DNA from: Methylobacteriaceae bacterium
GTDB taxonomy: Bacteria; Pseudomonadota; Alphaproteobacteria; Rhizobiales; Beijerinckiaceae
Direction of reading: 5' to 3'
NCBI GenBank assembly: GCA_947444195.1
Contig: CANEZL010000008.1
Location: 1 to 64,000 of the forward strand
Length of the DNA: 64,000 nucleotides
Under the pieces are notes generated by a model. The model saw only the letters and a list, made by a program, of their open reading frames with translations. It was not told the DNA's origin and did not search any database. Numbering within the stretch: the first letter of the stretch is position 1; the number at the start of each line of letters is the position of its first letter. This document shows positions 1 through 64,000 of the stretch, piece by piece. A program made the translations under genes and the position numbers.

Positions 1-2
1 CG

Positions 3-2507
<2,505 letters not shown>

Positions 2508-4790
2508 ATGACGGCGATCGACGCGAGCTACGCGACCGGGACCGAGCGCGGATCGGACACGCCCCGCCTCGCCGACGCCCCGCCGCCCGCCGACGCGACG
2601 CGCCGGGGCGTGCACCCCGACGCCGTGGCGGCCGTCATGGCCGCCGACCACGGCGACCCCTTCGCCGTCCTGGGGCCCCATCAGGTGGGCCCGGGCGAGT
2701 GGGAGGTGCGCGCCGTGCTGCCGGAGGCGCGCAGCGCCGCGCTCATCGTCGGCGGCGCCCAGGTGCCCTTCGAGAAGCGCCACCCGGACGGGTTCTTCGT
2801 CGCCCCGGTGCGGAGCGAGGGCCGTCCCCTCTACGAGATCGAGGTCGAGTTCTGGGACGGCAGCCGGCACCGCCGCTACGATCCCTACAGCTTCGGCTCG
2901 TCCCTCGAGCAGCACGATGTCTCGATGCTGCGCGAGCCCGGCACGAACCTCGTCTACCGGGTGCTCGGGGCCCAGCTCGGCCGCCTCGACGGCATCGAGG
3001 GCTTCCGCTTCGCGGTCTGGGCGCCGAACGCCCGCCGCATCAGCGTGGTCGGCGACTTCAACGAGTGGGACGGGCGCCGCCACCCCATGCGCCTGTGGCG
3101 GGACGGGGGCATCTGGGAGCTGTTCGTGCCCGGCCTCAAGCAGGGCCAGTGCTACAAGTTCGAGATCCGCGGCCCCGACGGCTCATTGCTGCCTCTGAAG
3201 GCCGACCCGGTCGCCTTCCGGGCCCAGCATCCGCCGGAGACGGCCTCGGTGCTGCACGGCGCCGCCGAGCATGCCTGGCACGACGACGCCTGGATGAAGA
3301 AGCGCGGGGAGCGCGACGCCCGCCACGCGCCGATCTCGATCTACGAGGTCCATCTCGGATCCTGGGCGCGCATCCCCGACGAGGGGAACCGCTACCTGAC
3401 CTACCGGGAACTGGCCGATCGCCTCATCCCCTACGTCAAGGAGATGGGCTTCACCCATATCGAGCTCCTGCCGATCACCGAGTTCCCCTTCGACGGCTCC
3501 TGGGGCTACCAGCCGGTCTCGCTGTTCGCGCCCACGAGCCGCTTCGGCTCGCCGGAGGACTTCGCGGTCTTCGTGAACGCCGCCCACGAGGCCGGCATCG
3601 GCGTGCTGCTCGACTGGGTGCCCGGCCACTTCCCCCTCGACGCGCACGGGCTCGGCCAGTTCGACGGCACGCATCTCTACGAACATGCCGACCCGCGCCA
3701 GGGCTTCCACCAGGATTGGGGCACCTACATCTACAATTTCGGCCGGGCCGAGGTCACGACCTTCCTCGTGGCCAACGCGCGCTTCTGGCTGGAACACTAC
3801 CATCTCGACGGCCTGCGCGTGGATGCCGTGGCCTCGATGCTCTACCTCGACTACTCGCGGCGCGCGGGCGAGTGGATCCCGAACCGCTACGGCGGCAACG
3901 AGAACCTCGACGCCATCGACTTCATGCGCAAGACCAACGAGGCGACCTACAGCCACGCGCCGGGCACGATGACGGTGGCGGAGGAATCGACCTCCTGGCC
4001 CGGCGTCTCGCACCCGACCTATACGGGCGGCCTCGGCTTCGGCTTCAAGTGGAACATGGGCTGGATGCACGACACCCTGGAGTTCATCTCCAAGGAGCCG
4101 ATCCACCGGCGCTACCACCACCACGACCTGACCTTCGGCCTGCTCTACGCCTTCTCCGAGAACTTCGTGCTGCCGCTCTCCCACGACGAGGTGGTGCACG
4201 GCAAAGGCTCGCTCCTCGGCAAGATGCCGGGCGACCGCTGGCAGAAATTCGCAAATCTCCGCGCCTATTTCGGCTTCATGTGGGGCCATCCCGGCAAGAA
4301 GCTGCTCTTCATGGGCGGCGAGTTCGGCCAGGAGCGGGAGTGGAACCACAACCAGTCGCTGGACTGGCACCTCCTCGACGATCCCCTGCACCGGGGCGTG
4401 AAGGACGCGATCCGCGATCTCAACCACCTCTACGCGGCGACGCCGGCCCTGCACAGCCGCGACGTGGAGGCCGGCGGCTTCCAGTGGCTGGTGGCGGACG
4501 ACCAGGACAACAGCGTCATCGCCTGGGCGCGCAAGGGCCGCGAGCCCGGTGAGATCGCGATCGTCGTCTCGAACTTCACGCCCGTGCCGCGGGAAGGCTA
4601 CCGCATCGGCGTGCCGGCCGCGGGCTTCTACCGCGAGGCCTTCAACTCGGACGCCGAGGGGTATGGCGGCTCGAACGTCGGCAATATGGGCGGCCTGCAT
4701 ACGGATGCGAGCGCGAGCCACGGACAGGATCAGTCCCTCTGCCTGACCCTGCCGCCGCTCGGCACGATGATCTTCGTGCTGCAGGCTTGA
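2508..4790 (+). CDS. glgB: 1,4-alpha-glucan branching enzyme GlgB
   Basis: This 760-residue protein introduces alpha-1,6 branches into glycogen. An N-terminal CBM48 region ([22 protein letters not shown], roughly residues 165-190) precedes the GH13 catalytic barrel. The four GH13 regions are visible: DWVPGHFP (I), GLRVDAV with nucleophile D439 (II), AEEST with the acid/base Glu at about 492 (III) and LSHDEV (IV). Length is normal for bacterial GlgB. The ATG follows the treS-mak TGA with no gap, so translation is probably coupled. It belongs to the glycogen/trehalose block with glgA and glgP further along. Confidence 0.97.
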
Positions 4791-4805
4791 GGCGACGGAC
4801 ACGGC

Positions 4806-4828
4806 TGCCGGGGCGATTCGCTCCGGCA
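4806..4828. terminator. Possible bidirectional terminator hairpin between glgB and phr
   Basis: TGCCGG and CCGGCA flank a short inner GCG/CGC stem in the 53-bp gap between the convergent glgB and photolyase genes. There is no T-run, so the assignment rests on position and symmetry only. Confidence 0.35.
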
Positions 4829-4843
4829 CCCTGAGCGCGTGCC

Positions 4844-6226
4844 CTACCGCTCCGCGGCGCAGAGCGCGTCGACGCTCTTGAGATAAGCCTTGGCGTCGAA
4901 CTTCCGCAGGGAGTTCGCGCTCTGGTAGCGCACGGTGCCGAAGACCGGGCGCTTGGCCCAGGGTCGGTCGTGCAGGCCGTAGACCCAGGCCACGTTGGTG
5001 AAGGAATTGGCGTCGCGCCCGTCGAGGAAGTAGCGGTTGTTGAGCCGCAGGGTGCGCGCGAACCCCTCCTCCGGCGAGGGGGACCATTCGAGGATCTTCT
5101 TGCCCCAGTACATGCGCAGCTGGTTGTGCATGTAGCCGGTCTCGCGCATCTCGGCCTGGGCCGCGTTCCAGTGGACGTCGTGGGTCTCGCCGGCGGCGAG
5201 CTGGGCCTCGGTGTAGCGGTAGGGGCGCGGATCGTCCGCGTGCTCGGCAAGCGTCTTGCGGGCCCATTCGGGCACCGCGTGCGCGTAGGCGTCGTAGCGC
5301 TCCGTGTGGTGGACGTGGTTCATCGCGAGTTCGCGGCGCACGATCAGTTCCTCGAGGAAGGCGCGCCCGTCCTCCGCCGCGTCGGCGGCGCGCACGGCGA
5401 GCGCGATCTCCACCGGCGAGATCTGCCCGAAATGCAGGTAGGGGCTCAGGTGCGAGGCGGCATTCGCCTCCGGCCGGTTGCGGCCCGACCCGTAGCCCGG
5501 AAGCCCGTCGGCCAGGAACGCCTCCAGCCGCCGCCGCGCCGCGCCCTCGCCGCCGCGGAAGCGCCTCACGGGGGCGACGGAGCGGTCGAGGCTCATCCCG
5601 GCGAGCACCGCGTCGGGATCCGAGACGTCGATCGCGCTCTCCAGATCGAGCGTGTCGGCGCGGTGCTTCACCCGGGCGGCGGGGAGCGGCGCGACGTAGT
5701 CGTCCCAGACCCGGTGCAGCTTCGGCCGCAGGGTGCGGGCGCCGTACTCGTGCTTGCCCGAGGCGATGTCCACCGGCACGACCACGTCGCCCTCGACCTG
5801 CACGGTGCGGATCTCGGCCTCGCGCAGGATCTCGGCGTACCAGCGCTTCTGGATGGCGAGGTAGCCGCGGTCGAGCACGAGCAGCGCCGCCGCGCCGCTC
5901 AGGTCGATCGCGATCCGGGCCGGGGCGGCCTTGCGCATGACGAAGCCGATGCCGCGCTTCTCCAGCCCCGCCTTCGCCTCGGCGAGGCCCTGAAGCAGGA
6001 AGGCGTAGTGCCGGGCATTCGCCTCCGGGAACCCGCTCGCCCCGTCGAGAAGGCCGAAACAGGCGACCACGGGCAGGTCCAGGCGGTTGCCCTCGGCGAT
6101 CGCGTATTCGAGGGCCGGATTGTGATGGGCGCGGTTGGCCTGCTGCAGCAGGTAGAGCACGTAGGCGCCCTTCGGCCGCGGCGGCACGTCCTTCAGAACC
6201 CGGACGCGCCCTTCCTGAATCGCCAT
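4844..6226 (-). CDS. phr: Class II deoxyribodipyrimidine (CPD) photolyase
   Basis: This 460-residue flavoprotein probably repairs UV-induced cyclobutane pyrimidine dimers using light. The class II family is recognised from the N-terminal RAHHNPALEYAIAEGN stretch, the EANAASHLSPYLHFGQISP core, FLEELIVRREL, and the C-terminal MHNQLRMYWGKKILEW and RYFLDGRDANSFTNVAWVYG blocks that form the FAD and DNA-lesion pocket. I chose the ATG at 6226 (MAIQEGRVRVL) because the longer in-frame extension to 6295 has no family-like sequence. It lies convergent to glgB and upstream of glgA on the same strand, an unusual place for a repair gene. Cryptochrome-like signalling cannot be excluded from sequence alone, but class II proteins are nearly always repair enzymes. 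Confidence 0.93.
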   Translation of the reverse strand: MAIQEGRVRVLKDVPPRPKGAYVLYLLQQANRAHHNPALEYAIAEGNRLDLPVVACFGLLDGASGFPEANARHYAFLLQGLAEAKAGLEKRGIGFVMRKAAPARIAIDLSGAAALLVLDRGYLAIQKRWYAEILREAEIRTVQVEGDVVVPVDIASGKHEYGARTLRPKLHRVWDDYVAPLPAARVKHRADTLDLESAIDVSDPDAVLAGMSLDRSVAPVRRFRGGEGAARRRLEAFLADGLPGYGSGRNRPEANAASHLSPYLHFGQISPVEIALAVRAADAAEDGRAFLEELIVRRELAMNHVHHTERYDAYAHAVPEWARKTLAEHADDPRPYRYTEAQLAAGETHDVHWNAAQAEMRETGYMHNQLRMYWGKKILEWSPSPEEGFARTLRLNNRYFLDGRDANSFTNVAWVYGLHDRPWAKRPVFGTVRYQSANSLRKFDAKAYLKSVDALCAAER

Positions 6227-6376
6227 GCGGCCCCCGCTCGCGCGCAGGGTCACCGGCGCGGCGCCGAACCTCTGCGGCACCGATCTTTCGCGCAAGCGCG
6301 CCCGGTCAAGGTCCGGGCGCCGGTACGCGGCCTCTGGTCACCGCTCCGCCAGGAGCGGAGATCCCGGCGCCATTCC

Positions 6377-7978
6377 TCAAGCCACCCGCCAGCGCTGCAC
6401 GGCGTTGTTGCCGAAGGCGCGGGTGTAGAGGGCGGCGTAGTTGGCCGCCGCGCCGTCCCAGCCGAAATCGCGGGCCATGGCGTTCCGGCGCATGGCGTTG
6501 AGGCGGCGCTTCTGCCCGAACGTGTCGAGGGCGCGCCGGACGGCGCCGAGGAAGCCCGCTTCCTGCCCGTCCGCGAAGGTGAAGCCGGTGACGCCGTCCT
6601 CCACCGTGTCGGCGAGGCCGCCCGTGCGGCGCACGATCGGCAGGGAGCCGAAGCGCTGGGCATACATCTGCGCGAGGCCGCAGGGCTCGAAGCGCGAGGG
6701 CATCAGCAGGAAATCGCTGCCCGCGAACATGCGGCGCGCCTCGGATTCGGCGAAGCCCACATGGACGCCGACCGAATCCGGATGGCGCCGGGCGAGGCCG
6801 CGCAGGGCGCTCTCGAAGCGGCCCTCGCCCTGGCCGATCACCACCATCTGGCCGCCCTCGGCGACGATGGTCTCGGCCGCCTGGATCGAGAGGTCGATGC
6901 CCTTCTGGTGGACGAGGCGCGAGACGATGGCGAAGAGGGGCCCGCGGGTAACGGCGAGGCCGAAATGCTGGCGCACCGCCTCGGCGTTGGCGCGCTTGCC
7001 CTTCCAGTCGTCGGCCTCGAACCGGGTGGCGAGGTGGGGGTCGGTGCGCGGGTCCCAGCTCTCGTCGATCCCGTTGAGGATGCCGGCGAGCCGCCCCTGC
7101 GCCGCGCGGGTGCGCAGGAGCCCGTCGAGGCCGCAGCCCATGTCGGGAGTCTGGATCTCGCGGGCGTAGGTCTCGCTCACGGTGGTGACGTGGGAGGCGT
7201 AGTAGATGCCGGCCTTGAGGAAGGAGAGCTGCCCGTAGAACTCGACGCCGTTCATCTGGAAGGCGCCGTCCGGCACGCCGAGCCGGGCGAGGTTCCCCTG
7301 CGGGAACAGCCCCTGATAGGCGAGGTTGTGGATCGTCAGGACGCTGGGGACGCGCAGGCCCCGCCAGGCGAGGTAGGCGGGGGCGAGCGCCGCCTGCCAG
7401 TCGTTGAGATGCAGGAGGTCGGCGGCCCATTCGGGGTCGGCCCCCAGCGCCAGTTCCGCGGCGGCGAGGCCGAGGCGCGCGAAGCGCAGGTCGTTGTCGG
7501 CGAAGTCCCCGCCCGCGTCGCCGTAGGGCGTGCCGTCGCGCTCGAACAACTCGCTGTTCAGGAGCACGTAGATGCGCAGGCCGTCCGCAGTCTCGATCAG
7601 GCCGAGGTCGCACGGGGGCACCTGCGCGAACCCGTCGAGGCGGGCCACCACCGGGATGTCGGGATGGGCCGCGCGCACCTGCCGGTAGCCGGGAATGAGC
7701 ACGCGCACGTCGAAATCGCGGCGGAGCGCACGCGGCAGCGCACCGGCGACCTCGCCGAGGCCGCCGGTCTTCACGAAATCGGCCATCTCCGGGGTGGCGA
7801 AGAGGACGCGGGATCTGAGGGAGGTCCGACTGTCGGGAAGCGGTCCGTAATCGGGGCACGGTTCGTGATACGGCTCCCGGCTCTCGCCGGCCGAACGACC
7901 CCAAAACGTCATCGCTGTGTTCTCGATACGGGCGGCAAGCCCGGGACGGGCTGAGGCGCCCGCGGCCAAGATCGTCAT
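6377..7978 (-). CDS. glgA: Glycogen synthase GlgA (ADP-glucose dependent)
   Basis: GlgA elongates glycogen from ADP-glucose. The GT5 signature VKTGGLGEVAGALP, which carries the ADP-glucose-binding Lys, sits near the N-terminus. The C-terminal GT-B domain has PSRFEPCGLAQMYAQRFG and IVRRTGGLADTV. Two starts are plausible. ATG 7978 (533 aa) has an AAGGTG Shine-Dalgarno-like sequence about 9 nt upstream. ATG 7912 (511 aa) is closer to the usual ~480-residue length but has a weaker site. I chose 7978 on the ribosome-binding site. The gene is followed on the same strand by the photolyase and preceded by the alpha-glucosidase gene. Confidence 0.93.
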   Translation of the reverse strand: MTILAAGASARPGLAARIENTAMTFWGRSAGESREPYHEPCPDYGPLPDSRTSLRSRVLFATPEMADFVKTGGLGEVAGALPRALRRDFDVRVLIPGYRQVRAAHPDIPVVARLDGFAQVPPCDLGLIETADGLRIYVLLNSELFERDGTPYGDAGGDFADNDLRFARLGLAAAELALGADPEWAADLLHLNDWQAALAPAYLAWRGLRVPSVLTIHNLAYQGLFPQGNLARLGVPDGAFQMNGVEFYGQLSFLKAGIYYASHVTTVSETYAREIQTPDMGCGLDGLLRTRAAQGRLAGILNGIDESWDPRTDPHLATRFEADDWKGKRANAEAVRQHFGLAVTRGPLFAIVSRLVHQKGIDLSIQAAETIVAEGGQMVVIGQGEGRFESALRGLARRHPDSVGVHVGFAESEARRMFAGSDFLLMPSRFEPCGLAQMYAQRFGSLPIVRRTGGLADTVEDGVTGFTFADGQEAGFLGAVRRALDTFGQKRRLNAMRRNAMARDFGWDGAAANYAALYTRAFGNNAVQRWRVA

Positions 7979-8064
7979 GGCAACGCACCTTAAACCGGGC
8001 GGTTCCACTGCATTGCACAAATCGAGCCACGGAAATGTGGCCGCGGCGCCGCGCCCCGCGCCGC

Positions 8065-9648
<1,584 letters not shown>

Positions 9649-10002
9649 GGGCTGTCCTCGGCGATTCCACGCTGGCGACAGCGTTAGCGGCTGACGGCTC
9701 CCGAGGCGACCCGGCGGGCGGACTCTCGGGCGCATTCAGAATTGCTTCAAGAAAACCGTGCGAGCCTTCGCATCCCTGACACCGAGCCTTCGGCACGGAT
9801 GCGATCACCCGGCACGTCGCTTGCTTAAGGCTTGCTTGCTGCAGGCTTGCAGGACGCGACTGTGCCTCAGAGTCGCCTCGACATGGCCGCAACCCGGTTA
9901 CAGGATTCGGCGCTTCGGCAACCGGCGCCGATACCGCCCACGAGAGGCGGACGTGAACCGGGCCCGCGGACAAGGCGGCGACAACGACTGGGGGATTTCG
10001 AG
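9649..10002. promoter_or_regulatory. Divergent intergenic region between alpha-glucosidase gene and glgP
   Basis: This 354-bp gap holds no convincing gene. It must carry promoters for two divergent glucan genes. The visible feature is a cluster of the hexamer GCTTGC at 9819-9824, 9830-9835 and 9845-9850, inside a run also containing CTGCAGG. This could be a regulator binding site; I see no clear -35/-10 pair. Confidence 0.4.
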
Positions 10003-12510
<2,508 letters not shown>

Positions 12511-12529
12511 GGCCGGCCGATCTCCTGCG

Positions 12530-12562
12530 CCGCCCCCGCCCGGACGATCCGGGCGGGGGCGG
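12530..12562. terminator. Strong hairpin after glgP
   Basis: A perfect 15-bp stem (12530-12544 with 12548-12562, loop CGA) starts 20 bp after the glgP stop codon. No T-run follows, so it may act as a terminator or as a 3' stability hairpin. Confidence 0.5.
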
Positions 12563-12706
12563 TGCGAGCCGTCATCCACCCCGAACAAACCGGCCGGTTT
12601 CGTACCGAGCTTCCCGGCCGATCCCATCCTCGCACGGTCGACCTCACCTAGTTAATCCCTCGCGACGGGCCGGACGGTCCGCGCGGAGGACGCCCGTGAG
12701 GAAGCC

Positions 12707-14155
12707 ATGACCTTGAATCGCCGCTCGCTCATCGGCGCCGCCGGGCTCGCGCTCGGTGCGCCCGCCATCGGCCCGGCACTGGCCGAGGGCACCACGCCGG
12801 CCAAGGCCCCGCCGCCGCCGGTCACGAAGATCCTCGCCCAGTGGATCCGCCAATCGTCCTACGAGGCGCTGCCGGAGGCCGTCCGCCGCGAGGGCGTGCG
12901 CAGCTTCCTCAACTGGGTGGGCGTGGCCATCGGCGGCTCGCACCACGAGACCCTCGACATCGCGGTCTCGGCGCTGCAGCCGTTCTCGGGGCCGCCGCAG
13001 GCCGGCCTGTTCGGCCGGACCGAGCGCTTCGACATCATGAACGCCGCCTTCCTCAACGGCGTGTCGAGCCACATCTTCGATTTCGACGACACCCACCTGA
13101 AGACGATCATCCATCCGGCCGGCCCGGTCGCCTCGGCGATCCTCGCCTATGCCGAGATGAAGCCGGTCTCGGGCCGGGACTTCCTCAACGCCCTGGTGGT
13201 GGGCATCGAGGTCGAGTGCCGCCTCGGCAACGCAGTCTACCCGAACCACTACGATGCCGGCTGGCACATCACCGGCACCTGCGGGCCGTTCGGCGCGGCC
13301 GCGGCAGTGGCACGGCTGATGGGCCTCAGCGAGGAGCAGACGGCCTACGCCCTCGGGCTCGCGGCCTCGCAGCCGGTGGGCCTGCGCGAATCCTTCGGCT
13401 CGATGAACAAGAGCTTCAACCCCGGCCGCGCCGCCGCCAACGGACTGTTCGCGGCGATCCTGGCGGCCAAGGGCTTCACCTCGTCCGACCGGATAATCGA
13501 GGTCCGCCGCGGCTGGGCGCAGACGATCTCGACCAAGCAGGACTGGTCGCAGATCACCGAGGGCCTCGGCACCCGCTACGAATCGCAGCTCAACACCTAC
13601 AAGCCGTTCGCCTGCGGCATCGTCATGCATCCGACCATCGACGCGGCGATCCAGATCCGCGACGAGGACCACGTCAAGCCGGAGGACATCGCCCGCGTCG
13701 ACCTCAAGGTCCACCCGCTGGTTCTGGAACTCACCGGCAAGACCGCGCCCCGAACCGGGCTGGAGGGCAAGTTCTCGATCTACCACGCGGCGGCGGTCGC
13801 CTTCGTCGAGGGCGCGGGCGGCGAGAAGCAGTTCAGCGACCGGGCGGTGAACGATCCCAGGGTCGTGGCCCTGCGCCGGAAGGTCCACCCGGTCGTGACC
13901 CCCGGCATCGACGCGGCGCAGGTCGACATGACCGTGACCCTCACCGACGGCCGCACGATCCACCGGCACATCGTCCACGCCATCGGCAGCGTCGAGAAGC
14001 CGATGAGCGACGCCCAGCTCGAAGCGAAGTTCAAGGATCTCGCCGACGGCGTCCTGCCGGCGGCGCAGGCCGCGCGGGTGATGGGGATGTGCTGGTCGCT
14101 GCCCACGCTGGAGAACGCGGGCGATGTCGCGCGGGCGGGCGTGCAGGGGACCTGA
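12707..14155 (+). CDS. MmgE/PrpD family protein with Tat-type leader
   Basis: This 482-residue protein matches the MmgE/PrpD fold (2-methylcitrate dehydratase, cis-aconitate decarboxylase and related enzymes). Visible family features are VNWVG-type packing near residue 70, GIEVECRLGNAVYP, HITGTCGPFGAAAAVARLMGL and SFNPGRAAANGL, and a C-terminal domain with DPRVVALRRKVHP. The N-terminus reads MTLNRRSLIGAAGLALG, with twin arginines R5-R6 followed by a hydrophobic stretch and ALA, which looks like a Tat signal, so the protein may be periplasmic. Family members are otherwise usually cytoplasmic. There is no methylcitrate-cycle gene nearby, so the substrate is not inferable. It stands alone, convergent with the next gene. 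Confidence 0.85.
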   Translation: MTLNRRSLIGAAGLALGAPAIGPALAEGTTPAKAPPPPVTKILAQWIRQSSYEALPEAVRREGVRSFLNWVGVAIGGSHHETLDIAVSALQPFSGPPQAGLFGRTERFDIMNAAFLNGVSSHIFDFDDTHLKTIIHPAGPVASAILAYAEMKPVSGRDFLNALVVGIEVECRLGNAVYPNHYDAGWHITGTCGPFGAAAAVARLMGLSEEQTAYALGLAASQPVGLRESFGSMNKSFNPGRAAANGLFAAILAAKGFTSSDRIIEVRRGWAQTISTKQDWSQITEGLGTRYESQLNTYKPFACGIVMHPTIDAAIQIRDEDHVKPEDIARVDLKVHPLVLELTGKTAPRTGLEGKFSIYHAAAVAFVEGAGGEKQFSDRAVNDPRVVALRRKVHPVVTPGIDAAQVDMTVTLTDGRTIHRHIVHAIGSVEKPMSDAQLEAKFKDLADGVLPAAQAARVMGMCWSLPTLENAGDVARAGVQGT

Positions 14156-14208
14156 AGCGGCGGGTCCGCCGGCGGAATCGTCGTCCCGCCCGCGCTGCCC
14201 TCGGCCCT

Positions 14209-15153
14209 CTACGCGCCCCCGGGCAGATCGACCGGGATGGGATAGCAGCGCGCGCCCACGGACGCGGCGAGCACCTGCACGGCACCGAGGGTCGTCGCCG
14301 CGCCGGAGACGTGGACCACATCGGTGGCCCGCAGGGCCGGCAGATGCGCGGTGAGGGGGCCGGGGCGCACGTCCGGCGGACGCTGCCGGCCGCGCTCGGC
14401 CACCATCACGATGCGCGCGACGCCGGTGCGGCGCAGCCAGTCGAGGCTCTCGCGCATGTAGAGGTCGCGGGCATCGCGGGCGCCGACGATCACCGTCATC
14501 TCCCGCGCCGGCTCGATATAGCGGGCGGCGTGCGCGATGGCCCAGATCGCGCCGAAGCCGCTCTCCCCACCCACGAGGACGAGGCGCCCGCCGCCCTGGC
14601 GGTACTGCCCGCGGCCCAGCGGACCCTTGAGCTTCACCTCGACGCCGAGCCCGATCGATTCCACGAGGGACACGCCGTCCTCGTCCCGCGGGCAGTGGAA
14701 GACGGCCTCGTTGAGTTCCGCGGAACCGTCCACGCGCAGGCTCGGCGTCCAGGTCAGGGGCGCCAGCCCCTCGAAGCTGATCGCGACCTGATGGCCGGGC
14801 TCCAGGGCGAGGCGCTTCTCCAGGGTGACCACCGCCTCGACCACGTGGGGGCCGAGGACGCGGATCCCGGTCAGGGTGCCCTTGCGCGTGGCGCTCGGCA
14901 GGCGCCGGGCCTCGGCCTCGACGATGGGGGCGCCCGCATTGGGCAGGACGAGCTTGAGCGCGTCGGCGGCGCGGGGCCGGCGGGCCTTGATCCGCCGCAC
15001 GGCCGCGCCCGGCCCCTGGCCGAGGAGGCCGGTTCCGTGCAGGGCCTGCAGGGGGGCGATCATGCCCTCGGCGAGGGCGGCCTCCACGGGGGTGTCCCCG
15101 GTCGAGACGCGCACGGCCTTGCCGTTGACGATGAGCGAGCAGCGCGCGCTCAT
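14209..15153 (-). CDS. Divergent ferredoxin-NAD(P) reductase-like protein lacking Fe-S cysteines
   Basis: The 314-residue protein has the three-part layout of 2Fe-2S/FAD/NAD reductases. Residues 1-55 resemble a plant-type ferredoxin domain (LIVNGKAVRVSTGDTPVEAAL), but the CxxxxCxxC cluster ligands are absent; the matching stretch is LQALHGTGLLGQG. A middle domain corresponds to the flavin-binding barrel, although the usual RxYS motif is not evident (TWTPSLRVDG instead). The C-terminal NAD-binding half is well kept: GGRLVLVGGESGFGAIWAIAH and MTVIVGARDARDLY. GGAG precedes the ATG. A 33-bp gap separates it from the small gene upstream on the same strand, so the two are likely co-transcribed. Electron transfer by the usual route is doubtful. 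Confidence 0.7.
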   Translation of the reverse strand: MSARCSLIVNGKAVRVSTGDTPVEAALAEGMIAPLQALHGTGLLGQGPGAAVRRIKARRPRAADALKLVLPNAGAPIVEAEARRLPSATRKGTLTGIRVLGPHVVEAVVTLEKRLALEPGHQVAISFEGLAPLTWTPSLRVDGSAELNEAVFHCPRDEDGVSLVESIGLGVEVKLKGPLGRGQYRQGGGRLVLVGGESGFGAIWAIAHAARYIEPAREMTVIVGARDARDLYMRESLDWLRRTGVARIVMVAERGRQRPPDVRPGPLTAHLPALRATDVVHVSGAATTLGAVQVLAASVGARCYPIPVDLPGGA

Positions 15154-15186
15154 GGGCGTCTCCTGGTCAAACGCGAGGTCCGGCGA

Positions 15187-15552
15187 TCAGCGGGGAGCGA
15201 GGAGCATGCGGTCGAAGAGCTCGGCCCAGCGGGCGCGCATCGCGGCGACATCCGCCGCGGACGCTTCCGGGCCGGAGGCGAGGCGCGACCGCAGCTGGGC
15301 CGCCTCGGCCCGCTCGGCCTTGAGGATCGCCTTCAAGAGATCGAGTTCGGCGCGCAGCGTGTCGGCCTCGTCCGCGACGTCGGCCTCGTCCGCGACGTGG
15401 GCCTCTTCGGCCTCGTCGGCGTCCGATGCGAGCTCGGCGGGCTCGGAGGCGGGCCGGGCGTGCTGGCTGTATTCGAGGCGGATGGGCCGCGCGATGAGCC
15501 GGTGCACCACATCGCCGCCCTCGCGATCGAGCCGCCGTGCCGCCTCCGCCAT
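15187..15552 (-). CDS. Small acidic hypothetical protein, probable coiled coil
   Basis: I do not recognise this 121-residue protein. It begins MAEAARRLDREGGDVVHRLIARPIRLEY, then has an acidic Ala/Asp/Glu segment built from repeats of VADEAD, followed by a heptad-like helix (LRAELDLLKAILKAERAEAAQL) that should form a coiled coil. The DNA behind the repeats is a perfect 18-bp tandem duplication at 15361-15396 with a degenerate third copy. The in-frame extension to 15633 was rejected because it adds an Arg-rich unstructured lead. It precedes the FNR-like gene on the same strand. Confidence 0.6.
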   Translation of the reverse strand: MAEAARRLDREGGDVVHRLIARPIRLEYSQHARPASEPAELASDADEAEEAHVADEADVADEADTLRAELDLLKAILKAERAEAAQLRSRLASGPEASAADVAAMRARWAELFDRMLLAPR

Positions 15553-15689
15553 GAGCCTCACTCCACCCGCCGGGTCGACGGCGCACGAGCGCCGGGACCA
15601 CCGATCATCCTGTCGATGACCGTGCAGGAACATGGTTAAGGCGAGCTTAAGTCAATCGAAGACCCGCGTCCTGCGTGGTCTTCGCCGCC

Positions 15690-18563
15690 TCAGGCGGCCT
15701 CGGGGGCGGCACCCACGAGCTGGCGCGCCTGCAACGTCGTCATCGGCTCCCCGAAGGCCTGGCCCTCCGCGTACTCGCAGCCGAGCTCCATCAGGGCCTG
15801 CGCGTCCGCCTCGGACTCGGTGCCCTCGGCGACGATGGCGAGGTTCAGCTCGGTCGCCATCTTCACGATGGAGCGCAGGATGGCGGTCTTGCCGGTGCCC
15901 ATCTGGCGCACGAAGGACTGGTCGAGCTTGATCGTGTCGAAGGGGAAGCGCTGGAGGTAGGACAGGGCCGAGTAGCCGGTGCCGAAATCCGAGAGGCAGA
16001 GGCCGGCGCCGAGGTCGCGGATGCGGGTGAGCATCTGGGCCGCGTATTCCGGGTTCTCCATCACCAGGCTCTCGGAGAGCTGGAGCTTGAGCGAGGTCGG
16101 CAGCACGCCGGAACGGGCGAGCACCGTCTTCACGTCGTGCAGGAGATCGTGGCGCAAGAGGCGGCGCGAGGAGACGTCCACCGCGGCGAAGATCGGCGGC
16201 TCGACCTCGAGCGCCCGCTGCCAGGCAGCGAGTTCGAGGGCGGTGCGCTCCAGGGCGAAGATGCCGAGATTGACCACGAAGCCGCTCTCCTCCGCCACGG
16301 CCATGAAGGTGGTGGCCGGGATGCGCCCGAGCTTCGGGTGGTCCCAGCGCAGCACCGTCCGGAAGCCCGCCACCGTGCGGTCCTCAAGCCGGACGATGGG
16401 CTGGAACAAGACCTTCATCTCGTTGCGCTCGAGGGAGCGGCGGAGATCCGCCTCGAGCATCAGACGGTCGGAGCGCTCGGCGCGCATATGGGCGCGGAAC
16501 ACCTCGATGCGGTCGCCGCCCGCGCGCTTGGCCTGGATCATCGCCGTCTCGGCGTTCTTGATGACGTCGTCGCGCTTCACCTGGGCGCCGGTCTCGTGCA
16601 GGGCGAGGCCGATGGAGACGGTGAGGAAGATCTCGCGGTCCGCGTAGGTGATCGGCGTCGCCACCGCCCGGCGGATCATCTCCACGAAGGCGAGCACCCG
16701 GTCGGGGTCGCGCTCGGAGAGCAGGATCACGGCGAAGGCGTCGCCGGCCACGCGCGCCAGGGTGTCGTGCGGGCGCAGCAGGCGGCCGAGGCGGCGCGAC
16801 AGGGTGAGCAGGATGGAATCGCCCGCCGACAGGCCGATGGCGTCGTTGATGCCCTTGAAGCGGTCGATGTCGAGGACGATCACCGTGGGCTTCAGGCGCT
16901 GGTCCTGGCTGGCGAAGGCCAGCGCCGCGTCGAGGCGGTCGCCGAACAATTCGCGGTTCGGCAGGCCGGTGAGGCTGTCGTGCACGGCATCGTGCAGCAG
17001 GCGCTCCTCGGCGGTCTTCAGCTCGGTCACGTCGGCGATGGTGCCGACCACGCGGATGACCTCGCCGTCGGAGCCGATCACCGGCCGCGCCTTGAGCCGG
17101 TACCAGAAATAGGCCCCCGAGGCGGAGCGCAGGCGGAAATCGTGCACGATGCGGCCGCGGCGCTCCTCGATCACCGTGTCGAGGGCGGCGGAGTAGCGCT
17201 CCACGTCGAAGGGGTGGAGGAGCTGGAGCCAGTTGGTGGCCGGGCCTTCGAGGGCGCCGCGGGCGAGGCCGAGCTGCCCCTCGATCTCCTGGCCCGCATA
17301 GACCCGGTCGCCTGGCACGTCCCAGTCGAACACCACGTCGCCCGCACCCGTGAGCGCCAGCGCGCGCCGCTCGGTGTCGGAGACGAGGGCGTGGGAGAGG
17401 CCGCCGCCCGCGAAGGCGTGCTGCATCACCGTGAAGCCGATCAGCATGACGATGAGCACGAGGCCGCCGATGAGGGCCGGCTGCACCAGCTCGCTGCCGA
17501 TCTGGCCCGTCACGGCGAAGCCCGCGGCCACCACCCAGACGACGAGGAGCGTCCAGGTCGGCACCAGCAGGATGGCGCGGTCGTAGCCGTTATGGGCGGC
17601 GAGGTAGACGATGAGCAGGAGGCCGACGCCCGCCACCGCCGCGATGGAGATGCGCGCCACGCCCGCCGCCACCGGCGGGTCGAACACGGCGAGGCCCACG
17701 AGGCCGGCGAGGAAGGCGAGCCAGAAGAAGGCCACGTGGCTGTAGCGCACGTGCCAGCGGGACAGGTTCAGATAGGCGAACAGGAAGACGAGGAGCGTGG
17801 CGCCGAGCACCGCCTCGGCCGACGCCCGGTAGACCCGCTCGGCGAGCTCGGTGACGGTGAAGACGCGCTGCAGGAAGCCGAAATCGATGCAGGCATAGGC
17901 CAGCACAGCCCAGGCCAGCGCCGCCGCGGCGGGGAAGATGATCGCCCCCTTCACCACGAAGACGATGGTGAGGAACAGGGCGAGCAAACCTGCGATGCCG
18001 ATGATGATGCCCTTGTACAGGGTCAGCCCGGCGACCTTCTTGCGGTAGGCGTCCTGATCCCAGAGGTAGACCTGCGGGATGTTGGGCCCGCGCAGCTCGG
18101 CCACGTAGGTGACGGTGGTGCCGGGATCGAGGGTGATGACGAACTGGTCGGCTTCCGGGTTCTCGTCGCGCTCGGGCCGGATGCCCTGGCTCGCGGTGAT
18201 CGCCGCGATGCGCGAGCCGCCGAGATCGGGCCAGACCACGCCGGAATCGACGAGCCGGAAATGGGGCGCCACGAGGATGCGGTCGATCTGCTCGTCGGTG
18301 TCGTTGGTGAGCGCGAACACCATCCAGTCCGGCCGCGCGCCGGCATCGCGCGCCTTCACCACGATGCGGCGGACGATGCCGTCCTTGCCCGGCGCCGTGG
18401 AGATCTGGATCGCGTCGCCGTCCGAGCGGTAGCGCTCGATGGCCGGCGTCAGGTCGACGATCGGGTTGTCGAGGGTGACGCGCACCGCCTCGACGGCCTC
18501 CGCGGGCCGGCTCGCCGCCAGGCCGCAGACGAGGAATGCGAGGAGGAGGGCGAGGATGCGCAA
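15690..18563 (-). CDS. Membrane sensor with degenerate GGDEF and EAL domains
   Basis: A 957-residue putative c-di-GMP-related signalling protein. A signal peptide (MRILALLLAFLVCGLAA) leads a periplasmic domain (~25-180), then about seven transmembrane helices (~185-400, 7TMR-DISM-like), a PAS domain (~405-520), a GGDEF domain (~530-690) and an EAL domain (~700-945). The GGDEF motif reads AGDAF, so cyclase activity is unlikely, but an RPHD I-site five residues before it is preserved. In the EAL domain the catalytic Glu is missing (FRTVLRW where EALLRW is expected), the metal Asn is Asp (VDVSSRRL) and DDFGTG reads SDFGTG, so phosphodiesterase activity is also unlikely. A receptor or scaffold role is inferred. 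It is alone on its strand. Confidence 0.88.
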   Translation of the reverse strand: MRILALLLAFLVCGLAASRPAEAVEAVRVTLDNPIVDLTPAIERYRSDGDAIQISTAPGKDGIVRRIVVKARDAGARPDWMVFALTNDTDEQIDRILVAPHFRLVDSGVVWPDLGGSRIAAITASQGIRPERDENPEADQFVITLDPGTTVTYVAELRGPNIPQVYLWDQDAYRKKVAGLTLYKGIIIGIAGLLALFLTIVFVVKGAIIFPAAAALAWAVLAYACIDFGFLQRVFTVTELAERVYRASAEAVLGATLLVFLFAYLNLSRWHVRYSHVAFFWLAFLAGLVGLAVFDPPVAAGVARISIAAVAGVGLLLIVYLAAHNGYDRAILLVPTWTLLVVWVVAAGFAVTGQIGSELVQPALIGGLVLIVMLIGFTVMQHAFAGGGLSHALVSDTERRALALTGAGDVVFDWDVPGDRVYAGQEIEGQLGLARGALEGPATNWLQLLHPFDVERYSAALDTVIEERRGRIVHDFRLRSASGAYFWYRLKARPVIGSDGEVIRVVGTIADVTELKTAEERLLHDAVHDSLTGLPNRELFGDRLDAALAFASQDQRLKPTVIVLDIDRFKGINDAIGLSAGDSILLTLSRRLGRLLRPHDTLARVAGDAFAVILLSERDPDRVLAFVEMIRRAVATPITYADREIFLTVSIGLALHETGAQVKRDDVIKNAETAMIQAKRAGGDRIEVFRAHMRAERSDRLMLEADLRRSLERNEMKVLFQPIVRLEDRTVAGFRTVLRWDHPKLGRIPATTFMAVAEESGFVVNLGIFALERTALELAAWQRALEVEPPIFAAVDVSSRRLLRHDLLHDVKTVLARSGVLPTSLKLQLSESLVMENPEYAAQMLTRIRDLGAGLCLSDFGTGYSALSYLQRFPFDTIKLDQSFVRQMGTGKTAILRSIVKMATELNLAIVAEGTESEADAQALMELGCEYAEGQAFGEPMTTLQARQLVGAAPEAA

Positions 18564-18785
18564 CGGGGGAGGGTTCCGGCCGGGCGTTGGAGCGCGTTTA
18601 CGGCTCAGCTCCTGGCTTGGTTAAAGGGGCCGCAGACCGGGAGCAAGCCGAGGAACCGGCGCACACCAGGGGCGCCCACCGGTTCCGATCGATCGGGACG
18701 GGGCTTCGCCCCCGTTTGCGGCCAAATCAAGTTGGCCCCGCCCGCGGGCTCCCTCCGCGCCGGCGGGACGCGGCTCGGCCGCGCC

Positions 18786-20081
18786 TCAGGCGGCGCGCAG
18801 GCCCGCGGCGATCCGGTCGAGGGCGGGCAGCTTGGCGATCGGGCCGATCGCCGCCAGCGTCGGCGCGCCGGAGAGGAGGCGCGCCCCCGCAGCCCGGACC
18901 TCCTCGACGGTGACGGCATCGACCTTCGCGATCACCTCGGCGGCCGGGATCACGCGGCCCCAGGCCAAGATCTGGCGGGCGTTGCGCTCGATGCGGCCGC
19001 CGGGCGTCTCCAGGGCGCCGAGCAGCGACAGCTTGAGCTGCGCCTTGGCGCGGGCGATCTCCTCGGGGGCCACGTCCCGCGTCGCCCGCACCAGGGCGTC
19101 GAGGGTGACGTCCACGAGTTCCCGCAGGTCGCCGCCGGAGGTGCCCGCGCCGATGCCGAACAGGCCGCAATCGGAGAAGGGCCAGTGGAAGGCCTGGATC
19201 TCGTAGGCGAGGCCGCGGGTCTCGCGCACCTCCTGCCAGAGGCGCGAGGTGAGGCCGCCGCCGAGCACCTGCGCGAACATGTGAAGGGCGTAGTAGCCGT
19301 CGTCGCGGAAGGAGAGGCCGGGCAGGCCGAGCACGAGGTTGGCCTGTTCGAGCTTGCGCGGCATGCGCCGCTCGCCGCCGCCGTAGACGCCCGGCACCGC
19401 CTCGGGGGCGGCGACCGCTTGCATCGCGCCGAAATGCTGCTCGGCCGCCGCGACGATGGCCTCGTGCTCGACGGCGCCGGCCGCCGCGACCACGAAACGG
19501 TCGGGGGTGTACTCGCGGGCGAGGTAGGCGCGGATGCCGGCCGCGTCGAAGCTGCGGATGGTCTCCGGCCGGCCCAGGATCGGGCGACCCACCGGCTGGT
19601 CCGGGAAGGCGGCCTCCGTGAAGGCGTCGTAGACCACGTCGTCGGGGGTGTCCTCGACGGCGGCGTATTCCTGAAGGATCACGCTCTTCTCGCGGGCGAG
19701 CTCGCCCGCGTCGAACACGGAATCGGTGAGGATGTCGCCGATCACGTCGAGGGCGAGCCCGGCATCCGCGCCGAGCACCCGGGCGGTGTAGCTCGTGCCC
19801 TCGGTGGAGGTGGCGGCGTTGATCTCGCCACCGACATTCTCGATGTCCTCGGCGATCGCCCGGGCCGAGCGGCGGCGCGTGCCCTTGAAGGCCATGTGCT
19901 CGATGAGGTGGCTGAGGCCGCCCTCCTCGGCCCGCTCGTTGCGGGAGCCGGCGCCGACCCAGACCCCGAGCGTCGCCGTGGCGACGCCGGGCATGGCCTC
20001 GGTCGCCACCGTGAGGCCGTTGTCGAGGCGGGTGACGCGCAGGGACGGGGAGGCCCCGTGCGTGGCGAAATGCTCGTTCAT
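18786..20081 (-). CDS. M16 family zinc peptidase (mitochondrial processing peptidase-like)
   Basis: A 431-residue pitrilysin-type metallopeptidase. The inverted zinc motif HxxEH is present as H58-L-I-E61-H62 in GLSHLIEHMAFKGT, with the downstream Glu in ENVGGEINAATSTEGTSY. The C-terminal half carries the second M16 domain, with the paired R/Y region GGGLTSRLWQEVRETRGLAYEI typical of PqqL/MPP-beta-like bacterial enzymes. The ATG at 20081 overlaps the thrC stop by 4 nt (ATGA), so the two genes are translationally coupled. The thrC-M16 pairing is common in Rhizobiales. The physiological substrate is unknown. Confidence 0.93.
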   Translation of the reverse strand: MNEHFATHGASPSLRVTRLDNGLTVATEAMPGVATATLGVWVGAGSRNERAEEGGLSHLIEHMAFKGTRRRSARAIAEDIENVGGEINAATSTEGTSYTARVLGADAGLALDVIGDILTDSVFDAGELAREKSVILQEYAAVEDTPDDVVYDAFTEAAFPDQPVGRPILGRPETIRSFDAAGIRAYLAREYTPDRFVVAAAGAVEHEAIVAAAEQHFGAMQAVAAPEAVPGVYGGGERRMPRKLEQANLVLGLPGLSFRDDGYYALHMFAQVLGGGLTSRLWQEVRETRGLAYEIQAFHWPFSDCGLFGIGAGTSGGDLRELVDVTLDALVRATRDVAPEEIARAKAQLKLSLLGALETPGGRIERNARQILAWGRVIPAAEVIAKVDAVTVEEVRAAGARLLSGAPTLAAIGPIAKLPALDRIAAGLRAA

Positions 20082-21487
20082 GCGCCCCTCGTGATGCGGG
20101 CGCGCTCGCGGATCAGCGCCTCGACGGCGGCCTGATCGTTGGCGACGCGGGTGACGCGCTCGGGCCGCTCCATCAGGTCGGCGAGGTGCGGGGGCAGGGC
20201 GGGCCGCCCGCCGGTGGCCTCGGCCACCGCGTCGGGGAACTTGGCCGGATGGGCGGTGGCCAGCGCCACCACGGGAGTCGCGGGGTCCTTCTCCAGCAGG
20301 CGGCGGCCGGCATGCACGCCGATGGCGCTGTGGGGATCGAGGACGAGGCCGGTGGCCGCGTGGGTCGCGCGGATCTCGGCCATCACCGCGGGCTCGGGCA
20401 CGGCGGCGGCGTCGAACTCCCCGCGCACGGTGGCGAGCACCGCCTCGTCCAACTGGAACCCGCCCGACTGCTTGAGGCCCGCCATCAGCCGGCGGATCGC
20501 GGCGGCGTCGCGCCCCAGCGCCTCGAAGAGCAGCCGCTCGAAATTCGAGGAGATCTGGATGTCCATGGAGGGCGAGGTGGTCGGCACCACGCCCTGCAGC
20601 TCGTAGGCGCCGTGCTCCAGGGTCCGCACGAGGATGTCGTTGGCGTTGGTGCCGATCATCAGGCGCTGGACCGGCAGACCCATGCGCTTGGCGACCCAGC
20701 CCGCCAGGATGTCGCCGAAATTGCCGGTCGGCACGGCGAAGGAGACCGGGCGGTGGGGAGCGCCCAGGGCCACGGCGCTGGTGAAGTAGTAGACCACCTG
20801 CGCGGCGACCCGCGCCCAGTTGATCGAGTTGACCCCCGAGAGCCGGACCTGATCGGCGAAATCGGCGTGCTGGAACAGGGCTTTGACGATGTTCTGGCAA
20901 TCGTCGAACGTGCCGTCGACGGCGAGCGCGTGGACGTTGGGCGCATCCACCGAGGTCATCTGGCGCCGCTGCACCTCGGAGACGCGGCCGTGCGGGTAGA
21001 GGATGAAGATGTCGACCTGATCGAGCCCGCGGAAGGCCTCGACGGCGGCCGAGCCGGTATCGCCGGAGGTGGCGCCGACGATGGTGGCGCGGGCGCCGCG
21101 CTGGCGGAGGACGTGGTCCATCAGCCGCCCGAGCAGCTGCATCGCCACGTCCTTGAAGGCGAGGGTCGGGCCGTGGAAGAGTTCGAGCAGGAAGAGGTTG
21201 TCGTCGAGCTGCACCAGCGGGCACACGGCCGGGTGCCGGAAGCTGGCGTAGGCCTCCTCGATCATGCGGTCGAGATCCGCATCGGCGATCTCGCCGTCGA
21301 CCAGGGGCCGCAGCACGCACTTGGCCGCCTCGGCATAGGGCTTGCCGGCAAGCGCCGCGATCGTCTCCTGCGGAATGACCGGCCAGCTCTCGGGCAGATA
21401 GAGGCCGCCGTCGCGGGCGAGCCCCGCCAGCAGGGCATCGGAAAACGAGAGCGGCGCGGCATCGCCGCGGGTCGAGACGTGCAGCAC
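20078..21487 (-). CDS. thrC: Threonine synthase ThrC
   Basis: ThrC converts O-phosphohomoserine to threonine with PLP. The 469-residue protein begins at a GTG (LHVSTRGDAAPLSFSDALL, matching the usual HYVSTRG start of the family) with a perfect GGAGG six bases upstream; the longer ATG frame to 21547 lacks this. The PLP lysine is K112 in GPTLAFKDVAMQ, and the phosphate loop GATSGDTGSAAVEA follows. The N-terminal domain (DGGLYLPESWP) is typical of the class that includes E. coli and yeast ThrC. It is followed with a 4-nt overlap by the M16 peptidase gene. Confidence 0.96.
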   Translation of the reverse strand: MLHVSTRGDAAPLSFSDALLAGLARDGGLYLPESWPVIPQETIAALAGKPYAEAAKCVLRPLVDGEIADADLDRMIEEAYASFRHPAVCPLVQLDDNLFLLELFHGPTLAFKDVAMQLLGRLMDHVLRQRGARATIVGATSGDTGSAAVEAFRGLDQVDIFILYPHGRVSEVQRRQMTSVDAPNVHALAVDGTFDDCQNIVKALFQHADFADQVRLSGVNSINWARVAAQVVYYFTSAVALGAPHRPVSFAVPTGNFGDILAGWVAKRMGLPVQRLMIGTNANDILVRTLEHGAYELQGVVPTTSPSMDIQISSNFERLLFEALGRDAAAIRRLMAGLKQSGGFQLDEAVLATVRGEFDAAAVPEPAVMAEIRATHAATGLVLDPHSAIGVHAGRRLLEKDPATPVVALATAHPAKFPDAVAEATGGRPALPPHLADLMERPERVTRVANDQAAVEALIRERARITRGA

Positions 21488-21572
21488 GAACGGCCTCCGG
21501 GGGGAAGGCGCCCCCTCTACACGAAGCCGGCGACGGTGTCGAAGCATCGGCCGGGCCGGGCGTGATCGAGGC

Positions 21573-21998
21573 TCACAGATTCGTGCCCGGCTCCCGGGTC
21601 AGGCGGCAGCCCGTGATCCGCCAGGATCCGTCCGCCTGCCGTTCGAGGCCGTACTCGGCGCGCCAGTCGACGCCGTACACGTCCTGGATCGCCACGTCCT
21701 GCGACAGGCCGGCCTCGCCCCGCGCCCGCGCGGCGCCGAACACGAAGCTGCGGTGCCGGTAGACCGGCCGATAGCTCACCCGCACCATGCCGATGAACTG
21801 CTCGGGGCTCGGGAACAGGGACCGGATGCCCGGCGCCGCCTCCGCATAGGCCGCCGCCGCGTCGTCGCGGCCGAGCGCCTCCACCTGTCGGGTGATCGCG
21901 GCGCGCGCCGCCGCTCGGCCCGCCTCGTCGGCGCGAGTGGCGGATACGGGCATCGCGGCGAGAACCGGCCCGAGGGCGATGGCGAAGATCCGGCGCAT
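21573..21998 (-). CDS. Secreted DUF4864-type protein
   Basis: A 141-residue exported protein of unknown function. A signal peptide is seen in MRRIFAIALGPVLAAMPVSATRA, with probable cleavage before DEAG. The mature part starts with a helix (AARAAITRQVEALGRDDAAAAYAEAAPGI), then FPSPEQFIGMVRVSYRPVYRHRSFVFG and ends with WRAEYGLERQADGSWRITGCRL, which fits DUF4864, an SnoaL/NTF2-like family. I chose ATG 21998 because it begins the signal peptide; the frame extends to 22166 but runs into an intergenic repeat. It sits alone between thrC and SURF1. Confidence 0.75.
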   Translation of the reverse strand: MRRIFAIALGPVLAAMPVSATRADEAGRAAARAAITRQVEALGRDDAAAAYAEAAPGIRSLFPSPEQFIGMVRVSYRPVYRHRSFVFGAARARGEAGLSQDVAIQDVYGVDWRAEYGLERQADGSWRITGCRLTREPGTNL

Positions 21999-22130
21999 GG
22001 GCCCATCCGCGTGGCCGTTCCGTACCGGAAGGGTAGGGGAGCCGCGGCGGGTTGCAAGCGCGGCCCCGAGCCGTGGTCCGACGCGCTCCCGCACCGGACG
22101 GGTGCCCATGTCCGCGGGAAACGCCCTAAA

Positions 22131-22177
22131 GCACGATGCGGAAAAGTGGAATCCGGTTTTCCGCAATCATCGTGCGA
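22131..22177. repeat. Rhizobiales-type palindromic intergenic repeat
   Basis: An imperfect palindrome in which GCACGATG and CATCGTGC form the outer arms and GCGGAAAA...TTTTCCGC the inner arms around TGGAATCCGG. It closely resembles the abundant intergenic element in Rhizobiales containing CGGAAAAGTGG and CCGGTTTTCCG. It lies between the DUF4864 and SURF1 genes. Confidence 0.7.
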
Positions 22178-22192
22178 CTACAGAGAGATAGT

Positions 22193-22225
22193 GCGTGCTG
22201 CCGGTTCCGTGAAAAAGCAGCACGC
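22193..22225. terminator. Hairpin just after the SURF1 stop codon
   Basis: GCGTGCTGC (22193-22201) and GCAGCACGC (22217-22225) make a perfect 9-bp stem with a 15-nt loop, next to the SURF1 stop codon at 22227. No T-run is present in the minus direction, so termination is a guess. Confidence 0.35.
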
Positions 22226-22226
22226 C

Positions 22227-22982
22227 CTAGCCGGTCCCGTGCAGGCGCCGCCACGCGAAGACCGAGAACACGCCGACGAGGCAGGCGGCGATGGCGAACC
22301 ACGTGAAGGCGTATTGCAGGTGGTTGTTCGGCAGGTCGACGCGCAGCGGCACGCCCCGCGGCCAGACCTTCGAGCCCGGCACCGCATCCGCCTCGATGAG
22401 GTAGGGCGCGACCTCGCCCAGGCCGCGAGATTGGGCGATGCCGGCGACGTCCCGGTTGAACCATTCGCCGCGGCCGGGATCGGGCGCCGGCACGAACATG
22501 CCGCGCGCCTCGCTCGCCCGCAGGATGCCGGTGAGCACGGTCTCGCCCTCGATCAGCCCGTCGCGCCGGTCGGCCTGGGCCCGGAGTTCCGTCGGCACGA
22601 AGCCGCGGTTGACCAGCACGGTTCCGCCCTGCGCCCGCCGGAACGGGGTGAGGACGTAGTAGCCCTGGAGGGCCCGGCCCGGCGTGTTGCCCGGCGCCAG
22701 CCCGTGGACCAGCGTCTCTTGCTCGTTGGCGAACCGGCCCGTCACCCGGACATGCCGGAACTCGTCGCGGGCCGGGTCCCAGGCCTCGGCCGTCGGCGGC
22801 GCCACAGGCTCGGCCCGGGAGCGCTCGACGATGCGGGCGATCAGCGATTCCTTCTCGGTCTTGCGGGCGATCTGCCAGAATCCGAGCCCGAGCAGGATGG
22901 CGAACACCACGAGGGCCGAGAGGCCCGGCGCGAGCAGGCTGCGCCAGCGGCCGGCGGGCGCGGTCGAGGCCGTCCCACTCAC
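22227..22982 (-). CDS. surf1: SURF1 family cytochrome oxidase assembly protein
   Basis: SURF1 helps insert heme a into cytochrome c oxidase subunit I. The 251-residue protein has the standard layout of one TM helix at each end: LSALVVFAILLGLGFWQIARK near residue 20 and FTWFAIAACLVGVFSVFAWRR at the C-terminus. Between them are the conserved blocks HVRVTGRF, GYYVLTPFRRAQGGTVLVNRGFVP, GEWFNRDVAGIAQ and PNNHLQYAFTWF. The start is a GTG that overlaps the DUF983 stop codon (GTGA), so the two genes are coupled. It belongs to the extended cox locus. Confidence 0.94.
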   Translation of the reverse strand: MSGTASTAPAGRWRSLLAPGLSALVVFAILLGLGFWQIARKTEKESLIARIVERSRAEPVAPPTAEAWDPARDEFRHVRVTGRFANEQETLVHGLAPGNTPGRALQGYYVLTPFRRAQGGTVLVNRGFVPTELRAQADRRDGLIEGETVLTGILRASEARGMFVPAPDPGRGEWFNRDVAGIAQSRGLGEVAPYLIEADAVPGSKVWPRGVPLRVDLPNNHLQYAFTWFAIAACLVGVFSVFAWRRLHGTG

Positions 22983-23368
22983 TGCTCGAAGCGCCCCTGC
23001 TCGGCCTTGTTGCTGTACTGGAGCGCGATCAGGAGACCCTTCAGCGGGCGCACCAGCGCGAGGCTCAGGCCGATGGAGAGGGAGCCCGCCACCAGGGCGT
23101 GTACCCAGATCGGCGGCTCGTAGGTGATCTCCATCCACAGGGCGAGGCCGACCACGACGACGCCGACGATGGACATCACGAAGAAGGCCGGCCCGTCCGC
23201 CGCGTCGAAGCTGGAATAGTCGAGGCCGCAGGCCTCGCAGGAGGGGCGCAGGCTCAGATAGCCCTTGAACAGGTGCCCCTCGCCGCAGCGCGGGCAGCGC
23301 CCGCCGAGGCCGGTCGGGATCGGGGCCGGCGGGTCGTACTTGCGTTCCACGGTGACTGCATCCTCCAC
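22979..23368 (-). CDS. DUF983 zinc-ribbon membrane protein
   Basis: A 129-residue protein with an N-terminal zinc ribbon (CPRCGEGHLFKGY...CEACGLDYSSF, four cysteines in two CxxC pairs) followed by two TM helices (FFVMSIVGVVVVGLALWMEI and VAGSLSIGLSLALVRPLKGLLIAL). DUF983 genes are conserved in alphaproteobacterial cox loci between coxC and SURF1, and a role in oxidase biogenesis is suspected. No in-frame ATG exists. The GTG at 23368 has GGAAGGG about 5 nt upstream; GTG 23350 (VERKYDPP) is an alternative with GGAGG at 11 nt. Confidence 0.88.
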   Translation of the reverse strand: MEDAVTVERKYDPPAPIPTGLGGRCPRCGEGHLFKGYLSLRPSCEACGLDYSSFDAADGPAFFVMSIVGVVVVGLALWMEITYEPPIWVHALVAGSLSIGLSLALVRPLKGLLIALQYSNKAEQGRFEQ

Positions 23369-23412
23369 GGGTTCCCTTCCGGGATATGGGCCTTCGGGGG
23401 CACCGGGGCATG

Positions 23413-23440
23413 AAAAAAGGGCGGCCTGGGCCGCCCTTTC
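23413..23440 (-). terminator. Rho-independent terminator after coxC
   Basis: On the minus strand AAAGGGCGGC and GCCGCCCTTT form a perfect 10-bp stem with a 4-nt loop (CCAG), directly followed by a run of T residues. It lies 35 bp past the coxC stop and before the DUF983 start, so it separates the cox operon proper from DUF983-SURF1. Confidence 0.9.
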
Positions 23441-23474
23441 CGTGCAGTGCCGCCATGCGCCCGGCAGCGGACCC

Positions 23475-24332
23475 TCAGTGGGCGCCGTGGCCGGCGCCCG
23501 CGCCCCACACGTAGATCGCGGCGAACAGGAACAGCCACACCACGTCGACGAAGTGCCAGTACCAGGCGGCGAACTCGAAGCCGAGATGCTGCTGGACCGT
23601 GAACTGGCCGGCATTGGCGCGCAGCAGGCAGATCAGCAGGAAGACCGTGCCGATGATGACGTGCGCGCCGTGGAAGCCCGTCGCCATGAAGAAGGTCGAC
23701 GAGTAGATGCTGCCAGAGAAGCCGAAGGCGGCGTGGTGGTACTCGTAGGCCTGGCAGGCGGTGAACAGCACGCCGAGGATCACGGTGAGCAGCAGGCCGC
23801 GCTTCAGGCCCTTGCGGTCGCCGTGCAGGAGGGCGTGGTGGGCCCAGGTGATCGTGGTGCCCGAGGTGAGCAGGATCAGCGTGTTGAGCAGCGGCAGGTG
23901 CCAGGGATCGAACGCCTCGATGCCCTTGGGCGGCCAGACGCCGCCGGTGAACTCCACGCGCGCGGCCTGGATCGGGTCGGCGGTGTAGAGGGCGGCCTCG
24001 AAATAGGCCCAGAACCACGCCACGAAGAACATCACCTCGGAGGCGATGAACATGATCATGCCGTAGCGGTGGTGGAGCTGCACCACGCGGGTGTGGTCGC
24101 CGGAATTGGCCTCGCGCACCACGTCGCTCCACCACGCGTACATGGTGTAGAGGACGCCGAGGAGGCCCGCGCCGAAGATGTAGGGGCCCGGCGAGAGCGT
24201 GCCGAACTGGAGGTTCTTCATCCAGAAGACGGCGCCGGTTGTCATCACGAAGCCCGACATCGCGCCGAGCAGCGGCCACGGACTCGGGCTCAGGATGTGG
24301 TAATCGTGATTCTTGGCGTGCGCCTCGGCCAT
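23475..24332 (-). CDS. coxC: Cytochrome c oxidase subunit III
   Basis: The 285-residue subunit III of the aa3-type oxidase, an integral membrane protein with seven predicted helices. Diagnostic stretches are [29 protein letters not shown], which carries the conserved Glu of helix [39 protein letters not shown] and the terminal [18 protein letters not shown]. The ATG at 24332 ([20 protein letters not shown]) has GGAGG nine bases upstream; the frame extension to 24395 is Arg-rich leader-like sequence and was rejected. It is the last gene before a clear terminator. Confidence 0.97.
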
Positions 24333-24475
24333 CTGAACGTGCCTCCTGACCCAAGTAAGCCCTCGCCGCGCACGGCTTCGGGCCCTATTCCCCATTCGTC
24401 GCGGAGCCTATGCGCCCCGTCGAGCCTGTCGCGCACCCATACTGGACGGGCGCGGTCGTTGTCACGCTTGGCCTC

Positions 24476-25093
24476 TCAGAAATCCCGCCGGCCCGTCTCG
24501 CCGCCGCGCGGGCTCAGCGCTGCGGTCTGGGGCTCGCCGTTCTTCGAGGCGAAGTAGGTGTAGGACAGGGTCATCTCGACGAGATGATCCGTGTTCGAAT
24601 CCTTGCGCAGGGCCGGGTCGACGTAGAACACCACCGGCACGTCCATGGTCTCGCCCGGCTGCAGGGTCTGCTCCTTGAAGCAGAAGCACTCGACCTTGAC
24701 GAAGTAGCCGCCCATCAGGCCGGGCTGCACGTTGAAGGTTGCGATGCCCGTCGTCGGCACGGTGGCGGTGTTGCGCACCTTGAAGAACACCGTCTGCGTC
24801 TCGCCCAGCGGCGCCGCGACGGTGCGGGTCTCGGCCCGGAACTTCCAGGGCAGGCCCGGCGCGACGTTGGTGTCGAAGTGGACCAGCATGGTGTCGCCGG
24901 CCCGCGCCGCGGCCGCGACGGGAGCGGGTCCCTGGCGTGGGGTGCCGTCGTAGCCCGTGGCCTTGCAGAAGGCGTCGTAGAGGGGCGCCGAGGCGAAGGC
25001 GAGGCCGATCATGCCGAGCGCGAGCCCGGCGCAGGCGAGGGCCGTGCGGGTGGCGTTGCGGTTCGGCGGGGTCCGTCCGGAAGGGGTCTGCAT
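24476..25093 (-). CDS. ctaG: Cytochrome c oxidase assembly protein CtaG (Cox11)
   Basis: Cox11/CtaG delivers copper to the CuB site of subunit I. The 205-residue protein has one N-terminal TM helix (ALACAGLALGMIGLAFASAPLY), the conserved FCKATGYDG segment just after it, and an Ig-like copper domain carrying the VECFCF copper-binding motif in the context GGYFVKVECFCFKEQTLQPGE. It ends with DHLVEMTLSYTYF. It lies just downstream of the small CoxF-like ORF (25098-25262) and upstream of coxC, the standard alphaproteobacterial order. Confidence 0.96.
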   Translation of the reverse strand: MQTPSGRTPPNRNATRTALACAGLALGMIGLAFASAPLYDAFCKATGYDGTPRQGPAPVAAAARAGDTMLVHFDTNVAPGLPWKFRAETRTVAAPLGETQTVFFKVRNTATVPTTGIATFNVQPGLMGGYFVKVECFCFKEQTLQPGETMDVPVVFYVDPALRKDSNTDHLVEMTLSYTYFASKNGEPQTAALSPRGGETGRRDF

Positions 25094-25097
25094 CGGA

Positions 25098-25262
25098 TCA
25101 GAGCGGGCGGCTGAGGACCTGGGGTCCGAGCTTGGCGATGGTCAGGGCGAAGAAGAGCAGCACCATCGCGCCGAGCGCCAGGGCGATCGCCACCGAGCGC
25201 TTGCGGCGGCGCGCCTCCTCCTCGGGCGTCAGGGGTCGGACCTGGATCTTGGGATCGAGCAT
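25098..25262 (-). CDS. CoxF-like small membrane protein (54 aa)
   Basis: A 54-residue ORF between ctaB and ctaG, starting at ATG 25262 with MLDPKIQVRPLTPEEEARRR, then one TM helix (SVAIALALGAMVLLFFALTIAKLG) and a short tail ending in LSRPL. Its position, size and single-helix layout match the small CoxF-type protein found between ctaB and ctaG in many alphaproteobacterial oxidase operons. It starts 9 bp after the ctaB stop, and its own stop lies 4 bp before ctaG, which supports a real gene. Function in oxidase assembly is presumed, not shown. Confidence 0.8.
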   Translation of the reverse strand: MLDPKIQVRPLTPEEEARRRKRSVAIALALGAMVLLFFALTIAKLGPQVLSRPL

Positions 25263-25271
25263 CACGGACAA

Positions 25272-26225
25272 TCAGGCGAGGACGGGCCGGAACAGGCCGA
25301 GGCCTTGCTCGGCCAGAAGCGCGGCGAAGAGCAGGAACAGGTAGAGGATCGAGAAGGCGAACATGCCCATGGCCGCCCGCTTCTCGGCCTCGCCCTCGCG
25401 GTTGCGCAGGACCTGGACGCTGAAGGCCAGCATGCCGAGCCCGCCGAGCAGGGCGATCACCGCGTAGACGAGGCCGCCGAAGCCGAGGGCGACCGGCGCG
25501 AGGCTGAGGGGTGCCAGCAGGAGCGTGTAGTAGACGATCTGGCGGCGGGTGGAGGCGGGGCCCGCCACGTTCGGCATCATCGGGATGCCGGCCTTGGCGT
25601 ACTCGCCGGCCTTGACCAGGGCGAGTGCCCAGAAATGCGGCGGCGTCCAGATGAAGATGATGGCGAACAGCACCAGGGACTCGATGCCCACCGTGCCGCT
25701 GATCACCGCCTGGCCGATCACCGGGGGGAGGGCGCCGGCCGCGCCGCCGATGACGATGTTCTGCGCGGTCGCCCGCTTCAGCCACATCGAGTAGATCACC
25801 GCGTAGAACACGATGGTGAAGGCGAGGAGCCCCGCGGCGAGCCAGTTGGCGGCGAGCCCGAGGATCAGCACCGAGCCCACCGAGAGGACGAGGCCGAAGG
25901 ACAGAGCCTCGTCGGGCCGGATGCGCCCGTCCGGAATCGGCCGCTTGGCGGTGCGGGTCATCACCGCGTCGATGTCGGCGTCCCACCACATGTTGAGGCA
26001 GCCCGAGGCGCCGGCCCCGACCGCGATCATCAGGAGCGAGATCCCGGCGATCACCGGGGATACGTGCCCGTGGGAGACCACCATCCCGACGAGGGCGGTG
26101 AAGATGACGAGCACCATCACCCGCGGCTTCAGCAGCGCGAAGTAGTCCCGCACGTCGCCGCCGGCGGCGGGTGCGAAGGCCTCGCTCTCGGCGGGGATGG
26201 CGTTGGTGAGACTCGTCATCGACAT
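25272..26225 (-). CDS. ctaB: Protoheme IX farnesyltransferase CtaB
   Basis: CtaB (Cox10) converts heme b to heme o, a precursor of heme a for the oxidase. The 317-residue multi-pass membrane protein of the UbiA superfamily contains the prenyl-diphosphate motif [19 protein letters not shown] and the second Asp-poor loop region [19 protein letters not shown], plus [12 protein letters not shown], typical of CtaB. Two ATGs six bases apart are possible (26225 and 26219); the first has AGAG six bases upstream. It is separated from coxA by a 306-bp gap with strong hairpins. Confidence 0.95.
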
Positions 26226-26531
26226 CACTGACTCTGGCGCGCCGCAGGTCCGGGCGGCGGTGAGAAGACGATCCGGAACGATCCCGGACATGCGGGCCTG
26301 CTGCGGCCGCCGCCTCGGGTCGGGGAGGTTCGCCCTTTCCGGGACGCCGTGGCGCGGCGTCCGGGGAAGGGCGAGGACCGGAAGCGCGGTCCTCGCGAGG
26401 GCCCGGGAGATCCCGGGCCCCTGGTCGTTCTAGGGCCGTGCCCGATCGCGTTGCAATCGTCCACGGCTCTAACCCTTTGTTTTAGCGCGCTCTCTTGCGC
26501 CGAACCGACGTTCACTTCGGCGGAGAGCGCT
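26226..26531. other. Structured gap between coxA and ctaB with three stacked hairpins
   Basis: No ORF is supported in this 306-bp gap. It holds three successive stems: 26333-26377 (about 17-bp imperfect arms around TGGCG), 26371-26396 (GCGAGGACCG with CGGTCCTCGC, overlapping the first arm) and 26399-26420 (10-bp perfect arms around GA). None is followed by a T-run on the minus strand. They may reduce read-through from coxA into ctaB or stabilise the coxA 3' end. Confidence 0.55.
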
Positions 26532-28160
26532 CTAGTGGTGGCCCGGCTCGTCGACGATGCGGGGCAGCGTCTCGAACTGGTGGAAGGGCGGCGGCGAGGA
26601 CAGGGTCCATTCCAGGGTGGTGGCACCCTCGCCCCAGGGATTGTCCGCGGCCCGCTCCTTGGAGCGGAAGGCCAGGATCACGCCGATCACGAACACGAAC
26701 ATGCCGAGCGCGAAGATGTGGCCGCCGTAGGTCGAGACCTTGTGCCAGCCCGCGAACGCCTCCGGGTAGTCGGCGTAGCGGCGCGGCATGCCGGCGAGAC
26801 CCAGGAAGTGCATCGGGAAGAACAGGACGTTCGCGCCGATGAAGGCCAGCCAGAAGTGCAGCTTGCCCGCCCATTCGGGGATGATGTGGCCGGTCATCTT
26901 CGGGAACCAGTAGTAGACACCGGCGAAGATGATGAACACGGCACCGAGCGAGAGCACGTAGTGGAAGTGCGCGACCACGTAGTAGGTGTCGTGCAGGTAC
27001 TTGTCGACGGCAGAGTTCGCCAGCACCACGCCGGTGACGCCGCCCACGGTGAAGAGGAAGATGAAGCCGACCGCCCAGTGCATGGCGGCGGTGAAGCGGA
27101 TCGAGCCGCCCCACATCGTGGCGATCCAGGAGAAGATCTTCACGCCGGTGGGCACGGCGATGACCATGGTCGCGAAGACGAAGTAGGACTGCGTCTGGAG
27201 CGACAGGCCGACCGTGTACATGTGGTGCGCCCACACCACGAAGCCGACGACGCCGATCGCCACCATCGCGTAGGCCATCGCGAGGTAGCCGAAGACGGGC
27301 TTCCTCGAGAAGGTGGCGATGATGTGCGAGACGATGCCGAAGGCCGGCAGGATCATGATGTACACTTCGGGGTGACCGAAGAACCAGAACAGGTGCTGCC
27401 ACAGGATCGGGTCGCCGCCGCCGGCCGGGTCGAAGAAGGTCGTGCCGAAGTTGCGGTCGGTGAGCAGCATCGTGATCGCGCCGGCGAGAACCGGGAGCGA
27501 CAGGAGCAGCAGGAAGGCGGTGACGAGCTCGGCCCAGGCGAAGAGCGGCATCTTGTGCAGCGTCATGCCGGGGGCGCGCATGTTGAGGATGGTAGTGATG
27601 AAGTTGATGGCGCCGAGGATCGAGCCCGCGCCGGAGAGGTGCAGGGCGAAGATCGCGAAGTCGACGGCCGGGCCCGGATGGCCCGCGGCCGAGAGCGGCG
27701 GGTAGACCGTCCAGCCCGTGCCTGCGCCGTTGGCTCCGGGTGCGCCCTCGACGAAGAGGGAGCAGACGAGGCTCATGAAGCCCGCCACCGTCAGCCAGAA
27801 CGAGATGTTGTTCATGCGCGGGAACGCCATGTCCGGCGCGCCGATCATCAGGGGCACGAACCAGTTGCCGAAGCCGCCGATGAGGGCCGGCATCACCATG
27901 AAGAACACCATGATGAGGCCGTGGCCGGTGACGAACACGTTGTAGGTCGCCGGGTTGGAGAAGTACTGCAGGCCGGGCTCCTCCATCTCCATGCGGATGC
28001 CGAAGGAGAGGAACGCGCCGACCATGCCCGCGCAGAAGGCGAACAGCAGGTAGAGCGTGCCGATGTCCTTGTGGTTCGTGGACAGGAACCAGCGGGCGAA
28101 GAAGCTTGGCTTGTGGTCGTCGTGGGCGTCATGCCCCGCATGTGCTGCGGCTGTGGCCAT
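26532..28160 (-). CDS. coxA: Cytochrome c oxidase subunit I (aa3 type)
   Basis: The 542-residue catalytic subunit that binds heme a, heme a3 and CuB and pumps protons. Visible signatures include [14 protein letters not shown] at the N-terminus, [19 protein letters not shown] (CuB His cross-linked to Tyr), [16 protein letters not shown], the K-pathway region and [19 protein letters not shown], which carries the heme ligands. About twelve TM helices are evident. The ATG at 28160 follows an AGGG about 10 nt upstream; the 22-residue extension to 28226 is hydrophilic and was rejected. It is preceded 92 bp upstream by coxB on the same strand. Confidence 0.98.
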
Positions 28161-28252
28161 GGTTTGCGAACCCTGGTGCTTTGAGTCGGTCTGATCTCGC
28201 GATTGGTCGGGACCGGGGCTTCGCACTCAGGCGGCCCCGGCCGGAATGGCCG

Positions 28253-29092
28253 TCAGCGGGCGTCGGCGAACTTCGCGCCGTCGTCGAGACGGGCGTACTT
28301 CGTCTTCGCCTCGGTGAGCCACTGGGCGTAGGCCGCATCGCTGACCACGCGCACGGTGATCGGCATGTAGGCGTGGCGCTGGCCGCAGAGCTCCGAGCAC
28401 TGGCCGTGATAGACGCCCTCCTTCTCTGCCTTGAACCAGAACTGGTTCAGGCGGCCGGTCACGGCGTCGATCTTGAAGCCGAAGGACGGCACCGCCCAGG
28501 AATGCAGCACGTCGGTGGAGGTGACCTGGATCTTCACGATCTTGTTCACCGGCACGACCATGTCGTTGTCGGTGGCGAGCAGCTTGGGCTGCTTGTCCTC
28601 GTCCAGGTTGGCGTCGAAGGTGAAGCCGCCGCCCTGGTCGGTCTGCGGGTACTCGTAGGACCAGTACCAGGCATGGCCGATGACCTTCACGGTCACGTCG
28701 GCCTTGGGGTCGGAGAGCTGCGTGCGCAGGAGGCGGAAGGACGGGATCGCCACGGCGACGAGAATCAGGACCGGGATGATGGTCCAGGCCACCTCGATGG
28801 CGGTGTTGTGGGTGGTGCGCGACGGGGTCGGGTTCCGCTTCTCGCTGAAGCGGTAGATGCACCACACGATCAGCGCGAGCACGAAGAGCGAGATGCCCAG
28901 CGAGAGCCAGTGCAGGCCCTGCTCGAAGGTGTGGATGTCGCGCGCGTTCTCGGTGACGGCGACCTGACGGTCCATCTGCCACGGAACCGGCTGGCCGACG
29001 CCGGCGGCAAGCCCCTGCACAGAGGTGGCGAGAAGGGTGGCGAGCGCGGCCACCCCTGACAAGAATGGTGTTTTCGTCCGCGCCGTCCGCAT
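28253..29092 (-). CDS. coxB: Cytochrome c oxidase subunit II
   Basis: The 279-residue subunit II accepts electrons from cytochrome c at the CuA centre. A signal peptide (FLSGVAALATLLATSVQGLAAG) is followed by two TM helices (~60-85 and ~100-120) and a periplasmic cupredoxin domain. The CuA ligands are seen in DVLHSWAVPSFGFK and GQCSELCGQRHAYMP (two Cys, His, Met), and HAWYWSYEYP supplies the aromatic electron-entry patch. There is no fused cytochrome c domain. It is the first gene of the cox operon, reading away from fdhD. Confidence 0.97.
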   Translation of the reverse strand: MRTARTKTPFLSGVAALATLLATSVQGLAAGVGQPVPWQMDRQVAVTENARDIHTFEQGLHWLSLGISLFVLALIVWCIYRFSEKRNPTPSRTTHNTAIEVAWTIIPVLILVAVAIPSFRLLRTQLSDPKADVTVKVIGHAWYWSYEYPQTDQGGGFTFDANLDEDKQPKLLATDNDMVVPVNKIVKIQVTSTDVLHSWAVPSFGFKIDAVTGRLNQFWFKAEKEGVYHGQCSELCGQRHAYMPITVRVVSDAAYAQWLTEAKTKYARLDDGAKFADAR

Positions 29093-29380
29093 GTGTCTCT
29101 CGTTGCTCCCCTGGGAGGCTGTTATTGTGACCGCGCGGCCCCCTCGGCGTGGGTTACGCGCGCGGCCGACCCCGCGGTTGCCCGGTCCTTCGGACCGGAG
29201 CCTTCCGATCGCGGTGTCAGATCACATGGGCGTGCAAGGCGCAACCGTACAAGCGTCGCAGGATGCGCTTTCCCGGCACGGGGGCGGCACGAATCCGCGA
29301 CGGGAACGGACCCGCGCGGCCGCCGGCTTGCTATACGGCATCCCCATATGGCGGATCCCCGATCCGCCGCGGAGGCGCCG

Positions 29381-30208
29381 ATGCCCACCACCGAATCCGA
29401 TGCCCCGCCGGCCACGGCGCTCCCCGTGCCGACGCGGATCCTGGCCTATCGCGGCCGGGCGCCGGAGGCCGCCGAGCGCGCGCTGGCCGTGGAGATGCCG
29501 GTCAACCTCGTCTACGGCAGCGTGCCCTACGCGGTGATGATGACCACGCCCGCCGACCTCGCCGACTTCGCCTACGGCTTCAGCCTGACGGAGGGGATCG
29601 TGGAGGCGGCCGCGGAGATCCGCGGCGTGGCCGTCGAGACGGCCGAGGATGGCTTGCGCCTCCTCGTCGACCTCGCCCCCGGGCGCCTGCGCGAGCACCT
29701 CGCCCGCAAGCGCGCCATCAGCGGGCGCACGGGCTGTGGGGTCTGCGGGATCGAGGATCTCGCCGGACTTCCGCGGGCCGCGGGGGCGAGCGCGCCCGCG
29801 CTCGACCTGTCGCTCGCCGCAGTGGAGCGCGCGCTGGCCGCCCTCGGCGACGCGCAGGCGCTCAACCGCGAGACCCGCGCCGTCCACGCCGCCGCCTGGG
29901 CCGACCGGGACGGCACCCTCGTGGCGGTGCGCGAGGATGTCGGGCGCCACAACGCCCTGGACAAGCTGATCGGCGCGCTGATGCGCTCCGGCCGCGACCC
30001 GGCGACGGGCTTCGCGGTGATCACCAGCCGCTGCTCGTTCGAGATGGTGGAGAAGGCCGCCCGCCTCGGAGCAGCGGCGATCGTCGCGATCTCCGCGCCG
30101 ACCTCCCTGGCCCTGGAGCGCGCCCGCGCCCACGGCATGACGCTCTGCGCCATCGCGCGCTCGGACACGCTGACGGTGTTCTGCGGGGCGGAGCGGCTGG
30201 TCGATTGA
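29381..30208 (+). CDS. fdhD: Formate dehydrogenase accessory sulfurtransferase FdhD
   Basis: FdhD transfers sulfur from a cysteine desulfurase to the molybdenum or tungsten cofactor of formate dehydrogenases. The 275-residue protein carries the essential CxxC pair at C119 and C122 in GRTGCGVCGIEDL, plus VREDVGRHNALDKLIGALMR and ITSRCSFEMVEKAARLG, all typical of the family. I chose ATG 29381 (MPTTESDAPP) because GGAGG sits five bases upstream; ATG 29348 is a weaker alternative. In a methylotroph-like organism it would serve formate oxidation. It is divergent from coxB; no fdh structural gene is in the window. Confidence 0.93.
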   Translation: MPTTESDAPPATALPVPTRILAYRGRAPEAAERALAVEMPVNLVYGSVPYAVMMTTPADLADFAYGFSLTEGIVEAAAEIRGVAVETAEDGLRLLVDLAPGRLREHLARKRAISGRTGCGVCGIEDLAGLPRAAGASAPALDLSLAAVERALAALGDAQALNRETRAVHAAAWADRDGTLVAVREDVGRHNALDKLIGALMRSGRDPATGFAVITSRCSFEMVEKAARLGAAAIVAISAPTSLALERARAHGMTLCAIARSDTLTVFCGAERLVD

Positions 30209-30233
30209 GGCGGCCCGGGCGGACGCGCCCGCC

Positions 30234-31178
30234 TCACTGGGCGGAGGGGGTCCCGCCGTCCTTCTCCGTCACGCCCGGCACGATCGTGGCGCCGCCGATG
30301 ACGCGCACGTTGCGCTTGCCCTCGGGCGGGGTCTGCCAAGCCGGCTTCTCGGCGGGCTTGAGGTCCGCCGCCCGGGCCGGTGCCTCCTGCGCCTTCAAGG
30401 CCTCGGGCCGGCTCGCGGGGGGCAGGCCGGCCTCGGGCGCCTCGGGCGTCACCCGGGCCGCCTTCTCCGGAGGCTTCACGTCCGACAGGCGCGGCGCGGC
30501 CGGCTTCTCGCCCGGCGGGGTCGGGCGGGCGGCCCGGCGCGGGGCGGTCTGGCGGCCGGCCGCGTCCGGGTTGAGCCCGAGCGGGTTGCCGGCCGGATCG
30601 GTCGGCAGGGATCCGCGGGCGGCCTCGCGCACCGGCTCGCGGCGCGGGGTCTCGCGCGGTGAGGTCTCGCGCGGCAGGGGCTCGCGCGGCAGGGTCTCGG
30701 CGGCGCGGGGCACGGAGGGGAGCGGGCGCGCCCCGTAGGCGCCGCGCTCCTCCGGCGCGGGAATGCTGCCCGGCGGCACCGTGCGCCCGGCCATGCGCGG
30801 CTCGAAGCGCGGTGCCTCCTCCGCGGTCCAGCCGTAGCCCGGCGCGGGGCGGACCGGGCGGGCGACGGCGACCGGCCCGTCGAGGCGCTGGCGCCCGAGG
30901 ATGGCGCCGTCCTCCGCCGCGACGATCAGGCGGACGCGCTCGCCGCGCGGATCGAAGGCCTCCACCACGTAGTTGCGGCCGTCGAAGCGCGGACGGCCGA
31001 TGCCGGTGAAGCCGCGGTCGCCGAGGCGCCACGCCACCACGCGCGGCGGCAGGATCTCGTCGTCGAAGGCGTACTGCGCCCGCGCCGGGCCCGCGGCTCC
31101 GGCTACCAGGAGGCCGGCGGCCGCGATCAGGACGCGGAGGGACGGGAGGGCGGTGACGCTTCGCGGGCGGGTCTGCAT
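30234..31178 (-). CDS. Secreted proline-rich protein with PepSY-like N-domain
   Basis: I do not recognise a named family for the whole 314-residue protein. A signal peptide (SLRVLIAAAGLLVAGAAGPARAQ) is followed by a compact ~75-residue domain (FDDEILPPRVVAWRLGDRGF...NYVVEAFDPRGERVRLIVAAEDGAIL) that looks PepSY-like. The remainder is a disordered Pro/Arg/Ala-rich tail with Arg-Glu-Pro/Thr repeats (LPREPLPRETSPRETPRREP), ending with RNVRVIGGATIVPGVTEK. It is probably periplasmic or cell-envelope associated. It is convergent with fdhD and has a long non-coding stretch upstream. Confidence 0.75.
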   Translation of the reverse strand: MQTRPRSVTALPSLRVLIAAAGLLVAGAAGPARAQYAFDDEILPPRVVAWRLGDRGFTGIGRPRFDGRNYVVEAFDPRGERVRLIVAAEDGAILGRQRLDGPVAVARPVRPAPGYGWTAEEAPRFEPRMAGRTVPPGSIPAPEERGAYGARPLPSVPRAAETLPREPLPRETSPRETPRREPVREAARGSLPTDPAGNPLGLNPDAAGRQTAPRRAARPTPPGEKPAAPRLSDVKPPEKAARVTPEAPEAGLPPASRPEALKAQEAPARAADLKPAEKPAWQTPPEGKRNVRVIGGATIVPGVTEKDGGTPSAQ

Positions 31179-31815
31179 GCGCGTCTCGATCGTGCCTCGT
31201 CTTGCAAGGGATGGCGGGACCCGGCGGTCCCGGGGTTTCGGCGCGGCCCCGGAGCGGAGATCGTCCGCTCCGGGGCCGCGCGCGCAGGGTCGTTGCCCGC
31301 ATGCCGCTTGTGCTCGGCGGAGAATCGTTAACCGGACAAATCGGGCGAGAATGCGAGGGGGGCGTTCCGTCCGGAAGGCATGCGCCCGCGGGCCCGGCCC
31401 GGCCGCCGTCGTGGGGTGCCCCTGCGCCTGCGGCAAGGGCGGCCCGGTGACAAACCGCATGCCTCTTGCTGGAACGATTGGAATCTGTCAGTTTGCGTTT
31501 TTAGGACAGTACGACTGTCCCATTTGTCAGCGGGCGCCCCGAGGCGCCCTTCCACTGGGTCGAGGGTTTCGTCACGTGCGCACGGCGACGTCGAAACGCA
31601 TTCGCAAGCCGATCGCCGCTCCGGCGATTCGGGCCCACGCCGGCTGACGACGGGCTGGTGGCGAGCCCGCGGGTCGGCGGGCGCTTCCCCAGGGAAGAAC
31701 CGGTCTAACCCGACGAGACGAATTGACAGGCCCGGCATCGGTCGATGACCAGGCATGAAACATGCTGGTCCGCGGGACGGGCAGGACCGGGTCGAACGGG
31801 ATGGAAGATCAGGGC
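31179..31815. promoter_or_regulatory. Long non-coding region upstream of gltB with a palindromic operator candidate
   Basis: I see no convincing gene in these 637 bp. A locally AT-richer stretch near 31490-31530 contains the perfect inverted repeat GGACAGT-ACG-ACTGTCC (31504-31520), flanked by the direct repeats CTGTCAG (upstream) and TTGTCAG (downstream). A GC hairpin (GGGCGCC with GGCGCCC) follows at about 31532-31549. The cluster could be the gltB promoter/operator, or a leader of the secreted-protein gene on the other strand. Confidence 0.5.
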
Positions 31816-36516
<4,701 letters not shown>

Positions 36517-36538
36517 GCCTTCCTGGCATCCGCTTTGA

Positions 36539-36829
36539 ATGCGCATCACCTACGATGACGAGAAGCGCGCGCGCACCCTGCGCGAGCGCGGTCTCGATTT
36601 CGAGCGATGCGCCGAGATCTTCGACGGGACCGAGGTGACCCGTCAGGATACGCGAGACGATTACCGTGAGACGCGATGGGTAACCGTCGGGTATCTTGAG
36701 GATCGCCTCGTCGTGACGGTCTGGACGGAACGGGATGGTGCGCGGCGGATCATCAGCTTGAGGAAGGCCAATGAGCGGGAGCAAGCGCGCTTCGGCGCAC
36801 GACTCAGATCGGCCGGTCTCCCCCGATGA
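36539..36829 (+). CDS. brnT: BrnT family ribonuclease toxin
   Basis: The 96-residue protein fits the BrnT (DUF4258-like) toxin family, a RelE-fold ribonuclease. Typical features are the N-terminal MRITYDDEKRARTLRERGLDFE, the central VTRQDTRDDYRETRWVTVGYLEDRLVVTVWTER, and the C-terminal [16 protein letters not shown] with the catalytic Arg/Lys-rich helix. It begins 22 bp after the gltB stop codon. The 3' end overlaps the BrnA start by 59 bp, the usual arrangement for this module. No good Shine-Dalgarno is visible. Confidence 0.9.
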   Translation: MRITYDDEKRARTLRERGLDFERCAEIFDGTEVTRQDTRDDYRETRWVTVGYLEDRLVVTVWTERDGARRIISLRKANEREQARFGARLRSAGLPR

Positions 36830-37061
36830 GATCGGCTGGGATCCGGACGATGCTCCGGAACTGGACGAGCGCTGGTTCACGGAGGCCGACCTGCGCATCG
36901 GCGGGACCATGGTTCGCCGGGGGCAGCGACCGAGCGAGACCGAGCCTGTGATCCTTCCGACCGCGCTCGTCGAGCCGTTCCGCGCCCGGGGAGCCGACTG
37001 GCAGGTCCGGATCGAGAGGGCGCTGAAAGAATGGTTGGCGGAGCATCCGGAGCGGATGTGA
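36771..37061 (+). CDS. brnA: BrnA family antitoxin
   Basis: A 96-residue BrnA-type antitoxin and transcriptional repressor. The family motif [16 protein letters not shown] is present (residues ~26-41), followed by [42 protein letters not shown], a ribbon-helix-helix-like C-terminal DNA-binding domain. It is predicted to neutralise the BrnT product and repress the pair. It overlaps brnT by 59 bp and ends 82 bp before gltD. Because it lies inside a metabolic operon, its repression of transcription could affect gltD only if no separate gltD promoter exists. Confidence 0.88.
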
Positions 37062-37143
37062 TCCGAGGCGTCACGAGCGGATATCCGGCTCGTGGGAGTT
37101 GTGGCTGGTCCCGTCGCGAGAGGGGCAGGAAGAGACGAGCACG

Positions 37144-38577
<1,434 letters not shown>

Positions 38578-38600
38578 GGACCCGCAGGGTCCGCGGTTTC

Positions 38601-38632
38601 GAAGGGCGCGCCGGGCGATCGGCGCGCCCTTC
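38601..38632 (+). terminator. Terminator-like hairpin after gltD
   Basis: A perfect 12-bp stem (GAAGGGCGCGCC with GGCGCGCCCTTC) with an 8-nt loop begins 23 bp past the gltD stop. It lacks a T-run but is the strongest secondary structure of the gap. Confidence 0.6.
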
Positions 38633-39218
38633 GCCGTTCACGATCTGGGAGCGGGCGCCTCTCGACTCCCTTGCGGGGAAGCGCCGGAGTCGGGAGCAGC
38701 GGAGGATCGATCGCGGCGCTGCCTTCTGACACCCCGCTCCCTCCGCGCCGGGCTACAGGATTCACAAAACGCGTAGGGCCGCACGCTCTCCCTCCCCCCT
38801 GAAGCGGGGCAGGGTGGCCCCCGAAGGGGGTCGGGTGAGGGGAGCGACGGTGCAGGACAGCGCTCGGCATCGACGTTTCGCCTTTGCCGGAATCGGGGTT
38901 CCCCTCTCCCGCCTCGCTGCGCTCGGCACCCTCCCCCACAGAGGGGGGAGGGAGAGCGCGGAGACGACTGCCTGTGATGTGTGAATACGGTAGCTGCGCA
39001 GGGGCAGGATGATCGCATGTGGCGATCAAGCCGTTTCCGGTGTCGTTCCGGGTCGCTCGAAGAGCGAGCCCGAACCCGGAGGGGCGCGCGGCGCGTGCAA
39101 CCCATGAGCACCGTCATGGCCCATCTTGCCTTTTCGGTGGGCCTGGATCTAGGCACCGCTCCGCGGCCCCGGGATGACGGTGCGGGGCGTGTTTCGAAGC
39201 GATCGACCGGAGCCCGTA
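38633..39218. other. Non-coding region with intergenic repeat between gltD and SGNH hydrolase genes
   Basis: These 586 bp contain no gene that I can support. They include a large inverted repeat (see the entry at 38784-38958) and stretches such as GGGATGACGG resembling commonly repeated intergenic DNA. The SGNH gene on the minus strand ends at 39219. Confidence 0.5.
38784..38958. repeat. Inverted-repeat intergenic element with 17-bp perfect arms
   Basis: CGCTCTCCCTCCCCCCT at 38784-38800 is matched by its exact complement at 38942-38958, 141 bp apart. The interior holds further complementary C-rich and G-rich runs (GGGTGAGGGG, CCCCTCTCCCG). The shape is that of a repetitive intergenic element or MITE-like sequence rather than a gene. 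Confidence 0.6.
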
Positions 39219-40598
39219 TCAGCCCGGCGGCCAGCGGAAATCGTCGGCCCGGCCGGGCTGGGGCAGGGGCGCGCCGCCGCGCTGGAGCACCCGCTCCACC
39301 TGTCCCGACGGGTCGCTGTCCGGCTGCCGCCCGCTGGTGAGGGTGCCGCCGGGGGAGAGTTCGGCCCGGCCGAGGGGCACCACCGGACCGGCGGCGGGCT
39401 TGACGGGGAGGGCGGGGATGCCGGGGGGCTCGGGCAGGCTCGGCAGCATACCCGTGATCTGCCGGTCGATCGCCGCCACGTCGTCGAGCTTCGGCGGTGC
39501 ACCGTCGAGGCCCGGCGCGGGCGGGGCGGCGACCGCCGCCGCGGGTGCCTCCGGGGCGGCCGGGCCGGCCGCATCCATCAGCCGCTTCAGCTCGACATCG
39601 GCGAAATGGGCGAGCTTGCGCGCGCCCGCATGGGTGAAGTGCACGCCGTCCGCGGTGCGCAGCTTCGCGTTCTGGCCTTCGAGGTCCGGACCGGTCGCGG
39701 TGAAGCGGTTGCGATCGTCCACGAAGCCCTGCCAGACGTCCACGAAGCTGCCGCCGCCCCGCTGGACCGCGTCGCGCAGGATGTCGTTGACGACGGAGAG
39801 GTCGCGGCTCAGGCTCTCGCTGCGCATGGGCGGCGTGCCCACCCAGATCAGCGGCACCTTGCGCTCCTGGAAGACCTTCACCAGCGCCTCGGCGCGGGCG
39901 CGGTAGAGTTCCCGCCAGCGCTCGGAGAGCGGATCGTAGCTCTGGTCGCCCTCGCGGATCGGCTGGCGGTCGTTGGCGCCGAGCAGCACGACGGCGTAGT
40001 TCACCGGGTTCGCCTTGATGTAGTCCTCGGCGGCCTTCGGCCAGTCGACCACGTCGCGCCGGACGAGGCCGCTGTCGCCCTTGGCGCGGTCGATCACCGC
40101 CACCTCGGCATTGTCCTCGAAGACGTCGGTGAGCCCCCGGCTCAGGTGGTCGGCGATGGAATCGCCGAAGACCGCGATGCGGATGCGCGGCTCGGTCTTG
40201 ACCACGGCGGCCTTGGGCGGGGCGGGCTCGCTCGCGGGCCGGGCGCGGCGCTTCACGCTCGGGCGGGCGGCCTCGCTCGGGGCGGCGGCGGGCGGACGCG
40301 GGCGGGGGCGGCGGGCGCTCGGCTCGGACGGGGGCGCGGCCTGCTGCGGCCGGTCCTCCCAGGGCCAGTAGAACTGGCGCGGGGCCTCCTGCGGGGGCGC
40401 CGCCCGCCGCTGCGGCGGCCGGTAATCGTCCCGGTAATACGCGTCGCGGGAGCGGCGGCGATAGCCGTAATCGCCCGGCGCGTCGTAGCTGTCGCCCCAC
40501 TGGGCGCGCGCGGGTTCGGGCAGGACGGTCAGGGCAAGGCCCGCGCAGAGGAGCGCCGCCAGCATCCTGCTCAGTGCGGAAAGCGTCACCAGCCTCAC
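39219..40598 (-). CDS. Secreted SGNH/GDSL hydrolase (DUF459-like)
   Basis: A 459-residue exported hydrolase, probably an envelope O-acetyl- or other esterase. A signal peptide (LSRMLAALLCAGLALTVLPEPARAQ) is followed by a ~100-residue Arg/Pro-rich disordered segment. The SGNH blocks are visible: FGDSIADHL with Ser147 (block I), VVLLGANDRQP (block III, Asn) and DGVHFTHAGARKLAHF (block V, Asp-His). The C-terminal ~110 residues are Pro/Ala-rich. I used the GTG at 40598 because GGAAG lies five bases upstream and it starts the leader. A 64-bp gap separates it from the transglycosylase gene upstream on the same strand. Confidence 0.85.
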   Translation of the reverse strand: MRLVTLSALSRMLAALLCAGLALTVLPEPARAQWGDSYDAPGDYGYRRRSRDAYYRDDYRPPQRRAAPPQEAPRQFYWPWEDRPQQAAPPSEPSARRPRPRPPAAAPSEAARPSVKRRARPASEPAPPKAAVVKTEPRIRIAVFGDSIADHLSRGLTDVFEDNAEVAVIDRAKGDSGLVRRDVVDWPKAAEDYIKANPVNYAVVLLGANDRQPIREGDQSYDPLSERWRELYRARAEALVKVFQERKVPLIWVGTPPMRSESLSRDLSVVNDILRDAVQRGGGSFVDVWQGFVDDRNRFTATGPDLEGQNAKLRTADGVHFTHAGARKLAHFADVELKRLMDAAGPAAPEAPAAAVAAPPAPGLDGAPPKLDDVAAIDRQITGMLPSLPEPPGIPALPVKPAAGPVVPLGRAELSPGGTLTSGRQPDSDPSGQVERVLQRGGAPLPQPGRADDFRWPPG

Positions 40599-40662
40599 CG
40601 ATCCTTCCCTGCCTCGCGGGCCAACATAGGCCAAACGCCGCGGAGCGTCGAACCGGGCCGCC

Positions 40663-41862
40663 TCAAGGGCCGAACCGGCGCAGCAGGGTGGGGGAGGCGT
40701 AGCCGTCCGCGGGCAGGCCCTCGCGGATCTGGTAGCGGCGGATCGCCTCGCGCAGCTTCGGACCGGCCCGGCCGTCGACGGCGCCGTCGTAGACGCCCGC
40801 CGCGCGCAATCCCTCCTGGAGGGCGCGCAGGCCCGGCCCGTCGAGGCGCTCCGCCGCGCTCGGCCAGGGAGCCGAGAGCGCGGGCCCGCCGGCCAGGCGG
40901 TCGGCCAGATGGCCGATGGCCAGGGCGTAGGAATCCGAGGTGTTGTAGCCGCGGATCACCTCGAAATTGTCGGTGATGAGGAAGGCCGGACCGCCGCGCC
41001 CGCCGGGCAGGAACAGGCTGGCCCGGCCGGCCGGGGGGAGGGCGCCTCCGTCCAGGCGTCGCACGCCGCGGCGCGCGAAGTCGCCGAGATCGCCCGCGTA
41101 GCGCGTCAGGTCGAACCCCTCGGGCAGGACGACCGCGTAGCCCCAGGACAGGCCTGGGTCCCAGCCCAGCGCCTTGAGATAGGCGGCGATGGAGGCGAGG
41201 GCGTCCGCGTCGCTGCGCCAGATGTCCCGGTGGCCGTCCCCGTCGAAATCGACCGCGTGTTTCAGGAAGGTCGAGGGCAGGAACTGGACCTGCCCCATGG
41301 CGCCGGCCCAGCTTCCCTTCATCCGCTCGGGGGTGATGTCGCCGCGCTGGAGGATGACGAGGGCGGACAGGAGCTCCTCGCGGAACAGGTCGCCGCGGAA
41401 ACGCGCCTGGGCCAGGGTCGCGAGCGCGCGCACGGTCGGCAGGCTGCCGGCGCTGGCGCCGAAATCCGACTCGACGCCCCAGACCGCGAGCAGGACCGGG
41501 GCGGGCACGCCGTAGCGCGCCTCGATGGCGTCGAGGGTCTTGGCCAGCGCCCGCCCGCGCGCCTGTCCGCGGGCGATCCGGCCGGGCGAGACGGCGCCGA
41601 CGAGGTACTCCCAGACCGGGCGCGCGAACTCGCCCTGCCGCTTGGTGCGGGCGAGGATCTCGGGATCCGGTCCGCGGATGCCGGCGAAGGCGGCCTCGAA
41701 GGTGCCGCGGCCGACCCCGCGCGCCTCCGCCTCCGGCCGAAGCGCGGCGAGGAAGGCGGCGAAGTCGCCGGCCTGCGCGCCGGTCTGTCCGTCGGCCGGC
41801 GGTGCCGCGGCGGCGGGTGCCAGCAGGGCGGCGAGCAGCGCGCAGGCGAGGATCGCGCGCAT
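40663..41862 (-). CDS. mltB: MltB-type lytic murein transglycosylase
   Basis: A 399-residue secreted enzyme that cleaves peptidoglycan glycan strands to give anhydromuramyl ends. The signal peptide is MRAILACALLAALLAPAAAA. The SLT_2/MltB catalytic domain carries the catalytic Glu131 in LLAVWGVESDFG, followed by SWAGAMGQVQFLPSTFLKHAVDFDGDGHRDIW and FEVIRGYNTSDSYALAIGHLADRL. A C-terminal PG_binding_1 domain (LRALQEGLRAAGVYDGAVDGRAGPKLREAIRRYQ) completes it. The ATG is one base from the galE stop codon, so translation is probably coupled. There is no lipobox, so it should be soluble in the periplasm. Confidence 0.93.
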   Translation of the reverse strand: MRAILACALLAALLAPAAAAPPADGQTGAQAGDFAAFLAALRPEAEARGVGRGTFEAAFAGIRGPDPEILARTKRQGEFARPVWEYLVGAVSPGRIARGQARGRALAKTLDAIEARYGVPAPVLLAVWGVESDFGASAGSLPTVRALATLAQARFRGDLFREELLSALVILQRGDITPERMKGSWAGAMGQVQFLPSTFLKHAVDFDGDGHRDIWRSDADALASIAAYLKALGWDPGLSWGYAVVLPEGFDLTRYAGDLGDFARRGVRRLDGGALPPAGRASLFLPGGRGGPAFLITDNFEVIRGYNTSDSYALAIGHLADRLAGGPALSAPWPSAAERLDGPGLRALQEGLRAAGVYDGAVDGRAGPKLREAIRRYQIREGLPADGYASPTLLRRFGP

Positions 41863-41863
41863 C

Positions 41864-42850
41864 TCAGCGCCGGTTGCGGGCCGCCAGGGCGCCCTCCCAG
41901 TCCAGAGCCTGCCGGACGATGCCTTCGAGGTCGTCGTGGCGCGGGCTCCAGCCGAGCGCGCGGATCCGGTCCGCGGCGGCGACGATGCGGGCCGGATCGC
42001 CGGCCCGGCGCGGGCTGAGCCGGACCTCGAAATCCCGGCCCGAGACGCGCTTGACCACGTCCACCACCTCCAGCACCGAGTAGCCGCGCCCGTAGCCGCA
42101 GTTGAGCGTCAGGCTCTCGCCGCCGGAGCGGAGATGGTCGAGGGCGACGCGGTGCGCCTCGGCGAGGTCGCTCACCTGGATGTAGTCGCGCTGGCAGGAG
42201 CCGTCCGGGGTCGGGTAATCGGTGCCGAACACCTCGAGATGGGTGCGCTGGCCGAGCGCGGCCTGCGTCGCGACCTTGATGAGATGGGTGGCGTTCGGCG
42301 TCGACTGGCCGGAGCGCCCGCGCGGGTCGGCCCCCGCCACGTTGAAGTAGCGCAGGATGACGTAGGTGAAGCCGTGCGCCCTGGCGGCGTCCTCGATCAT
42401 CCACTCGCTCATCAGCTTCGAGCGGCCGTAGGGGTTGATCGGGCTGGTCTCCAGATCCTCCGGCACGGGCACGGTGGCGGGCTCGCCGTAGACCGCCGCG
42501 GTGGAGGAGAAGATGATGTGCCTCACGCCGGCCTTCACCGCCGTCTCGATGAGCGCGCGGGTCTTGACGGTGTTGGCGAGGTAGTAGCCGAGCGGGTCGG
42601 ACACCGAATCCGGCACCACGATGCGGGCGGCGAAATGGGCCAGCGCGTCGCAGCCGTTCCGCCGGATCGTCTCGCCCACGAGGTCGGCATCGGCCACGTC
42701 GCCGAGGACGAGCCGGACCTCCGGGGACAGCAGCCAGTCGAAGCCGGTGGAGAGATCGTCCAGCACCACCGCGGATTGCCCGGCATCCTGCAGCGCGAGC
42801 ACCATATGGCTGCCGATATAGCCGGCGCCTCCCGTGACCAGAACCGTCAT
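41864..42850 (-). CDS. galE: UDP-glucose 4-epimerase GalE
   Basis: GalE interconverts UDP-glucose and UDP-galactose for surface polysaccharide synthesis. The 328-residue extended SDR shows VTGGAGYIGSHMV (NAD binding), FSSTAAVYGEP with the catalytic Ser/Thr, NPYGRSKLMSEWM (YxxxK) and LRYFNVAGADPRGRSGQ. The ATG at 42850 has a GAGGGG sequence upstream; the extension to 42868 was rejected. It lies divergent from galU across a 167-bp promoter gap and is coupled to the transglycosylase gene, so UDP-sugar and wall enzymes are transcribed side by side. Confidence 0.95.
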   Translation of the reverse strand: MTVLVTGGAGYIGSHMVLALQDAGQSAVVLDDLSTGFDWLLSPEVRLVLGDVADADLVGETIRRNGCDALAHFAARIVVPDSVSDPLGYYLANTVKTRALIETAVKAGVRHIIFSSTAAVYGEPATVPVPEDLETSPINPYGRSKLMSEWMIEDAARAHGFTYVILRYFNVAGADPRGRSGQSTPNATHLIKVATQAALGQRTHLEVFGTDYPTPDGSCQRDYIQVSDLAEAHRVALDHLRSGGESLTLNCGYGRGYSVLEVVDVVKRVSGRDFEVRLSPRRAGDPARIVAAADRIRALGWSPRHDDLEGIVRQALDWEGALAARNRR

Positions 42851-43017
42851 CCCGTGCCCCTCCCGCATCCGACCCCGAGCGTCAGCACCACGGTTTTTTC
42901 GCGGTAAGATGCCGGTCGGAGCCCATCCGCATCCTTGCGGACCGCGATCACATGCTATCTCTGTCCCGCTGAACAGTCCGTCACCGGCACGATCCTTTCT
43001 CCGACCAGGTTCGACAG

Positions 43018-43884
43018 ATGAAACCGATCCGCAAGGCCGTCCTTCCCGTCGCGGGTCTCGGCACCCGCTTCCTCCCGGCCACCAAGGCCGTGCCGAAGGA
43101 GATGCTCACCGTCGTGGACCGGCCCGTGGTGCAGCACGTGGTGGACGAGGCCCGCGAGGCCGGCATCGAGCACTTCATCTTCGTCACCGGCCGCGGCAAG
43201 GCGGTGATCGAGGACCATTTCGACATCGCCTACGAGCTCGACCGCACCCTGCAGGAGCGCGGCAAGCAGGCGGCCTTCGAGGAGCTGAAGCGGGATCTGC
43301 CGAAGGCGGGGCAGACCAGCTTCACCCGCCAGCAGGCGCCGCTCGGCCTCGGCCACGCGGTCTGGTGCGCCCGCGAGATCGTGGGCGACGAGCCCTTCGC
43401 CGTCCTGCTCCCGGACATGCTGAGCCGCGGCTGCATGCAGCAGATGCTCGCGGCCTACGGGCAGCACGGGGGCAACATCATCGCCACCGAGGAGGTGAAG
43501 CCGGAGGAGACGCACCAGTACGGCATCGTCAGCGTCGGCGAGACCTTCGGCCAGACCTTCGAGATCACCGGCATGGTGGAGAAGCCGAAGCAGGGCACCG
43601 CGCCCTCCAACCACATCATCTCCGGCCGCTACATCCTCCAGCCCGAGATCTTCGCGATCCTGGAGAAGGGCGAGACCGGCGCGGGCGGCGAGATCCAGCT
43701 CACCGACGCGATGCTGAAGCTGATGGCCGAGCAGAAGTTCTTCGGCATGAGCTACCGGGGCCGCACCTACGACACCGGCTCGAAGATCGGCTTCCTCACC
43801 GCCAACCTCGCCTACGCCCTGGAGCGCCCGGACCTCGCCGGGCCCCTGAAGGCCGAGATCGCGCGGCTCCTGAAGGACGCGTGA
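43018..43884 (+). CDS. galU: UTP-glucose-1-phosphate uridylyltransferase GalU
   Basis: GalU makes UDP-glucose, the substrate of GalE and a precursor of trehalose and polysaccharides. The 288-residue nucleotidyltransferase has the signature [29 protein letters not shown] at the N-terminus, [43 protein letters not shown] with the metal-binding Asp, and the [18 protein letters not shown] terminus. The length is normal. It is divergent from galE, with both promoters in the 42851-43017 gap, and is followed by a probable small RNA gene. Confidence 0.97.
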
Positions 43885-43967
43885 GAACCGCGTCGCCGCG
43901 AAATGGTTCCGTGCAAGCTGTGCCGTTGCACCATGCACCGCACGCATGAGGAAACGGCGCTTCGCCC

Positions 43968-43995
43968 TTGCATTTTGTGCGTCGCACTTTAGTTT
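43968..43995 (+). promoter_or_regulatory. Candidate promoter for a small RNA downstream of galU
   Basis: TTGCAT (43968-43973) and TAGTTT (43990-43995), 16 bp apart, lie in a relatively AT-rich stretch about 85 bp after the galU stop. The predicted start site is near 44002. Confidence 0.45.
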
Positions 43996-44001
43996 GTGCA
44001 T

Positions 44002-44092
44002 TGCGGGATCGCGATGGCGTCGCGGTCTTGCAGCCCTTCTTGGGCGTTTCCTCCCTAGACTTCGGGCCGCTCCTTCGGGAGTGGCCTTTTTT
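44002..44092 (+). ncRNA. Candidate trans-acting small RNA with anti-Shine-Dalgarno loop
   Basis: A ~91-nt transcript is predicted between a promoter-like pair and a textbook terminator in the galU to amidohydrolase gap. It has a 5' stem (CGCGA with TCGCG), an unpaired TTTCCTCCCT segment complementary to Shine-Dalgarno sequences, and a terminator with a UUCG loop. CCUCC-bearing small RNAs are known in several alphaproteobacterial families. Which family this belongs to, if any, is not established here. An alternative reading is a long galU 3' UTR ending in its terminator. Confidence 0.5.
44065..44092 (+). terminator. Rho-independent terminator with UUCG tetraloop
   Basis: GGCCGCTCC (44065-44073), loop TTCG, GGAGTGGCC (44078-44086; one G-U pair), then six T residues (44087-44092). 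It serves galU or the small RNA candidate. Confidence 0.9.
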
Positions 44093-44132
44093 CTTGCCCG
44101 CTCCCCGCTGACGCCGGGCGAATATTTGCCGG

Positions 44133-45032
44133 CTACTCGGCGGCGATGCTGCGGGGCGGGGCGGTGAAGGCCTCGGCCACGGTGCCGACCACCGCGCGCA
44201 GGGATTCCACCAGGGCCGGGAAATCCGCCGTCACCGCGAGGCTCGCCTCGTTCATGTAGAGGCCGCGGTTGATCTCGATCTGAAGGGCGTGGCGCCCGAG
44301 ATTGGGCTCGCCGTAATGCTCGGTGATGAAGCCGCCCGCGTAGGGCTTGTTGCGCACCACCACGAAGCCGCGGGCCCGGAAGGCCTCCTCGAACGCCTCG
44401 ATCAGGTCGGGGGTGCAGGCCGTGCCGAACCGGTCGCCCAGCACGATGTCGGCCTTCGGGTCGGCCTCCCGCCCGAGGCTGGAGGAGGGCATCGAGTGGC
44501 AATCGATCAGGAAGCACTGGCCGAAGGCCCGCGCGGTGCGCTGGATCAGGGCGCGCAGGGTGCGGTGATAGGGCTTGTAGAGATGCTCGATCCGCAGGAG
44601 CGCCTCGTCGACGGAGAGGCGGCCGCCGTAGATCTCCTGCCCGTCCGCCACGACCCGCGGCACGGTGCCGAGCCCGCCCGCCACCCGCATGGAGCGGGTG
44701 TTGGCGAACGGCGGCAGGCGCCCGTCGAACATGCGCGGGTCGAGTTCGTAGGGCTCCCGGTTCACGTCGAGATAGGCCCGCGGGAAGTGCGCCTTCAGGA
44801 GCGGCGCCCCCATCGCCACCACGGGGGCGAACAGGCGGTCCACATAGGCGTCCTCCGAGCGGCGCAGGGCCAGGGGCTGCAGGCGCGCCGCGGCGAGGAA
44901 GCCCGGCGGGTAGACCGAGCCGGAATGCCCGGTGTTGAACACGAAGGGCAGGCACGGCTCGTCCGGCTCGTCGACGGCGAAGGGGGGAGCGAAGCCGAGG
45001 ACGTCCGGCTGGTCCGAGTCGGAGAAGATCAT
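44133..45032 (-). CDS. N-formylglutamate amidohydrolase family protein
   Basis: A 299-residue hydrolase of the N-formylglutamate amidohydrolase (HutG-type) family. It shows VFNTGHSGSVYPPGF at the N-terminus (zinc-binding region), LKAHFPRAYLDVNREPYELDPRMFDG, CFLIDCHSMPSS and the terminal HALQIEINRGLYMNEASLAVTADF. The family deformylates N-formylglutamate in histidine breakdown; no hut genes lie nearby, so the substrate here may differ. The ATG at 45032 begins a plausible leaderless cytoplasmic protein. It is divergent from cpdR. Confidence 0.88.
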   Translation of the reverse strand: MIFSDSDQPDVLGFAPPFAVDEPDEPCLPFVFNTGHSGSVYPPGFLAAARLQPLALRRSEDAYVDRLFAPVVAMGAPLLKAHFPRAYLDVNREPYELDPRMFDGRLPPFANTRSMRVAGGLGTVPRVVADGQEIYGGRLSVDEALLRIEHLYKPYHRTLRALIQRTARAFGQCFLIDCHSMPSSSLGREADPKADIVLGDRFGTACTPDLIEAFEEAFRARGFVVVRNKPYAGGFITEHYGEPNLGRHALQIEINRGLYMNEASLAVTADFPALVESLRAVVGTVAEAFTAPPRSIAAE

Positions 45033-45144
45033 CGCGTCCGAAGGGCCCCGTCTGGCTGGGACGTGCGCATCCCGCCACTGTGCGGCGGCGGCGCGTCGCT
45101 GTCCACCGCCGCCGCGCCCGCGCCGGGTGGGCGGCCGGGCCGCG

Positions 45145-45159
45145 GTAACCGTCTGTTTA
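45145..45159 (+). promoter_or_regulatory. Possible CtrA-like binding site upstream of cpdR
   Basis: GTAA, seven bases, then TTTA, close to the CtrA consensus TTAA-N7-TTAA (3 of 4 in each half). It lies 56 bp before the cpdR start. CtrA control of cpdR is known in Caulobacter; the match here is imperfect. Confidence 0.35.
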
Positions 45160-45214
45160 CCAAAGCGTCCCTTTATGAAATGAACACGGTCAATCGAGGG
45201 CCCGGAACCGTCCG

Positions 45215-45571
45215 ATGAAGATCCTGTTGGCGGAAGACGACAACGACATGCGGCGCTTCCTGGCCAAGGCGTTGCAGAATGCCGGCTACGACGTGCTGTC
45301 GTTCGACAACGGTCTCTCGGCCTATAACCGGCTGCGCGAGGAGCCGTTCGAGCTGCTGCTCACCGACATCGTGATGCCGGAGATGGACGGGATCGAACTC
45401 GCCCGCCGCGCCACCGAGCTCGATCCGGACATCAAGGTGATGTTCATCACCGGTTTCGCCGCGGTCGCCCTCAACCCGGATTCCAAGGCCCCGAAGGACG
45501 CCAAGGTCCTCTCGAAGCCCTTCCACCTGCGCGATCTCGTGAACGAGGTCGAGAAGCTGCTGGCCGCCTGA
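45215..45571 (+). CDS. cpdR: Single-domain response regulator CpdR
   Basis: CpdR is the receiver protein that, when unphosphorylated, brings ClpXP to its substrates and controls proteolysis of CtrA in the alphaproteobacterial cell cycle. The 118-residue protein is a bare receiver domain: acidic pocket AEDDND (D8-D9), phospho-acceptor D51 in LLTDIVMPEMDG, the switch Thr in FITGFAAVAL and Lys in LSKPFHLRDL. The FITGFAAVALN segment is typical of CpdR rather than other single receivers. An AT-rich promoter region with a CtrA-like site lies upstream. Confidence 0.92.
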   Translation: MKILLAEDDNDMRRFLAKALQNAGYDVLSFDNGLSAYNRLREEPFELLLTDIVMPEMDGIELARRATELDPDIKVMFITGFAAVALNPDSKAPKDAKVLSKPFHLRDLVNEVEKLLAA

Positions 45572-45653
45572 CCGCGCCGCCCGTGGCCCCCGCGCCATAG
45601 GCAAACGCGGGGGCGGCGTCCTATATCCCGTGTTCCTTCCGCGGGATGCCTCC

Positions 45654-45920
45654 ATGCAGGTCACGATCTACACCACCGCCTGGTGTCCCTATTGCTCGGC
45701 GGCCAAGAGCCTCCTGAAGGAGAAGGGCGCGCCCTTCCACGAGATCGACGTGGAGAAGACGGCCGGCGCCCGCGCCCAGATGGTCCAGCGGGCCGGCGGG
45801 CGCACCAGCGTGCCGCAGATCTTCGTGGGCGAGACCCATGTGGGTGGCTGCGACGACCTCTACGCCCTCGACCGGAGCGGTAAGCTCGACCCCCTCCTCA
45901 AGGACGCGACCGATGCCTGA
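45654..45920 (+). CDS. grxC: Glutaredoxin 3 (dithiol, CPYC)
   Basis: An 88-residue glutaredoxin that reduces disulfides with glutathione. The active site is C11-P-Y-C14 (TTAWCPYCSAAK); RTSVPQIFVGETHVGGCDDL supplies the cis-Pro and glutathione-binding GG residues. The start at 45654 (MQVTIYTT) is the normal beginning; an in-frame ATG at 45630 would add eight residues. The stop overlaps the start of the nitrilase-family gene by 8 nt, so the two are coupled. Confidence 0.95.
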   Translation: MQVTIYTTAWCPYCSAAKSLLKEKGAPFHEIDVEKTAGARAQMVQRAGGRTSVPQIFVGETHVGGCDDLYALDRSGKLDPLLKDATDA

Positions 45921-46767
45921 GGCGGGCGGGCGTTTCGTCGCGGCCTGCGTCCAGATGCGCTCGGGCCGCGACGTGACCGCCAACCGCGACGCCGCGGTGG
46001 CGGGCGTGCGCGAGGCCGCCGAGGCCGGCGCGGCCTACGTCCAGACGCCCGAGATGACCTCCCTGGTCGAGCGCAGCCGCACGCGGCTGTTCGAGGTGGT
46101 GACGGAGCCGGAGGACGACCCGACGCTCGCCGCCCTGCGCGAGACCGCGCGCGCCACCGGCACCGTGGTGCAGGTCGGCTCCCTCGCCGTGCGCAGCGGC
46201 GACCGGATCGCCAACCGGGCCTTCCTCATCGATGGGCAGGGCGAGATCGTCGCGGCCTACGACAAGCTCCACCTCTTCGACGTCGACCTGCCGACCGGCG
46301 AGAGCTGGCGCGAATCCGCCACCTATACGGGGGGCGCCTGCGCGGTGGTCGCCGAGACGGCGCTGGCGCCGATCGGGCTCGGCATCTGCTACGACCTGCG
46401 CTTTCCCGCCCTGTTCCGGGCGCTGGCCGAGGCGGGGGCCGCGGTGCTGACCGCGCCCGCCTGCTTCACGAAACAGACGGGGGAGGCCCATTGGCAGGTG
46501 CTCCAGCGGGCCCGGGCCATCGAGACGGGCTCCTTCATGATCTCGGCCGCGCAGGGGGGCCTCCACGCGGACGGCCGCGAGACCTACGGCCACTCGATCA
46601 TCGTCGATCCCTGGGGCAGGGTCCTGGCCGAGGCGGGGGTGGAGCCGGGCGTGATCCTCGCCGAGATCGAGCTCGACCGCGTCACGGATGCGCGGACCCG
46701 CATCCCCACGCTCCGGCACGGCAGGGACTTCCGGGTCGACCGGGTCGGCTCCGCTCCGCCGCGCTGA
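45913..46767 (+). CDS. Carbon-nitrogen hydrolase (Nit/omega-amidase-like)
   Basis: A 284-residue nitrilase-superfamily amidase. The catalytic triad is visible as E47 (QTPEMTSL), K118 (YDKLHLFDV) and C159 (GLGICYDLRFP). The YDKLHLFDVDLP and CYDLRFPALFRALAEAGA segments place it close to Nit1/Nit2-type enzymes that hydrolyse deaminated glutathione or omega-amides. Pairing with a glutaredoxin gene, whose stop codon overlaps its ATG, fits a role in repairing glutathione side products. The exact substrate is inferred. Confidence 0.9.
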   Translation: MPEAGGRFVAACVQMRSGRDVTANRDAAVAGVREAAEAGAAYVQTPEMTSLVERSRTRLFEVVTEPEDDPTLAALRETARATGTVVQVGSLAVRSGDRIANRAFLIDGQGEIVAAYDKLHLFDVDLPTGESWRESATYTGGACAVVAETALAPIGLGICYDLRFPALFRALAEAGAAVLTAPACFTKQTGEAHWQVLQRARAIETGSFMISAAQGGLHADGRETYGHSIIVDPWGRVLAEAGVEPGVILAEIELDRVTDARTRIPTLRHGRDFRVDRVGSAPPR

Positions 46768-46831
46768 GCACGCCGCGCGAACCGAATTCACAGAGGCGGG
46801 CCTCCGGGGCCCGCAGCCAGTGCGGCCCCAG

Positions 46832-47281
46832 ATGATCCGTTACGCCCTCGCCTGCGAGGACGGCCACAGCTTCGAGAGCTGGTTTCCGTCCTCCGATTCC
46901 TACGACGCGCAGGTCGCGCGGGGCCTCGTCACCTGCCCCGTCTGCGGCACGGCCCAGGTGGGCAAGAGCGTGATGGCCCCGCGCCTCGCCCGCACCGACC
47001 GCGGCGCCGAGCCCGCACCCGACGCGCCGCAGCCCGCCGTCCCCGCGATCGCGGAGCCCGAGCGCCAGATGCGCGCGATGCTGCGCGCCATGCGCGAGCA
47101 CGTGATGGCGAATTCAGAGTCCGTCGGCACGCGCTTCCCCGAGGAGGCGCGCAGGATCCATTACGGCGAGAGCGCCGAGCGCTCGATCCACGGGCAGGCG
47201 AGCCCGGAGGAGGCGCGGGCGCTCCTCGACGAGGGCATCGCGGTGGCGCCCCTGCCGATCCTGCCGGACGACCGGAACTGA
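46832..47281 (+). CDS. DUF1178 family protein
   Basis: A 149-residue conserved protein of unknown function, common in alphaproteobacteria. It begins MIRYALACEDGHSFESWFPSSDSYD, with a probable zinc ribbon formed by C9 and a later CPVCG (LVTCPVCGTAQVGKSVMAP), and ends with EEARRIHYGESAERSIHGQASPEEARALLDEGI, a well-conserved tail. The frame extends to 46688 in the 3' part of the previous gene, but only this ATG gives the family N-terminus. It is probably co-transcribed with grxC and the amidase gene. Confidence 0.85.
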   Translation: MIRYALACEDGHSFESWFPSSDSYDAQVARGLVTCPVCGTAQVGKSVMAPRLARTDRGAEPAPDAPQPAVPAIAEPERQMRAMLRAMREHVMANSESVGTRFPEEARRIHYGESAERSIHGQASPEEARALLDEGIAVAPLPILPDDRN

Positions 47282-47294
47282 GGGCCCGAACGCC

Positions 47295-47786
47295 TCAGCG
47301 CTTGAGGGCGCTCGTCCCCGCGACGGAGGCGAGCACGAAGGCGATCACCGCGTTCCAGCCCGCGAGCGACACGCCGAGCACGCGCATCGCCGCCGTCGCG
47401 CAATCGGTGACCTTGGTGGTCTGCAGCGCGTCGAGGAAGGCGCCGACCTCCCGCGGGTTGGGGCCGGTGCCGCCCCCGCAATCGCTCGGGCCCGGCCAGA
47501 AGCCCCATTCCGCCCCCGCGTGATAGGCGCCGAGCCCGGCGCCGTAGAGCAGGCCCGCGGCGGCGAGGCCGAGGGCGAGGCGGGCGAGACGCTCGGGGAG
47601 CAGCAGGCCGCCGAGCGCGAGGGGGATGGCGGCATAGTAGGGCAGGCGCTCGGTGAGGCAGAGCTTGCACGGGGCGTAGCCGTAGACGTGCTCCAGCACC
47701 AGGGCCGCGCCCACGGTGAGGACGGAACCGATGAGGACGACGAGGGCGGCCCGCTTCAGGCGGAGGAGTGCGGTCTCGTTGATCAC
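47295..47786 (-). CDS. dsbB: Disulfide bond formation protein B (DsbB family)
   Basis: A 163-residue four-helix membrane protein that reoxidises periplasmic thiol oxidases with quinone. Visible features are the first helix (LVVLIGSVLTVGAALVLEHV), the CxxC pair in YAPCKLCLTERLPYYAAIP, a periplasmic loop with two further Cys (GPSDCGGGTG and VTDCATAAM) and a last helix ending VIAFVLASVAG. It starts at a GTG that overlaps the stop of the YqaA-type gene by 4 nt (GTGA), so the two are coupled on the minus strand. Confidence 0.88.
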   Translation of the reverse strand: MINETALLRLKRAALVVLIGSVLTVGAALVLEHVYGYAPCKLCLTERLPYYAAIPLALGGLLLPERLARLALGLAAAGLLYGAGLGAYHAGAEWGFWPGPSDCGGGTGPNPREVGAFLDALQTTKVTDCATAAMRVLGVSLAGWNAVIAFVLASVAGTSALKR

Positions 47787-48364
47787 AGGATCACCTTGAA
47801 CAGGACGAAGCCGAGGACGATCACCGCCACCGAGATCGCGGCGACGGCGTTGAGGTGCCGGTCGAGCACGCCGCGGATCTGCACGCCGTAGCGGCCGAGC
47901 AGCGCCGCCAGCAGGAAGAAGCGGGCCCCGCGGGTGACGACGGACAGGACGGTGAACCAGAACAGGCTGTAATGGGCGAAGCCCGAGGTGATCGTCACCA
48001 GCTTGTAGGGGATCGGGGTCAGGCCCTTCAGCAGGATCACCCAGTGGCCGTAGGCGGCGTAGGATTCCTGGAAGGTCGCCGCCGAGTTCTGCAGGCCGTA
48101 GAGCTTGATCAGCCACTGTCCGAGGGAGTCGAACAGCAGCGCGCCGATCGCGTAGCCGACGAGGCCGCCGAGGACCGAGGCGACGGTGGTGACGGTCGCA
48201 TAGAACCAGACGCGGTCCGGCCGGCTCACCGCCATCGGCACCAGCATCACGTCGGGCGGAACCGGGAAGAACGAGCTCTCCGCGAAGGCGACGGCCCCGA
48301 GCGCCCAGGGCGCCGAAGGCTTGCCGCTCAGCGCGAGAATCCACTCGTAGAGGCGGCGGATCAT
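47783..48364 (-). CDS. YqaA/DedA-type (SNARE-associated) membrane protein
   Basis: A 193-residue DedA-superfamily membrane protein. Characteristic stretches are AVAFAESSFFPVPPDVMLVPMAV, GGLVGYAIGALLFDSLGQWLI, HWVILLKGLTPIPYKLVTITSGFA (the DedA-type GxxP region) and TRGARFFLLAALLGRYG. These proteins are thought to move lipids across the inner membrane. I chose ATG 48364 (MIRRLYEWILALSGKPSAPWAL); the frame extension to 48487 is Arg/Pro-rich. This is the last core gene before the tRNA-Leu region, and it is coupled to dsbB. Confidence 0.87.
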   Translation of the reverse strand: MIRRLYEWILALSGKPSAPWALGAVAFAESSFFPVPPDVMLVPMAVSRPDRVWFYATVTTVASVLGGLVGYAIGALLFDSLGQWLIKLYGLQNSAATFQESYAAYGHWVILLKGLTPIPYKLVTITSGFAHYSLFWFTVLSVVTRGARFFLLAALLGRYGVQIRGVLDRHLNAVAAISVAVIVLGFVLFKVIL

Positions 48365-48487
48365 AGGGGGTCTTGTCGCTTCCGGAGGAGGGGCGCGCCC
48401 TTTGAGCACAGCTCGGCCCGGCTGACCAGCGCGCCCCCGCGATAAGGGCTGGCCCTGCGCGGTCACCTGTGCGAAGAGGTCTCGCAC

Positions 48488-48526
48488 GCGGGTATGGCGG
48501 AACTGGTAGACGCGGGCGACTCAAAA
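48488..48526 (+). pseudogene. 5' fragment of tRNA-Leu(CAA), cut at the end of the anticodon loop
   Basis: GCGGGTA (acceptor 5' strand), TG, a D-arm (GCG...CGC around GAACTGGTAGA), G, the 5' anticodon strand GGCGA and the seven-base loop CTCAAAA are all in order. The following bases (AGGGG) cannot pair with GGCGA, and no variable loop, T-arm or CCA follows. The gene therefore stops exactly where a tyrosine recombinase would cross over. I read it as the host half of an attachment site (attL). Confidence 0.8.
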
Positions 48527-48594
48527 AGGGGTTTGTTTAGTTCTAGACGACTTTTTTCGGTTCCCGGGCGATAACAGGCACTTACGGCTGATCC

Positions 48595-48657
48595 GATCGG
48601 CTCTCCCGGAAAGCCTGAAAATCGGCTAGGAGCCACATAGGAGCCAAGCGGCTCGAC
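48595..48657 (+). other. Short spacer with repeated TAGGAGCCA between the two tRNA-Leu copies
   Basis: The 131 bp from 48527 to 48657 hold no ORF. They contain the tandem TAGGAGCCACATAGGAGCCA near 48627-48646, about 12 bp before the intact tRNA. I see no recognisable promoter; the repeat may belong to the recombination site. Confidence 0.35.
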
Positions 48658-48742
48658 GCGGGTGTGGTGGAATTGGTAGACGCGCCGGATTCAAAATCCG
48701 GTTCCGCAAGGAGTGTCGGTTCGAGCCCGACCACCCGCACCA
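48658..48742 (+). tRNA. tRNA-Leu (anticodon CAA), complete
   Basis: An 85-nt tRNA with acceptor GCGGGTG paired to CACCCGC, D-arm, anticodon stem CCGGA/TCCGG around TTCAAAA (anticodon CAA), a long class II variable arm (GTTCCGCAAGGAGT), a T-arm with GTCGGTTCGAGCCCGAC and an encoded CCA. It differs from the fragment at 48488-48526 at several positions, so it is not a simple duplicate. It probably replaces the interrupted gene. Confidence 0.95.
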
Positions 48743-48841
48743 CCTGGTACTTCACGATCACCGTCTATCGTGCGTGAGGTCTAGCCGGAGAACCAATTCT
48801 CCCCTCCGGCCGGTTCCAAGACCGCAGTACTCTTGAGACTG

Positions 48842-49753
48842 CTAAATGTCTGCCTGCCAACCGTCCCCCTGCGCCGTCATCTCGCGCAGGAAGTCGACGA
48901 ACGCCCGTACGGTTGGCGACAGTTCACGGCGGCTTGGATAGACAACCGAGACGCCGACCGGAGGCATCGACCATTCGGGCAAGATGCGAACAAGTCGGCC
49001 AGCTTTTAAGTCGGGCCCGCAGAGATAGGCGGAAATAACGCCAATACCGGCATCCTTGCGAACAAGATTGTGAATCGTGAGCGCGTCATTGATGCTGATC
49101 TTGGGGGTGAGCGGAACTTCGGCCTTCTCACCTCCGCGCGTCATAGTCCAAGTCCGTGCGCGGCCGTCACGGCCCGGCATCTCGATGCAATCATGCGCGG
49201 AGAGGTCGGTTGGAGTCCGCGGCAGCTCCCGGTGTTCGAGGTAGCCCGGCGAGGCACACATATAGCGAGGCAAGCTCCCCAGCTTGGTTGCGATCAGGGA
49301 GGAATCTCCGATCGGCCCCATCCGGATCGCGACGTCGATCCGCTCCTGAACGAGCTCGGCTTCGCGGCTCGTCAGATCGAGGGAGATTTCGACCAGCGGA
49401 TAACGCCGCCTGAATTCCGGCAGGATCTCCGAGAGGATGTTGATCCCGAAGCCGATGCCTGCGCTCACGCAGAGCAGGCCGCGCGGTTCGCCGGCAAGGC
49501 CGCTGACTAGGTCCATTGTCGCGTCGATGTCGGACAGCTGCGCGATCGAACGCTCGAGCAGCAATTGTCCCGCTTCGGTCATCACCACATCGCGTGTCGT
49601 GCGCTGAAGAAGCCGAATTCCAAGCGACTCCTCCAGGCGCGCAACGCACCTGCTGACGGTTGACTTAGGCATCGCCAGAGCCTGTGCGGCCTTGGAGAAG
49701 CTGCCGAGAGAAGCAACGCGCTCGAAGATCCTCAAATCGTTCAAGTCGATCAT
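48842..49753 (-). CDS. LysR family transcriptional regulator
   Basis: A 303-residue LysR-type regulator. The N-terminal winged HTH is MIDLNDLRIFERVASLGSFSKAAQALAMPKSTVSRCVARLEESLGIRLLQRTTRDVVMTEAG, with the PBP-like ligand domain after about residue 90. It is divergent from the nine-gene cargo operon, the classic arrangement for a LysR activator of the adjacent genes. The start codon overlaps the arm of the inverted repeat ATGGA-TTG-TCCAT-AAC-ATGGA (49752-49772), so it probably represses itself. Confidence 0.93.
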   Translation of the reverse strand: MIDLNDLRIFERVASLGSFSKAAQALAMPKSTVSRCVARLEESLGIRLLQRTTRDVVMTEAGQLLLERSIAQLSDIDATMDLVSGLAGEPRGLLCVSAGIGFGINILSEILPEFRRRYPLVEISLDLTSREAELVQERIDVAIRMGPIGDSSLIATKLGSLPRYMCASPGYLEHRELPRTPTDLSAHDCIEMPGRDGRARTWTMTRGGEKAEVPLTPKISINDALTIHNLVRKDAGIGVISAYLCGPDLKAGRLVRILPEWSMPPVGVSVVYPSRRELSPTVRAFVDFLREMTAQGDGWQADI

Positions 49754-49772
49754 GGATTGTCCATAACATGGA
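49752..49772. promoter_or_regulatory. LysR-type T-N11-A operator candidate
   Basis: TCCAT-AAC-ATGGA (49760-49772) is a perfect inverted repeat with the T-N11-A form of LysR boxes, and a further ATGGA sits at 49752-49756. It lies at the LysR start and 140 bp before the NmrA-like gene. Confidence 0.55.
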
Positions 49773-49912
49773 ACAGTGATCCCAGCGAGGGGAACGATCT
49801 ATTCCGCACCAGAAGAGTTTTTAGGGGCGGAACCAATCGGGAGACGCGCCATGGCGCACCTGGTCGCTGGAAGCCCTTCTGCACGTACGTCGGCTCCGTC
49901 AGGAGGCCGATG

Positions 49913-50758
49913 ATGCCGCACACGGTTCTCGCATTTGGCGCTTCGGGCAAGTTCGCGGGTCATGTGGTGCCGGCGCTGAAGGCACGAGGCCTCCGGGTTC
50001 GCGGATTCGTGCGCGAGGACAAGGAAGCCGATACGGCTCGGGAGCACGGCGCCGATGAGGTCGCGCTGGGCGACCTCACCGATCGGCAAAGCATCGAACG
50101 AGCGCTCGACGGCATCGACGGTGTCTTCTACATAGCACCTGCCTTCATGCCCCAAGAGGCGAAGGTGGGCCGCGGTGTCGTCGAGGCTTGCCGTGCCGGA
50201 GGCGTCAAGCGCTTCGTCTTCTCCTCCGTGATCCACCCGGTGCTGAGCGGCCTGTCGAACCACGCCGCCAAGGCGCCCGTCGAGGAGGCGCTCCTCGATA
50301 GCGGCATGACCTATGTGCTGCTGCATCCGGCACTTTACTTCCAGAACTATCGCCAGTCGTGGAGGAAGGTGGTCGAGACCGGCGTGCTCGCGGAGCCCTG
50401 GTCGGCCGACACGCGCTTCAGTCGGGTAGACTATCGCGACGTTGCCGAGGTCGCCGCCATCGCATTCTTCGAGGATCGGCTCGACTACGGGACGTTCGAA
50501 CTGTGCTCGGATGGTTGGCTGGATCGCCACGACGTCGCGGCCCTCATCGGCAAGGCTCTCGGCCGCGAGATCCGGGCGGAGCGGATCGATCCTGACACGC
50601 TCGGGGACGACGCGAAGCCGATGCGTCCGATGTTCGACCATTACGAGCATGTCGGTCTGCGCGGTAGTCCGCTGATCCTGCGGGCCATTCTCGGGCGCGA
50701 GCCGCGGCGGCTCGAAGCCTTCTTCGCCGAACTGGCTGGCGACAGCGGAGATCGGTGA
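49913..50758 (+). CDS. NmrA-like NAD(P)-binding protein
   Basis: A 281-residue atypical SDR of the NmrA/HSCARG group, possibly a redox-sensing NADP-binding protein or a quinone reductase. It starts MPHTVLAFGASGKFAGHVVPAL, where GASGKFAG is a Rossmann GxxGxxG, with ALDGIDGVFYIAPAFMPQEAKVGRGVVEACRAGGVKRFVFSSVIHP following. No YxxxK catalytic pair is obvious. AGGAGG six bases upstream supports ATG 49913 over 49910. It is the first gene of the cargo operon and overlaps the next start by 4 nt. Confidence 0.88.
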   Translation: MPHTVLAFGASGKFAGHVVPALKARGLRVRGFVREDKEADTAREHGADEVALGDLTDRQSIERALDGIDGVFYIAPAFMPQEAKVGRGVVEACRAGGVKRFVFSSVIHPVLSGLSNHAAKAPVEEALLDSGMTYVLLHPALYFQNYRQSWRKVVETGVLAEPWSADTRFSRVDYRDVAEVAAIAFFEDRLDYGTFELCSDGWLDRHDVAALIGKALGREIRAERIDPDTLGDDAKPMRPMFDHYEHVGLRGSPLILRAILGREPRRLEAFFAELAGDSGDR

Positions 50759-52416
50759 AGATGGTCGACGTCAACGTCCAGCCGTTCGAGATCGAGACGC
50801 GGACCCGCCACGGCGACATGGTCCGCGCCGACGTCTACCTGCCCGCCGGCACAGACGGGCCGGTGCCCGTGCTGCTCGGCGCCTCGCCCTACCAGAAGGC
50901 GTTACGCCGTCTGCCGCCGGTGCCGTCGGTGTTTCCGTTCATCGAATACGGTCCGATGCAGCTCTATCTCGATCAGGGCTATGCCTATGTCGCGATGGAC
51001 GTGCCCGGCATGGGCCGCTCGGAAGGCATCTGGGATCCGGTCAGCCGCGCCGAGGGCGAGGCGATCCACGACATGATCGAGCATGTCGCACAGCAGGACT
51101 GGGCCACCGGCCGGGTCGGCATGATCGGCATGAGCTATTATTGCTGGAGCCAATGGAACGCGGCGCGCACCCGGCCGCCGTCGCTCAAGTGCCTCGGCGC
51201 GTTCGACGGTGCGACCGACATGTACCGCGACTGGATGTACCAGGGCGGCATCCCCATCCAGGGCTTCCTCAACTCCTGGCTCTACGGCTCAGTCCTCCTC
51301 CAGCACATGGCGAAAGACCTGTCGCTAGCCGATCACGGCCGCGGTGACGTGCTCAGTCGGATGTACGAGCATCCGTTCGACGATGAGTGGCAGCGCCGGC
51401 GGTCGCCCTTCTGGGAGCTGGACCAGGTTGACATCCCCGTCTTCTCGATCGGCTCGTGGGGCAAGGCGGCGCTGCACCTGCGCGGCAACTTCGAGGGGTT
51501 CCGGCTCGTCAAAGGTCCAAAGCAGCTTCTGATCGTCGGTGCGCAGAGCTTTGCCGAGACGCAGCGATTGTTCTTCGAGGAGGACTTCCACCGCACCGAA
51601 CTGCTGCCCTGGTACGACCATCACCTCAAAGGTCTCGAAACCGGCGTGATGGACCGCCCGAAAGTTCGCTTCTTCGTCCAGGGCGAAGCGAAGACGCATG
51701 CGGCGCCGGACTGGCCGCCGCCCGACGCGTTCGTCTCCGAGCTCTTCCTGAATGGCGCCAGGAGCGGCCATGAAGAGTCGCTTAACGATGGTTCGCTGAC
51801 AGACGCGGCGCCGGCCGCCGACGGCGGCGCGACAAGCTGGAGCTATCCCGATCCGAAGTGGATGGCGGGCGTGACGACGCTCGACCGGCAGGGCATGCCG
51901 CACCATACCGCCCGCGTCGTCACCTTCACGACGGCGTCGTTCGAGCGCGACCGCGAGTTCACCGGCCAGGGCGTGCTGCACCTCTTCGGCTCGTCTGACC
52001 AGACCGATATGGACATTGTCGTCAAGCTCTCGCTGCTGCCCGAGGGCGAAGGCAAGCCGCCCTTCGTGAAGGTCACGCAGGGCTGGCTGCGCGCATCGCA
52101 CCGCACGGAGGATCCGGCGCTCACCACCGAGCTGCGCCCGTTCCTCAAGCACGACCGCGCCGAGCCGATCGAACGGGGCACGGTGTACGAGTTCCGCATC
52201 GAACTGCTGCCGATGTCGGTGCTCGTGCGGAAAGGCGAGCGGCTCCGCCTCGAGATCAGCAACTGGGAGTCGGCGATCACCGAGGCGCCGATGACGCACT
52301 GGTACGGCCAGAAGGTCGGCACCGACACCTATCATCATGACGCCGCCAGTCCCTCGCGCCTGCGCCTCCACGAGCGGCCGCGCGGCTCCCTTGCTGCAAA
52401 GGAGACCCAAGCATGA
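50755..52416 (+). CDS. CocE/NonD family hydrolase (X-Pro dipeptidyl-peptidase S15-like)
   Basis: A 553-residue serine hydrolase of the CocE/NonD family, which includes cocaine esterase, glutaryl-7-ACA acylases and X-Pro peptidases. The nucleophile is S127 in GMIGMSYYCWSQWNAA; MDVPGMGRSEG and GAFDGATDMYRDWMYQGG follow the family pattern. The C-terminal jelly-roll (ELRPFLKHDRAEPIERGTVYEFRIELLP, RLEISNWESA) is also present. The GTG at 50755 overlaps the NmrA stop by 4 nt; ATG 50761 is an alternative. It ends in a 4-nt overlap with the SDR gene. Substrate unknown. Confidence 0.9.
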   Translation: MKMVDVNVQPFEIETRTRHGDMVRADVYLPAGTDGPVPVLLGASPYQKALRRLPPVPSVFPFIEYGPMQLYLDQGYAYVAMDVPGMGRSEGIWDPVSRAEGEAIHDMIEHVAQQDWATGRVGMIGMSYYCWSQWNAARTRPPSLKCLGAFDGATDMYRDWMYQGGIPIQGFLNSWLYGSVLLQHMAKDLSLADHGRGDVLSRMYEHPFDDEWQRRRSPFWELDQVDIPVFSIGSWGKAALHLRGNFEGFRLVKGPKQLLIVGAQSFAETQRLFFEEDFHRTELLPWYDHHLKGLETGVMDRPKVRFFVQGEAKTHAAPDWPPPDAFVSELFLNGARSGHEESLNDGSLTDAAPAADGGATSWSYPDPKWMAGVTTLDRQGMPHHTARVVTFTTASFERDREFTGQGVLHLFGSSDQTDMDIVVKLSLLPEGEGKPPFVKVTQGWLRASHRTEDPALTTELRPFLKHDRAEPIERGTVYEFRIELLPMSVLVRKGERLRLEISNWESAITEAPMTHWYGQKVGTDTYHHDAASPSRLRLHERPRGSLAAKETQA

Positions 52417-53141
52417 ACAGCGATCGCATTGTCGTCGTGACCGGCGCCTCGGGCGGAATGGGCAAGCTCGTCGCCGAGCGGTTCCTCGCGAACGGCGATA
52501 CCGTGATCGCGACCGACACTAGCAAGGACGCGCTCGCCAAGCTCGCCGCCGATCCCAGGCTGGCGACGATCGCTGCCGACGTGTCCAAGGAGGACGACTG
52601 CCAGGCCGTAGCCGACCTCGCACGCGAGAAGGGCGGCCGCGTCGATGTGCTCGTCAACGTAGCCGGCTGGTTCCCCGTCCAGCCGTTCGAGGAGGTGAGC
52701 GCCGACGATTTCCGCAAGGTGATCGACATCAATCTCACCGGCACCTTCCTCATGATCAAGGCGGTATGGCCGCTGATGAAGGGGCGTGGCTGGGGCCGGA
52801 TCGTCAGCGTCGGCTCGGCATCGACCTTCGAAGGCGTTCCCGACCAGATCCACTATGTCGCCGCCAAGGCGGGTCTGTTCGGCCTGTCGCGCTCGCTCGC
52901 GCGCGGCATGGGCGAAGAGGGCGTGACAGTGAACGTCGTGACTCCGGGGCTCACCAGCACGCCGGCGGTGAAGAAGAGCATGCCCGAGGAGATGATCAAG
53001 CGCTCGGTCGAGGCGCGCGCGCTCAAGCGCGAAGAGCAGCCGGAAGATCTCGTCGGCGCGATCTTCTTCCTGGCATCGCCCGACGCGGATTTCATCTCCG
53101 GTCAGACGATCAACGTCGACGGCGGAAAGCATATGCTGTGA
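52413..53141 (+). CDS. Short-chain dehydrogenase/reductase
   Basis: A 242-residue classical SDR. The NAD(P) motif is VVTGASGGMGKLVAERF; the catalytic residues are S-Y148-x3-K152 in HYVAAKAGLFGLSRS, with Ser earlier in VGSAST. The sequence VNVAGWFPVQPFEEVSADDFRKVIDINLTGTF is typical of 3-ketoacyl reductase-like SDRs. It starts at ATG 52413, overlapping the previous stop by 4 nt (ATGA), and ends with a GTGA overlap into the small membrane protein. The substrate is not inferable. Confidence 0.93.
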   Translation: MNSDRIVVVTGASGGMGKLVAERFLANGDTVIATDTSKDALAKLAADPRLATIAADVSKEDDCQAVADLAREKGGRVDVLVNVAGWFPVQPFEEVSADDFRKVIDINLTGTFLMIKAVWPLMKGRGWGRIVSVGSASTFEGVPDQIHYVAAKAGLFGLSRSLARGMGEEGVTVNVVTPGLTSTPAVKKSMPEEMIKRSVEARALKREEQPEDLVGAIFFLASPDADFISGQTINVDGGKHML

Positions 53142-53572
53142 GCCCCGTCGCCCGCCTCCTAACCGCACGGGCCTTGCTCGTCGCCGGCCTCGGCGTCGGG
53201 CTCCTAAGCTGGCGCGAAACCGCCGGTCACGTCGGCAGCCCAGATTTCCTGGTTGATCGTTACCCGCTCGGAGCGACGCATGCCTGGTATCACGCCTTTC
53301 GTGAGGCGTGCGGGGATGTCGTCAAAATGGCGGTGTTCCTGCTGATCTTCTTCGGTCCGCCGCGGTGGCGCACGCCCTTTGCCTGGTGGACCGTGCTGAT
53401 CCTCATGCTTGGCTATTACGCGCCGTTCTGGATCGGCGAGCCGTTCCTCCCCGCGCTCTCCGCCCCGAACCTTCCCGCGGAGGTCATCCACGTCGCGATG
53501 GCGGCGCTCTCCTTCGCCGCCCTCATCGTTGCGCGCCCCTCGTTCGTCACTCCTGCGGAGCTCGTCCCATGA
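53138..53572 (+). CDS. Small four-helix membrane protein of unknown function
   Basis: I do not recognise this 144-residue protein. It starts at GTG 53138 (VSPVARLLTARALLVAGLG), overlapping the SDR stop by 4 nt, and its stop overlaps the Old Yellow Enzyme start (ATGA). Four TM segments are seen: LLTARALLVAGLGVGLLSW, VVKMAVFLLIFFGPP, PFAWWTVLILMLGYYAPFW and VIHVAMAALSFAALIVA. No catalytic motif is visible. Tight coupling on both sides supports a real gene in the same pathway, perhaps a transporter-like or membrane anchor component. Confidence 0.7.
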   Translation: MSPVARLLTARALLVAGLGVGLLSWRETAGHVGSPDFLVDRYPLGATHAWYHAFREACGDVVKMAVFLLIFFGPPRWRTPFAWWTVLILMLGYYAPFWIGEPFLPALSAPNLPAEVIHVAMAALSFAALIVARPSFVTPAELVP

Positions 53573-54654
53573 CGGATCTCTTCTCGCCGGTCGAGTTGCT
53601 CGGCCTGACGCTTCCCAACCGCATCTTCATGTCGGCCATGACCCGCACCCGCGCGCGCGAGGACGGCGTGCCGACCGATCTCATGCGCGACTATTACGTG
53701 CAGCGCGCGAGCGCCGGGCTGATCGTCACCGAATGCACGCAGGTCTCCGATCAGGCGCACGGCATCATCCGCTGCCCGGGCATCCACCGCGACGATCAGG
53801 TCGCCGGCTGGCGCAAGGTCACAGACGCGGTCCATGCCGCCGGGGGCCGCATCGTCTGCCAGATCTGGCACTGCGGCCGCGTCGCTCATCCCGACATGCG
53901 CGGCGGGGCGCTGCCGGTGGCTCCAACTCCGATCCCGGCCGAGGGCAAGTTCTTCCTGCCGACCGGCGAAGCGGACTTTCCTACGCCGCGCGAACTCGGC
54001 CTGGAGGAGATCGCGCCGATCGTCGAGGATTTCGCCTCCGCGACCCGCAACGCCAAAGCCGCCGGATTCGACGGGGTCGAGCTGCACGGCGCCAATGGCT
54101 ACCTCCACGACCAGTTCCTGGAAGACGGCAGCAACCGGCGCACCGACGGCTATGGCGGTGCTGTCGCCAACCGCGCGCGGCTGATGGTCGAAACAGCCGA
54201 GGCCATGATCGCGGCCTGGGACCGGGGGCATGTCGGTATTCGCCTGTCGCCGGCGAGCACGCTCTACGGCATGAAGGACAGCGACAAGCGCGCCACGTTC
54301 GGCCACGTGATCGAGGCGCTGGACGCGCTCAAGCCGGCCTATCTCTGCCTGCTCGATCCGAACGAGAAGGATCGCAAGACCGAGCAGGTCAAGGACGTGC
54401 TCGAGGCATTCCGCGGCCGCGTGTCGGTGCCGCTGATCGGCAATACCGGCTTCGACAAGGCCAAGGGCAATGCCGCTCTCGCCGCCGGCGAGGCCGACGC
54501 GATCGCCTTCGGCGTTCCCTTTCTCGCCAATCCCGACCTCCCCGAGCGGCTCCGCCGCGACGCGCCGCTCAACGCCCCCGACAAGGCGACCTTCTACGGC
54601 GAGGGACGGGAAGGCTTCACCGACTACCCGTTTCTCAATTCCGCGAACGCCTGA
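53569..54654 (+). CDS. Old Yellow Enzyme family alkene reductase
   Basis: A 361-residue FMN-dependent ene-reductase (NemA/OYE type), which reduces the C=C bond of alpha,beta-unsaturated carbonyls or nitro compounds with NAD(P)H. FMN- and substrate-binding motifs are LGLTLPNRIFMSAMTRTRA, IVCQIWHCGRVAHP and ELHGANGYLHDQFLEDGSNRRTDGYGG, with H173 and N176 placed for carbonyl binding, and LIGNTGFD for the FMN phosphate. The length is normal. It is coupled to the small membrane protein by a 4-nt overlap and precedes the isochorismatase gene by 10 bp. Confidence 0.95.
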   Translation: MTDLFSPVELLGLTLPNRIFMSAMTRTRAREDGVPTDLMRDYYVQRASAGLIVTECTQVSDQAHGIIRCPGIHRDDQVAGWRKVTDAVHAAGGRIVCQIWHCGRVAHPDMRGGALPVAPTPIPAEGKFFLPTGEADFPTPRELGLEEIAPIVEDFASATRNAKAAGFDGVELHGANGYLHDQFLEDGSNRRTDGYGGAVANRARLMVETAEAMIAAWDRGHVGIRLSPASTLYGMKDSDKRATFGHVIEALDALKPAYLCLLDPNEKDRKTEQVKDVLEAFRGRVSVPLIGNTGFDKAKGNAALAAGEADAIAFGVPFLANPDLPERLRRDAPLNAPDKATFYGEGREGFTDYPFLNSANA

Positions 54655-54664
54655 GGAGGTCCTG

Positions 54665-55258
54665 ATGGTCCCGCATTTTACACCTGACGCCGCCGCGCTG
54701 CTGCTGATCGACTACCAAGTCGGTACGCTCCAGCTCGCCAAGACCAACCCGGCCGACGTCGCACTGCGGAACGCGATCACGCTCGCCAAGGCAGCGCTCG
54801 CCTTCAAGATGCCGATCGTCGTCACCGCAAGCCAGGAGGACCGCATTCAGGGTCGCATCGACGAGCGGCTTCAGCATGTGATCCCCGACGCGTTCGAAGC
54901 GCGGGTCAAGCGCCAGGGCATCGTCGACGCGTGGAAGGATCCGAACTTCAAGGCGGCCGTGCAGAAGACCGGCCGCCGTCAGCTCATCATGGGCGCGATC
55001 ACCACCGACATCTGCCTGGTGTTCCCGAGCATCAGCGCGGTCGAGGACGGCTATGAAGTGCAGGCGGTGATGGATGCCTGCGGCTCGCCGTTCGAGATCA
55101 ACGAGGCGATCTCCCGCGAGCGGTTGATCGCTGCGGGCGTGCACATGACGGTGACCAACACGATGGTCGCCGAGCTGGTGCAGGACTGGAGCACGCCGCA
55201 GGGCATGGAGCTGGTGCAGCTGCTCTTCGCCGCGGCGCCGATGCAGCCGGTGGAGTGA
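54665..55258 (+). CDS. Isochorismatase-like (cysteine) hydrolase
   Basis: A 197-residue isochorismatase-superfamily protein. The predicted catalytic triad includes D16 (LLLIDYQVGTL) and the nucleophile C117 in GAITTDICLVFPSISA, with the cis-peptide region between them. These enzymes hydrolyse amides, N-carbamoyl compounds or vinyl ethers; the particular substrate is unknown. GAGGAGG lies a few bases before the ATG. The stop codon is shared with the ATG of the next gene (TGATG), so it sits in the middle of the coupled cargo operon. Confidence 0.92.
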   Translation: MVPHFTPDAAALLLIDYQVGTLQLAKTNPADVALRNAITLAKAALAFKMPIVVTASQEDRIQGRIDERLQHVIPDAFEARVKRQGIVDAWKDPNFKAAVQKTGRRQLIMGAITTDICLVFPSISAVEDGYEVQAVMDACGSPFEINEAISRERLIAAGVHMTVTNTMVAELVQDWSTPQGMELVQLLFAAAPMQPVE

Positions 55259-56175
55259 TGATCGCCATGGTCGAGAAGGCACGGATCGAGGGACTGCGCA
55301 GCGAGACCGTGACGGTCGACGGCGTCCGGCTGCACTACTGGATCGGCGGTCCGGAAGACGGTCGGCCGGTGCTCTTGTGGCACGGCTTTCTCTCGACCGG
55401 CTTTGCTTGGCGGGATGTTGCGCCGGAGCTCGCCAAGGCCGGCATGGCGGTGCTGGTGCCCGACATGCGCGGCTTCGGCGACAGCGACAAGCCGGATGGC
55501 ACCAAAGGCTATGACGCCCGTGCGCTCGCCGAGGAGTTCCGCTCGCTCGTGGCGGCGATCGGCTTCGGCGGCGGTCAGCCCCTGATCGTCGCCGCCCACG
55601 ACATGGGTGCGCCGCCAGCGCTGATCTGGGCCGCCGACCATCCCGACGAGATCGCGGCGCTTCTCTACATCGAAGCCCCTGTCATGCTGGGCGACGTCCT
55701 GGGCAAGGTGATCGCCTACAACCGCCAGGCAATGGCGCAGGGGTCGATGTGGTGGTGGGTGCTGCCACTCGCGCCGGGCGTGCCGGAGCGACTGATCGTC
55801 GGCAACGAGCGCGCCTTCCTGACCTGGTTCTACGACGGCGCGACGGCGCGCCCGGAAGTGTTCGACGACAGAAGCGTCGAGGAATATCTGCGGACCTTCT
55901 CCGGTCGGACAGGCGTGCTCGGGGCGACGGGCGTCTACCGCGCCGCCTTCGACAGCATCGATCAGACCGAGCCGCTCAAGGTCGACAAGGTCGATGTGCC
56001 GGTGATCGCGATCGGCGGCGCCAAGGGCCTCGGCGATAAGGTCGGCGAAGGCGTCGCCCGTGTGGCCGAGAGCGTGTCGACGGAGACGGTCGAGAATTGC
56101 GGGCATTTCGTGCCTGAAGAACGGCCCGATGTCGTGATCCGCCACATCTGGGCGATCGCCGCGAAGCTTCCCTGA
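55258..56175 (+). CDS. Alpha/beta hydrolase, epoxide hydrolase/dehalogenase type
   Basis: A 305-residue alpha/beta hydrolase with an Asp nucleophile: the elbow is VAAHDMGAPPAL, giving D115 rather than Ser. HGFLSTGFAWRD provides the HG oxyanion motif, and H283 in ENCGHFVPEERP is the catalytic His. Such Asp-nucleophile members are epoxide hydrolases or haloalkane/fluoroacetate dehalogenases. The N-terminus is ambiguous: ATG 55258 (chosen), GTG 55255 and ATG 55267 are close together. Its presence beside an OYE and a GST fits chemistry on reactive electrophiles. Confidence 0.88.
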   Translation: MIAMVEKARIEGLRSETVTVDGVRLHYWIGGPEDGRPVLLWHGFLSTGFAWRDVAPELAKAGMAVLVPDMRGFGDSDKPDGTKGYDARALAEEFRSLVAAIGFGGGQPLIVAAHDMGAPPALIWAADHPDEIAALLYIEAPVMLGDVLGKVIAYNRQAMAQGSMWWWVLPLAPGVPERLIVGNERAFLTWFYDGATARPEVFDDRSVEEYLRTFSGRTGVLGATGVYRAAFDSIDQTEPLKVDKVDVPVIAIGGAKGLGDKVGEGVARVAESVSTETVENCGHFVPEERPDVVIRHIWAIAAKLP

Positions 56176-56205
56176 CATCAATTTCAGCTGAAAGGAGTCG
56201 ATACA

Positions 56206-56754
56206 ATGGAGGATCACTCGATCACCGCCCGAGGAGACCAGGGGCCAATACCGGCGGACGATCCTGCCCGCAGCCTGACCGTGACCAACCCGGACGACCG
56301 GCAGGCGCGCCATCTCTCGGTCGTGGGCGACACGTACACGATCCTGGTCTCGGGCAAGGACACGCAGGGTCGATATTGTCTCATCGATATGCTGGTGCCC
56401 GATGGCAGCGGACCGCCGCCGCACCGCCACGATTTCGAGGAGATGTTTTCGCTGCTCGAGGGCGAGCTGGAGTTCACGTTCCGCGGCGAAACGCAGACGG
56501 TGAAGGCGCCGGCGACGGTCAACATCCCCGCCAACGCGCCCCATCAGTTCAAGAACGCTTCGGGCGCGACGGTCCACATGCTGTGCATGTGCACGCCTGC
56601 CGGGCAGGACGAGTTCTTCATGGCAGTCGGCGTTCCCGTCGAGAGCCGCGACGCGCCGCCGCCGAAGCTCAGCAAGGACGAGCAGGCCGCCAAGGGCAAG
56701 CTCGCGGAGGAGCTGGCGCCCAAATACAGGACCGAGATGCTGGATCGGGCATGA
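56206..56754 (+). CDS. Cupin domain protein
   Basis: A 182-residue single-cupin protein. The metal-binding motifs are PPPHRHDFEEMFSLLEGELEF (two His and a Glu) and PANAPHQFKNASGATVHML with the third His. AAAGGAG lies nine bases before the ATG. The final ~40 residues are charged (APPPKLSKDEQAAKGKLAEEL). It is probably a small-molecule-binding or dioxygenase-like enzyme, with the function not inferable. Its stop overlaps the GST start (ATGA). Confidence 0.88.
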   Translation: MEDHSITARGDQGPIPADDPARSLTVTNPDDRQARHLSVVGDTYTILVSGKDTQGRYCLIDMLVPDGSGPPPHRHDFEEMFSLLEGELEFTFRGETQTVKAPATVNIPANAPHQFKNASGATVHMLCMCTPAGQDEFFMAVGVPVESRDAPPPKLSKDEQAAKGKLAEELAPKYRTEMLDRA

Positions 56755-57392
56755 TGAAGCTCTTCTGGGGACCGCACACCTGCGCGATCGGCATTCACGT
56801 CCTGCTCGAGGAGATCGGCGCGGATTACGAAACCGAGAAGCTCGACGTGGCCGGCGGCGCGACCCACGCGCAGCCGTTCCTGGCGATCAATCCCAAGGGC
56901 AAGGTGCCGGTCTTGCTGCGGGGCGACGGCAGCGTGCTGACGGAGTTCGGCGCCATCGCGATGTGGCTGGCGCGGACCCATCCGGAGAAGTCGTTGCTGC
57001 CGACCGACGCGGAAGGCGAGGCGCGCACGATCGAGACTTTGGCCTATGTCGAAGGGACGATCCACGGCCAGGGCTTCGCGCGGCTTTTCATGCCCGAGAC
57101 GTTCGGGCCGCAGGACGTTGTGCACCAGGTGACGGGTCTCGGCTCACGTTCGGTAAAGGCGCAAGGTTTGGAGATCGTCGAGCGGGGCTTTGCCATTCTC
57201 GATCCGATGCTGGCACGCCACGACTTCGCCGCCGGGGATGCACTTACGATCGCCGACTTGGCCCTGTTCTATGTCGAGCGATGGGCACCGCAGAATGGGA
57301 TCACGCTGCCGATCAACTTGCAGCGTCACCTGGATAGCATGTTCGCGCGCCCGTCGGTGCATAAGGTGCGTCAGATCTGGGGCGAGCAATGA
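56751..57392 (+). CDS. Glutathione S-transferase family protein
   Basis: A 213-residue GST with an N-terminal thioredoxin-fold domain (MMKLFWGPHTCAIGIHVLLEEIGADYETEKL, and AINPKGKVPVLLRGDGSVLTEFGAIAMWLA with the SNAIL-like TEFGA motif that binds glutathione) and an all-helical C-terminal domain containing AGDALTIADLALFYVERWA. It ends the coupled cargo operon. GSTs here could conjugate glutathione to the reactive compound handled by the neighbouring reductase and hydrolases. The start ATG (56751) overlaps the cupin stop. Confidence 0.93.
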   Translation: MMKLFWGPHTCAIGIHVLLEEIGADYETEKLDVAGGATHAQPFLAINPKGKVPVLLRGDGSVLTEFGAIAMWLARTHPEKSLLPTDAEGEARTIETLAYVEGTIHGQGFARLFMPETFGPQDVVHQVTGLGSRSVKAQGLEIVERGFAILDPMLARHDFAAGDALTIADLALFYVERWAPQNGITLPINLQRHLDSMFARPSVHKVRQIWGEQ

Positions 57393-57474
57393 ATTACAGG
57401 AGTTACTCAGCGCTAAGGGTACTTGTGCTCTGCGTGTCGATGTGACGAATGCAATACAGCGATTACCATGAACC

Positions 57475-58383
57475 ATGGAACTGCGTCACCTACGTCACTT
57501 TGTAGTTGTTGCGGAAGAACTGCACTTTGCTCGTGCGGCAGACCGCCTTGGCATGGAACAATCGCCTCTTAGTCAGTCTATCCGGAATCTGGAAGCGCAG
57601 CTCGGAATCAAGCTTTTCCAGCGCACCACGCGCCGTACTTGGCTGACGCGAGCTGGCACGCGCTTCTACCGGGAGGCGAGGCGGATCCTGCGCGATGTCG
57701 ACGCGCTTACTGCGTCGGTGCGGCGCACGGACAGCGAGGAGCCGAACGCCGTCCGGCTCGCTTTGGGTGAGGACCTCGCGAGTGAGCCTTTTACGCGGTT
57801 GATGTTCGAACTCGAGCATCATCAGCCGAAGGTTGACTTGGAAGTTCGCGAGCTACTCCACACCGAAGCCGCCCGCTTGGTGCGCGACGGGGGCGCTGAC
57901 GTTGCGATCACTCTCAACCCAAGAGCAGAGCCCGATCTGATGCAGGCGCGGGGCTGGAGCGAGCCTCTCATCGTGGTGGCGCCAGCAGGGCATACGTTTG
58001 GTACTCGCAGCAAGATCAGCGTGCGCGACCTAGCCGATCAAACTCTGGCCTTGCCGCTACCAGCAGAGTGCCCGGGCTATTTGGTGCAGATTGAGGATTT
58101 GTTCGGTCGCCACCAAGTCAGGCCGGCAGATCGTCGCGACGTACGCCACTGGAACACCGCCGTCAGTTTTGCCGCTACTGGACATGCGATTGCCCTTTGT
58201 CCCGCTTCCATGGTGCATACCGCAAGCGCCGTGGTGACGCTCCCCATCGAAGAGGATGATGCAGAACTCGTCACTTGGATGCTCTACCGCGAGGGTGAGC
58301 CCTCGCCGGCTGTGTCGTTGGTGTTGGAGATCGCCGCCGAGGTGGCAGCTATTCCGCGCTCGTACCTGCCAGACGCGGCTTGA
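57475..58383 (+). CDS. LysR family transcriptional regulator (second)
   Basis: A 302-residue LysR-type regulator with an N-terminal HTH (MELRHLRHFVVVAEELHFARAADRLGMEQSPLSQSIRNLEAQLGIKLFQRTTR) and a C-terminal ligand domain. It resembles the CatR/BenM-like aromatic-responsive group in its MELRHLRHFVVVAEELHFARAA start. It follows the GST by 82 bp in the same direction and could control the cargo operon or a gene to the right. Its last ~100 nt overlap, on the opposite strand, the tail of the broken DUF2274 frame. Confidence 0.92.
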   Translation: MELRHLRHFVVVAEELHFARAADRLGMEQSPLSQSIRNLEAQLGIKLFQRTTRRTWLTRAGTRFYREARRILRDVDALTASVRRTDSEEPNAVRLALGEDLASEPFTRLMFELEHHQPKVDLEVRELLHTEAARLVRDGGADVAITLNPRAEPDLMQARGWSEPLIVVAPAGHTFGTRSKISVRDLADQTLALPLPAECPGYLVQIEDLFGRHQVRPADRRDVRHWNTAVSFAATGHAIALCPASMVHTASAVVTLPIEEDDAELVTWMLYREGEPSPAVSLVLEIAAEVAAIPRSYLPDAA

Positions 58384-58557
58384 GTCTTTCGGAACGCGCG
58401 ATCGCGATCCATGAACGTCGCCAGCATGTGCGGTATCAGCGCTGTCGCATCGACCGGCTCTCCGTAAGTGGATGCGAAAAGCTCAGCGTAACGGTCAAGA
58501 GCGGTCTTGACCGCGGCCGGAAGCGTTACGCTGAGCCGGACTGTCTCGGCCTTCGGC
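58284..58557 (-). pseudogene. DUF2274 gene, C-terminal fragment split by IS66
   Basis: Minus-strand frame AETVRLSVTLPAAVKTALDRYAELFA... then DATALIPHMLATFMDRDRAFRK is the DUF2274 domain found after trbI in P-type conjugation operons. The frame is interrupted on its 5' side by the IS66 insertion at 58558. Joined to the fragment at 61624-61660 without the IS, it reads as one continuous protein beginning MSEKLRLGPLPK followed by AETVRL. Its tail overlaps the LysR gene and may be unrelated sequence. Confidence 0.85.
58550..58557 (+). repeat. IS66 target-site duplication, left copy
   Basis: CCTTCGGC directly before the left inverted repeat; identical to 61624-61631. Eight base pairs is the duplication length made by IS66 elements. 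Confidence 0.95.
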
Positions 58558-58662
58558 GTAAGCGTGGCCTGCGGGCCGCCTTGCCCGTTTTGCCGTAGCT
58601 GGGATGTTTGTCGCCTTTGACGAGGGCGATAGCGGTGCGGGAAGTTTTCGGGTCCGAGACTG

Positions 58663-58684
58663 GTCATACGAGCGCTCGTATGAC
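58663..58684. promoter_or_regulatory. Perfect 22-bp palindrome over the tnpA start
   Basis: The sequence from 58663 to 58684 is its own reverse complement, centred on GAGCGCTC. The tnpA ATG (58680-58682) lies within it. A DNA-binding protein, perhaps TnpA itself, could use it as an operator. It may also be part of a ribosome-binding structure. Confidence 0.5.
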
Positions 58685-59048
58685 TGGTCGCGTGGAGGTG
58701 GTCGGCCGGGTGTCGGGCCGGCGGAGTTGGTCGGACGAGGAGAAGCTGGAGATCCTGGCCGAGGCGTTCCGGCCTGGCGTCCGGGTTCGCGATGTTCTTG
58801 AGCGGCGCGAGATATCGAGCGGGCTGGTGTATACGTGGCGCAAGCAGGCGCGGCTGGGCAAGCTGGGCGGCATAGCGCCCGCGCTGCCAACATTCGCCGA
58901 GGTGTGTGTGGCTGAGGTTCCTGCACCACAGCCGGCGACATCCACGCCCGGCCTCATCTGCATCGAATTGGCGGGTGGCGTGCGGGTGAGCGTGGACGGC
59001 TCGGTGGACGCCGGCGCGCTGGCGCGGGTGCTGTCGGTGCTGAGGTGA
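58680..59048 (+). CDS. tnpA: IS66 TnpA (OrfA-type HTH protein)
   Basis: The first IS66 ORF, 122 residues. The N-terminal HTH is RSWSDEEKLEILAEAFRPGVRVRDVLERREISSGLVYTWRKQARLG, typical of transposase OrfA proteins. The C-terminal part ends LAGGVRVSVDGSVDAGALARVLSVLR, as in IS66 TnpA. A TTG at 58608 would give a longer protein, but ATG 58680 fits the family better. TnpA of this type is needed for transposition in IS66. Its stop overlaps the tnpB GTG by 4 nt. Confidence 0.88.
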   Translation: MTGRVEVVGRVSGRRSWSDEEKLEILAEAFRPGVRVRDVLERREISSGLVYTWRKQARLGKLGGIAPALPTFAEVCVAEVPAPQPATSTPGLICIELAGGVRVSVDGSVDAGALARVLSVLR

Positions 59049-59392
59049 GTCCGACGCCGTTGCCGACGCGAGTGTTCCTGGCCTGCGGCGTGACCGACAT
59101 GCGCAAGGGCTTCGATGGGCTGGCGGTGCTGGTCCAGCAGGTGCTGCGCGAGGATCCGCATTCCGGCGCGCTGTTCGCGTTCCGGGGCAAACGCGGTCAT
59201 CTGGTCAAGCTGCTGTGGTTCGATGGCCAGGGGCTGTGCCTGTTCTCGAAGCGGCTGGACCGGGGCCGCTTCGTCTGGCCGGTGACCGCGACCGGCGCGG
59301 TGACGCTGACGCCGGCGCAGCTGTCGATGCTGCTGGAGGGCATCGACTGGCGCCGGCCCGAGCGCACGTTCGTGCCGACACTGGCGGGCTGA
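59045..59392 (+). CDS. tnpB: IS66 TnpB (Orf2 protein)
   Basis: A 115-residue IS66 Orf2 family protein, recognised from RVFLACGVTDMRKGFDGLAVLVQQVL, SGALFAFRGKRGHLVKLLWFDGQGLCLFSKRLDRGRFVWP and the ending TLTPAQLSMLLEGIDWRRPE. It is required for IS66 transposition in experimentally studied members, with no known catalytic activity. Translation starts at a GTG overlapping the tnpA stop (GTGA). Confidence 0.95.
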   Translation: MSPTPLPTRVFLACGVTDMRKGFDGLAVLVQQVLREDPHSGALFAFRGKRGHLVKLLWFDGQGLCLFSKRLDRGRFVWPVTATGAVTLTPAQLSMLLEGIDWRRPERTFVPTLAG

Positions 59393-59453
59393 AAACGGCG
59401 GTTTCGCGTGGCTTTTGCTCGCCCGTCGGCATGCGATCTGCTATGCAATTCTG

Positions 59454-60998
59454 GTGTCGGAAGCGCCCGTTTCCTCAGCTGATGTCATCGCGCGGATCGC
59501 CGCGCTGGAGGCTTCGCTCGCCCGGGCCAATGCCGCGCTCGTCGCCCGCGACCTGCTCATCGACACCCTGCGCGGGCAGATTGCCTGGCTACGGCGGATG
59601 CAGTTCGGCGCCTCATCCGAGAAGCTGGGCCGCGAGGTCGAGCAGCTCGAACTGGCACTGGAAGAGCTGGAAACCGAGCGCGATGTTTCCGCAGTCGAGA
59701 CTGCGGCACCCGAAGTAGCGCCGCGACCGGCACCGGTCCGCAGCCTGCCGGACCACTTGCCGCGCGAGGAAGTAGTCCATGAGCCGGCATCTGGTGCCTG
59801 CACCTGCCCGGACTGTGGCGGCATGTTGCGTCGCTTGGGCGTGGATACGCACGAGATGCTCGACGTCATGCCGGTCCACTGGCGGGTCGTGCGCAACGTT
59901 CGCCCCAAATATAGCTGCCGGGCTTGCGAGAAAATCGTGCAGGCACCCGCGCCGGTCAGCGCCGTGGCGCGGGGCAAGGCGACCTTCGCCACGCTGGCGC
60001 ATGTCGTCGTTTCCAAGTTCGACCACCATCTGCCGCTCTATCGTCAGGCCGAGATGATGGCGGCGCAGGGCCTCGACATCGACCGCTCCACCCTTGCCGG
60101 CTGGACCGGGCAGGCCGCAGTCCTGCTCGACCCGGTCGTCAGCCGTATCCGTGATGCTGTCTTGACCGCAGACAAGATCCATGCGGACGACACGCCGGTG
60201 CCGGTGCTCGACCCGGGCCGAGGCAAGACCGCGACCGGGCGGCTGTGGGTATACGCGGCCGATGACCGCGCGTCCGGCAGCACGGCGCCGCCCGCGACCT
60301 GGTATCGCTTCACACCCGACCGGACCGCCGCGCACCCGCAGACGCATCTCGCCGGCTTCCGCGGCTTCCTCCAGGCCGATGCCTATGCCGGTTATGACGG
60401 GCTGTACCGCAGCGGTGTCACCGAGGTAGCGTGCTGGGCGCATTACCGGCGCAAGGTGTTCGACCTGCACGAGCGCATCCCCACGCCGCTGACCACCGAC
60501 ATCCTCCAGCGCATCGGCGCGCTCTATGCCGTCGAAGCCGAGGTGCGCGACCAGCCACCGGATGTCCGGCACCGAGTGCGACAGGACCGAACCAAGCCGT
60601 TGGTCGGCGCCTTGCGCGAGGTGCTCGACGCTGCCCTTCGTCGCCTGTCGCCCAAGTCCGATATGGCCAAGGCCATCGCCTATGGCACCAAACGCTGGCC
60701 GGCACTGTGCCGCTTCCTCGACGACGGCCGCCTGGAGATCGACAACAACATCGCCGAGCGTGCCCTGCGCGGCGTCGCCGTTGGTCGCCGCAACTGGCTG
60801 TTCGCCGGCTCCAGGGCGGGCGGCGAGCGTGCCGCCGCGATCTACACCGTCATCCAGACCTGCAAGGCCAACAGCGTTGACCCGCAGGCGTACATCGCCG
60901 ACGTCATCGCCAGGGTCGCCGACGACTGGCCCGCCAGCCGCTGGGACGAGCTTATGCCGTGGAACTGGGCTCGCGAACCTGCCAGGCTGGCGGCATGA
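59454..60998 (+). CDS. tnpC: IS66 TnpC transposase
   Basis: The DDE transposase of IS66, 514 residues from GTG 59454. An N-terminal coiled coil (ARIAALEASLARANAALVARDLLIDTLRGQ) precedes a zinc-binding region (CTCPDCGG and CRACEKIV). The DDE residues are in HADDTPVPVLDPG (first Asp), QADAYAGYDGLYR (second Asp) and LEIDNNIAERALRGVAVGRRNW (Glu), the last being the IS66 signature. The start is uncertain because TTG 59415 is also open. It overlaps the passenger gene by 4 nt (ATGA). Confidence 0.95.
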   Translation: MSEAPVSSADVIARIAALEASLARANAALVARDLLIDTLRGQIAWLRRMQFGASSEKLGREVEQLELALEELETERDVSAVETAAPEVAPRPAPVRSLPDHLPREEVVHEPASGACTCPDCGGMLRRLGVDTHEMLDVMPVHWRVVRNVRPKYSCRACEKIVQAPAPVSAVARGKATFATLAHVVVSKFDHHLPLYRQAEMMAAQGLDIDRSTLAGWTGQAAVLLDPVVSRIRDAVLTADKIHADDTPVPVLDPGRGKTATGRLWVYAADDRASGSTAPPATWYRFTPDRTAAHPQTHLAGFRGFLQADAYAGYDGLYRSGVTEVACWAHYRRKVFDLHERIPTPLTTDILQRIGALYAVEAEVRDQPPDVRHRVRQDRTKPLVGALREVLDAALRRLSPKSDMAKAIAYGTKRWPALCRFLDDGRLEIDNNIAERALRGVAVGRRNWLFAGSRAGGERAAAIYTVIQTCKANSVDPQAYIADVIARVADDWPASRWDELMPWNWAREPARLAA

Positions 60999-61597
60999 GC
61001 GCCGAAACCGTTGCCCGCCTGCACCTCGTCCTGGACAACATCGAACCCGCCATCTGGCGCCGGCTCGACGTGCCGGTCACCGCCAGCCTCAAGATGCTCC
61101 ACGATGTCGTCCAGGCTGCGATGGGCTGGGAGAACTGTCATCTCTGGCACTTCGAGGCCGGCGACCACCGCTACGGCGTGCCGGACCCGATGTGGTCGGA
61201 AAGCGGCATGGCGGCCGCCAAGAACGTGAAGCTCGCCGCCCTCCTCGACCGGGGCATGAAAGAACTCGTCTACACCTACGACATGGGCGACGACTGGCGG
61301 CACACCATCACCGTGGAAACGGTCGGCCCCGGCGAGCCTGACGTCAAATACCCGCGCTTCGTCGCCGGCGAACGGCGCTGTCCACCCGAGGATGTCGGTG
61401 GCTTGCCCGGATACGAGATGTTCCTCGACGCCATGGGCGACCCCACTCACGAGGAACACGACCGACTGCGCAACTGGTATGGCGGCCCTTACAACCCTGA
61501 CGACATCGACGAACGCTTCACCCGGCGCGCCGTCGCCGCCATCGCCATCCGCCGCCATGCTGGCAAGCTCGCCTACCAGAAGAGCCGGCCGCAATAA
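60995..61597 (+). CDS. Plasmid pRiA4b ORF-3-like passenger protein
   Basis: A 200-residue member of the IS1096/TnpR-like pRiA4b ORF-3 family, seen in VARLHLVLDNIEPAIWRRLDVP, LHDVVQAAMGWENCHLWHF, YTYDMGDDWRHTITVETV and CPPEDVGGLPGYEMFLDAMGDPTHEEHDRL. Its function is unknown. The ATG overlaps the tnpC stop by 4 nt and its own stop is adjacent to the right inverted repeat, so it travels inside the IS. It might modulate transposition or be a neutral passenger. Confidence 0.88.
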   Translation: MSAETVARLHLVLDNIEPAIWRRLDVPVTASLKMLHDVVQAAMGWENCHLWHFEAGDHRYGVPDPMWSESGMAAAKNVKLAALLDRGMKELVYTYDMGDDWRHTITVETVGPGEPDVKYPRFVAGERRCPPEDVGGLPGYEMFLDAMGDPTHEEHDRLRNWYGGPYNPDDIDERFTRRAVAAIAIRRHAGKLAYQKSRPQ

Positions 61598-61623
61598 CAA
61601 GGCGGCCTACCGGCCACGCTTAC
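61598..61623 (-). repeat. IS66 right inverted repeat
   Basis: The complement of 61598-61623 matches 58558-58583 at 23 of 26 positions and starts GTAAGCGTGGCC. Confidence 0.95.
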
Positions 61624-61660
61624 CCTTCGGCAACGGGCCGAGCCGCAACTTCTCACTCAT
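61624..61660 (-). pseudogene. DUF2274 gene, N-terminal fragment
   Basis: From ATG 61660 the frame reads MSEKLRLGPLPK, the standard DUF2274 beginning, then runs into IS66 and meets a stop within the right inverted repeat. GGGAGGAGG precedes the ATG. The ATG overlaps the trbI stop by 4 nt (ATGA). With the fragment at 58284-58557 it makes one intact gene. 61624-61631 is the right target-site duplication (CCTTCGGC). Confidence 0.88.
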
Positions 61661-62988
61661 CGACCTCCTCCCGAGGTTCTCGACGCCGCCCCATACGGCC
61701 TTAGTACGAGGTCCTTGTTGACGATCACGCGCACCGGGAAGCCGGGCCGTACTGTTAGAGTCGGCTGGACGTTGAGATTGCGGCGCGTAATTTGCTGACC
61801 GACTTGGTTGGCGCTCTCCTGCGCGCTTCGGCCGGTCGCGACGACCACCGTATCGTTACCATCAATCGAGCCGCGATTGCCCGAGCCGAGCTCGGCGCCG
61901 ACGCCGAGCAGGGTGGACAATGCCGCGCCAGCGAGCAGCTTGCCCCAGTGATTTTCCGTTTCGTCTTCGAGCCCCGCGTACCCGCGCGGGTCGGTGCCTG
62001 GCAGCCGATCAAGTGCGATCGAGGAACCGTCAGGCATGACGAGACGCGTCCAGACGAGCAGGACGCGACTCTGACCGTAGGCGACCTGAGCATCGTAGGT
62101 GCCAAGCAGGCGCGAGCCCTGCGGGATCAGCAGCGTCCCGCCAGTGACGGTGTCGTATACCGCCTCGGTTACAGTGGCGATCGCCTGGCCGGGAAGGTCG
62201 GAGTTGAGCCCCGTCACCATCGCAGCCGGGATGATTGTCCCAGCCATGACCTGGTACGGCGAGGCTGGTGTCTGGATGCGACCGCTCGCGTAGATCTTGG
62301 TGTCGGTGGGCGCGCCGAGAAACGCGCTTTTCCGGTCCTGGCCATTCTGGGTGGAGGCCTCGTCTTGGCGCTCGGACGAGCCGGGCAGCGGCGCGAATGG
62401 TCCCCGCTGTGGCGCGTCGGTCAGGCCGGCGGTCTCAACAGCCACCCCCTGCTCGCCGCGTGTCCGAGTCTGGACGAAGAGCCCGCCGCGCGCCGCGGCC
62501 TCCGCTTCCTGACGCAACCGCTGCAGTTCGGCGAGCCGGGCCTGCTCCTCCGGGCTGGGGCCGGTCGGTCCGGGCACTGCCGGCGCCGCGGCCATGGGCG
62601 GGACGGCGTTCTGCTGCCCCGACGAGAGGATCGGCCGGCCGAGGTCGCCGGGCAGTGGAGGCCCGAGCTGCGGCACACCGGGCGGCGCCGCCGGTGGGAT
62701 CGCGCCGTAGTCGTTGGGCAAGCGATTGAGACCCTCGGCGACGGGCTTGCGCTCGGTCGAGTAGAGTTCCTCGGGCGCCTTGCCGCCGTTGTGGTTGGTC
62801 GACAGTGCCCAGATGGCCAGGCCGCCAATCACCATCGAAGAGACTGAGCCTAGCGCGATGAGAGCGCGACGGGACAAGCGGGTCACGGGACGCGGCTGGG
62901 CGCGCAGCTCCAAGCGCTCCGGCGCGATCTTCGGCGCGGCTACCGCGTCAGGCGCGGCCGACGCTTCAGGCGGCGGGACCGTGCTCAT
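61657..62988 (-). CDS. trbI: Conjugal transfer protein TrbI (VirB10-like)
   Basis: A 443-residue VirB10 homologue that spans from inner to outer membrane in the mating-pair secretion channel. A single N-proximal TM helix (RALIALGSVSSMVIGGLAIWALS, ~45-65) is followed by a Pro/Gln-rich periplasmic segment and the C-terminal VirB10 beta-barrel domain (PYQVMAGTIIPAAMVTGLNSDLPGQAIATVTEAVYDTVTG, IPQGSRLLGTYDAQVAYGQSRVLLVWTRLVMPDG). Its start overlaps the trbG stop by 4 nt and its stop overlaps the DUF2274 start. The C-terminus ends GFPVRVIVNKDLVLRPY, complete. Confidence 0.95.
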   Translation of the reverse strand: MSTVPPPEASAAPDAVAAPKIAPERLELRAQPRPVTRLSRRALIALGSVSSMVIGGLAIWALSTNHNGGKAPEELYSTERKPVAEGLNRLPNDYGAIPPAAPPGVPQLGPPLPGDLGRPILSSGQQNAVPPMAAAPAVPGPTGPSPEEQARLAELQRLRQEAEAAARGGLFVQTRTRGEQGVAVETAGLTDAPQRGPFAPLPGSSERQDEASTQNGQDRKSAFLGAPTDTKIYASGRIQTPASPYQVMAGTIIPAAMVTGLNSDLPGQAIATVTEAVYDTVTGGTLLIPQGSRLLGTYDAQVAYGQSRVLLVWTRLVMPDGSSIALDRLPGTDPRGYAGLEDETENHWGKLLAGAALSTLLGVGAELGSGNRGSIDGNDTVVVATGRSAQESANQVGQQITRRNLNVQPTLTVRPGFPVRVIVNKDLVLRPYGAASRTSGGGR

Positions 62989-63974
62989 GAGCCAAAGATC
63001 CCAAGGCCGCGGCGGCGGCCGTCGGTGCGCTCGACGCGGACGACTTGCTGGCGGTCGCCGCCGAGGCGCAGCTCGGCCGCACCGAACAGGCGATCGACGA
63101 CGTAGTAGGGCGCGCGGTAGCGGGCGTTGACGAGCTGGCTCTCCCCGGTCGGACCGATCACGAAGATCGGCGGCAGCTCGCCTTGCGCGATGCCCGCCGG
63201 GAACTGGATGTAGACCTTGGCTCCATCGTCGAAGGCGGTCACGGGCCGCCAGGGCGGACTGTCGCCGGATATGGCGTAACGGAACCGCAGCCGTTCCACC
63301 GCGAGCGCGTCGTTGATCGGGGCGGCCGCGACGCGGGGCGTGCCCTGCAGCGCCAGCAGCCGGTCCTGCGGATAGTCCCAGGAGACAGACGCCATCCAGG
63401 TCTCAAGCGTTGCGGTGAGCTCCAGCAGGTAGGTGCGCCGGTCGGTGTTCACGACCAGGTTTGTGCGCAGGTCCGGCCGGGTCGGCTTGACGAGGATGTG
63501 GAAGCGTGAGGCGTTGCCGGCGCCGCTGGTCGTGTCGCCAATCACCCAGCGCACCGTGTCGCCGGCGGAGACCGACACGAGCTGCTCGCCCTCCTGGAGC
63601 GAGACGTCGGTCACCTTTCCGGGTGAGGCGTAGACTTGGTAGAGCGCGCCGGCGGCATAGGGCCAGACCTGGGTGGCGTTGACGTAGCCGTAGCGCGAGG
63701 GCTGGACGCGCGCCGCGCGGTTGGCGAGCGCGACGCGCGCCTGCGGGTCGGCCGGCTCGGAGACTGCGCCCTGCCGGGGCGGCGGCTTCAGCTGGCCGGG
63801 CAACGGCAGCGGCGTCGGCACCGCGACCACTTCGACCGGCTTCGGAGGCTCGGCCTCGATCGGCGCGGCCGGCTCGTCCAGGCTGATCTGCGGCGGCGGC
63901 GTGCCGTGCGCGCAGGCGGCGAGCGTCAGCGCCGAGGCCGAGACGAAGACGAGGTTGAGCTGGGTGCGGGCCAT
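62985..63974 (-). CDS. trbG: Conjugal transfer lipoprotein TrbG (VirB9-like)
   Basis: A 329-residue outer-membrane lipoprotein of the conjugation channel. A lipobox signal (SASALTLAACAHG, cleavage before Cys) starts the protein, followed by a disordered Pro-rich segment and the VirB9/TrbG beta domain (KVTDVSLQEGEQLVSVSAGDTVRWVIGD, NLVVNTDRRTYLLEL, VYIQFPAGIAQGELPPIFVIG, YVVDRLFGAAELRLG). GAGGAG lies seven bases before ATG 63974; the 5-residue longer ATG 63989 is less likely. It continues the trb operon beyond the window. Confidence 0.95.
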   Translation of the reverse strand: MARTQLNLVFVSASALTLAACAHGTPPPQISLDEPAAPIEAEPPKPVEVVAVPTPLPLPGQLKPPPRQGAVSEPADPQARVALANRAARVQPSRYGYVNATQVWPYAAGALYQVYASPGKVTDVSLQEGEQLVSVSAGDTVRWVIGDTTSGAGNASRFHILVKPTRPDLRTNLVVNTDRRTYLLELTATLETWMASVSWDYPQDRLLALQGTPRVAAAPINDALAVERLRFRYAISGDSPPWRPVTAFDDGAKVYIQFPAGIAQGELPPIFVIGPTGESQLVNARYRAPYYVVDRLFGAAELRLGGDRQQVVRVERTDGRRRGLGIFGS

Positions 63975-64000
63975 GCTGGGTCTCCTCATGACCCGCTCGA

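Follow-up and report, generated by a model that had tools for sequence, protein, structure and literature searches.

Integration of a mobile element into a tRNA gene normally reconstitutes that gene, as set out in reviews (PMC8371274). Conventional tRNA-targeting islands and integrative conjugative elements (ICEs) of this kind share with the element described here an integrase, a crossover in the anticodon loop and a displaced 3' half at one end, but they reconstitute the tRNA whereas this element does not. A closer parallel is tRNA-dependent lysogeny, shown experimentally in actinobacteriophages (Guerrero-Bustamante and Hatfull 2024, PMC10865867, available to us in part), in which a short core is used, the gene is not rebuilt and the phage carries a tRNA of the broken isotype; phage Gaia, for example, uses tRNA-Leu-CAA with an 8-bp core (PMC10865867). 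Prophages of S. meliloti are also described, in the available part of PMC11476347, as breaking a host tRNA-Leu, here tRNA-Leu(UAG), and carrying a foreign isoacceptor as replacement. The present locus has these features in common with both systems. It differs from the phages, for which the tRNA requirement is experimental, in being a conjugative-type element and not a temperate phage, and from the S. meliloti prophages, which concern two strains and the UAG anticodon, with no loop alteration described in the portion of that paper at hand. The word 'conjugative' does not occur in the text of PMC10865867, and among the papers listed in searches of the open-access literature, none was seen to assign this role to a conjugative element or to an intron-bearing substitute. 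The principle is already known from actinophages (PMC10865867); what is new is that the family is of conjugative type and that its substitutes carry changes in the recombination core.

The window, by which we mean the whole 64,000-nucleotide stretch analysed, comprises bases 1-64000 of a contig of 154,603 bases in a draft assembly (4.83 Mb, 77 contigs, 98.5% complete). On its forward strand, a tRNA-Leu 5' half is observed at 48488..48526; it extends to the last anticodon-loop base, after which AGGGG stands in place of the required TCGCC, with no anticodon-stem pairing. The missing 3' half is on the same contig but outside the window, at 98739-98784, 50.2 kb farther right. The two halves pair, and when joined they fold into an 85-nt tRNA-Leu(CAA) with the acceptor stem GCGGGTA/TACCCGC and the anticodon stem GGCGA/TCGCC. 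Integration leaves the tRNA gene un-rebuilt because the two junctions have in common only the 7-bp anticodon loop, the core CTCAAAA (left copy 48520..48526, forward strand; right copy 98732-98738). The feature of a tRNA rebuilt at one junction is absent, the left junction alone not folding as a tRNA, and that of a short (7-bp) common core inside the tRNA gene without rebuilding on integration is present. The lack of a tRNA fold at the left junction also rules out an ordinary island that rebuilds its tRNA. An intron inside the broken gene itself was likewise ruled out, the 3' half lying 50 kb away beside an integrase; the absence of an Rfam intron match in the window carries little weight here, as the introns of relatives are also missed at the same threshold. 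The 17-bp repeat AGGAGCCACATAGGAGC, at 48628..48644 (forward strand) with a second copy at 98583-98599, lies near both element ends and is perhaps an arm-type integrase site, an inference; a similar motif is repeated in the left ends of related elements.

An intact tRNA-Leu(CAA) with encoded CCA is observed at 48658..48742 on the forward strand (ARAGORN; Rfam tRNA, 56.2 bits), starting 131 bp inside the left end of the element, and is the only tRNA that ARAGORN reports in the window. It has the same isotype as the broken gene, so that the element encodes a cognate tRNA, and with 65 of 85 positions identical to the host tRNA-Leu(CAA) it is, by this comparison, foreign to the host gene. A tRNA scan of the assembly returned 44 genes above cut-off. 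All ten tRNA genes longer than 80 nt were identified (five tRNA-Leu, four tRNA-Ser and one tRNA-Tyr), the tRNA-Leu anticodons being GAG, CAG, UAG and UAA in addition to the CAA of the element. No second intact tRNA-Leu(CAA) was found in this 98.5%-complete draft, leaving the substitute as the only copy observed. The genome also yields two weak tRNA matches, one a 5' part resembling a tRNA that leads into intron-like sequence (L041, G000:C23) and the other an isolated tRNA 3' part (L042, G000:C31). The original prediction, that a complete 5' half of a host tRNA-Leu(CAA) is followed by non-pairing sequence and that a foreign whole tRNA-Leu(CAA) about 130 bp away replaces the disrupted gene, is borne out by these results as well as by the recurrence in relatives reported below; the 3' half and the integrase that it placed at the right end are both there, and further tRNA-Leu(CAA) genes, which would have spoken against it, are missing from the assembly.

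Genomes of the same genus were inspected for the state of the insertion site. Among the 58 others searched, 54 have an intact tRNA-Leu(CAA) by pattern (55 of 59 when this genome is included, its own match being the substitute). When 30 same-genus loci were aligned against the joined empty site, 17 showed no break over the whole span between the upstream flank and the tRNA end, junction included, with 73-80% identity. To judge from these alignments, an unbroken tRNA-Leu(CAA) occupies the insertion site in relatives without the island; these relatives have a single unbroken gene at the site and not the two-copy arrangement that would have contradicted the original prediction.

The element has a length of ~50.2 kb; its left part occupies 48520..64000 of the window and it continues to contig position 98738. 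A tyrosine integrase of 467 aa with an arm-binding domain is encoded on the reverse strand at 97151-98554, beside the right junction and transcribed away from it, and we infer that this enzyme made the junctions. Within the window, the reverse strand carries trbG at 62985..63989 (TIGR02775, 267.6 bits, above cut-off) and a trbI-like conjugation gene at 61657..62988 (NCBIfam PRK13831, 207.8 bits, below the cut-off of 386). Two libraries were scanned with 10 proteins each, mostly the same proteins and only part of the genes of the element. TraG, TrbB, TrbG and ParA scored above the NCBIfam cut-offs, an RlxS-like relaxase and the TrbI-like protein below them, and one further protein matched the Pfam RPA family as a replication initiator; no phage structural protein was found among the proteins scanned, conjugation proteins being present instead. 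Integrase, relaxase, coupling protein and type IV secretion genes are all present, with the reservation just given for the relaxase and TrbI. Because relaxase, coupling-protein and Trb genes are present, gene content suggests that the element is integrative and probably conjugative; excision and transfer, and the notion that it still moves, are inferred. By its Trb/RlxS/ParA/RepA make-up alone, the element is reminiscent of the Tn4371-like ICE family, and we take the open frames at 58608-60998 inside it to resemble IS66-type transposition genes. Upstream of the element, the window contains a suhB/mmgR small RNA at 44026-44101 (72.4 bits).

The same layout is observed across a clade of related integrases. 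The integrase matches at E 1e-80 in nine of 298 same-family genomes, its own counted; from public proteobacterial genomes the best 80 of 102 integrase loci were kept. At 55 of 59 loci with an integrase at least 54% identical, a script found a tRNA-Leu 3' half that starts in the loop upstream of the integrase. One more such locus, L060, was labelled CAA by eye, its T loop having been missed by the script pattern, and at three of the 59 no tRNA-Leu 3' half was found. Both ends could be read in 17 elements, the present one included: all 17 have a split tRNA-Leu whose halves rejoin with the expected anticodon, none has a left junction that alone amounts to a tRNA, and in 16 of them a complete cognate tRNA-Leu lies about 130-200 bp inside. 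In the remaining one (G163) the left junction is without adjacent substitute, and a U32 tRNA-Leu(CAA) is found instead ~15 kb from its integrase; another genome, G431, also has a left junction without adjacent substitute, its U32 tRNA-Leu(CAA) being farther away. A left end was recovered by pattern in 19 of 25 further genomes searched, the remaining six giving no match. Of these 19 loci, 17 splice to tRNA-Leu(UAA), and 15 of the 17 also yield a rejoined host tRNA; four incomplete loci among the 19 (owing to a contig end, masked bases, a decayed host half and a pattern that matched the host half) were read by eye and have the order unchanged. By the patterns used, neither the 12 UAA genomes in the both-ends set nor the seven CAA genomes showed an additional intact cognate gene. 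The hairpin and T run seen in the left ends of several CAA relatives are absent from this element. Like the left junctions of G163 and G431, four plasmid-borne integrase relatives (L274, L275, L276 and L277), those examined of 121 records, count against the replacement reading, none of the four having a tRNA piece nearby.

These comparisons bear on the possibility that this is an ordinary tRNA-targeting island whose rebuilt left half was later lost, the intact tRNA being an unrelated second copy. Rebuilding is the usual outcome (PMC8371274, in its accessible portion), and a sister clade described below seems to rebuild, but a coincidence of this kind is hardly credible given that the layout recurs in many genera with matching anticodon and at similar distance, and that the left ends of related elements align between core and substitute. 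Although the counts are pattern-based and the cases share ancestry, breaking a tRNA-Leu while carrying a cognate substitute is, as far as sequence comparison can establish, a family trait of the integrase clade.

In the CAA-type substitutes that adjoin the break, position 32 is T in seven of seven cases (TTCAAAA versus CTCAAAA; G000, G015, G056, G063, G147, G400 and G477) and there is no intron, while the broken host genes have C32 in seven of seven. In the present element this first core base is at 48690 (T, forward strand), against C at 48520 in the broken host gene. The seven cases are not independent, one substitute type being common to five, and G163 and G431 were excluded for want of a substitute beside the break. 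C32 is found in 53 of 57 tRNA-Leu(CAA) pattern matches within the genus and a T32 gene in 13 of 397 family genomes, comprising six tandem cases and, for the rest, remnants, displaced or solitary genes. A Fisher test for U32 (p 5e-7) is illustrative only, owing to shared ancestry and the counting of the present element's substitute on both sides. Two U32 tRNA-Leu(CAA) genes, L207 (G338) and L261 (G431), adjoin tRNA-Gly sequence and are perhaps carried by a different element. One same-genus genome (L282, G147:C23:433500-453499) has a broken C32 gene and a U32 substitute, but the 119 kb that remain before the contig ends yielded neither an integrase (tblastn, E 1e-5) nor, by pattern, a 3' half; it is perhaps a decayed element with the tRNA kept.

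The retention of such genes bears on whether the substitute functions at all. It could be silent or dispensable, with tRNA-Leu(UAA) reading UUG and the broken gene tolerated; UUG can perhaps be read by that tRNA through wobble, and when the site was scanned for promoters and terminators, no promoter-like match turned up ahead of the substitute, and no terminator either. Against this, the substitute has an intact cloverleaf with CCA, whole substitutes are retained beside the break in the seven CAA-type cases, and that of G147 persists without a detected integrase or 3' half over those 119 kb, so that we consider a silent substitute improbable. That it is transcribed and charged is nevertheless an inference. 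The original prediction had further held that it is the essential UUG decoder and that loss of the element is tied to cell survival. The former inference is weaker, because tRNA-Leu(UAA) wobble may read UUG.

Overall, we are confident that the best explanation is an element of ~50 kb that splits the host tRNA-Leu(CAA) and replaces it with a whole substitute, although no expression, splicing, excision or transfer data stand behind the mechanism. We propose that the tyrosine integrase would use the 7-bp identity to recombine attP with the chromosomal tRNA-Leu(CAA) gene at its anticodon loop. Because attP lacks a tRNA 3' half, integration would leave two dead tRNA halves 50 kb apart, and the element-borne tRNA-Leu with the same anticodon would take over from the broken gene. 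Precise excision would rejoin the halves and, we infer, restore the host gene. Addiction is not implied for this reason; of the predicted link between element loss and survival, what remains is that imprecise loss would be harmful. Whole-gene replacement would also let one attP serve very different host tRNA-Leu genes, because no chimaeric tRNA must function.

UAA-type substitutes retain C32 and carry an intron of 205-253 nt between U34 and A35, which interrupts the core. In silico, 29 of them were spliced to tRNA-Leu(UAA), 12 from the both-ends set and 17 from the further genomes; three more are partly visible by eye (L262, L245 and L254), and no intronless UAA substitute was found among the related-element loci examined. 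For L152, the intron matched RF00028 (group I) along the whole model at 37.8 bits (E 4.9e-8), short of the curated cut-off of 50, and Rfam group I gave no match at the gathering threshold in 12 UAA-type loci. The intron is not an element-only feature, an idea ruled out by four of 397 order-level genomes in which it occurs in a tRNA-Leu(UAA) without a broken half upstream (L270, L271, L272 and L273). These are apparently ordinary host genes, and hosts of this kind would offer no UAA-type target. Separately, an E. coli sequence (L278, NZ_AP018799.1 26765-32012) has the left arm of an element of this kind, with its intron-bearing tRNA-Leu(UAA), beside aac(3)-IId; L281 (NZ_CP032204.1 1087255-1092502) belongs to the same observation, the sequence having been inspected for L278 only, and the intron query matches 625 of 5426 E. 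coli genomes, with no match covering >80% of the query. A plasmid of Bradyrhizobium sp. ISRA443 also carries an intron-bearing tRNA-Leu(UAA) (L280, 1501-1784), at a distance of ~0.75 kb from trbI.

These two alterations raise the possibility that the substitutes of the clade are invisible to their own integrase, by U32 in the CAA types or, in the UAA types, by an intron that would be a self-splicing one of group I. Such an intron would act as an att-site shield: the DNA would lose the site, and splicing would make the RNA whole again. Without a shield, the substitute would offer the integrase another site for recombination <200 bp from the true one. The idea parallels the proposal of Randau and Soll for archaea (PMC4090602 and PMC3293823, in the parts available), according to which introns in tRNA genes prevent integration, in that a loop intron destroys the DNA attachment site and splicing restores the RNA. 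It differs in that theirs concerns host defence and protein-spliced introns, and the UAA-type relatives here have a putative group I intron in the element's own substitute. Neither U32 nor an intron in the substitute is discussed in what was available of PMC10865867. The shield is inferred and less certain than the replacement. Its grounds are two distinct changes that both hit the one core, together with logical need, and we regard the case for it as evenly balanced. Against it stand the occurrence of the intron in ordinary host genes (4/397 genomes) and the replacement tRNAs of phages Mollymur and Cheetobro, whose loop equals the presumed attP core and whose stem differs. As a general law, an altered core is ruled out by these two phages; the stretches fetched for LeBron, Rumpelstiltskin, Baudelaire and Snenia contain no tRNA-Lys and hence provide no test of it. 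U32 and the intron might instead evade anticodon nucleases of host defence, or reflect the donor lineage, with the integrase irrelevant. Phage tRNAs have been proposed to evade nucleases by anticodon-loop changes (PMC10264068, as far as available), solitary U32 genes exist, and the intron is found as a host gene in the four genomes above. A spliced-out intron, however, leaves the mature loop unchanged and hence gives the mature tRNA no protection, and both changes, one per isoacceptor, fall within the 7-bp core; we regard this explanation as a serious, if tentative, contender. Were the shield true, UUA decoding in the UAA types would depend on the splicing of a mobile-element intron.

The Gordonia phage Daredevil is described in the accessible part of PMC10865867 as integrating in tRNA-Lys-TTT without rebuilding it, with no tRNA of its own and with clear plaques. 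When used as a BLAST query, the left end of our element matched Daredevil beside its integrase (75% identity over 25% of the query). There, at L294 3871-4182, ARAGORN reports a tRNA-Lys(TTT) that is interrupted at 34/35 by a 238-nt intron, is unannotated in the record and lies ~150 bp from the motif taken as attP core; this intron matches Rfam group I only weakly (15.4 bits, E 0.36). Daredevil may thus be an independent instance of the design, in tRNA-Lys, but its clear plaques suggest that the tRNA does not function well in the tested host.

A quick tree of 83 integrases (of 90 integrase loci) places 56 in a Leu clade with top SH-aLRT support (48 UAA, six CAA and two unknown); the other 27 are associated with tRNA-fMet (15), tRNA-Lys (one) and unassigned sites (11). 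CAA targeting requires three changes on this tree. In the sister fMet clade, nine tRNA-fMet genes were found in eight of 11 genomes and all nine are intact, so that this clade seems to rebuild its gene as usual, although the genes were not each proven to be an element junction; a first tRNA-Met pattern had matched another tRNA and was discarded, the target being tRNA-fMet. L060 (CAA) and L062 (UAA) have close integrases with different targets and substitutes, and on this sequence evidence core and substitute seem to switch together.

Our results extend tRNA-dependent integration from actinophages to a conjugative-type family that occurs in alpha-, beta- and gammaproteobacteria and for which it seems to be the rule. 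They offer a simple reason for entry into very different hosts, in that the requirement would be a 7-bp loop and not half a tRNA that is compatible. Whether introns in tRNA genes prevent integration becomes directly testable, since a broken host gene and an intron-bearing substitute form natural pairs. Lastly, annotation readily overlooks tRNA genes that are split or contain an intron, and the decoder of a codon may reside on a mobile element.
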